Shown here: piece by piece, positions 1 through 33,102 of the stretch
How positions within the stretch are numbered: the stretch's first letter is position 1
How the letters are laid out: the number at the start of each line of letters is the position of its first letter
Origin: Gammaproteobacteria bacterium
GTDB taxonomy: Bacteria; Pseudomonadota; Gammaproteobacteria; Chromatiales; Chromatiaceae
Length of the DNA stretch: 33,102 nucleotides
Direction: 5' to 3'
Assembly: GCA_018812525.1 (NCBI GenBank)
Contig: JAHJDE010000136.1
Span: 1-33,102 of the forward strand
Notes under the pieces: model-generated
The model's database searches: none
The model's input: only the letters and a program-made list of their open reading frames with translations
What the model was told of the DNA's origin: nothing
Position numbers and translations under genes: made by a program

Positions 1-345
1 AGCCTCGAATACATCCCCGAAAGCCTGGGCAGCGACCCCTGCATCCACGCAGCCTTCGACCAGATCAACGAAGCAGCGATGACAAGGGAAGAGCTGGAGA
101 TCCAACACAAGCGGCACGACTTCATCATCCTGCAACGGGGGTCGCTGGAACTGGCGGAGGCCAAGGGCAAGGAAGCTGGCAGGGCAGAAGGCCGGGCAGA
201 GGGCGAAGTCATTGGTGAAGCCAGGGGCGAACACAGGGCCAAACTGGCCATTGCCCGCAACCTGCTGCCTGTTCTGGACGATGCGGCTATTGCCGCCCTG
301 ACGGGTCTGAGCCTTGAAGAGGTCGGGCAGCTCCGGATCGAATAG
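1..345 (+). CDS. Rpn family nuclease/putative transposase, C-terminal part
   Basis: This is the 3' end of a gene that begins outside the window; the reading frame is open from base 1 and stops with TAG at 343-345. The visible 114 residues contain the tail typical of Rpn (PD-(D/E)XK) recombination-promoting nucleases: a MTREELEIQHKR segment, a run of charged Gly/Glu/Ala repeats (KGKEAGRAEGRAEGEVIGEA), then a small helical domain ending in ALTGLSLEEVGQLR. The catalytic nuclease core lies upstream and cannot be checked. The family is linked to RecA-independent DNA exchange and often occurs in many copies per genome. A MITE-like element starts 18 bases after the stop codon. Family assignment rests only on the tail, so it is fairly but not fully certain. 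Confidence 0.72.
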   Translation, partial: SLEYIPESLGSDPCIHAAFDQINEAAMTREELEIQHKRHDFIILQRGSLELAEAKGKEAGRAEGRAEGEVIGEARGEHRAKLAIARNLLPVLDDAAIAALTGLSLEEVGQLRIE

Positions 346-363
346 CGAATACACAACTTCGTT

Positions 364-564
364 CCTGATTAGCAAGATACTTCAGCCTAAGCCCATTCAC
401 CCTTCGACAAGGCTCTCCTGAGCGAAGACGAAGGGCTCAGGGCGAACGGACTTAGGCAGCATAGCCCTCTGATTTTCCATTCGTGGCGAGCCCTTCGACT
501 TTGCTTTGGAGAGCCATGTCGAACCCTGGATGGAAAATCCTGCTGAAGTATCTTGCTAATCGGG
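364..564. mobile_element. MITE-like element, 201 bp, with TIRs and 8-bp target duplication
   Basis: The ends at 364-386 and 542-564 are inverted repeats matching at 22 of 23 positions; the inner part reads GATTAGCAAGATACTTCAG on the left and its exact complement on the right. The 8-mer ACTTCGTT lies directly outside both ends (356-363 and 565-572), as expected for a target-site duplication. Inside are shorter palindromic pieces around CCTTCGAC and GAGCCC. No convincing coding sequence is present, so it would depend on a transposase elsewhere. An 8-bp duplication occurs in several IS families, and the parent family was not identified. Confidence 0.75.
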
Positions 565-572
565 ACTTCGTT

Positions 573-817
573 TTGAGGGCTAACGATCAGGCCTGTCCTG
601 AGCGGAGTCGAAGGAAGCGCAGTCGAAGGGGGCGGGTCGAGCTACCCCGGATGATGAGAAATGGCGCAAGGATGCGCCGGTTATGGACCAAAGGGTGGAA
701 AGGCCGCCTCGCCTTGCCCTCCGCGCACAGAGCCGCCCTCGCTACAGCGGGAGGTTTTTTCACGACCTCTGAGAGTCTGAAGGTCAAGATTGCCAAGCAG
801 TTACAGGGTGTCTGACA
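573..817. other. Gene-free stretch with REP-like fragments
   Basis: No gene is supported here. Bases 590-630 contain GGCCTGTCCTGAGCGGAGTC followed by two GTCGAAGG copies, a motif common in proteobacterial intergenic repeats. An imperfect GC-rich hairpin followed by six T residues (about 737-760) could act as a weak rho-independent terminator on the plus strand. The reading frame that crosses this stretch has repeat-derived, low-complexity composition. Confidence 0.4.
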
Positions 818-823
818 TATAAT
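818..823 (+). promoter_or_regulatory. Probable -10 box of typA
   Basis: TATAAT matches the sigma-70 -10 consensus exactly and lies 31 bases before the TTG start of typA. No good -35 box is seen at the usual distance: TTGCCA at 790-795 is too far, with a 22-base spacer. The promoter assignment therefore rests mainly on the -10 box and its position. Confidence 0.45.
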
Positions 824-854
824 CCCGCGTCTTTATCCAGCCGAGGTGAACCCC

Positions 855-2678
855 TTGATCGAAAATCTGCGAAATATCGCCATTATCGCCCATGTCGACC
901 ATGGCAAGACGACTTTGGTCGATGAGCTGTTGAAGCAGTCGGGTACCCTCGGTGAGCGTTATGGGGACATCGAACGGGTGATGGATTCCAACGACCTGGA
1001 GAAGGAGCGAGGCATTACCATCCTCTCCAAGAATACGGCCATCAACTGGAACGGCTACCGCATCAACATTGTCGATACTCCCGGCCACGCCGATTTCGGC
1101 GGCGAGGTGGAGCGTGTACTCTCCATGGTCGATTCGGTGCTGCTGCTGGTGGATGCCCAGGAAGGCCCCATGCCACAGACCCGCTTTGTAACCCAGAAGG
1201 CCTTCGCCCACGGGCTTCGGCCGATTGTGGTGGTGAACAAGATCGACCGACCGGGCGCGCGTCCCGACTGGGTCATCGACCAGGTATTTGATCTCTTCGA
1301 CCGCCTTGGCGCAACCGATGAACAGCTCGATTTCCCCATCGTCTACGCCTCGGCCCTCAATGGCTATGCCGGGTTGGAGAACAGCGTCAGCTCTGGCGAC
1401 ATGACCCCCCTGTTCCAGGCGATCATCGATCACTGCCCGGTGCCTCAGGTCGATCCCAAGGGCAGCTTCCAGATGCAGATTTCCACCCTGGGCTATAACA
1501 GTTATGTGGGCGCCATCGCCATCGGCCGCATCACCCGGGGCAGCGTGAAACCCAATCAGCAGATCACCGTGATCAAGCGGGACGGTGACAGCCATCGTGC
1601 CAAGGTGGGGTTGGTCTACGGCTATATGGGCCTGGACCGGCATGAGGTCGAGTCGGCCAGCGCCGGTGATATCGTGGCCCTGACCGGGATCGAGGCACCC
1701 AATGTCTCCGATACCCTCTGCGATCCCGTCGAGGCAGTGGCGCTGCCGCCCTTGACGGTCGACGAACCCACGGTCAGCGTGGTCTTCCAGGTCAACAACT
1801 CGCCCTTTGCCGGCAAGGAGGGGAAATACCTGACCTCCCGGCAGCTCAAGGAGCGCCTGGAGCGGGAGCTGATCCACAATGTGGCCCTGCGGGTGGAAGA
1901 GGGCAACGACCCGGATAAGTTCAAGGTTTCGGGGCGCGGCGAGCTTCACCTCTCCATCCTGCTGGAGAATATGCGCCGGGAAGGTTACGAAATGGCGGTC
2001 TCCCGTCCCGAGGTCATCTTCCGCGAGATCGAGGGCGAGATCTGCGAGCCCTATGAACAGTTGACCGTCGATATCGAGGAACAAAGCCAGGGTGCTGTGA
2101 TGGAGGCGCTGGGCGTCCGGCGCGGGGAGCTGAAAAACATGACCCCCGATGGCAGGGGCCGGGTGCGGATCGACTATATGATTCCCTCGCGGGGCCTGAT
2201 CGGCTTCCAGACCGATTTTATGACCCTTACATCAGGTTCGGGCCTGATCTATCATGTCTTCGATCACTATGGACCGGCCCAGCGTGGTGGGATCGCGCCG
2301 CGCAAGAACGGGGTGTTGATCTCCAACGGACTTGGTAAGGCGCTGGGTTATTCCCTGATGAATCTCCAGGAACGCGGACGGCTCTTCGTCAAGCCGGGCG
2401 ATGAGATCTACGAGGGCCAGATAATCGGTCTGCATTCCCGGGACAACGACCTTACTGTCAATCCCCTCAAGGGCAAGCAACTGACCAATATTCGTTCTGC
2501 CGGCAAAGATGACAACCTCATGCTGACACCGGCCGTGGTTTTCAGCCTGGAACAGGCCCTGGAATTCATCGAGGACGATGAGCTGGTTGAAATCACGCCC
2601 AAGGGAATTCGCCTGCGCAAGAAGCACCTCAAAGAACATGAGCGCAAGCGGGCTGGCAGGGAGGACCGGGAGGAGTAG
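855..2678 (+). CDS. typA: Ribosome-associated GTPase TypA/BipA
   Basis: TypA (BipA) is a translational GTPase of the EF-G/LepA type that binds the 70S ribosome and helps ribosome assembly and stress growth. The GTPase motifs are clear: AHVDHGKTT (P-loop), DTPGH (G3), NKID (G4) and SAL (G5), followed by domain II and the EF-G-like C-terminal domains ([31 protein letters not shown]). At 607 residues the length is normal. The TTG at 855 is preferred as start because GAGGTGA (843-849) is well spaced before it and the product then begins [19 protein letters not shown], like the enterobacterial protein. A GTG at 846 overlaps that ribosome binding site. A -10 box precedes the gene and a hairpin follows it, so it is probably monocistronic. 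Confidence 0.97.
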
Positions 2679-2696
2679 GGCTCGTAAAAAAGAAAA

Positions 2697-2714
2697 CCCC
2701 GCATCCCTGCGGGG
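2697..2714 (+). terminator. Hairpin after typA
   Basis: A perfect 7-bp stem, CCCCGCA and TGCGGGG around a TCCC loop, begins 18 bases after the typA stop. An A-rich tract precedes it but no T-run follows on the plus strand. It may terminate imperfectly or only protect the mRNA end. Confidence 0.5.
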
Positions 2715-2867
2715 TCTAAGGTCGTCGGGCTTGGTTGGCAAGTGATCCGTTGAAGTCCTCGAGGTGGCTTTCCGTCTGAATTCCTATTGACGACGCTCTT
2801 AGTATGGGGAGTCTCTGCTTGCCAGGCTATAGCGAAAATCTGAATTTTTTGTAGGAATTTTCTGAAA

Positions 2868-3305
2868 ATGATCGGGCTGCTGCAACGGGTCAAATCCTCT
2901 CAGGTCGCGGTCTGCGGCGAGATTCGAGGTGAAATTGGGCCTGGATTGCTGGTTCTGGTGGGGGTCTCGCGGGGGGACGACGAGGGTAAGGCGGTCCGTC
3001 TGCTGGAAAGGCTCCTGGGCTATCGGGTTTTCCCCGACGAGGCGGGCCGGATGAATCTCAGTCTTGCCGATGTGGGCGGCGGCCTGCTGCTGGTGCCCCA
3101 ATTCACCCTGGCGGCCGATACCCGCAAGGGCATGCGTCCCAGTTTCTCCAGCGCGGCCGAACCATCCGAAGGGGACCGCCTCTTCCATTATCTGGCCAGT
3201 TTGGCCCGTGAACGGCACCCTTGGGTGCAATGCGGCGTCTTTGGCGCCGACATGCAGCTGTCCCTGATCAACGACGGGCCGGTCACCTTCTGGCTGGAGG
3301 TCTGA
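2868..3305 (+). CDS. dtd: D-aminoacyl-tRNA deacylase
   Basis: DTD hydrolyses D-amino acids, and glycine on tRNA(Ala), from mischarged tRNAs in the cytoplasm. The 145-residue length is typical. The two signature motifs are visible: an SQxxT-type motif, here [18 protein letters not shown], and the C-terminal [11 protein letters not shown] containing the cross-subunit Gly-Pro. In the first motif Pro replaces the usual Ser, while Gln, Phe and Thr are kept. The ATG at 2868 has AGGAAT about 10 bases upstream. dtd lies 44 bases before hisB on the same strand, so the two may be co-transcribed. Confidence 0.96.
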
Positions 3306-3349
3306 CAGGCCTGTGGTAATGTAACCCTTTCCTTCGAGCGGATGCCGCG

Positions 3350-3940
3350 ATGCAACGAACAGCCACTATCGAGCGCAACACGCTGGAGACGCGGATCAGC
3401 GTCTCCCTCAATCTGGATGGCGAGGGCAAGGGGGCCTTCGCCACCGGGGTGCCGTTCCTGGAGCACATGCTGGATCAAGTCGCCCGTCATGGCATGATCG
3501 ATATCGACCTCAAGGCGCAGGGCGACCTGCACATCGATACACACCACACGGTCGAGGACATCGGCATCAGCCTGGGGCAGGCCTTCGCCAAGGCGGTCGG
3601 GGACAAGAAGGGGATTCGCCGTTACGGTCATGCCTATGTGCCCCTGGACGAGGCCCTGTCGCGGGTGGTGATCGATTTCTCCGGCCGGCCCGGCCTGGAG
3701 TTTCATGTGGATTTCAAGCGTGAACGGATCGGCGGCTTCGAGGTGGACCTGTTCCGCGAGTTCTTCCAGGGCTTCGTCAACCACGCTGGCGTGACCCTGC
3801 ACCTGGATAATATCCGCGGCGGCAACGCCCACCACATCGCCGAGACCCTGTTCAAGGCCTTCGGCCGGGCCTTGCGCCAGGCCCTGGAACTGGACCCCCG
3901 CATGGCGGGGACGGTCCCCTCCACCAAGGGGAGCCTTTGA
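3350..3940 (+). CDS. hisB: Imidazoleglycerol-phosphate dehydratase
   Basis: HisB dehydrates imidazole glycerol phosphate to imidazole acetol phosphate in histidine synthesis. This 196-residue protein is the stand-alone dehydratase, without the fused histidinol phosphatase domain of E. coli. Metal-binding His motifs are present: [23 protein letters not shown] and [19 protein letters not shown]. hisH begins one base after the hisB stop, so the two are certainly co-transcribed and probably translationally coupled. The ATG at 3350 gives the standard N-terminus ([14 protein letters not shown]). Confidence 0.97.
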
Positions 3941-3941
3941 C

Positions 3942-4565
3942 ATGGGGCAGCGGATCGCCGTCATCGACTATGGCATGGGGAATCTGCGTTCGGTCTCCAA
4001 GGCGATGGAGCATGTGGCCGGCCCTGGCTACGAGGTGCGGGTCACCGATGACCCTGCCTATATCTCCGCCGCCGACCGGGTGGTGTTTCCCGGTCAGGGG
4101 GCCGCGCGGGACTGCATGGCCGCCATCGGCCGGCATCACCTGAATCAGGCCCTGATGCAGGCCGCCCGTGAAAAACCCTTCCTCGGCATCTGCATGGGGC
4201 TCCAGGTCCTGCTCGATCACAGCGAGGAGAACGGCGGCACCCCGTTGTTGGGTCTTTATCCCGGCAATGTGGTCCATTTCCCCGACATGGGGCTGAAGGT
4301 GCCGCACATGGGCTGGAACCAAGTCCTGCCGGTGGGCGATCACCCCCTGTGGACCGGCATCGAGCCGGGCAGCCGCTTCTATTTCGTACACAGTTATTAC
4401 GTCGTTCCGGCGGACGAGACCCTGAAAGCGGCCGAGACCGAATACGGTATCCGCTTCCCCAGCGCCATCGCCCAGGCCAATGTCTTCGCCGTGCAGTTCC
4501 ACCCCGAAAAGAGCGCCGACAACGGATTGCAGTTGCTGCGCAACTTCGTGAACTGGAAGCCTTGA
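3942..4565 (+). CDS. hisH: Imidazole glycerol phosphate synthase glutaminase subunit
   Basis: HisH is the class I glutamine amidotransferase subunit that feeds ammonia to HisF. The N-terminus (IAVIDYGMGNLRSVSKA), the oxyanion region PGQGA, the nucleophile Cys84 in GICMGLQVLL and the His187/Glu189 pair in QFHPEKS are all present in the 207 residues. The gene follows hisB after one base and precedes hisA by about 100 bases, a gap filled by a dispersed palindromic repeat. Its partner hisF, often found after hisA, is not in the window. Confidence 0.97.
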   Translation: MGQRIAVIDYGMGNLRSVSKAMEHVAGPGYEVRVTDDPAYISAADRVVFPGQGAARDCMAAIGRHHLNQALMQAAREKPFLGICMGLQVLLDHSEENGGTPLLGLYPGNVVHFPDMGLKVPHMGWNQVLPVGDHPLWTGIEPGSRFYFVHSYYVVPADETLKAAETEYGIRFPSAIAQANVFAVQFHPEKSADNGLQLLRNFVNWKP

Positions 4566-4573
4566 CCATTTCC

Positions 4574-4641
4574 CGCGCAAGGGCGCCAAGACGCAACGTA
4601 TTATTCTTAAAATCCTTTGCGACTTTGCGCCTTTGCGCGAG
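4574..4641. repeat. Dispersed repeat family A (GCGCAAAGRCGC type) between hisH and hisA
   Basis: The left end reads CGCGCAAGGGCGCCAAGACG and the right end CTTTGCGCCTTTGCGCGAG; they are imperfect inverted repeats around an AT-rich centre. Related copies lie at 22558-22679 and 25428-25546, with a half copy at 15510-15537. All copies lie between genes or at gene ends. Confidence 0.65.
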
Positions 4642-4669
4642 GCATAAATTTCATAAAGAGTGAGTGGCT

Positions 4670-5413
4670 ATGCTGTTGATTCCCGCGATTGATCTGAAAG
4701 ACGGCAACTGTGTCCGGCTGCGCCAGGGACGTATGGAGGACGATACGGTCTTCTCCAGCGATCCCGTGGAAATGGCCGGCCGCTGGGTGAAGGAGGGCGC
4801 GCGTCGTCTGCACCTGGTGGACCTGAACGGCGCCTTTGCCGGCCAGCCAGTGAACGGCGAGGTCATTCAGGCCATCCGGGAGGCCTATCCCAGCTTGCCG
4901 ATCCAGGTGGGCGGCGGAATCCGGGACGAGGCGACCATCGAGACCTATCTGAATCTGGGGATCGATGCCTGCATCATCGGCACCAAGGCGGTGAAAGAAC
5001 CCGATTTCGTCTCCATCGTCTGCCGCGAGTTCCCCGGCAGCATCATCGTCGGCCTGGATGCCAAGGAGGGGAAGGTGGCCATCAACGGCTGGGCGGAAGT
5101 GACCGGCATCGACGTGGTCGAACTGGCCAAACGGTTCCAGGACGACGGCGTCTCCGCCATCGTCTATACTGACATCGGCCGCGACGGCATGCTGGGCGGG
5201 GTCAATCTGGAGGCCACGCTGAACCTGGCCAACGCCGTCTCGATCCCCATCATCGCCTCCGGCGGCATCACCAATCTGGACGACATCCGGGCCCTCTGCG
5301 GGGCCGATACCAAGAACATCCTGGGCGCCATCACCGGACGGGCCATCTACGAGGGCACACTCGACTTTGCCGAGGGTCAGAAGCTGGCCGACTTGTTGAG
5401 TGAGATGTTGTGA
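4670..5413 (+). CDS. hisA: ProFAR isomerase (1-(5-phosphoribosyl)-5-[(5-phosphoribosylamino)methylideneamino]imidazole-4-carboxamide isomerase)
   Basis: HisA carries out the Amadori-type isomerisation of ProFAR to PRFAR in histidine synthesis. It is a 247-residue TIM barrel. The catalytic Asp8 lies in [17 protein letters not shown] and the second Asp at about 130 in [15 protein letters not shown]; the phosphate sites are QVGGGIRDE and [10 protein letters not shown]. The ATG at 4670 is chosen because AAAGAG lies 9 bases upstream and the product starts at the conserved LLIPAIDL; a GTG six bases earlier would sit too close to that site. A strong hairpin starts 22 bases after the stop, so the his transcript may end there. 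Confidence 0.96.
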
Positions 5414-5434
5414 CGCCAAAATAGCATTCAACAC

Positions 5435-5586
5435 GAGGTTCTTGCAAAACTGCAAGAACCTCTTGCGGTTCAGGGATGAACCGTCATATTCAATGGCCTA
5501 AGCCATTGAATATGACGAAAACGAAAAATCGCATTTTTCGTTTTCGTCTTGCAAAATGGCCAGGAAGGCCATTTTGCAAGTTCCTC
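5435..5586. mobile_element. Nested-palindrome element, 152 bp, with TIRs and 5-bp direct repeat
   Basis: Five consecutive perfect stem-loops tile this stretch almost without gaps: 5435-5446/5451-5462 (12 bp), 5466-5472/5477-5483 (7 bp), 5483-5497/5502-5516 (15 bp), 5514-5529/5533-5548 (16 bp) and 5548-5561/5567-5580 (14 bp). The outermost bases form a terminal inverted repeat, GAGGTTCTTGCAAAA against GAGGAACTTGCAAAA, read inwards from each end. AACAC flanks both ends (5430-5434 and 5587-5591) as a possible target duplication; with one more matching pair it reads TCAACAC. No coding sequence is seen. The first hairpin may also end the his transcript. Confidence 0.65.
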
Positions 5587-5607
5587 AACACTATTAGCAA
5601 AAACAGG

Positions 5608-5665
5608 GTAAGAGTGGACTTGTCCGCGAAAATCGTCGCAGTATCGCGGGCAAGCCCGCTCTTAC
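5608..5665. repeat. REP-like inverted repeat (GTRRGAGCG...CGCGA family)
   Basis: The arms 5608-5629 and 5644-5665 pair over 22 positions with three differences, all compatible with G-U pairing in RNA. The right arm, read inward, is GTAAGAGCG-GGCTTGCC-CGCGA, close to the REP sequence common in Pseudomonas. Relatives in this window are at 15415-15460, 21085-21193 and 33036-33085. Confidence 0.65.
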
Positions 5666-5712
5666 GACGGGGTCAACTGCGATTTCCAGGATCAATCTAA
5701 TGGCGGCTCTGT

Positions 5713-5742
5713 GCAAAACATTGGGACACTATAATGTTTTGC
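5713..5742. repeat. Perfect 10-bp hairpin between convergent genes
   Basis: GCAAAACATT and AATGTTTTGC pair around a 10-base loop. The hairpin lies 30 bases past the stop of the minus-strand DUF1631 gene and could close that transcript, although no T-run follows it. Confidence 0.45.
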
Positions 5743-5772
5743 CGTTTGCCTTATCCTCCCTCTCATAGTCTC

Positions 5773-8112
5773 TCAGCCTGCGCCACCTGCCTCCGAGAGG
5801 ACTTCCCTGCTGCGCTTCAGGGCCTCGACCATGGCGTTCATGGCGCGATCCACTAACAGGGGCGGCTCCGTCTCCTTGATCAAGTGGATGCGGTATTCGC
5901 GCAGTCCCTGGGCCAGTTCCGGCACACGCAACTCCGCTGCCTTCATTCCCTGGCGGTTCACGAAGACGCAGAGGTCGGTCATGCCGCTGCGCCAGGAGAG
6001 CTTGAGGCGGCTCGGGGGAGCATCGTCCTGCTGTTTGAACTCGAACCAGCTACCCACCTTGGCCGTCTCGGCCAATTCCTGATGCTGATCCTCGATCACG
6101 AGCAGGTTGGATTCGGTGGCCAGACCCAAGCTGTCAGGCAGCACGCCGGCACTGGCACCCCGCACCAGGGCGGAAATGCTCTCCTCCCGTATCGCCTGTT
6201 CGTTTCCCGAGGGGCGGTCGTTCGGCTTGGGCGGTTCGTTGCGCAGACAGGCAATGTGAGTGGTTTGCAAATCCTTAAACAGGCTGGACATGCTGCGCTG
6301 GTCGTAGGAGATGGCGGACAGGTTGTCACGCAGGTCCTTGAGGATGGCCGGGATCTCGGCCAGCATCCGCTTGCGTTCCTGTGGATCTGTCTTGGGCTGT
6401 ACACTCCAGATCAGCCTGTCCACGACACTCAGGACGAAGCCCCACTGCTCGCTCTCCACCCCGTTGCGGAGGTAGACCAGGGAGACCACGTCCCGCCAAG
6501 GACCCTCCAGCAGGTTCCGGACCACCTCGGGCACTGTTTTCGCGCCATCCAGGCGATCCTTGATCTCCTTGCCGGCCCGGCTGCGCGCCGACTCCAGGCG
6601 CTCACGGCCCTTGTTGACCTGGGTCGCCCGCTCCTCGGCGGCATTCAGTCGGCTGTCCTCGGCGGAGACAAAGGCGCTGAACCGGTCGTTGAGCTCGCTG
6701 AACAGGCCGGGATTGTCCTCGAAATCGTCCAGGACCCGCTGGACGACGGTCTCCACCTCTCGATAGAGGGGGTCCCTGGCCGCCTCGACTGTGGTATCCC
6801 AGCGGGCGGCGGCCTGGGCCAGGCCGTTCAGCAGCTTGCGGGCCGGGTGGGATTTTTTGGAGAAGAAGCTCTTGTCGATGACGGCCAGCTTGACCATGGG
6901 GATCTGCAAACGGCTCAACAAGACCTTCATCTGGTCCGGCAGGGCGTGATCTTCCAGGATAAAGTCGAACAGCATGGAGATGATGTCGATCACCTCCTCC
7001 TCCGGCTTGCCGATCCCCTTGCGGGCGGACCCGCCCTGGCCGATGGAGAAGAACCGCAGCAGATCCTTTCGCACATCGCTGAGGCGGGGCACCTCATCGG
7101 GGCCGATATCGGCGCCGCGCACCGCCTCCTGAATATTGCCCAGGGCCTCCAGTAGTTCGCGGGTTTCCACCGGCGGCAGGGAGGCCCCGCCCTGCACGTG
7201 CGTAAAGCCGGCTGTGGCATTGGCGCGGGCGCCCAAGAGTTGGCGTAGGCTGTTATAGATCTGCCCGGCCGCGATGGCATCGGCCTCTTCCTCGTAACCC
7301 ATTTCGGCGGCAAGGGCACTTTCGGCCTCCGTCCGCTCCGGGGAAACGGGGGCATGCCCCTGTGGTGCCAAGGCGGGGGAGACCGGATTGCGCTTGAATT
7401 TATGGCTGAGTTTTGGCAGAACGCCGCCGCGCACGAGAATGGCATTGATCTCGTCATAGAGGCCGCCGAGGTAGGAAACCACCTCTTTCTCGAACAGTTT
7501 GTAGACCACCAGACGGATATCAATGGGAACCTGCACAGCCCCCATGGCCTCGCCAAACCCCGCGCAAACGGCAGCCGGGGCCACGGGCAGCATCCTCTCG
7601 TCCAGGGTCTCCCCGTCCAGCTTCATAAGATGGGCGATGCGTTCCTTGAAGGCAAAAAGGTCGCGGCTGAACAGCCTTTCCCCCCGGCTCGCCATGGAGT
7701 TTATGGCCAGGGACTCCTCGAAATCCTCCTCGCCGACGAGGGACAGTTCCCGCTCCATGGCGGCGTCCTTGGCGGACCGGGCCGGCAGGGGGCCGCTGCG
7801 CCAGAAGGCGTCGTAACCCGACAGGACGGAATCGGAGAAACGCTCGCCGACTTCCTGCCGCGCCTTGCGTAATTCACGCATGGCGGCGAAGAAGTCCGTC
7901 TGCTTGGCGTTGCTCTCCGATTTCTCGGCCATCCGGAACAGGGCATCGTCCAGTTTCTCGAACAGGCCCTGCACCATTTTGCCCAAGGCACCTTCCACCA
8001 GGGCCCGGCACTCGCGCACCAGCCGGCGCGCGTTCTCATCCAGCTCGATCAATTTGCCTGACCCGCTCTTTTCGGTACCAAAAAAAGATACCACGTTGTT
8101 TGTCTGGCCCAT
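5773..8112 (-). CDS. DUF1631 family protein
   Basis: This 779-residue protein matches the DUF1631 family of gamma- and betaproteobacteria, whose biochemical role is not established. The strongest landmark is the central stretch FDFILEDHALPDQMKVLL...LQIPMVKLAVIDKSFFSKKSHPARKLLN, highly conserved in the family. It has no signal peptide or clear membrane segment, is rich in charged helices, and probably acts in the cytoplasm. The C-terminal part (about residues 660-750) contains SWFEFKQQDDAPPSRLKLSW, which resembles the PilZ-like domain often seen at the end of these proteins; that reading is tentative. The ATG at 8112 is preferred over a GTG at 8121 because GAGGG lies 8 bases before the ATG. 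The gene converges on hisA. Confidence 0.88.
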   Translation of the reverse strand: MGQTNNVVSFFGTEKSGSGKLIELDENARRLVRECRALVEGALGKMVQGLFEKLDDALFRMAEKSESNAKQTDFFAAMRELRKARQEVGERFSDSVLSGYDAFWRSGPLPARSAKDAAMERELSLVGEEDFEESLAINSMASRGERLFSRDLFAFKERIAHLMKLDGETLDERMLPVAPAAVCAGFGEAMGAVQVPIDIRLVVYKLFEKEVVSYLGGLYDEINAILVRGGVLPKLSHKFKRNPVSPALAPQGHAPVSPERTEAESALAAEMGYEEEADAIAAGQIYNSLRQLLGARANATAGFTHVQGGASLPPVETRELLEALGNIQEAVRGADIGPDEVPRLSDVRKDLLRFFSIGQGGSARKGIGKPEEEVIDIISMLFDFILEDHALPDQMKVLLSRLQIPMVKLAVIDKSFFSKKSHPARKLLNGLAQAAARWDTTVEAARDPLYREVETVVQRVLDDFEDNPGLFSELNDRFSAFVSAEDSRLNAAEERATQVNKGRERLESARSRAGKEIKDRLDGAKTVPEVVRNLLEGPWRDVVSLVYLRNGVESEQWGFVLSVVDRLIWSVQPKTDPQERKRMLAEIPAILKDLRDNLSAISYDQRSMSSLFKDLQTTHIACLRNEPPKPNDRPSGNEQAIREESISALVRGASAGVLPDSLGLATESNLLVIEDQHQELAETAKVGSWFEFKQQDDAPPSRLKLSWRSGMTDLCVFVNRQGMKAAELRVPELAQGLREYRIHLIKETEPPLLVDRAMNAMVEALKRSREVLSEAGGAG

Positions 8113-8319
8113 GGCTGACACCCTCGGGGGAAAGTTGTCCTGGATACAACTTTATGTCCCCGCACCATGGATTAATGTGCACCCCATCACAAGAAGCAAT
8201 ACCTATCGGCTCAAGCGCGAAAGCAGCAGTGTTACAAGCCCTTCTCAAGCGATTGGATCAAGCCTCGGCCGGCCCTTCCGTGGTACTGTTCAGCAAGATT
8301 CCACCAGAGGAGACAGTCC

Positions 8320-8541
8320 TTGCCTACCCAAAGACCCTTTCAGAAACTCTTATTGGCTATCGCCATCCTCAGCTATCTGGCCGCCGCCGCTTGCGGGGTG
8401 GGCGTAATATTCTTCAAGGACAGCCTGAGCGATCCGGTCGCGGCGAGCCTCATGGCGAGCATTGTCTTTTTCATCGGCGTCGGTGTCGTATTGCAGGTGA
8501 TCGGCACCGTGAACCTACCAGACCTCAGAGTGGGTCGATGA
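8320..8541 (+). CDS. Small two-helix membrane protein, unknown function
   Basis: A 73-residue protein with two hydrophobic segments (about residues 9-31 and 41-64) joined by a short polar loop, FFKDSLSDPVA. No family is recognised. It starts with TTG at 8320, supported by AGAGGAG about 7 bases upstream. Its last 27 bases overlap the end of the convergent gene 8515-8862. It is divergent from the DUF1631 gene, with about 200 bases between them that hold no other recognised feature. Whether it is expressed is uncertain; the clear ribosome binding site and coherent membrane topology argue for a real gene. Confidence 0.55.
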   Translation: MPTQRPFQKLLLAIAILSYLAAAACGVGVIFFKDSLSDPVAASLMASIVFFIGVGVVLQVIGTVNLPDLRVGR

Positions 8542-8862
8542 TTGCACCCTGTCCACGATCTCCTTGGGGCAGAGGCCTTCATTGCCGCAGATCTTTTTCT
8601 CGGCGATCAGGTGGAGCAGGCTTTCCAGGCGCTGGCGCTGGCCTTCGTCCAATAGGAGTTCGATCCCTGCCGGATCGCGGAAATGGGCCAGGGTCACCCG
8701 ATGCCCAGTCGCCGAGACTTCGCATAGAATCCTGGCATTGCCTTTGAGCCCGGTCAGTTGGTCCTCGATGGGGACCTCCAACTCAAAGCTGCCCGCATCG
8801 CAGTCGCCGCAATAGCGACAACTCTCGCAATCAAGTCGGACTTTTTCCTTCGTCAGGGACAT
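8515..8862 (-). CDS. Small cysteine-rich protein, unknown function
   Basis: A 115-residue cytoplasmic protein with no recognised family. The N-terminus has four evenly spaced cysteines, Cys12-x2-Cys15-x2-Cys18-x2-Cys21 (CESCRYCGDC), and there is a further pair at Cys92 and Cys98 (ICGNEGLCPKEI). This suggests a zinc or iron-sulfur site, but the spacing does not match a standard ferredoxin. The middle is a mixed alpha/beta stretch without cysteine except Cys47. The ATG at 8862 has GAGAG a few bases upstream. It overlaps the 3' end of the convergent membrane-protein gene by 27 bases. Confidence 0.68.
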   Translation of the reverse strand: MSLTKEKVRLDCESCRYCGDCDAGSFELEVPIEDQLTGLKGNARILCEVSATGHRVTLAHFRDPAGIELLLDEGQRQRLESLLHLIAEKKICGNEGLCPKEIVDRVQSSTHSEVW

Positions 8863-9004
8863 AAGGCTCTCTCAGACGTCTTGAAGGGGACCTGAACAGT
8901 GGTCAAAGCCATTCAAGGATATCAAAAAGTTGACGATAGCAGCGAATGCCCGTTTCATGACGCTGCCCGCCGGGGCATTTTGAGCAGTGATGCAAGGTGA
9001 ATTC

Positions 9005-9340
9005 ATGGCCAGACTGGAAAAGACCCTGAATGCCTGGGGGGATGAAACCTTCGCCCAGACCCTGAAGGGCGAGATCGAGGCCCTTCCATCGGCCTCCTTG
9101 CCGTTGGCCTCCGGGACCGGCTATGTGGAGGGGGACGGCTTCTCCGTCACGATCCTGCATGCCGCCGCGGACCGGGAGGCCATCCGTGCCCGCATCGGCG
9201 TCTTCTTCAGCGAGATCATGGCCGGTTGTAGTTGCGGTGACGAGCCGGTGCCAACGAGCGCCTATTGCGAGCTTCTGGTGACCATCGACAAGTCGACGGC
9301 GGAGGCAATATTTACCCCGATGCCAGAGGGTTCATCCTAA
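9005..9340 (+). CDS. Conserved hypothetical protein with CSC motif
   Basis: A 111-residue soluble protein resembling a small family of proteobacterial hypotheticals that begin LEKxLxAWG and end near AGCSCGDEPVPTSAYCELLVTIDKSTAEA. Its function is unknown to me. The paired cysteines in GCSCGDEP and the nearby YCELL suggest metal binding or redox, but this is only inference. Two earlier in-frame starts exist (GTG 8987 and ATG 8990). ATG 9005 is preferred because AAGGTGA lies about 5 bases upstream and the conserved N-terminus begins there. It stands alone; a dispersed repeat follows its stop. Confidence 0.72.
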   Translation: MARLEKTLNAWGDETFAQTLKGEIEALPSASLPLASGTGYVEGDGFSVTILHAAADREAIRARIGVFFSEIMAGCSCGDEPVPTSAYCELLVTIDKSTAEAIFTPMPEGSS

Positions 9341-9359
9341 GTACTGCTCAAGGAATATG

Positions 9360-9490
9360 GTACGGGCGGGTTTAAAACCCGCCCGTACTGCGCATGGCCG
9401 CTCACCGGGAAGCTGAATGCATCGACGGAGATAATCCGGTGATCTTCTTCGCGCACTTCGCGTCCCTTGCGGTCGAAGGGAGGTTTTTAG
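9360..9490. repeat. Dispersed repeat family F, short copy with palindrome
   Basis: It begins with a near-perfect palindrome, GTACGGGCGGGTTT and its complement around one A (9360-9388). It then continues with CTGAATGCATCGACGGAGAT and a TTCGCGCACTTCGCG tail. The reverse complement of the same sequence, with substitutions, makes up 11995-12110. This copy lies between the gene ending at 9340 and the 3' end of mtgA. Confidence 0.65.
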
Positions 9491-9495
9491 GTTCA

Positions 9496-10221
9496 TCATA
9501 GTTCGCCAAGAAAACCCATCCCGCCCATGCGCCTCATCTGCCCCTGGATCCACCGCGCCCGCCGCTGGACATAGGCTGAAGGCGTGTTGGCCCGGAATCG
9601 CCGGGGATTGGGCAGCACGGCTGCCAGCAGGGCGGCCTTGGCCGGGGTCAGGCCGGCGGGGGCCTTTCCCAGCAATCGCCGGGATGCGGCATCGGCGCCG
9701 TAGATCCCCTCGCCGAACTGGGCGATGTTCAGATAGACCTCCAGTATCCTCTGCTTGGGCCAGGCCAGTTCCAGCAGCAGGGTGAAGTAGGACTCCAGCC
9801 CCTTGCGCAGATAACTGCGACCCGACCAGAGGAAGAGGTTTTTCGCCACCTGCTGGGAGATGGTGCTGCCGCCCCGCAGCCGTCTGCCGTGCCGGTTATG
9901 CTGGAAGGCCCTCCAGACTGCCGCGAAGTCGAAGCCCCCGTGGGTAGGAAACTTCTGATCCTCCGCCGCCATAACCGCCAGCGCCAGATGGGGTGATATC
10001 CCCTTCCATTCGACCCAGCGGTAGTGGATAGCGGCCTTTCCCTTGCCATCGAAGGTCCGTCCCAGCCAGTCCGCGATCATGAAGGCGCTGGCGGGGGGCG
10101 GCAGCCATCTCAGGCAGATCACCGGCAGCAGGGTGAGGAGAAAAAAGACCAACAGGAATCTCTGTAAAAGCACCCGCAGGCGCAAGGATCCTGCGGGAGC
10201 TGGTGCTGCCCCATTAAGCAT
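9496..10221 (-). CDS. mtgA: Monofunctional peptidoglycan transglycosylase
   Basis: MtgA polymerises lipid II into glycan strands at the periplasmic face of the inner membrane. The 241 residues start with a membrane anchor (about 18-40, LLQRFLLVFFLLTLLPVICL). The GT51 domain motifs follow in order: AAEDQKFPTHGGFD with the catalytic Glu, RRLRGGSTISQQVAKNLFLW, RKGLESYFTLLLE, KQRILEVYLN and GIYGADAASR. Length and order match the family, and no transpeptidase domain follows. The ATG at 10221 is the only start that leaves a normal anchor. The gene stands alone, with a repeat after its stop codon. Confidence 0.95.
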   Translation of the reverse strand: MLNGAAPAPAGSLRLRVLLQRFLLVFFLLTLLPVICLRWLPPPASAFMIADWLGRTFDGKGKAAIHYRWVEWKGISPHLALAVMAAEDQKFPTHGGFDFAAVWRAFQHNRHGRRLRGGSTISQQVAKNLFLWSGRSYLRKGLESYFTLLLELAWPKQRILEVYLNIAQFGEGIYGADAASRRLLGKAPAGLTPAKAALLAAVLPNPRRFRANTPSAYVQRRARWIQGQMRRMGGMGFLGEL

Positions 10222-10345
10222 CGCCGGCCCCCGCGGCAGGGAGAGGCTGGGCAGGTTCAGGGTGCAATCTCCATGACGATGTTCCCGGTCAATTCCAGCC
10301 CCAATCGGATCGGGTTGTCATTTCGTTCCATTTCGTCGGAACTAC

Positions 10346-10780
10346 TCATATATTGGTCTTTTCATAGGGCTTCAGTGCATCACGAAGCCGTGCGGGAATG
10401 GCGCAGGGCCTTCCCAGTTCAACGTCGAGCGCCACATGGACGGTCTCCGCCGTGGCCCTCGGCTCACCATCACCGCCCCGAAAGAGGTAGTGGAGGCTGA
10501 ATGAGCTTTCGCCCAAACGCTTCAGGCTCAATTCGATAAGGGTAGTATCACCCAGACGCAAGGGCTTCTTATAGTCCGCCTCGGCATGGACCAGGGGCAG
10601 CGCAAATACCGCCTCCCGCAGGATGCCGTCCAGGGGGTGACCAATGGCGGTCATGAAAATCTCATAGGTCTCATGGGCATAGCGGAAGAAATGGGCGAAG
10701 AAGACCATCCCCGCCAGGTCCACATCCTGAAAGGGTATGCTGATCCGGTGATGGAAGGGGGGATTGGGTGGAGGGTTCAT
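10346..10780 (-). CDS. Hotdog-fold acyl-CoA thioesterase, possible DHNA-CoA thioesterase
   Basis: A 144-residue 4-hydroxybenzoyl-CoA thioesterase-type hotdog protein. The active-site stretch FQDVDLAGMVFFAHFFRYAHETYE contains the catalytic Asp and the helix of the fold, and the ADYKKPLRLGDTTLIELSL strand region is typical. Such enzymes cleave CoA from aromatic or acyl substrates in the cytoplasm. Because menC, menA, menB, menF and menD lie within a few kilobases, hydrolysis of 1,4-dihydroxy-2-naphthoyl-CoA (the MenI step) is a reasonable guess, but sequence alone cannot separate this from other thioesterases. The ATG at 10780 gives the compact family N-terminus; the frame is open further upstream but runs into the lpxD promoter region. 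Confidence 0.85.
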   Translation of the reverse strand: MNPPPNPPFHHRISIPFQDVDLAGMVFFAHFFRYAHETYEIFMTAIGHPLDGILREAVFALPLVHAEADYKKPLRLGDTTLIELSLKRLGESSFSLHYLFRGGDGEPRATAETVHVALDVELGRPCAIPARLRDALKPYEKTNI

Positions 10781-10933
10781 ACCTTGATTTCCTTTGATTG
10801 TCAGGCTAACGAGCGCTTCGCGACCTCCAGGGTAATAAGCAGATATTAAAGGGAAACCGGCTCCGCAACCATCGTGGCGGCGGGGCATGCTAGGATGAAA
10901 TCTCCGGCGGATTGAAGACGATGGAGGGGATGA

Positions 10934-11977
10934 ATGCCTGAATTTCGATTGCATCAGTTACTTGCACAGTTGGGACTCGATGCCCCCGAGGCCCCGGATA
11001 TCCCTATTCGAGGCCTGGCCACCCTGGAAGATGCGGGACCGGATCAAATCGCCTTTGCCGAATCCAAACGGTATCTGGAACAGGTTATTGCGACCCAGGC
11101 GGCCCTGGTCCTGGCCCCCGCCGACTTTCCCCCTATGCCGGACAGGCACCTGTTGCGCGTCGAAAAGCCCCGACTGTCCTTTCTCCGACTGGCCGAGTGC
11201 TTCGTGGAAGGCCCGGCCTTTAGCGGCATTCACCCCGCTGCCAGCGTGCATCCCGAGGCCAACCTTGCTGCTGGTGTCTCCATCGGTGCCTGTGCAGTTA
11301 TTTCGAGAGCTGTCCGGGTCAGCACCAACAGCCTTATCGGGCCGGGTGTCTTTCTGGGCGAGGGGGTGAGCATAGGCGCGGATTGCCGTATCGACGCCAA
11401 CGTCAGCATCCTGCCGGGGGTCAGCATCGGCGACCGGGTGATCATCCGCAGCAATACCAGCATTGGCGGCGAGGGCTTCGGCTATGTTTGGATCGAGGAC
11501 CACCACCACCCGGTGCCACAGCTCGGCCGGGTGGTCATCGATGATGGGGTCGAGATCGGCTGCAACTGCTGTATCGACCGGGCAACCTTAGGCGTTACCC
11601 GGATCGGGCGCGGCACCAAGATCGACAACCAGGTCCACATCGCCCACAACTGTGAGATCGGCGAGCACGTCATACTGGTCGCCCAACTGGGGCTGGCCGG
11701 TGGTGTCAAAATCGGGGCCGGGGCCTTGCTGGGGGGACAGGTCGCCGTGGCCAACAATGTCAGTATCGGCGCCGGCGCCAAGGTGGGGGCCTGCACCGGG
11801 GTCATGCAGGACATTGCCCCGGGAGAAGCGGTCCTGGGGGCACCTTCGCGCGAACGGCGGCAGTTCATGAAGGAACAGGCCTCTCTGAGCCGGCTGCCGG
11901 ATGCACTGAAGCAGATAAAGGCGATGCAGCGGGAGCTGGATGCCCTGCGCGGACGGCTGGCGGCGTTGGAGAAATAA
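10934..11977 (+). CDS. lpxD: UDP-3-O-(3-hydroxyacyl)glucosamine N-acyltransferase
   Basis: LpxD adds the N-linked 3-hydroxyacyl chain in lipid A synthesis, using acyl-ACP. The 347 residues have the usual order: a uridine-binding N-terminal domain (about 1-100), a left-handed beta helix built of hexapeptide repeats (about 100-300: IHPAASVHPEANLAAGVSIG onward) and a C-terminal helix. The catalytic His is in QVHIAHNCEIG (His238). SIGGEGFGYV and CIDRATLG are strongly conserved LpxD stretches. GGAGGGG lies just before the ATG. It is not next to bamA, fabZ or lpxA, its usual partners, so it may be a second copy or a relocated gene. Confidence 0.93.
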   Translation: MPEFRLHQLLAQLGLDAPEAPDIPIRGLATLEDAGPDQIAFAESKRYLEQVIATQAALVLAPADFPPMPDRHLLRVEKPRLSFLRLAECFVEGPAFSGIHPAASVHPEANLAAGVSIGACAVISRAVRVSTNSLIGPGVFLGEGVSIGADCRIDANVSILPGVSIGDRVIIRSNTSIGGEGFGYVWIEDHHHPVPQLGRVVIDDGVEIGCNCCIDRATLGVTRIGRGTKIDNQVHIAHNCEIGEHVILVAQLGLAGGVKIGAGALLGGQVAVANNVSIGAGAKVGACTGVMQDIAPGEAVLGAPSRERRQFMKEQASLSRLPDALKQIKAMQRELDALRGRLAALEK

Positions 11978-11994
11978 CCCTAGAACCTCCTTTC

Positions 11995-12186
11995 AACCGC
12001 GAAGGACACGAAGGAAATCACTGGATTATCTCCGTCGGGGCATTCAGCCTCCGGGTAAAGGGCCATGCGCGGTTTTGTACGGGCCGGTTTGTGCGGGCGG
12101 TTTTGTACGGGCGGGTTTGTACGGGCGGGTTTGTACGGGCGGGTTTCAAACCCGCCCCTACGATATTCTTTGTGTTCTTTGCGGTT
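11995..12186. mobile_element. Repeat family F, long copy, MITE-like with internal 14-bp tandem repeats
   Basis: The ends AACCGCGAAGGACACGAAGG (11995-12014) and TCTTTGTGTTCTTTGCGGTT (12167-12186) are inverted repeats matching at 16 of 20 positions. Inside, five copies of a 14-mer close to CGGGTTTGTACGGG run from 12070 to 12139, followed by the palindrome GGGCGGGTTTCAAACCCGCC. The right end overlaps the TAA stop codon of menC (12185-12187). The left half is related to the repeat at 9360-9490. Confidence 0.65.
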
Positions 12187-13234
12187 ACAACGAGGAATTT
12201 GGGATAACCCCGGATTTCGTCAGCCTGACAACGCCATTCTCGATCCTCGGCGGCCGGGCCAGATCCTCGGCCAGCCACTGGCTGGTGGCCAGCCCATGGG
12301 CCATGCCTGTACCCGCCCGCCCCAATGCGGCGGCCAGGTGGACCGCCGTCCAGACGCCTACGGCGCTGTCGACGCTGGTGGTGACCAGCGTTTCCATGCC
12401 TGCCCCCTGTGCCTGCCGGGCAATCCGCAGCGCCACCCTTGCCCCGCCGAGGACCATGGGCTTCAAGCAGATCCGCCGCACCGGCGGGTTATTCAGCAAG
12501 GCATCGAGATCGAACCGTGGCAGAGACTCGTCCAGGGTGATGGGTATTGGGCTGGACTCCTGCAACCGGCGCAGACCGGGGATATGGGGGACCGCCAGAG
12601 GCTCCTCGATGGACTCGATCGGCAGCTCCTTGACGGCATCCATCAGCCGCAGCGCTTCCTCCAGGCCCCAGGCCTGATTACCATCCAGACGCAGGCGGGA
12701 CCCGGCGGGCAGCCTTTCGCCCAGGTGCCGCAATCGCTTGATTTCTGCACCGGCGGGGGCAAGGCCGAGCTTCAGTTTGATCACCGGGCAGCCCCCGGCC
12801 TCGTCGAGCCGATCCAGCACGGTATCGTCCAAGACGCCGAGATTGGCATTGACCTTCACCTCGGCAACGGCATCGGGGTTGAGCCAGCGGGCAATGCCAA
12901 TCCCCTGCCTTTGGGAGAGCAGATCCAGCAGGGCGGTTTCGAGGCCGCAGCGGACGGCGGGAGGAATAGGGCCGCCGGCGTCCAACCGCCGAAGCAATTC
13001 AGCTGCGTCCCGGCCCGCGGTGGCGGGAATCAGCCGTTGCAGCCAGGAAACCGCCTCGGCCAGGGTCTCCGTGCCCGCCTCCGGCAAGGGTGCGCAATCG
13101 CCGATCCCCTCCAGCCCCTCCGCTCGAAGCCGGACGAGCCAGCCCTCCCGCCAATCCAGCCGGCCGTGACGGCTGATCCAGGGCCGGCGCAGGGGAAGTC
13201 GATAGGGGATAAAACGGCTTGATTGGATAAGCAT
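12185..13234 (-). CDS. menC: o-Succinylbenzoate synthase
   Basis: MenC dehydrates SHCHC to o-succinylbenzoate in menaquinone synthesis. It is an enolase-superfamily protein of 349 residues. Catalytic landmarks are in order: the KxK motif in PVIKLKLG, metal ligands in LRLDGNQAW, SIEEPL and TLDESL, and the second Lys in ICLKPMVLGG. VTTSVDSAVGVW and the end of the barrel are complete. The ATG at 13234 has AGAGG about 10 bases upstream. It follows menB and menA on the same strand but is separated from menA by a 433-base repeat-filled gap. Its stop codon lies inside the end of a MITE-like element. Confidence 0.95.
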   Translation of the reverse strand: MLIQSSRFIPYRLPLRRPWISRHGRLDWREGWLVRLRAEGLEGIGDCAPLPEAGTETLAEAVSWLQRLIPATAGRDAAELLRRLDAGGPIPPAVRCGLETALLDLLSQRQGIGIARWLNPDAVAEVKVNANLGVLDDTVLDRLDEAGGCPVIKLKLGLAPAGAEIKRLRHLGERLPAGSRLRLDGNQAWGLEEALRLMDAVKELPIESIEEPLAVPHIPGLRRLQESSPIPITLDESLPRFDLDALLNNPPVRRICLKPMVLGGARVALRIARQAQGAGMETLVTTSVDSAVGVWTAVHLAAALGRAGTGMAHGLATSQWLAEDLARPPRIENGVVRLTKSGVIPNSSL

Positions 13235-13306
13235 CGGGCCAAGGCCTCTTTTTTCATGGCGCCTTTATTCATCGTCAAGCTCCCGAATTTTTCAAGGGGT
13301 AAAGGA

Positions 13307-13678
13307 GCCCGTAGGATGCCGGTGAGCGAGAGCGAACCGCATCGTTTGTGTCGGCGTCGCCCGCGATCGGTGCAGTTCGTGCCTCACCGCACCCTACGGC
13401 CCTTATTTTTGCGCAAAGGCGCTTAACCTGCGGGTACGGTCGGCTTCGTGCTCCAGCCCAACCACGCCGGAGCCTGGGAACGATCAAGGCAGCAGCCCGT
13501 AGGATGCCGGTGAGGCACGAACCGCATCGTTCGTGTCGGCGTCGCCCGCGATCGGTGCGGTTCGTGCCTCACCGCACCCTACGGCCCTTTTTTTGCGCAA
13601 AGGGGCTTGACCTGCGGGTACGGTCGGCTTCGTGCTCCAGCCCAACCACGCCGGAGCCTGGGAACGATCAAGGCAGCA
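13307..13678. repeat. Tandem duplication (about 188 bp per unit) including the 3' end of menA
   Basis: Unit 1 (13307-13494) and unit 2 (13495-13678) are nearly identical. Each holds a copy of repeat family B (13307-13402 and 13495-13587), whose ends GTAGGATGCCGGTGAG and CTCACCGCACCCTAC are inverted. A shared spacer ends in GATCAAGGCAGCAG. In unit 2 this last part is the functional 3' end of menA, including the TGA at 13668-13670, so unit 1 carries a duplicate of the last menA codons. A third family B copy lies at 19429-19524. The rest of the gap between menC and menA holds nothing else recognised. Confidence 0.8.
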
Positions 13679-14534
13679 GCGACAGGGCCAGCAGCAGTCC
13701 CAGGGCCAGTTGGTACTGGGCGGTCTGTGCCAGCAGGCGGTTGAGTCCGCTGTCGATGGACTGCCTTTCGAGCCGAAACAACAAGCCCAGCGCCAGGGGC
13801 AGGGCAAGCAGGGGCAGCCAGCGCCACAGGGGATCGGGATTGATCGTCAGACAGAGCGCCAGGGGGACAAGCAGCAACAGGCCGTAGAGCCTTCGTGTGG
13901 TAGAGCGGCCGAGGAGGATGGCCAGGGTGCGCCGCCCAGCTCGGCGGTCGGTCTCACGGTCGCGGTAGTTGTTGATCAGCAGCACGGCGGCGGCTGGCAG
14001 GCCTGCGACGAGTCCGCCAATCAAGGCCGGACCGGTGAGACTTGCCGTCAGCAGGTAATAGGTACCGCCGACGGCGGCCAGGCCAAAAAAGAGTAGTACG
14101 AAAATCTCACCCAGGGGGGTATGGGAGACAGGCCAGGGGCCGCCGCTATAGGCGTGGGCGGCGGCCAGGGAGGCCAGCCCCAGAAGCACAATGGGCCAGC
14201 CACCGACCCAGGCCAGATAGAACCCGATCAGGAAGGCGGCGGCAAAGCAGGCAAAGGCCCCGCGCCGCACCTGCCCGCTGCTCAGCCAGCCCTCCGCCGT
14301 GGCGCGCCGGGGTCCGAGACGATCCGGGGTATCGGCGCCCCGTTCGAAATCGGCGGCGTCGTTGTGCAGATTGACGCCGATCTGAATACAGAGGGCGGCG
14401 ACCAGGGCGGCCAGCCAGGGAATGGCGTGGAATACACCGCCATCGGCATGGACCAATGCCGCACCCACCAGGAGGGGCGTCACCGAGAGGCTCAGGGTCT
14501 TGGGGCGGGCGGCGAGGAGCCAGTGGGTCAGCAA
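13668..14534 (-). CDS. menA: 1,4-Dihydroxy-2-naphthoate polyprenyltransferase
   Basis: MenA attaches the polyprenyl chain to DHNA in the inner membrane, giving demethylmenaquinone. The 288-residue protein is a UbiA-superfamily membrane protein with about eight or nine hydrophobic segments. The two Asp-rich motifs are clear: NLHNDAADFERGADTPDRLG and NNYRDRETDRRAGRRTLA. The N-terminus LLAARPKTLSLSVTPLLVG is typical. It starts 12 bases after the menB stop, so menB-menA form one transcript. Its last codons lie in a tandemly duplicated segment. Confidence 0.95.
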   Translation of the reverse strand: MLTHWLLAARPKTLSLSVTPLLVGAALVHADGGVFHAIPWLAALVAALCIQIGVNLHNDAADFERGADTPDRLGPRRATAEGWLSSGQVRRGAFACFAAAFLIGFYLAWVGGWPIVLLGLASLAAAHAYSGGPWPVSHTPLGEIFVLLFFGLAAVGGTYYLLTASLTGPALIGGLVAGLPAAAVLLINNYRDRETDRRAGRRTLAILLGRSTTRRLYGLLLLVPLALCLTINPDPLWRWLPLLALPLALGLLFRLERQSIDSGLNRLLAQTAQYQLALGLLLALSLLP

Positions 14535-14546
14535 GTCAGTGATTCT

Positions 14547-15368
14547 TCAAGGCCGGCGCGAAAATTTGGCGAAATCGGGCGGCCGCTTCTCCAGAAAGGC
14601 ATCGCGGCCCTCCTGCCCCTCCCCGGTCATGTAGAAGAGGGCGGTAGCATTCCCGGCAAGCTCCTGGATGCCCGCCAGGCCATCGGTATCGGCATTGAAC
14701 CCCGCCTTGATCATGCGCAGGGCGGTGGGCGATAGCCTCAGCATCTCCCGGCACCAGCGGACGGTTTCCTCTTCCAGTTGGGCCAGGGGGACGACGGTAT
14801 TGACCAGCCCCATCGCCAGGGCCTGTTGGGCGTCGTATTGGCGGCAGAGGAACCAGATCTCCTTGGCCTTCTTCAGGCCGACCGTGCGGGCCAGGATACC
14901 GGCGCCGAGCCCGGCGTCGAAGCTGCCGACCCTTGGACCGGTCTGGCCGAAACGTGCGTTGTCGGCGGCGATGGTCAGGTCGCATACCAGGTGCAGCACA
15001 TGGCCGCCGCCGATGGCGTAGCCCGCCACCATGGCGACCACGGGCTTGGGTAGGCGGCGGATCTGCATCTGAAGATCCAGCACGTTGAGGTGCTGCACCC
15101 CGGCCTGGTCGCGATAGCCGCCGTCCTCGCCGCGCACCTTCTGATCGCCCCCGGCACAGAAGGCCTCAGGCCCCTCGCCGGTGAGGATGATTACACCGAT
15201 CTCCGGGTCGTGGTGGGCGTGATGGAAGGCAGCGATCAGTTCGTTGATGGTCTCGGGCCGGAAGGCGTTGCGCACTTGGGGCCGGTCGATGCTGATGCGG
15301 GCGATGCCCTCCGCTTTGAGGTAGCGGATGTCGGTGAAGGGCGTGTCGCAGGCGTTTTGCCAATCCAT
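14547..15368 (-). CDS. menB: 1,4-Dihydroxy-2-naphthoyl-CoA synthase
   Basis: MenB closes the second ring of the naphthoquinone by Dieckmann-type condensation of o-succinylbenzoyl-CoA. The 273-residue crotonase-fold protein is very like the E. coli enzyme across its length: [37 protein letters not shown] with the oxyanion-hole Gly residues, [43 protein letters not shown] and the end [21 protein letters not shown] precedes the ATG at 15368. It is the first gene of menB-menA. A REP-like hairpin stands between it and the upstream TlpA-like gene. Confidence 0.97.
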
Positions 15369-15414
15369 CCTGAAATTCCTCGATCAATCTCTCGCAAAAA
15401 ATAACGATCTCTTT

Positions 15415-15460
15415 TCGCGGCAGAGCCGCTCCCACGGCGGCGGGAGCGGCTCTGCCGCGA
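15415..15460. repeat. REP-like hairpin upstream of menB
   Basis: The arms 15415-15433 and 15442-15460 (GGGAGCGGCTCTGCCGCGA) pair perfectly over 19 bases. The hairpin is followed by ATAATAGGCGG, as the related copy at 33036-33085 is followed by AAATAGGCGG. It lies between the TlpA-like gene and menB. Confidence 0.75.
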
Positions 15461-15541
15461 TAATAGGCGGGCGGCGCGAAGGATGGCAAGGACGCTTCGC
15501 CTCGGCATTTCAGGCGATCTTTGCGCCTTTGCGCGAACTAA

Positions 15542-16066
15542 TCAACTGATCAGCAGCAGCTCGATGGCCCTCTGCATCCGGGGCGAATCCCACTGGCGCC
15601 CCCCTTCGGCCTTGTAAACCAGCCGGCCCGAGCGGGTGGACAGATAGGTCGTCGGCAACCCCTGTACGCCGAAGGCCGAGGAGACGCTGCCGGTCGGATC
15701 GGGCAGAAGGGGGAAGGGGTGGGGGTTCTTGGCCGCGTAGTCCTGCAACTGCTCGGCCGTCTGTCCCATGGCGATGGCCAGGATATTGAAGGGCCTGTCC
15801 TTCCACTGCTCCCAAAGGCGCCCCATGGAGGCCATCTCGGCGAGGCAGGGCGAGCATCCTGTGGACCAGAAATTGAGCATCAGGATTCGCCCCTGATACT
15901 GCTCGGGACCCTGCTCCTTGCCCGCCAGATCGGCAAGCTTGAAGGCGGGGATGGGCCGGGTCTCCCCCAGGTACTCCAATGGGGGTTTTTCGGGGATGAA
16001 TTCGGCGCGCAGGACGGGAGCGGCGAGGCCGAGTCCCAGGGCCGTGAGGAAGCGGCGGCGGTGCAT
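15542..16066 (-). CDS. TlpA/ResA-like thioredoxin-fold protein, exported
   Basis: A 174-residue periplasmic thiol-redox protein of the TlpA/ResA type. The N-terminus MHRRRFLTALGLGLAAPVLRA is a signal peptide with an RRxFL twin-arginine-like motif. The thioredoxin fold follows: LMLNFWSTGCSPCLAEM with the CSPC active site (Cys71, Cys74) and the cis-Pro loop QGLPTTYL. Proteins of this kind often reduce apocytochrome c or copper-site thiols, which would fit the many c-type cytochromes and the copper enzyme encoded 5-15 kb away, but no direct link is shown. The ATG at 16066 has AGGAGAG 6 bases upstream. An FNR-like site lies upstream. It is on the same strand as menB. Confidence 0.88.
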   Translation of the reverse strand: MHRRRFLTALGLGLAAPVLRAEFIPEKPPLEYLGETRPIPAFKLADLAGKEQGPEQYQGRILMLNFWSTGCSPCLAEMASMGRLWEQWKDRPFNILAIAMGQTAEQLQDYAAKNPHPFPLLPDPTGSVSSAFGVQGLPTTYLSTRSGRLVYKAEGGRQWDSPRMQRAIELLLIS

Positions 16067-16126
16067 GGACAGCTCTCCTGAAAATGAGGAACGGAGGGAT
16101 TCTGCCGTCCCGCTCCCCTTATTGCC

Positions 16127-16140
16127 TTAATCTTGATCAA
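16127..16140. promoter_or_regulatory. Possible FNR-type site upstream of the TlpA-like gene
   Basis: TTAAT-CTTG-ATCAA differs from the FNR consensus TTGAT-N4-ATCAA at one base. Its centre lies about 68 bases upstream of the ATG at 16066. A CAGAAT hexamer on the minus strand (16104-16099) sits about 32 bases downstream, close to the -10 position expected for an FNR-activated promoter. A chance match is possible. Confidence 0.35.
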
Positions 16141-16195
16141 ATCGTAGGGTTGGCGGCCATGAGATGCTGCCCGGCGTTGGCACGGAACGAAGAAT

Positions 16196-16388
16196 TGTAG
16201 GTTGGGTTAGGCGGTATTTTCGCCGAAAAAACCGCCGGGAGCGGTTTTCCGCGCAAGCCCCCGGAGGGTGAGGTGCAGGAAGCACCGAACAAACCCAACA
16301 ATCGGGCGCCGAATGTTGGGTTACGGCGCGCAGCCATCGTGCCGGGTAATTCAAGGCCATCGGGTTTGCGCGCCTAACCCAACCTACA
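16196..16388. mobile_element. MITE-like repeat family C, copy 1 (193 bp)
   Basis: TGTAGGTTGGGTTAGGCG (16196-16213) and its exact complement (16371-16388) bound the element. Inside are GGCGGTATTTTCGCCG, ACCGCC...GCGGT and AACAAACCCAACA...TGTTGGGTT palindromic parts. A second copy in the opposite orientation is at 24217-24408 and a fragment is at 28979-29004. It fills most of the gap between the TlpA-like gene and menF, ending 19 bases before the menF start. No target duplication was found. Confidence 0.7.
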
Positions 16389-16407
16389 GACTTTCGGCAA
16401 ATAAACC

Positions 16408-17712
16408 ATGACAGAGATGCGGGACCCCAGCGGAGAGATCGAAGCCCTATTGCGCCAGGCGAAACCCAGCGGCCAGGGGATGATTGGCGTAAGTCTGCCC
16501 CTGGCGCGGGCGATTCCCTTGGTTCTGCCCGAGGTGCCTGACCGGCGTTGCCTCTGGGCGCGGCCCGCCCAGGAGGAATGGTGGCTGGGACTGGGCGCCT
16601 CCTGGTCGATAGAGGTCGCGGGCGAGGGACAGTTGATCAACTGCGGAACAGCGGCGGAACGGCTCTTTCAGCAGCCGGGGCTGCCGGATCAGGCCCGCCT
16701 CGCGGTCTGGTCCGAGGGCCGAATCACCCGGCTGCACCTGCCGACGGTGCAGATCATGTCCAGTCAGGGCGCCGCCCGCCTCATCGTCATCCCCGATCCG
16801 TCCGCCCCCGATTCCTGGCCTGGCATCCTGAAGCGGGCGCTGGCCGGGCTGGAGGCCGTGGCCGAATACCCGCCCGGACCACCCGCCATGATGCGCCGCG
16901 AACAGGAGCCGGAGGCCGCCGCCTGGATGCAGGCCGCCGAACGGGCCATCGGCGATATCCGCGCGGGGCGGCTGGAAAAGCTGGTGCTGGCGCGAAGGGT
17001 ACGCTATGTGGCCGACCGGGACATCTCGGTCAGCGGCCTGATCCGCTCCCTCGGCTATCGTCACCCCCAGGCCACCCTGTTCGCCGTCGATGGCGAGGAT
17101 CACACCTGGCTGGGGGCATCGCCGGAGATCCTGCTCGACCGTCGAAACGACCGGTTTTTCTGCGAGGCGGTCGCCGGCACTGTGCGCCGCGACCCCAATC
17201 CGGCGGTGGACAGGGAGCTGGGCGACTGGCTGCTGCGGGACCCCAAGAGCCGCCGCGAGCATGAACTGGTGGTGGCGGGGTTGCGCGAGGCCCTGCAACC
17301 CTTCCGCGACAGCCTGACCCACGCCGAGCGACCCCGTCTGATGCGGCTGCGCGGCCTACAGCACCTCCACACCTCGATTCAGGGCATTCTGAAGCCGGGA
17401 GTCCACAGTCTCGGGGTCGCCCAGGCCCTCCATCCCAGCGCCGCAGTCTGCGGCTATCCCAAAGAGGCGGCCGCCGACTGGCTCGCCCGCCACGAACCCC
17501 TGGAGCGGAGTGGCTACAGCGGCCTCACCGGCTGGATCGGCATCAATGGCGATACCACCCTCAACCCGGTCCTGCGCTGCGCCCGCATCCAGGGCCACCA
17601 GGCCGACCTCTTCGCCGGGGCGGGCCTGGTGGCCGACTCCAACTCCCTGGCCGAATGGGAAGAGACCGAACTCAAGCTGGGCAGTATGATCGAGGCCTTG
17701 CGGGATACCTGA
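16408..17712 (+). CDS. menF: Isochorismate synthase
   Basis: MenF isomerises chorismate to isochorismate, the entry to menaquinone synthesis. The 434-residue protein has the chorismate-binding fold in its C-terminal 250 residues: LEKLVLARRV with the general-base Lys, WLGASPEIL, FFCEAVAGTVRRD, HLHTSIQGIL, HPSAAVCGYPKEAA and SGLTGWIGI. The gene is followed directly by menD with overlapping signals, which favours MenF over a siderophore-type EntC. The ATG at 16408 has no clear ribosome binding site and the promoter is not obvious because a MITE-like element ends just upstream; a second ATG at 16417 is possible. Confidence 0.93.
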   Translation: MTEMRDPSGEIEALLRQAKPSGQGMIGVSLPLARAIPLVLPEVPDRRCLWARPAQEEWWLGLGASWSIEVAGEGQLINCGTAAERLFQQPGLPDQARLAVWSEGRITRLHLPTVQIMSSQGAARLIVIPDPSAPDSWPGILKRALAGLEAVAEYPPGPPAMMRREQEPEAAAWMQAAERAIGDIRAGRLEKLVLARRVRYVADRDISVSGLIRSLGYRHPQATLFAVDGEDHTWLGASPEILLDRRNDRFFCEAVAGTVRRDPNPAVDRELGDWLLRDPKSRREHELVVAGLREALQPFRDSLTHAERPRLMRLRGLQHLHTSIQGILKPGVHSLGVAQALHPSAAVCGYPKEAAADWLARHEPLERSGYSGLTGWIGINGDTTLNPVLRCARIQGHQADLFAGAGLVADSNSLAEWEETELKLGSMIEALRDT

Positions 17713-17724
17713 TTGCGAACCCCT

Positions 17725-19410
17725 ATGCCTGATGCCGGAAACCATGCCGAACTAAATCTTGCCTGGGCCATTTGCCTTTTCGAGGGGCTGAGGGCGGGCG
17801 GCCTGAGGGAGGTGGTAATCTCCCCCGGCTCGCGCTCCACGCCGCTGGCCCTGGCCGCCTTCCGCCATCCCCATCTCCATGCGAAGGTCGTGCTGGACGA
17901 GAGGGCAGCGGCCTTTATGGCACTTGGGATGGCGCGGGCATCGGGCCGGCCCGTGGCCCTGGTCGCCACCTCCGGCACCGCAGTGACCGAGTGGCTGCCG
18001 GCCGTGACCGAGGCCGATCTGTCGCGGGTCCCCCTGTTGCTTTTATCCGCTGACCGTCCGCCGGAACTGCGCCAGTGCGGGGCCAATCAGACCATCGACC
18101 AGGCCGGACTGTTCGGCAGCCGGACCCGTTTCGCCATGGACCTGCCCTTGCCCGACCAAGGGCTGCTCCCCGCCGTTTCGGGTTTCGCCGCCAGGGCCAT
18201 GTGCGCCGCCCGCTGGCCCCTGCCGGGGCCGGCCCATCTCAATTGCCCCTTCCGGGAGCCCCTGGTCCCCGCCGCGAACGGGGTTTTCCCCTCGCGGTCC
18301 TCCCCAAGGGTCTCCCGCCCATGTTTATTGCCTGACCCGGACCATCTGCGCCAGATCGCGGAAGGAATCAACGGCCGCCCCGGCCTGATCCTTTGCGGCC
18401 CGGAACAGGGGGCCCCCTTACCGGCGAAGGAGATCGCCGCGCTGGCCGCGTCCCTGAACGTCCCCATCCTGGCGGACCCCCTCTCCAACCTGCGTTGCGG
18501 CCCCCACGAGAGGGGCAATCTCATCGCCCTCTACGATGCCTGCCTGCGGCGGCCGGCATTCCGCGCTGCCCTGAGACCGGAATGGGTGTTGCGCTTCGGA
18601 GGACCGCCGGTTTCCAAGCACCTGGAGCAGTTCCTGGCCGGACTCCCGGAGACACGCCATATCCAGACAGACCCCGCTGGCCGGTGGGCCGATCCCCTCC
18701 ATCTCACCGATGAGCTGATACTGGGCGACCCGGCCCTGGTGGCCGAGGGACTGGGGGTCCTTGCAGAACCCGTTGAGACCGGGTGGCTGGTTCTCTGGAA
18801 GGCGCGGGAGGAGGAGGTCAGGGCGATATTGGAGCGCCACTCCCCCGCCGAGGCTCGGATAGTCAGGGAACTGACCCGCCGTCTACCCGCCGGGAGCCTC
18901 CTGTTCAGCGGCAACTCCCTCCCCATCCGGCAACTGGACTGGTTCCTCGAAGGGCGTGATCAACCGCTCCGTATCCTCTGCAACCGGGGGGCCTCCGGCA
19001 TCGACGGCAATGTCGCCACCCTGCTGGGCATGGCCTCGGTTGCCGAGGGGCAGGTAGTCGGTCTTCTGGGTGATCTGACCCTGACCCACGACTTGGGCGC
19101 CCTGACGGAGTCGGTGGGCATCAGGGCATTGATCCTGGTATTGGGCAATGGCGGCGGGGCCATCTTCGACCACCTGCCGCAATCGGCCCTGGCGGAACAG
19201 GAGAGGCTTTTCCTCACCCCTCGCCCCCTCGATCTGGAGGCAGTGGCCAAGGCCTTCGGCCTGGGCTACCGAGCCACGGAGCCAGTGGGTTTGCCAGCGG
19301 CGCTGGAGACCATGCTGCCGCGGCCGGGCCTGGGCCTGCTGCACATCCGGCTTAATCGGGAGCTAAGCCTCTCTGAACACCGGGCACTCTGGGCCGAGCT
19401 GGCGAAATAA
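17725..19410 (+). CDS. menD: SEPHCHC synthase
   Basis: MenD is the thiamine-diphosphate enzyme that joins 2-oxoglutarate to isochorismate, giving SEPHCHC. The 561 residues show the family landmarks: ISPGSRSTPLALAAF, the cofactor-activating Glu region DERAAAFMALGMARA, LSADRPPELRQCGANQTIDQ, NRGASGIDGNVAT, the ThDP/Mg motif GDLTLTHDLG and NGGGAIFDHLPQ. It starts 12 bases after menF at ATG 17725. A TTG at 17713 directly after the menF stop is an alternative; neither has a strong ribosome binding site, so translation may be coupled to menF. A family B repeat follows the stop. Confidence 0.95.
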   Translation: MPDAGNHAELNLAWAICLFEGLRAGGLREVVISPGSRSTPLALAAFRHPHLHAKVVLDERAAAFMALGMARASGRPVALVATSGTAVTEWLPAVTEADLSRVPLLLLSADRPPELRQCGANQTIDQAGLFGSRTRFAMDLPLPDQGLLPAVSGFAARAMCAARWPLPGPAHLNCPFREPLVPAANGVFPSRSSPRVSRPCLLPDPDHLRQIAEGINGRPGLILCGPEQGAPLPAKEIAALAASLNVPILADPLSNLRCGPHERGNLIALYDACLRRPAFRAALRPEWVLRFGGPPVSKHLEQFLAGLPETRHIQTDPAGRWADPLHLTDELILGDPALVAEGLGVLAEPVETGWLVLWKAREEEVRAILERHSPAEARIVRELTRRLPAGSLLFSGNSLPIRQLDWFLEGRDQPLRILCNRGASGIDGNVATLLGMASVAEGQVVGLLGDLTLTHDLGALTESVGIRALILVLGNGGGAIFDHLPQSALAEQERLFLTPRPLDLEAVAKAFGLGYRATEPVGLPAALETMLPRPGLGLLHIRLNRELSLSEHRALWAELAK

Positions 19411-19428
19411 CCCGATGAACTTGCAAAA

Positions 19429-19524
19429 GCCCGTAGGATGCCGGTGAGCGGGAGCGAACCGCATCGTTCGTGCCGGCGTCGCCCGTGATCGGTGCGGTCC
19501 GTACCTCACCGCACCCTACGGCCC
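19429..19524. repeat. Dispersed repeat family B between menD and the FNR-like gene
   Basis: It starts GCCCGTAGGATGCCGGTGAG and ends CCTCACCGCACCCTACGGCC; these ends are imperfect inverted repeats about 20 bases long. It matches the two tandem copies at 13307-13402 and 13495-13587 nearly base for base. It sits between the convergent 3' ends of menD and the regulator gene and may serve as a two-way transcript end. Confidence 0.75.
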
Positions 19525-19531
19525 TGATGAA

Positions 19532-20284
19532 TTACCCCGCGTCCTGATCCAGCACCCCGAGAAGGGGTTCTATGCGTAGCAACCGGTAGGCACGGACGCT
19601 GGTCTGGATATAGCCGGCATCGTCCAGTTTTCGCAGGATCCGGCTGAGGGTCTCGGGGGTGATGGCCAGGTAGCTGGCCATGTCTTCCTTGGTCATTGGC
19701 AGGGGGATCTGCCCCTCTATGCCCCTGAGCCGGGTGCGGGAACGCTCGGCGAAATCCTGGAGAAACCCCAGGACACGCTGCTCGGTGCTGCGCTTGCGGA
19801 CATTGACCTGATGGACCGTATCGGAGCGCGCCCGCCGGTTCAGTACCTGGAACAGGCCACGCAGCAACTCCGGGTGCTTCATGCAGAGGGACTCCAGTTC
19901 CGCGGTGCGAAGCTCACAGATCCAGGCCGTTTCCAGGGCGATGGCATCGTCAGAATGGCTGTGCTCGCCCAGGGCCTCGGCCCCGAAGATGTCGCCGCGT
20001 AGATAGAATCCGGTGACCTGGAGGGCGCCGGCACAGGTGGTGTATTCGGTCTTCACCGACCCGGAGGTGATGGCGTAGAGGGCGGAGAGTGGGTCGCCGG
20101 TCCGGTAGATGCGGTCACCCGGCTGGTAGGGACCCCGGCAGCGGATGGTGCAGACGGCGTCCGGCAGTTGTTGCTCCTCGATGCCGGTTTTTCTCAGGAG
20201 GTGCCGGAGGTCACAATTGTGGCAGGCATGCTTCGCCTTGACGAGATGTAGCCCCTGGCGGGAACTGGAGCCTTTATGTTTCAC
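19532..20284 (-). CDS. Crp/Fnr family transcription regulator, FNR-like with reduced Cys set
   Basis: A 250-residue FNR-like regulator: an N-terminal Cys segment, a cyclic-nucleotide-like beta barrel (about 45-130), a dimer helix (135-165) and a winged helix (195-230). The recognition helix has the FNR pattern E211-xx-S214-R215 (PETLSRIL), which predicts TTGAT-N4-ATCAA sites. E. coli FNR holds its 4Fe-4S cluster with Cys20, 23, 29 and 122. Here Cys21 and Cys24 (HACHNCD) and Cys123 (ETAWICEL) align, but Leu30 occupies the Cys29 position; extra Cys45 and Cys49 follow. It could be an oxygen sensor with altered ligands or an NO-type regulator. The GTG start is 15 bases after the triheme cytochrome gene, so it is the last gene of the nos cluster. 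Confidence 0.9.
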   Translation of the reverse strand: MKHKGSSSRQGLHLVKAKHACHNCDLRHLLRKTGIEEQQLPDAVCTIRCRGPYQPGDRIYRTGDPLSALYAITSGSVKTEYTTCAGALQVTGFYLRGDIFGAEALGEHSHSDDAIALETAWICELRTAELESLCMKHPELLRGLFQVLNRRARSDTVHQVNVRKRSTEQRVLGFLQDFAERSRTRLRGIEGQIPLPMTKEDMASYLAITPETLSRILRKLDDAGYIQTSVRAYRLLRIEPLLGVLDQDAG

Positions 20285-20299
20285 GGAGCGGCCTTCTCG

Positions 20300-21163
20300 C
20301 TAGGGTGAAAGCTCTTCCCGGAGATCGGTGAGGGTTCGATGCACCCCATGGCAGCGGGAGCAGACATTGTAGCCCAGATGCCCCAGGAGCTTCCCCGTCT
20401 CCTCCTTGTCGCCCTTGGCCAGGGCGCTATCCAGCTCGGTCAGCTTCTCCTGGATCGACGAGCCGAGGATGCGTTCCTTGGGGTAGGCGTCCTGATGGCA
20501 TTGGTCGCAGGTCGCGCCCAAGTCGAGCAACTGCTGTTTGAGAACCGTGGCAGCCGTTTGGGCCGGTTCCCAGCGGCCGTCCTCGGCCCCGATCTTGACC
20601 CGGTTCACCTGGGTGGAAAGCCCTTCCATGGCCTTGCGGAACGGCTGCCCCTGGACTTGCAGGGGGCCGAAATCGGGACCCCGCATCAGTAGGGCCGTGA
20701 CGGCCTGATGATCCAGGTGGCAGGAGTCACAGCTCCGGCCCAGCTTGCCCAGGGCAGACTTCACCGCGGGAAGATCGCCGGCGGCGGCCGCCTGTTCGAG
20801 GCCGCCCAGGGCGTCGAGATCGGCCTCCACGCCCCACTCAGGGACCATCTCCGGTATCTGACGGTAGGACTGGGCGTACGCCGCCACCCACTTCTTCACA
20901 AGCTCGCCTTCCCTCGCCCCGGCGTATTCCTCGATGGCCTGTTGCGAACGACGCAGGTTGAACATGGTATGCAGCCAGACCTGCCGCTTGTTGGCCGGTT
21001 TGTACCACTGTTTGATGGATTCGGGCGGCGCCTCCAGGCCGGACGGTTCGGCGGTGGCCAGGAGCGGCAGGGCGGCGAGGATCAGTAGGAGCGAACTTGT
21101 TCGCGACCTTGCCGGGACCACGCGGGCGATGGGACGGGAGGATTCGATGGACAATTTTTTCAC
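20300..21163 (-). CDS. Periplasmic triheme cytochrome c, cytochrome c'-like repeats
   Basis: A 287-residue exported protein with three CxxCH heme sites: Cys145-His149 (CDSCH), Cys219-His223 (CDQCH) and Cys268-His272 (CSRCH). Each follows a helical stretch of the type LGxLGxxCxxCH, like the C-terminal heme helix of cytochrome c', so the protein may be built from helical-bundle units. The product begins MKKLSIESSR (GTG start at 21163) and has a hydrophobic segment SLLLILAALPLLATA with likely cleavage after Ala38. Start codon, basic region and part of the hydrophobic core are all encoded by a REP-like inverted repeat. It may be an extra electron carrier for N2O reduction, but this is inferred from location only. 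Confidence 0.85.
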   Translation of the reverse strand: MKKLSIESSRPIARVVPARSRTSSLLLILAALPLLATAEPSGLEAPPESIKQWYKPANKRQVWLHTMFNLRRSQQAIEEYAGAREGELVKKWVAAYAQSYRQIPEMVPEWGVEADLDALGGLEQAAAAGDLPAVKSALGKLGRSCDSCHLDHQAVTALLMRGPDFGPLQVQGQPFRKAMEGLSTQVNRVKIGAEDGRWEPAQTAATVLKQQLLDLGATCDQCHQDAYPKERILGSSIQEKLTELDSALAKGDKEETGKLLGHLGYNVCSRCHGVHRTLTDLREELSP

Positions 21164-21193
21164 AGGGACGGTCGCGAACAAGTTCGCTCCTAC
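21085..21193. repeat. REPIN-like element spanning a gene junction
   Basis: A 24-base perfect inverted repeat, starting GTAGGAGCG-AACTTGTT-CGCGA on each side, occupies 21085-21108 and 21170-21193 with a 61-base spacer. The right arm contains the TAG stop (21190-21192) of the upstream gene. The spacer holds the apparent GTG start (21163) of the triheme cytochrome gene, and the left arm encodes residues of its signal peptide. Two inverted REPs with a short spacer are the arrangement called a REPIN. Confidence 0.8.
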
Positions 21194-21717
21194 TTGAGGG
21201 TATAAAAACGGAAGGGGGCAACCCTGAGCCCCTCGGGGGTCTCCACCATCACCCGCGCCTCCCAATCCATCCGCTTGCGCACGCAGACGGGTATTCGGGT
21301 GCTGCCCGCGAAGGTCACTCCCGGTATCCTGCCTCCGGGGACACTAGCACCTTCCTGTGCGTCGTGTTGCCTGCCCACCGGTTTCAGCTCCGGCCGGTTG
21401 AAGCCCATGTTCATGCCGATGCCGGCGAAATCGACCATGACCTTGCGCGCCTGCAACCCCTCCAGGTCCACCTGGATCTGGATCGGCTCGATCAGGGGGA
21501 TATCCCTCGGCAAAATTCTGAACACCACGCCCTCGCCGCTGGGAAAGACCAAGCGGCAATCACCCGCCCGCAGGTCGCACGCCGGATCGGGTGAAAGGGA
21601 ATGGCTGACCTTGGGGAAGAGAATGGGCCAGGCGACATAGACCGCGCCGCCCGCCAGGGCCGCCAAGACCAGGACCAGCAAGGGGCCGAGCCAGCGGGTG
21701 GCGGACGGAAGGCTCAC
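21190..21717 (-). CDS. Membrane-anchored periplasmic protein of unknown function in the nos cluster
   Basis: A 175-residue protein with one N-terminal membrane segment (about 9-30, LGPLLVLVLAALAGGAVYVAW) and a periplasmic domain. Candidate metal ligands stand out: Cys47 and Cys54 (CDLRAGDC), a Met-rich GIGMNMGFNRPEL (Met102, Met104) and Cys145 in STRIPVCVRKRMDWEARVMVETP, ahead of a C-terminal beta strand APFRFYTL. Similar proteins occur beside copper-oxidase assembly genes in gammaproteobacteria as far as I recall, so a copper-handling role is plausible but not shown. Its ATG overlaps the nosY stop by four bases (ATGA), so it is co-translated with nosY. Its stop codon lies in a REPIN-like repeat. 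Confidence 0.82.
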   Translation of the reverse strand: MSLPSATRWLGPLLVLVLAALAGGAVYVAWPILFPKVSHSLSPDPACDLRAGDCRLVFPSGEGVVFRILPRDIPLIEPIQIQVDLEGLQARKVMVDFAGIGMNMGFNRPELKPVGRQHDAQEGASVPGGRIPGVTFAGSTRIPVCVRKRMDWEARVMVETPEGLRVAPFRFYTLK

Positions 21718-22541
21718 GGCAGATCACCCCTTCGGAACCATTGATAACCGATCCATGCCGTCAGGGTCCCCAGCAACAGGGGGTAGGCCAAGGCATAGAC
21801 CATGAAGCCCAGGTTGCCGAAGTTGTCCAGGATCACATAGGCAGCAGGCCCCAACAGCACCAGTTGGGGGTCGAACAGCATCATGCCGGCCGTGCGGAAG
21901 ACCTGCAAGGGATTGGCCAGGGCGATGCCGATGACCAGGTCCGCTGGGGCGTACTGCTGCACCATCACCCCCAGCAGGATGAGATCGAGGAACAGCAAAA
22001 GCCCGAGCCAGATAACGAAGGCGGTACCCTGGGCCACATCGACGCTGCGCGCCACCGAGGAGACCAGCATGCCGATGCCGAGGAAACACCAGGTGAGGAC
22101 CATCAGCAGGGCGCTGTAGTAGAGAAAGATCCGCCAGGGCAGCTCGACCCCGGTCAGCCCGCCCCAGAGCATGGCCCCGCACATGGCCAGGAGGACCGGG
22201 GTATAGACCATGATGAAGCGCCCGAGCATCTTGCCCCAGTACCAGGCCGAGAGGGCGACCGGCAGGGAGAGGAGATATTCGAAGACACCGCTTTCCCGGT
22301 CGCCGGAGAGGGAGCGCACCGTGGTCACCAGCACAAACACGGGCAGGATGGCCATGCTGAGCTGGAGATAGGTTAGCATCAGCCGCGACAGGCCCGTGAA
22401 GCCCATGACGCGGGATTCGGTCAGACCCAGGGCGAAGAGCAACACCAGGATGCCGCCGAAGACAAAGGTATAGACCGCGAACCAGCGCGCCCGCAGGGAT
22501 TCCAGGATATCCGTCCAGGCCGTCAAAAGAAGGTGATTCAT
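21714..22541 (-). CDS. nosY: ABC transporter permease NosY
   Basis: NosY is the membrane subunit that works with NosF and NosD to build the Cu(Z) sulfide-bridged copper site of NosZ. The 275-residue protein has six or so transmembrane segments and the ABC-2-type permease signature around SGDRESGVFEYLLSLPVALSAWYWGKMLGRF. The N-terminus (LESLRARWFAVYTFVFGG) and the GIGMLVSSVARSVDVAQGTAF loop fit NosY. AGGA lies just before the ATG at 22541. It is separated from nosL by a family A repeat and overlaps the next gene by four bases. Confidence 0.93.
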   Translation of the reverse strand: MNHLLLTAWTDILESLRARWFAVYTFVFGGILVLLFALGLTESRVMGFTGLSRLMLTYLQLSMAILPVFVLVTTVRSLSGDRESGVFEYLLSLPVALSAWYWGKMLGRFIMVYTPVLLAMCGAMLWGGLTGVELPWRIFLYYSALLMVLTWCFLGIGMLVSSVARSVDVAQGTAFVIWLGLLLFLDLILLGVMVQQYAPADLVIGIALANPLQVFRTAGMMLFDPQLVLLGPAAYVILDNFGNLGFMVYALAYPLLLGTLTAWIGYQWFRRGDLP

Positions 22542-22557
22542 CCTGGGAATCCTCCCT

Positions 22558-22679
22558 TCTCGCGCAAAGACGCCAAGAAAACAAGTGGCCCCATGGCCAT
22601 CCCGGCATTACCCGCCCCATGAAGCGCGGAAGCTGTATATCCCATTGCTTCCTTAGCGCCTTTGCGCCTTTGCGCGAGA
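22558..22679. repeat. Dispersed repeat family A between nosL and nosY
   Basis: The ends TCTCGCGCAAAGACGCCAAG and CTTTGCGCCTTTGCGCGAGA are inverted repeats differing at two of about 20 positions. The 80 bases between them carry no gene. The element fills nearly the whole 157-base gap inside the nos operon. Confidence 0.7.
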
Positions 22680-22698
22680 TATATGGAGGATTTTGGTC

Positions 22699-23274
22699 TC
22701 ATTGCTGATTGGTCTCCCGGATACTGGGTAGTTTGGCCTGTTCGGCGTTCTGTTCCAGGTGGGCGCCGTGGGTATTGAACCTCTCCTCTTGCTGGTAGAT
22801 CAGCTCCCGCGCCTGCTCGAAATCGATGGCGCCGGTGATGGGATCGTCCTGGGCGCCCAGTCCATACTCCATGGGCGTCAGCTTACCCTGGACGTAAGAG
22901 GCCGTGCGGGCGTCGATCCATTCGCCATTGCGGTGGTCGTTCACCCAGATCTCCACGCTGGGATGCTCACGCCATTCCTGCTGATCCAGCCAGATGACGG
23001 CACAACCAATATCATCGAATTTAAAGACCTGGCTGCGTGACTCTGGGTCCGGGGTGTAGCGTATCTGGGCCGAGAAGTTCCTTGCGCTCAGCACCATGCG
23101 GCAGCGCTCACAGGCGTCCCGATCCCAATGCACATCGGCCGGTCCCGTCCCCGGCTCACCGGAGCATGCGGTAAGTAGAAAGAGCAGCGGCAGGATGAAT
23201 AGGTGGGCCTTCAGACCGACAAGCAGCCCTGAAGGGCTGCCCGCAGGGGTTAAACATCGCCTTGATTCAGTCAT
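22699..23274 (-). CDS. nosL: Copper-binding lipoprotein NosL
   Basis: NosL is an outer-membrane or periplasmic lipoprotein that delivers Cu(I) for assembly of the NosZ metal centres. The 191-residue protein has a lipoprotein signal ending LLFLLTAC-SGE (lipidated Cys37) and the NosL copper motif Cys55-x2-Cys58-x-Met60 in DACERCRMVLSARNFSAQI. DDIGCAVIWL and WVNDHRNGEWIDARTASYV are further family stretches. The gene overlaps nosF by eight bases. The N-terminus before the hydrophobic core is long (about 23 residues), so a later start is possible. Confidence 0.94.
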   Translation of the reverse strand: MTESRRCLTPAGSPSGLLVGLKAHLFILPLLFLLTACSGEPGTGPADVHWDRDACERCRMVLSARNFSAQIRYTPDPESRSQVFKFDDIGCAVIWLDQQEWREHPSVEIWVNDHRNGEWIDARTASYVQGKLTPMEYGLGAQDDPITGAIDFEQARELIYQQEERFNTHGAHLEQNAEQAKLPSIRETNQQ

Positions 23275-24154
23275 TGACCACCCCCCTTTCGCTCACGCGG
23301 CCGGCGTCGCTCATTTCAAGGCCGGCCAGCAGACCGGCGTAGCGGGACAGCACACCGAGGAACCGCAGGCGGTCGGGGCCGGCCAGGGTCCCTTCCCATT
23401 GCAGACCGCCGGCACCTGCAATAAAGCCCCATTGGCCGATGGCGCGGGCGAAGGCGGCCTCCTGGCGATTAATGCGGATGCGGCAGGCGAGCCGGCTGTC
23501 CAAGTCCACAAGGTCATCCACCTTGTCGTCAAGCACCACCCGCCCCTGGTCCAACTCGATCACCCGGTTGACCAGGGTCGCCACCTCGTCCAGGCGGTGG
23601 CTGGAGATGAGCATGACCGCTTCCTTGTCCCGTTTCTCCGCCAGCAATTCGAAAAAGACGCCGCGCGCCTCCGGATCCAGATTGGCCGCAGGCTCGTCCA
23701 TGATGAGCAGGCGCGTATCCCGGCCCAGGGCAGCGGCTATCAGGAGTTTCTGCTTTTGGCCGCCGGAGAGCCGGACAAAGGGCTGGTGGCGGTTCTGGTC
23801 AATGTTCAGGCCCAGGCGTTGGGCCACCGCGACGATCCGCCCCGGATCGCTATCGGCCACATCGGCGACGAAACGCACCAACTGCCCCACCGGCATCTTC
23901 AGCGGCGGCGGCAGTTGCGGCACGAAACCCACCAGGCGCAGGACCTCGCAGCGCTGCTGGCGCGGACATTTGCCGTCCACGCGAATCTCGCCGCCGAACC
24001 GGTATTCGCCCAGCAGACAGCGGATCAAAGTGGTCTTGCCGGCCCCGTTGGAGCCGATCAGGGCCACCCGACGGCCCGGCTCCAGCTTCAGGTCGAGCCC
24101 CTGGATCACCTCGCGCTTGCCGAAGCCCTTGCGTAGCCCTTGGATACTGATCAT
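23267..24154 (-). CDS. nosF: ABC transporter ATP-binding protein NosF
   Basis: NosF is the cytoplasmic ATPase of the NosDFY complex that supports Cu(Z) maturation. The 295-residue protein carries all ABC motifs: Walker A GSNGAGKTT (34-42), Q-loop FVPQLP, signature LSGGQKQ (129-135), Walker B LLIMDEP (149-155) and the switch His in ISSHRLDEV. The roughly 90-residue C-terminal part after the ATPase is not a known catalytic domain. The ATG at 24154 is preceded by AGGA. It is the first gene of the nosF-nosL pair, with a family C element upstream separating it from nosH. Confidence 0.94.
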   Translation of the reverse strand: MISIQGLRKGFGKREVIQGLDLKLEPGRRVALIGSNGAGKTTLIRCLLGEYRFGGEIRVDGKCPRQQRCEVLRLVGFVPQLPPPLKMPVGQLVRFVADVADSDPGRIVAVAQRLGLNIDQNRHQPFVRLSGGQKQKLLIAAALGRDTRLLIMDEPAANLDPEARGVFFELLAEKRDKEAVMLISSHRLDEVATLVNRVIELDQGRVVLDDKVDDLVDLDSRLACRIRINRQEAAFARAIGQWGFIAGAGGLQWEGTLAGPDRLRFLGVLSRYAGLLAGLEMSDAGRVSERGVVND

Positions 24155-24216
24155 CGCGGTTCCTAAATCTCTACGTGGACGGATTCTATCTGACTGTGCC
24201 CCTGGACGATGAAAAT

Positions 24217-24408
24217 CGTAGGTTGGGTTAGGCGCGCAAACACAGAGCGCTGGATACCCCGCTCGGATAGCTGCGCGCCGTAACCCAACAATCGGCGCCC
24301 TCTGTTGGGTTTGTTCGGTGCTTCCTGCACCTTACCCCTCCGGGGGCTTGCGCGAAAAATCGCTCCCGGCGGTTTTTTCGGCGGAAATACCGCCTAACCC
24401 AACCTACA
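24217..24408. mobile_element. MITE-like repeat family C, copy 2, inside the nos operon
   Basis: CGTAGGTTGGGTTAGGCG at the left and CGCCTAACCCAACCTACA at the right bound this 192-base element. It is in the opposite orientation to the copy at 16196-16388. The flanks ATGAAAAT (left) and ATTTTTCAT (right) are also near-complementary, so the inverted repeat may extend further out. It fills most of the 281-base gap between nosH and nosF. Confidence 0.7.
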
Positions 24409-24435
24409 TATTTTTCATGGTAACCAGCCGGGATC

Positions 24436-25413
24436 TTATTGCAGTTTCTTGAGACCCAGTACCTCGTAGGTCAACGAGCTGGTGGGGCAGGCATCCACGC
24501 AGAGGCCGCAGCGGGTGCAGTCGGCCCCCACCGGGACATCCACATCGGCGGCGCGGCCCTTGATGGTCATGTCCAGGACATGGGGGACCAGGCAGACCTT
24601 GCGGCAATTACCCTCGTGGTGACAATCCTTCAGGTTGTATTTGACCCGCACCGGGGAGATGCTGCCCACCAACCCATAGGTCAAGCCGATCGGGCAGACA
24701 TAGCGGCACCAGGCGCGACGCGACACGAATACCTCGAACAACAGCAGCAGCAACACCCAGAGCAGGGCCAGACCGGGGCCGTAGATCATCGCCCGGCTGA
24801 GGATGCCGGTGGGAGAGAGGGTCTCGAACACCGTATAGCCCGTGACCAAGGCCAGCAGGGCGAAGAGGACATAGAAGATCGTGCGCGCCCCCCGATGGAA
24901 GGTCACCGGCCTGATCCACTTCTTCGCCTCCAGCCACAGGTGCAGGGTCTCGGTCCACTCCGCCAGCAGGTGGTAGGGACAGACCCAGGAGCAGAAAGTT
25001 CGCCCGCCCACCAGTATCCAGAGAATGAAGACAGTGACGGTACCGATCAGCAGGTTCAGCACCACGTGTTTGAAGGCCAGCATCACCTGCAAGGCGGAGT
25101 TGAGATCGGCCATGTGGAAGCCGATGAAGCGCGAAGCGGTCAGCGCCCCCTCCAGCAACTGCACATCGAAGTAGTAGGAGACCACGAACAGCAGGTTGAC
25201 CAGGATCAGGGTCATCCAGCGCCGCTTGCGCCAGAGATGGCGCCGTTCGTGCAGGGCATGGGCCTCCTCGATGGCCATCAGCTCCGCCTTGGTCTCCTTG
25301 CGGCCCTTTTTGACGACATGGATCTCCCGCGCCTCCGGCGAATAGTCCTCCGGCGCGGGCTTGCCCGGATTGGCCCCGAGCATCTGCTTGATGGAAGCGG
25401 CAAAGTAGCTCAT
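24436..25413 (-). CDS. nosH: NosH-type membrane iron-sulfur protein (NapH-like quinol oxidase subunit)
   Basis: A 325-residue NapH/NosH-type inner-membrane protein thought to oxidise quinol and pass electrons through NosG and cytochromes to NosZ. After a charged cytoplasmic N-terminus come about four transmembrane segments (66-85, 108-135, 178-197, 213-230). Two CxxxCP motifs, Cys141/145 (CSWVCP) and Cys236/240 (CRYVCP), are family hallmarks. The C-terminus holds ferredoxin-type cysteines: Cys264, 270, 274 and Cys299-x2-302-x2-305-x3-309 (CTRCGLCVDACP). It follows nosG after a 157-base repeat. NapH proper is excluded only by context, since nap genes are absent. Confidence 0.9.
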   Translation of the reverse strand: MSYFAASIKQMLGANPGKPAPEDYSPEAREIHVVKKGRKETKAELMAIEEAHALHERRHLWRKRRWMTLILVNLLFVVSYYFDVQLLEGALTASRFIGFHMADLNSALQVMLAFKHVVLNLLIGTVTVFILWILVGGRTFCSWVCPYHLLAEWTETLHLWLEAKKWIRPVTFHRGARTIFYVLFALLALVTGYTVFETLSPTGILSRAMIYGPGLALLWVLLLLLFEVFVSRRAWCRYVCPIGLTYGLVGSISPVRVKYNLKDCHHEGNCRKVCLVPHVLDMTIKGRAADVDVPVGADCTRCGLCVDACPTSSLTYEVLGLKKLQ

Positions 25414-25427
25414 TCAGGAACCCCTTT

Positions 25428-25546
25428 TCTCGCGCGATGGCGCAAAGTCCGGCAACGCTGTGGTGGATGCGCTATCGCTTATCCACCCTACGTAACTTTC
25501 GATCAAGATCGAGGTCTTCTTTGCGCCTTTGCGTCTTTGCGCGAAA
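25428..25546. repeat. Dispersed repeat family A between nosG and nosH
   Basis: It begins TCTCGCGCGATGGCGCAAAG and ends CTTTGCGTCTTTGCGCGAAA, an imperfect inverted repeat. Between them lies TGGTGGATGCGCTATCGCTTATCCACC, itself partly palindromic. It takes up most of the gap between nosG and nosH. Confidence 0.65.
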
Positions 25547-25570
25547 CAGACGGAATTTGGACGCATCGAT

Positions 25571-26422
25571 CTAGCCTCGTTTCCGCTGGGTATCGGCGGT
25601 CTCGTCGAGGACGATGACGATGGCGGGCGGATCGGTGGGGCAGACCATCTCACAGACGCCGCAGCCCACGCAGCCGTCATGGACCAGCGGCTTCCTGGCT
25701 TTACCCTCACCCATCGATTCCAGGGAGATGGCCCGACTCGGGGGGCACTGGTTCTTGTCGCCCGAGGGCGGCTTGCCCGCCGCGCACTGGCCGATGCGGA
25801 TCTCGATGGGGCACTGGCGCACACAGAGGTCGCAGAGTTCCAGATCATAGGGGTGGTCGGCGATGGGGACGGCCTTCCAGCGGTCCAGCTCCTCGTAACG
25901 CAGAACCCCCTTGAAATCGGGTCCGCGCGCCTGGCCCTTGAAGCCCTGGCCCTGGATGGCGAGGCACTTCTCCGGCCGCGTCAGCCGGGCGAAACCCATG
26001 CGGGACTGGGCGGGGTAATTGATCTCGTGGGTCAGGGCGCCGGTCGGACAGGCCAGGACGCATTGCAGGCCGTCGCAGGAGAAGTCGCAGGCCTGGTCGC
26101 GGGCCTCGATGAAGGGGGTGCCAATACCGAAGCCGTCGGCCAGATCAGTCAGCTTGATGGCCTCGACCGGACAGACCTGCACGCACTGGCCGCATTTGAT
26201 GCAGGCGGCGAGGAAGTCGCGTTCGTTGAGGTCCTTGTCGATCAGCGCGCCCGGCGGACGCAGCCGCTTCATCTTGCCTTCGCCCACCGGGATATAGCCC
26301 ATAAGGCTGATGAGCAGTACGCCGCCGGCCATCGCGCCGGTGCGCAGGAACTCACGTCGGCTCTGCTCGCGGCGTTTCGGTGATATGGGCGGTTTGTTTT
26401 TTGGTCTCTTTTCGGTGGTCAT
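25571..26422 (-). CDS. nosG: NosG-type periplasmic ferredoxin (NapG-like)
   Basis: A 283-residue iron-sulfur protein of the NapG/NosG type, which partners NosH in quinol oxidation. The twin-arginine signal is visible (SRREFLRTGAMAGGVLLISL, Arg22-Arg23). Four cysteine clusters follow: Cys74-77-80-84 (CIKCGQCVQVCP), Cys112-116-121-125, Cys197-200-204 (CDLCVRQCP) with a fourth Cys elsewhere, and Cys251-254-257-261 (CVGCGVCEMVCP). This predicts four 4Fe-4S clusters exported folded by Tat. Its ATG overlaps the nosD stop by four bases (ATGA), so nosD and nosG are translationally coupled. Confidence 0.92.
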   Translation of the reverse strand: MTTEKRPKNKPPISPKRREQSRREFLRTGAMAGGVLLISLMGYIPVGEGKMKRLRPPGALIDKDLNERDFLAACIKCGQCVQVCPVEAIKLTDLADGFGIGTPFIEARDQACDFSCDGLQCVLACPTGALTHEINYPAQSRMGFARLTRPEKCLAIQGQGFKGQARGPDFKGVLRYEELDRWKAVPIADHPYDLELCDLCVRQCPIEIRIGQCAAGKPPSGDKNQCPPSRAISLESMGEGKARKPLVHDGCVGCGVCEMVCPTDPPAIVIVLDETADTQRKRG

Positions 26423-27768
26423 GGTCTGCCCAGCGATTGTTTAAGCGCCTTCAAGGCATCGAAGCCCTGCTTTTCCCCCGTGGCAACGTCCCCGTCCTGT
26501 TCGCCCCAACCGGCGGCAAGGGACTGTCGCAGGAGCTCCTCGGCGCTGGCGGCCAGCATCAGCGGCCGTTCGTCCCGCAACATCAGGTTCGGCGGGGAGA
26601 AGGGGGCCAGGCGCTCCAGGAAGTCGATCACCTCCAACATGGGACTCCCCTTGAAGAAACGGGCGTCATTCACATCCATCCAGAGCCGGTCTGCATAACC
26701 GAACTGTTCATAGGGGCGATCACCGATGCCGTCCTTATCACGATCGAAGCCCTGGTATTCGTCCCAGTGATTGCCGCGCCAGATGTTCCGCTTGGCGCTC
26801 TTGCCGCCGTTGACCGCTACCTGGGTCAGATTTCCCTTGAAGAGATTGCCCTCGAAGATATTGCCTGTCCAGTCGTTGAGGAAACGTACCCCGACGGCAT
26901 TGTAGGCGATCAGGTTGTGACGGATGAGATTGGTGGTATCCGGTTGAAAGGGGGAGACATCCAGGTCGAGTCCCGTGGCGCAGTAGAGGATCTCGTTGTT
27001 GTCGATCTCGACGCTGCTGGTTTCCTTGAAGCCGATGCCGACCCCAGTGGGGCCAGTGGCCCTGAATACACGATTGCCGCGCACCTTGATGCCATCGCTG
27101 TACATGATGAAGATACCGACCGAGTTGTCGCGGAAGTCGTTGTTCTCCACCAGGTTGTACTGGGAGTACATGAAGTGCAGCGAATAGCGCCCCCCCGTGG
27201 ACTTGTTGCCACGGATGAGGTTGTCGCGGGAGTACCAGACCACGATATCGCGGGAGTTGGTCGCGACGTTCTCCTCGATCTTGTTGTTGAAGCTGTACCA
27301 GAGGCGGATGGCGTCGCCGCGTACCCCCAGCTCCACATCCTTGGAGGAGATCCGGTTGCGCCGGACCAGGTTGTTCTTGGACTGCTGCAAATCGATGCCG
27401 AAGAGGCAGTTGTCGATGCGATTGTCCTTGATGACGTTGAAGTCGCCCCGCACCTGGATGCCCGAATCCAGATCGTTGTGGGAGTTGCCGGAGTTGGTGA
27501 GGCGGAGGTTCTTCACTGTGGCGCTGTCAGTGTCCAGCAGGATCACGGTCCCCTTGCCGCCGCCATCGATGGTCACCTGGTTCTGGCCATCCAGCACCAG
27601 GGGCTTGTCGATGACCACCGGCCCGGCATAGACGCCGGGCGGCGGTGTCAGGGTGCTGTTGGGTTCGGCTGCATCCACCAGCTTTTGCAGGGAAGGCAGG
27701 GCCTGCGCCTGCGCCGTCCCCCAGAGACAGAACAGCAGCGGCAGCAGAAGCGGCGGGCGCAGGCTCAA
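26419..27768 (-). CDS. nosD: Copper-site maturation protein NosD
   Basis: NosD is the periplasmic beta-helix protein of the NosDFY machine needed for Cu(Z) formation. The 449-residue product has a short signal peptide (LSLRPPLLLPLLFCLWGTAQA) and many parallel beta-helix repeats of the PbH1/CASH type, seen as N-x-[IV]-x2-N-x-[IF] units such as NVIKDNRIDNCLFGIDLQQS and NNLVRRNRISSKDVELGV. FMYSQYNLVENNDFRDNSVGIFIMYS is a strongly conserved stretch. The TTG at 27768 is chosen because it starts the signal peptide, with GGAG and AAGGG just upstream at the nosB stop. The frame stays open far upstream into nosB, but that part reads as out-of-frame nosB. It overlaps nosG by four bases. Confidence 0.92.
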   Translation of the reverse strand: MSLRPPLLLPLLFCLWGTAQAQALPSLQKLVDAAEPNSTLTPPPGVYAGPVVIDKPLVLDGQNQVTIDGGGKGTVILLDTDSATVKNLRLTNSGNSHNDLDSGIQVRGDFNVIKDNRIDNCLFGIDLQQSKNNLVRRNRISSKDVELGVRGDAIRLWYSFNNKIEENVATNSRDIVVWYSRDNLIRGNKSTGGRYSLHFMYSQYNLVENNDFRDNSVGIFIMYSDGIKVRGNRVFRATGPTGVGIGFKETSSVEIDNNEILYCATGLDLDVSPFQPDTTNLIRHNLIAYNAVGVRFLNDWTGNIFEGNLFKGNLTQVAVNGGKSAKRNIWRGNHWDEYQGFDRDKDGIGDRPYEQFGYADRLWMDVNDARFFKGSPMLEVIDFLERLAPFSPPNLMLRDERPLMLAASAEELLRQSLAAGWGEQDGDVATGEKQGFDALKALKQSLGRP

Positions 27769-27773
27769 GACCC

Positions 27774-28949
27774 TTACTCCGCCTGTCCCCGACGCAGCTC
27801 CTTGCGGCGCAGGATACCGAGGGTGGCGGTTACCAGCGACAACAGCAGGATCAGGCCGAAGCCCCAATAGGGATAGGAGTGGGTGGCGAACTGGGCCACC
27901 TTGCCCTGGCCGAAGACCGTGGGCATAAAGGGCTTGACGGTGAAGGCCCCCATGGCATTCATGCTGTGGCCGTACCACCAGAGCCAGGCCGCGTATTCGA
28001 TGATGAAAAAGACCGGCAGGGCAGCCGGCACGATGATCAACAGCCAGTAGAACAGGCCACCGGTCTTGCCCGCCCCATAGATCAACAACAGCATGGCGCC
28101 GATGATGCCGAAGAAGACGACCTTAAAGGCCAGCCCCATCCCCGCCACCATGGGATCGATCTCGGCCCGGTTGTTGAAATAACGGCCCAGACTCTTGTCG
28201 TAGTGCCACAACATCACTTGGTTGTTGCTGCCATTCCAGGCCATGGCATTGTCGCCCTTGCGCTCCTGATCCTTGTCGAAGGTGATGCGCAGGCTCTGGA
28301 TCAGGTTTGCCTTGGACTGGGATGATTCGCCTCCTGCCGCCTTGGTCCCGGCAGCCTGTCCCTCGGACTTGGCCAGTTCCGCCCTGAGCCGTTCAACGAT
28401 GCCGCCGCCGATCTCGATCTCCTGGTCCTTCTCGCCCGCCGCCTGATCCATGGAGGTTATCAGGGCCTCCACATAGCCCTGGCTCTGGTACTTGAGACCG
28501 TCCTTCCCGAAGAAGGTCAGGGACATCCAGGCAATGATGGCGCCGAAGCCCAGGGTGAGCAGGATCTGCCGCAGGCGAGTGTGGCGGCAGGCGAAGCCCA
28601 GCACCATCACTCCCAGCATGGAGACCAGGAAGGGCGACAGGGCGCGCTCGACTACACCGCCGGCGGCGATGGGGTACATGCCCACGTAGTGGTTGATCGT
28701 GTCCATCTCGTGGACACAATCGAGGGCCTCGTCCTCGCGGATTTCCGCCTTTTCCACCTTTTTGCAGCCGTTGAACACGCCATTGAAGTGGAAGTGGATG
28801 CGCACACCGTCGGGGAATGCCTCCGGCGGGTAATTGGGCGCAGTGAGCGATACCCACCAGATGGGGGCGTAGTAGATGACCGCCAACAAGGCCACGGCGA
28901 TCAGGGCAAAGCCCATGGGAAGCAGGCTGTTAGGCCGGACTTGATTCAT
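27774..28949 (-). CDS. nosB: Membrane protein NosB of the clade II nos cluster
   Basis: A 391-residue inner-membrane protein matching the NosB type that marks atypical (clade II) N2O reductase clusters; its exact role is unsettled. About six transmembrane segments lie near 12-33, 105-120, 126-146, 258-282, 288-312 and 362-384, with a long polar loop (about 150-250). The conserved N-terminal periplasmic part reads PIWWVSLTAPNYPPEAFPDG and HFHFNGVFNGC, then a second Cys in ALDCVHEMDTINHYVGMYPI. The two Cys and several His could bind metal or heme. Five bases separate its stop from the nosD start. It is assigned from position and motifs, with fair confidence. Confidence 0.85.
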   Translation of the reverse strand: MNQVRPNSLLPMGFALIAVALLAVIYYAPIWWVSLTAPNYPPEAFPDGVRIHFHFNGVFNGCKKVEKAEIREDEALDCVHEMDTINHYVGMYPIAAGGVVERALSPFLVSMLGVMVLGFACRHTRLRQILLTLGFGAIIAWMSLTFFGKDGLKYQSQGYVEALITSMDQAAGEKDQEIEIGGGIVERLRAELAKSEGQAAGTKAAGGESSQSKANLIQSLRITFDKDQERKGDNAMAWNGSNNQVMLWHYDKSLGRYFNNRAEIDPMVAGMGLAFKVVFFGIIGAMLLLIYGAGKTGGLFYWLLIIVPAALPVFFIIEYAAWLWWYGHSMNAMGAFTVKPFMPTVFGQGKVAQFATHSYPYWGFGLILLLSLVTATLGILRRKELRRGQAE

Positions 28950-28978
28950 CCTAAATTCCTCTTATTACTGCCAGGAAA

Positions 28979-29176
28979 CCGTAGGTTGGGTTAGGCGCGC
29001 AACCCACGGGCATAGGGGACCCGGTATCTGATTGTTCCCACGCTCCGGCGTGGGAACAGATCCTGGGACGCTCCAGCGTCCCGAGACCCTCGGAGGCGCG
29101 GCTAATCTCCACCGGAATCCGGCAACCCGCGACGCTGGAGCGTCGCAGGCTGCATTCCCACGCTGGAGCGTGGGAA
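28979..29176. repeat. Repeat cluster: family C fragment plus four hairpins with GCTSSAGC cores
   Basis: Bases 28979-29004 match the end of family C (CGTAGGTTGGGTTAGGCGCG). Then come four hairpins: 29034-29057 (GTTCCCACGC/GCGTGGGAAC), 29065-29082 (GGGACGCTCCAGCGTCCC), 29129-29146 (GCGACGCTGGAGCGTCGC) and 29155-29176 (TTCCCACGCTGGAGCGTGGG, then AA). The first and last are versions of the same sequence, so the block may be one element with nested hairpins. It fills the gap between the diheme cytochrome gene and nosB. Confidence 0.7.
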
Positions 29177-29198
29177 CGACCAATCAAAAAATCCTGGA

Positions 29199-29945
29199 TC
29201 AATAGTCCGGGTTCTTGTAGTCCTTGGAGGGGGCCAGGTCCTTCTGGGGGACCGGAATCCAACTGCCGTAGTTGATGACGTGCTTCATGTCGTCATCGGT
29301 GAAATTCTTGATCTGCTTGACCATGTCCGGGTTGGCGTTGCGGCGCTTGCCGTCGCGGACCCACTGAAACTGGCGCAGGATGTATTCATAGTGCTGACCC
29401 ACGATCTTGGGGAAGAACTTGTCATCGTCGCCTTCGCCCTGTTCGCCATGGCACTTCACGCAGTTGTCGGCGTAGAGCTTCTTGCCCTTTTCGAATTCAG
29501 GGGTACCAGGACCCCAGGGGCCCTTGCCGTGATCGGGATTCATGGGCAGCTTGGCGATATAGGCGGTTACGTCGGCCACCAGTTGCGCCGGAGGGATGTC
29601 GCCGTGCTTGTAGCCCGCCGCCGACATGATCTGATCGTCCAGGGCGAAGGGGTACATGGTGGGGTTGTCGCGGTTCTTGGCGCGGATGTCGGCCAACTGT
29701 TTGATCAGGACGTTGCGGTGCTGGCCCGCCAATTGGGGAAAGGTGCCGTCCTTCAGACCCCAGCCTTCCAACAGGTGACAGGCTGAACAGACTTCATAGA
29801 CAGCGATGCCGCGGTCGCGGTCCGGTTTCAGCAGCATGGCCTCGTCCTTCTCGCCGCCGCCTTCGTTCCAGGCAGCCATAGCGGGCGCGGAGAGGGCGAG
29901 GGCCATGGCGGCGATCAGTGCGTTCTTGCGAATTGGGAATTTCAT
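29199..29945 (-). CDS. Periplasmic diheme cytochrome c (c4-like)
   Basis: A 248-residue exported cytochrome with two heme sites, Cys53-x2-Cys56-His57 (CSACH) and Cys162-x2-Cys165-His166 (CVKCH), in two similar domains (LAGQHRNVLIKQLADIR and IVGQHYEYILRQFQWVRDG), the pattern of cytochrome c4. The signal peptide MKFPIRKNALIAAMALALSA ends near PAMA-AW. Clade II nos clusters usually encode such cytochromes as donors to CuA of NosZ, which is the likely role here. The ATG at 29945 is preferred over an earlier in-frame ATG because it starts the signal peptide. A perfect FNR box lies about 90 bases upstream, suggesting a second promoter inside the nos cluster. Confidence 0.92.
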   Translation of the reverse strand: MKFPIRKNALIAAMALALSAPAMAAWNEGGGEKDEAMLLKPDRDRGIAVYEVCSACHLLEGWGLKDGTFPQLAGQHRNVLIKQLADIRAKNRDNPTMYPFALDDQIMSAAGYKHGDIPPAQLVADVTAYIAKLPMNPDHGKGPWGPGTPEFEKGKKLYADNCVKCHGEQGEGDDDKFFPKIVGQHYEYILRQFQWVRDGKRRNANPDMVKQIKNFTDDDMKHVINYGSWIPVPQKDLAPSKDYKNPDY

Positions 29946-30035
29946 CGTAGCTATCTCGCATTCATTGAATAGGGTTCGGCCCATCCCTCGATGGACCTCT
30001 GGTTTGCAGGCTATCGCCCAGGGAGGGGTCGAACC

Positions 30036-30049
30036 TTGATTAGAATCAA
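30036..30049. promoter_or_regulatory. FNR-type box upstream of the diheme cytochrome gene
   Basis: TTGAT-TAGA-ATCAA is an exact match to the FNR/ANR/DNR consensus TTGAT-N4-ATCAA. Its centre is about 97 bases upstream of the ATG at 29945, in the gap after the monoheme cytochrome gene. The -10 element expected about 31 bases downstream is weak (GATAGC at 30015-30010). This suggests anaerobic or NO-linked control of the second part of the nos cluster. Confidence 0.75.
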
Positions 30050-30063
30050 CTTATCCGAGCGGT

Positions 30064-30381
30064 TTACTGGGTGGCCAGCCAGTCGGCGATGGCCGCCATC
30101 TCTTCGTCGGAGACAAGGCCCATGACGCCCTTCATGGCGGCAGACTGGCCGTTGGCGCGGGCACCGCTCTTGATGTCCTTCATCTGTTGCAGGGCGTAAC
30201 CGGCATTCTGACCCGCCAGTTTGGGATAGACAGGCAGGATGGGGGTCTTGGCGTCCTTGCCGTGGCAGGACCAGCAGGTCTTGGACTGGAACAGGGCAGA
30301 GCCGTCCAGGGCCATGGCGTTGCCGGACAGGGCCAGGGGGAGAATCAGCGCAGCCGCGATGCTCAGGGATTTAAATTTCAT
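30064..30381 (-). CDS. Small periplasmic monoheme cytochrome c
   Basis: A 105-residue class I cytochrome c with signal peptide (MKFKSLSIAAALILPLALSG, cleavage after AMA) and one heme site, Cys36-x2-Cys39-His40 (CWSCH). The sixth ligand is probably a Met in AAMKGVMGLV (Met83 or Met87), and YPKLAGQNAGYALQQM is typical of the c5/c552-like group. As the gene directly after nosZ it probably donates electrons to NosZ or to its partner diheme cytochrome. The ATG at 30381 has GAGGT seven bases upstream, better than an ATG 21 bases earlier. A strong hairpin separates it from nosZ. Confidence 0.92.
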   Translation of the reverse strand: MKFKSLSIAAALILPLALSGNAMALDGSALFQSKTCWSCHGKDAKTPILPVYPKLAGQNAGYALQQMKDIKSGARANGQSAAMKGVMGLVSDEEMAAIADWLATQ

Positions 30382-30425
30382 GGGATTACCTCGAATTTTC
30401 AATGGGTTTTGGTTCCGCTACGGAA

Positions 30426-30448
30426 GAGGGGGCTCTAAGAGCCCCCTC
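30426..30448 (-). terminator. Strong hairpin between nosZ and the monoheme cytochrome gene
   Basis: GAGGGGGCTC and GAGCCCCCTC pair perfectly over 10 bases around a three-base loop, 32 bases past the nosZ stop. No T-run follows on the minus strand, so it may be a partial terminator or an mRNA-stabilising structure that keeps nosZ message in excess. Confidence 0.6.
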
Positions 30449-30479
30449 AGTTTAGCCAGCAGTCGATGGAATCAACAGC

Positions 30480-32789
30480 CTATTTTTTGACCTCGACAGC
30501 CCCGTTCTGATCCAGATGGGTCTTGGCGCGCAGGCCCAGGTCGGCGGTCTTGACCTGGTACTGCCACCACTGGTTGGCCCAGAGCATGGCGTTCTGCCAG
30601 TCCTGCTTGGCAGCGGCCTCTTCGGCCTTCTTCTTGGCCTCGGCGCCAAAGCCAAGCTGTTCGACGGCATCTTCCACCAGGGCGCCAACGATCGGGAAGT
30701 CCTTGAAGTTACGCGCGGTGATGTAGGTCACCACCGAGTCGATGACGGCCTGGGTATCGACGTTGGTCTTTACCTGCTTGTCGTAGTCGGCCTGGGTGTA
30801 GGCAACGCCTTCCTGCATGGCGACCGCTTCGGCCTTGTAGCCCTTCGGCTGCACCAGCAGATAGCCCTGCATCTCCAGGTGGAGCGCGGAGCAGAACTCG
30901 GTGCAGTAGTAGGGGTAGACGCCCGCCTTTTCGGCCACGAAGGTGGTGGAGGCGGTCTTGCCCGGCTCGACGGAGAGCTGGACGTTCTGCCCGTACATGG
31001 CGAAGCCGTGTACCTCGTCCTGGGCGCGTTCCATGTTGGTCAGGTGGATCTTGACCGTATCCCCTTCCTGGGCCTCGATGATCTCGGGCGTGATGTGGGA
31101 ACGGATCAGGGTGCCATAGACCTCGGTGGTGCACTTGCCGCTGGCGTCGCAGGTACGTTCGGTCTTCTCGCGGCCGGCGCGGGTGGCGTAGGGCGACTTT
31201 TCGTCGTTACGCGAGTTCCAGCCGGTCTTGTAACGGACCTCCGGTTGCAGCTTGTCGGCCTTGATGGCTACCACATAGTGGGGTTCGCCCAGGGGCAGCG
31301 GCATGTCGTACAGCAGTTCCATCTTGTCGCCGCTGATGTCGATCAACTGGTGGTTCTGCGGATGCAGGGGGCCCACGGGATTGAAGCGGTCGATGGAGAG
31401 CTTGTTGAGAGAGATCAAGTACTTGCCGTCCGGCGACCTGGAGTCGCCTTCCATGGATACCAGATGACCAATGTTGTAGTGGATGTTGATTTGATCCAGT
31501 ACCTTGCCTTGGCAGTAGTCCCACTTGGTGACCATGGAGTCCACGTAGATGGAGGTATAGGCCACGCAGGGCTTGGAGTCATACTGGGTGTGCAGCGGAC
31601 CCAGGCCGACCTGGACCTGCTTGTCCAATGCGTCTTTCATGGCAATGATCGGAATGCCGTAGGGGTCCTTGCCCTCGAACTTCTTGTCCGCGATGGCCTT
31701 CATGATCTTCTCGAAGCTGTAGACCCAGGTATGGCTATCCAGCTTGCCGGAGACGATGATGTGGGTACCGTCCGGGCTCACGTCCACGCCATGGGGGGAC
31801 TTGGGCTCAGGGATCAGATAGAGCAGCCCTTCCTGAACGGCCTGCTCCATGGTGATCAGGTACATGCCCTTCTCTTTCTTCACCTTGCCGGCCTTGACCA
31901 GCTCCTCGGCCTTCTTCCAGTTGGTCACGTGGAGGAAGTCGGTGTCCTTGGAGGAGCAGCCTGCCTCGAAGGGGGGGCGACCGCGCTCGATACCGCCCAC
32001 GTAGCGCTCGGAGCAGAAGGAGTTGGTGAAGCCCCAGCCGTCGGAGGGACCCTTACCGGCGTCGGAGAGGTCCTGGGAGTAGGGCGGCAGCTCGAAGTTG
32101 AAGGAGTTCTCCATCTCCAAACGTCCTTTCTCCTTGTTGAACTTCCAGTAGGTCAGACCGCCGCGGTACTTGTCGTTGAATTGCTCCAGGGGGACATGGT
32201 CGTCACTGTAGGGGGCCGCGTACTGGCTGGCCTCCATCACGTACTCGGTGTTGGGGGTAACGAAGGCGCCGCCGTGGTCCGACTTGAAGAAGGGGTTGAC
32301 CACGATCTGCTTGGTCTCGAAGTCGTGCAGATCGATGACCGCCACGCGGGGATTGGCCTTGTCGTTGATGAAGAGATAGCGGCCGTTATACTCGCCATCG
32401 GTTTCAGAGAAGGCGGGGTGATGGGTGTCGCCGTAGGTGATGTCCTTGCCGTTGATCTTTCCCTGGGCCAGCACGGCCTTGGATTCGTCGTCAAAGCCAT
32501 AGCCCTGCCAGGGCTCGGGGGTGAAGACGCCGATGTACTTGAGGATGCGCATGGAGGGGATGCCGTAGACGATCACTTGGCCGCTTTGCCCGCCGGAGCT
32601 GAATGCCAGATATTCGTCACGGCCCCCGGTGGGGGTATAGGTCTTGGCTGCCGCCAGGACATCTTTCTCGGTCAGGCCACGGGCCTTCATGACCGCGTCG
32701 AGCTGTCCCTGGGCAAAGGCGCTGGTCGCCATGCCGGCGCTCAGCGCCGTGCCCACGAGAAGCGAGGTTATTCGCTTGGTTTTTTTCAT
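30480..32789 (-). CDS. nosZ: Nitrous oxide reductase NosZ, clade II (Sec-exported)
   Basis: NosZ reduces N2O to N2 in the periplasm. The 769-residue precursor has a Sec-type signal (MKKTKRITSLLVGTALSAGM, cleavage near AFA-QG) with no twin-arginine motif, the mark of clade II. The seven-bladed propeller holds the CuZ histidines: DTHHPAF (123, 124), SDHGG (172), SPHGVDVSPDG, GPLHTQYDS, IGHLVSMEGDSR and LGEPHYV. The cupredoxin domain has the CuA motif CTEFCSALHLEM (Cys629, Cys633, His637, Met640). About 119 residues follow the CuA domain, helical, Lys/Ala/Trp-rich and without a heme motif. GGGAG lies 8 bases before the ATG, and an FNR box lies upstream. It is the first gene of the cluster. Confidence 0.97.
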   Translation of the reverse strand: MKKTKRITSLLVGTALSAGMATSAFAQGQLDAVMKARGLTEKDVLAAAKTYTPTGGRDEYLAFSSGGQSGQVIVYGIPSMRILKYIGVFTPEPWQGYGFDDESKAVLAQGKINGKDITYGDTHHPAFSETDGEYNGRYLFINDKANPRVAVIDLHDFETKQIVVNPFFKSDHGGAFVTPNTEYVMEASQYAAPYSDDHVPLEQFNDKYRGGLTYWKFNKEKGRLEMENSFNFELPPYSQDLSDAGKGPSDGWGFTNSFCSERYVGGIERGRPPFEAGCSSKDTDFLHVTNWKKAEELVKAGKVKKEKGMYLITMEQAVQEGLLYLIPEPKSPHGVDVSPDGTHIIVSGKLDSHTWVYSFEKIMKAIADKKFEGKDPYGIPIIAMKDALDKQVQVGLGPLHTQYDSKPCVAYTSIYVDSMVTKWDYCQGKVLDQINIHYNIGHLVSMEGDSRSPDGKYLISLNKLSIDRFNPVGPLHPQNHQLIDISGDKMELLYDMPLPLGEPHYVVAIKADKLQPEVRYKTGWNSRNDEKSPYATRAGREKTERTCDASGKCTTEVYGTLIRSHITPEIIEAQEGDTVKIHLTNMERAQDEVHGFAMYGQNVQLSVEPGKTASTTFVAEKAGVYPYYCTEFCSALHLEMQGYLLVQPKGYKAEAVAMQEGVAYTQADYDKQVKTNVDTQAVIDSVVTYITARNFKDFPIVGALVEDAVEQLGFGAEAKKKAEEAAAKQDWQNAMLWANQWWQYQVKTADLGLRAKTHLDQNGAVEVKK

Positions 32790-32830
32790 CGGAGGTCTCC
32801 CTTTGAGAGGAATAGAGGTGCCGGGGGTTC

Positions 32831-32871
32831 AGTCTAGGTGCGGCACTTCACCCAGCCTTGATATTAGTCAA
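32831..32871 (-). promoter_or_regulatory. FNR-type promoter of nosZ
   Basis: On the minus strand TTGAC-TAAT-ATCAA (32871-32858) matches the FNR consensus at all but one base. TAGACT (32836-32831) lies with its centre 31 bases further on, exactly where a -10 box should be if the FNR site is centred at -41.5. Transcription would start near 32823 and leave a leader of about 35 bases before the ATG at 32789. This is the layout of a class II FNR-activated promoter. Confidence 0.75.
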
Positions 32872-33035
32872 AATCTGAGGGAGATGGCTTTTTACTGCGG
32901 GAAATGACCCATTCTGAGGGAAGGCATCATGAGGATACCGGAACCCAGCCCCTACCCTAAGGAACTGTCCGGGAATAACTTGTACATCTCGCATCTCATC
33001 TTCAGGCCATCTTTGGCCGATCTTCAATCGATCTG

Positions 33036-33085
33036 TTTCGCGGCAGAGCCGCTCCCACCGCCGTGGGAGCGGCTCTGCCGCGAAA
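33036..33085. repeat. REP-like hairpin upstream of nosZ
   Basis: The arms 33036-33058 and 33063-33085 pair perfectly over 23 bases around CGCC. The right arm reads GTGGGAGCG-GCTCTGC-CGCGA and is followed by AAATAGGCGG, as in the copy at 15415-15460. Between it and the nosZ promoter (32872-33035) nothing else is recognised. Confidence 0.75.
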
Positions 33086-33102
33086 ATAGGCGGTTTTGCT
33101 CA

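Follow-up and report, generated by a model that had tools for sequence, protein, structure and literature searches.

A predicted membrane-anchored protein family found beside nosY, SCO1 and PCu(A)C genes is a candidate copper factor for NosZ

We report that a nos operon from a Chromatiaceae gammaproteobacterium continues beyond nosY with three further genes, the first of which encodes a 175-residue protein (p175) from a conserved, unnamed and widespread family that links nosY with SCO1/PCu(A)C genes and is a candidate copper factor for NosZ. The explanation we favor, and hold to be somewhat better than an even call, is that p175 is a copper partner of SCO1/PCu(A)C for NosZ, with the genes for a three-heme cytochrome and an FNR-like regulator sharing its expression rather than forming a complex with it. 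Judging from the copper links of the p175 family, the nir/nor home of the cytochrome and the rarity of the regulator, the tail of this operon is apparently an old copper-linked gene to which two genus-level additions were made.

The window, that is, the whole stretch of DNA analyzed (33,102 nucleotides), covers positions 1-33,102 of contig JAHJDE010000136.1 (assembly GCA_018812525.1, Gammaproteobacteria bacterium, Chromatiaceae) and contains the following features:

19532..20284, minus strand: FNR-like regulator, 15 bp behind the cytochrome gene
20300..21181, minus strand: three-heme c-type cytochrome with signal peptide (CDSCH, CDQCH, CSRCH)
21086..21192: REP-like inverted repeat at the p175/cytochrome junction (arms 21086-21106 and 21172-21192)
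21190..21717, minus strand: p175, 175 residues, GTG start
21714..22541, minus strand: nosY (ABC-2 permease), sharing four bases with p175
22699..23274, minus strand: nosL
23267..24154, minus strand: nosF
24436..25413, minus strand: nosH (NapH-type)
25571..26422, minus strand: nosG (NapG-type)
26419..27978, minus strand: nosD, whose true start is probably downstream of the listed one
27774..28949, minus strand: nosB-like membrane protein
29199..29984, minus strand: cytochrome c of 261 residues with two CXXCH
30036..30049: FNR-type site TTGATTAGAATCAA, exact, its center some 58 bp upstream of the gene for the 261-residue cytochrome
30064..30402, minus strand: cytochrome c of 112 residues
30480..32789, minus strand: nosZ, with a nos_propeller domain
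32858..32871: FNR-type site TTGATATTAGTCAA, one mismatch, its center some 75 bp upstream of where nosZ starts

The make-up is that of a clade II nos cluster, with nosZ accompanied by NosG, NosH, nosDFYL and a membrane protein that we take to be NosB, for which no significant Pfam or NCBIfam match was found; NosZ has an N-terminus that looks like a Sec signal lacking the twin arginine. Clade II clusters of the Wolinella type comprise nosZ, nosB, cytochromes c, nosD, nosG, nosH, nosF, nosL and nosY, and the window holds the same nos genes and cytochromes c but adds p175, the three-heme cytochrome and fnr after nosY. The ORFs and positions of these additional genes, all on the minus strand, bear out the initial annotation, as does the four-base overlap between p175 and nosY, which suggests translational coupling. 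The cytochrome has three candidate starts (TTG at 21181, GTG at 21163 and GTG at 21121), placing it 8, 26 or 68 bp behind p175; the REP-like repeat extends into its signal peptide, and the sister species lacks the repeat at the same place. Within 19350-22000 we found no sigma-70-like promoter and, downstream of fnr on the same strand, nothing resembling a terminator, and Rfam gave zero matches in 19000-33102. In the sister genome G209 the series nosY-p175-cytochrome-fnr recurs unchanged, at 79-96% identity; this shared order, together with relatives of p175 and the cytochrome in many genomes, makes the tail more than a chance arrangement.

Relatives of p175 occur in 180/210 genomes; in another scan the best 80 of 162 relatives were kept, 17 of which were omitted from alignment A3, and only part of the matched p175 and cytochrome relatives became loci for neighbor counts. 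Among 80 named p175 loci, nosY lies directly upstream in 39, of which 15 also have SCO1 and 12 also PCu(A)C. SCO1 is a neighbor at 31 of the 80 (16 without nosY), 24 of these being also near PCu(A)C, and all three genes are absent nearby at 25. The 58 loci drawn more widely by class and phylum, with flanks of at most 1.5 kb, gave nosY at 5, SCO1 at 30, PCu(A)C at 23 and none of these at 25; where tblastn gave no call for the p175 strand, the strand with more neighbors was used, which leans such counts towards linkage. By Pfam, the neighbors of one relative are SCO1-SenC (E 1.2e-40) and PCuAC (E 1e-43), and a relative encoded on a plasmid (26% identical to the query across 78% of its length, E 2e-4), annotated "hypothetical protein", is followed by a "SCO family protein" and a "copper chaperone PCu(A)C". 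The window's own genome has one p175, in the nos operon; its one SCO1-PCu(A)C pair lies on a different contig, without p175.

Co-occurrence of p175 with nos genes, by which the initial annotation could be checked, held in part: nosY directly precedes about half of the named loci, as counted above, but a nosB match is absent, by subtraction, from 60 of the 138 genomes in the tally, which supplied the 150 p175 places listed and are part of the 180 with p175. The p175 gene lies within 12 kb of nosB in at least 45 of 99 cases, a figure that broken contigs lower further. Because some relatives have a ccoN-like gene as their back-to-back neighbor (in one case COX1 by Pfam) and others sit among unrelated genes, the family is not specific to nos, and well-supported tree branches force at least four changes, gains or losses, in its link to nos. 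A search of the accessible open-licence literature found no earlier published account of p175 within a nos operon, and the accessible portions of the nos-cluster accounts in PMC11102522 and PMC11409646 hold nothing on such a gene.

The residues that the initial annotation had singled out as candidate copper ligands are all present: C47 and C54, forming a C-X6-C pair, a GMNMG motif at 101-105, and C145. C47 and C54 are invariant in 39/39 aligned p175 sequences, and M102, M104 and C145 are kept in at least 90% of them. The structure model (pLDDT 85) consists of an N-terminal transmembrane helix at residues 5-33 followed by a beta-sandwich, the latter presumably on the periplasmic side. One loop carries a 17-residue in-frame insertion (118-134; 51 nt, 21316..21366, minus strand) that neither the sister species nor any of the other 20 sequences in alignment A1 has, with pLDDT below 50 at residues 118-127. 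Considering this insertion and the long tree branch (1.82) of the p175 pair from the window's genus, the function of the window's copy could have drifted. A structural aligner ranked silver-bound CrdA of Helicobacter pylori first (Z 10.9, 2.3 Å, 98 residues), with proteins of unrelated function scoring nearly as high (Z 10.5); of 696 Foldseek rows against the PDB, zero reached E≤0.001, and the p175 profile, run against PDB sequences, gave chance matches only (two sliding clamps, E 0.3). The family has no Pfam or NCBIfam model: searches of Pfam, NCBIfam and PHROGs returned single chance matches, and none of the 39 members matched the Pfam models of NosL, FixH, YtkA, CopC, SCO1 or PCuAC at E≤0.1.

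The closest parallels come from Campylobacter jejuni, where, in the part of the account accessible, Cj0908 and Cj0910, each with one transmembrane helix and a C-X6-C, share an operon with PCuAC and Sco; removing all of cj0908-0911 lowers cbb3 oxidase activity, and that part reports no single deletion of cj0908 or cj0910 (PMC8267372). By published description, these proteins share with p175 a single N-terminal helix, a periplasmic domain (as we infer it for p175) and the C-X6-C, and Cj0910 has a further Cys, as does p175 (PMC8267372). They differ in having been studied for cbb3 oxidase rather than NosZ. Their PCuAC and Sco partners lie in the same operon; both partners are near 24/80 named p175 relatives, and in the window's genome they lie on another contig. 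In Paracoccus denitrificans, N2O reduction at low Cu falls on deletion of pcuC, senC2 and Pden_4445, the last described in the accessible text as of unknown function (PMC7558416), and a senC/SCO1 paralogue is described near the nos cluster of Bacillus azotoformans in the portion available (PMC3475470). Genes of the SCO1/SenC-PCu(A)C relay adjoin many p175 relatives, but p175 itself matches neither the SCO1 nor the PCuAC model of Pfam. CrdA binds copper, as proposed in the accessible text through a Met-rich loop (PMC9182242). As modeled, p175 may share the beta-sandwich of CrdA/CopC, although unrelated folds score nearly as high against the model; p175 differs in being membrane-anchored, in having Cys and GMNMG, and in lacking the MXXMPGM motif.

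Because the family keeps company with SCO1/PCu(A)C copper chaperones, we propose a copper role for p175; the earlier suggestion of copper delivery gains support, for this gene, from its residues and from the repeated linkage to nosY, SCO1 and PCu(A)C. p175 probably helps load copper into NosZ. It would be a periplasmic protein, anchored in the inner membrane, that works alongside SCO1 and PCu(A)C in handling copper; encoded by the last of the old genes in this clade II nos operon, it would help to metallate NosZ. M102/M104 and C145, perhaps with C47/C54, may bind or pass Cu(I); alternatively, the C-X6-C pair may maintain copper, or the target site, in the reduced state. That target would more likely be CuA, by the SCO1/PCu(A)C route, than CuZ, by the NosL route. 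A broader reading, which we put forward tentatively and at slightly under even, makes p175 a third component of the SCO1/PCu(A)C relay in Gammaproteobacteria and probably Campylobacter, its nos link gained or lost repeatedly and its copper or redox handover dedicated to NosZ where that link exists.

Two other roles for p175 deserve consideration. It could be an anchored thiol redox protein that carries no copper and whose C-X6-C reduces Cu(II) or the cysteines of the target CuA before delivery by SCO1/PCu(A)C. The pair's invariance in all 39 sequences fits this, as does the reductase role proposed for Cj0908/Cj0910, with the same spacing, in the accessible part of PMC8267372; we nonetheless think it unlikely, since the M-x-M and third Cys, also nearly fixed, would have little purpose in a protein devoted to thiol redox chemistry alone, and the modeled beta-sandwich is not a thioredoxin-like fold. 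Less likely again is a CcoH/FixH-like assembly or docking subunit that keeps the machinery of NosDFY or SCO1 in place on the membrane and handles no metal: the single N-terminal helix with a small domain, the coupling suggested by the nosY overlap and the relatives adjoining ccoN-like genes (one COX1) would all suit it, but Cys/Met residues are fixed or nearly so in 39 distant sequences, and 0/39 members match FixH, YtkA or CopC at E≤0.1.

The copper partner that we prefer is not part of one unit with the two genes downstream. Cytochrome c' has one heme near its C-terminus. The window's cytochrome was initially read as holding three hemes in cytochrome c'-like helices; the hemes stand, with three CXXCH in place of the single C-terminal one, and the likeness to cytochrome c' shrinks to positions 86-119 of the 121-position PF01322 profile (E 9e-12), which matches 18/18 members of this cytochrome family. 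A model built from two sequences (pLDDT 58) was judged too poor for structure search. Relatives occur in 80/210 genomes at E<1e-40 and in 103/210 at E≤0.001, with no plasmid matches at E≤1e-5. Of the 80 genomes, 66 have a nosB match and 14 have none, and the cytochrome lies within 12 kb of nosB in 4 and not in the remaining 76, the kind of distribution that the initial annotation had named as refuting its reading; we therefore reject a nos-specific cytochrome, and a special coupling to nos is not supported. The usual home of this cytochrome is the nirS/norCB region, nir or nor genes being present at 14 of 20 loci hand-chosen for spread over genera, and the word "triheme" is absent from the literature matches listed for a three-heme cytochrome with nir/nor. 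It may carry electrons in denitrification or bind NO; in the window's genus it would sit in the nos operon instead of its usual nir/nor neighborhood.

FNR-type [4Fe-4S] oxygen sensors have four cluster cysteines, and E-x-x-S-R is the motif of their recognition helix. The third gene does encode an FNR-like regulator, as first annotated, which resembles FNR/ANR in a sequence match over residues 20-221, a CxxC, C123 and an E-x-x-S-R recognition helix (ETLSR in the HTH), but one usual cluster Cys is missing: Leu30 occupies the third position, and there is an extra conserved C49 (C21, C24, C49 and C123 are kept in four aligned sequences). Close relatives (E≤1e-60) are found in 4/210 genomes, confined to its own genus and two genomes of another, in which no nos genes lie within 1.5 kb flanks. 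FNR-type sites number 19 against 6.9 expected across the whole window, several of them within genes; besides the two listed above, four more one-mismatch sites lie elsewhere in it. The protein may be a local regulator acting on the two putative sites in the nos operon, although with one usual ligand absent it is no more than a candidate for oxygen sensing and for binding these sites.

A dedicated nos module spanning the entire tail, in which the cytochrome and p175 feed NosZ electrons and copper under a linked FNR, strikes us as improbable. Its gene order kept in the sister species, its tight spacing (a 4-base overlap, 8-68 bp and 15 bp), the FNR-type sites before nos genes and the presence of nosB in most genomes with the cytochrome (66/80) speak for it, and it comes closest to the joint role first proposed for the three genes; that role fails on the cytochrome's position (4/80 near nosB, 14/20 chosen loci with nir/nor) and on the rarity of fnr relatives. 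p175, the cytochrome and fnr would instead share expression.

NosZ depends on copper, and N2O is a greenhouse gas. Reduction by NosZ is described, in the accessible part of one account, as the sole biological route of N2O consumption (PMC11237620), and the loading of its CuA, in that of another, as less well worked out than that of CuZ (PMC7558416). As a candidate NosZ copper factor, p175 could also tie two unexplained C. jejuni proteins, Cj0908 and Cj0910, to a general pathway.

On its minus strand the window carries nosZ, two cytochrome c genes, nosB, nosD, nosG, nosH, nosF, nosL and nosY, which we take to be a clade II type nos operon whose membrane-protein gene is nosB. The initial annotation had placed three further genes behind nosY, the first overlapping it by four bases, and this is borne out by the reading of the open reading frames and by the sister species, where the order of the tail genes is identical:

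21190-21717 (-), p175, a 175-residue protein, overlapping nosY by four bases
21086-21192, REP-like inverted repeat, between p175 and the cytochrome gene
ending at 20300 (-), three-heme c-type cytochrome, 8, 26 or 68 bp after p175 depending on the start codon chosen
19532-20284 (-), FNR-like regulator, 15 bp after the cytochrome gene

Neither Pfam nor NCBIfam contains a family matching p175 or, single chance hits aside, any of 39 relatives. The protein has relatives in 180 of the order's 210 genomes, in 56 of 274 genomes sampled from the class and in 40 of 398 sampled from the phylum; these 40 all belong to that same class. Among the best 80 of 162 relatives, the named ones are mostly Chromatiales (e.g., Sedimenticola, Candidatus Thiodiazotropha, Thiocapsa), the nearest being Gammaproteobacteria bacterium RIFOXYD12_FULL_61_37. 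Of the 80 named loci, nosY lies directly upstream of p175 in 39 (24 without SCO1, 3 with SCO1, 12 with SCO1 and PCu(A)C), SCO1 is present without nosY in 16 (12 of them also with PCu(A)C), and 25 have none of the three. Across 58 loci from the wider draws, nosY is found at 5, SCO1 at 30, PCu(A)C at 23 and none at 25. Sedimenticola selenatireducens carries nosL-nosY-p175-SCO1-PCu(A)C at two loci, and on a Pseudoalteromonas plasmid SCO and PCu(A)C genes come after a relative with 26% identity; in the window's own genome the SCO1-PCu(A)C pair sits on another contig (C175), without p175 there. Three unlinked relatives (L222, L228, L234) are arranged back to back with a gene that we read as ccoN (Pfam gives COX1 for the one scanned, at L228), which suggests that in these genomes they serve a cbb3 oxidase; further unlinked relatives are flanked by unrelated genes. 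In a tree of 81 p175 proteins, built on few columns and with many weak forks, the nos label changes 9 times versus a shuffled mean of 27.4, with at least 4 changes forced by starred branches; the link to nos has therefore arisen or disappeared on several occasions. One long branch of this tree is shared by the window and sister proteins.

C47 and C54, which form a C-X6-C motif, are invariant across 39 sequences (24-88% identity to the window protein), and M102, M104, G105 and C145 are kept in at least 90% of them. The predicted structure (64 sequences; pLDDT 85, pTM 0.77) is a membrane helix followed by a beta-sandwich, and strand order leads us to infer that the MNMG and C145 loops share one end of the sandwich. 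In the window copy a 51 nt in-frame insertion (21316-21366) adds 17 residues to one loop, and is absent from the sister species and from the other sequences of the alignment of relatives. A second structural aligner ranked silver-bound Helicobacter pylori CrdA at the top (Z 10.9, 2.3 Å, 98 residues) and apo CrdA next (Z 10.7), with copper-bound FetP and P19 also among the rows; however, an engineered protein and a DUF4785 protein followed at Z 10.5 each, and Foldseek returned no match at E ≤ 0.001, so the predicted fold agrees with copper handling but is not proof of it.

According to a review, Paracoccus denitrificans reduces less N2O under low copper once pcuC, senC2 or Pden_4445, a gene of unknown function, has been deleted; added copper rescues the senC2 and Pden_4445 mutants but not the pcuC mutant (PMC7558416). 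In a study of Campylobacter jejuni, Cj0908 and Cj0910 figure as unexplained proteins with a membrane anchor and C-X6-C, encoded in one operon together with PCuAC and Sco; removing the entire operon reduces cbb3 oxidase activity, and its authors did not delete either of the two genes singly (PMC8267372). p175 has the C-X6-C motif and the predicted membrane anchor in common with them, a signature that is a strong lead but no test of homology. For Bacillus azotoformans, a paralogue of senC/SCO1 close to a nos cluster has already been published (PMC3475470).

The cytochrome has three CXXCH motifs, and PF01322 matches 18 of 18 members, although in the window copy only over profile positions 86-119. 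A special coupling to nos is not supported: 66 of the 80 genomes with a match (E < 1e-40) have nosB, and 66 of 99 nosB genomes have the cytochrome, but the two genes lie within 12 kb in only 4 of the 80 (G000, the window's genome; G209, the sister species; G202, ~3 kb upstream of nosZ; and G091, between nosZ and nir-like genes). The cytochrome thus tracks genomes with nosB, not the nos locus. At 20 loci that we chose, not at random, nir or nor genes are present in 14, and in several of these the cytochrome gene is flanked by SNase-nirS and, on its other side, by norCB; one of the 20 is the G202 locus near nosZ, and 5 have neither, 3 of these on stretches shorter than 10 kb. At two loci (L156, L157) nirS and the cytochrome are separated by a gene for a NosD-like beta-helix protein; apart from NosH/NapH-like matches, no further nos gene was seen in the vicinity. 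In the window's genome, nirS and norCB clusters are located on different contigs from the window, and the fetched stretches around them contain no such cytochrome; a whole-genome search found the nos-operon copy only. The most likely reading is thus a denitrification cytochrome whose gene has changed its place.

The genome contains 13 arms of the inverted repeat (≤2 mismatches; reversed control, 0), and the sister species lacks the repeat at the corresponding position. TAGGAG and a TTG occur in its left arm and may provide the cytochrome gene with a ribosome site and a start codon. SRTSSLL in the signal peptide comes from the right arm; the sister protein instead starts with VKTKYL. Insertion of the repeat has rewritten the start of the gene.

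The regulator's closest solved structures are FNR (E 3.4e-29). C21, C24 and C123 match cluster ligands, and the third position is Leu30; C49, kept in 4 of 4 aligned sequences, could substitute for the missing cysteine. Proteins at L205 and L206 belong to the same subgroup, with Leu at the third position and the conserved C49. FNR-type sites number 19 in the window (≤2 mismatches; 6.9 expected) and are widely spread: the sole exact one precedes the gene for the 261-residue cytochrome, one single-mismatch site precedes nosZ, and 4 more single-mismatch sites lie elsewhere, one of them at 16127-16140 before the isochorismate synthase gene. The regulator may bind some of these sites. The genome also has, next to norCB, a second regulator of the Crp/FNR type, perhaps NO-responsive (L202:6933-7658).

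Menaquinone genes (menC, menA, menB, isochorismate synthase, menD; 12185-19410) adjoin the nos operon, and isochorismate synthase and menD are convergent with it; this fits a menaquinol-fed NosGH route.

Of the suggested roles of the tail in copper delivery, electron supply or NO/N2O sensing for NosZ, copper delivery is supported for p175 by its context and residues; a joint role of all three genes is not supported. The tail consists of one old, nos-linked gene in a copper context, for which there is a good candidate mechanism, followed by a cytochrome and a regulator that are apparently genus-level additions.
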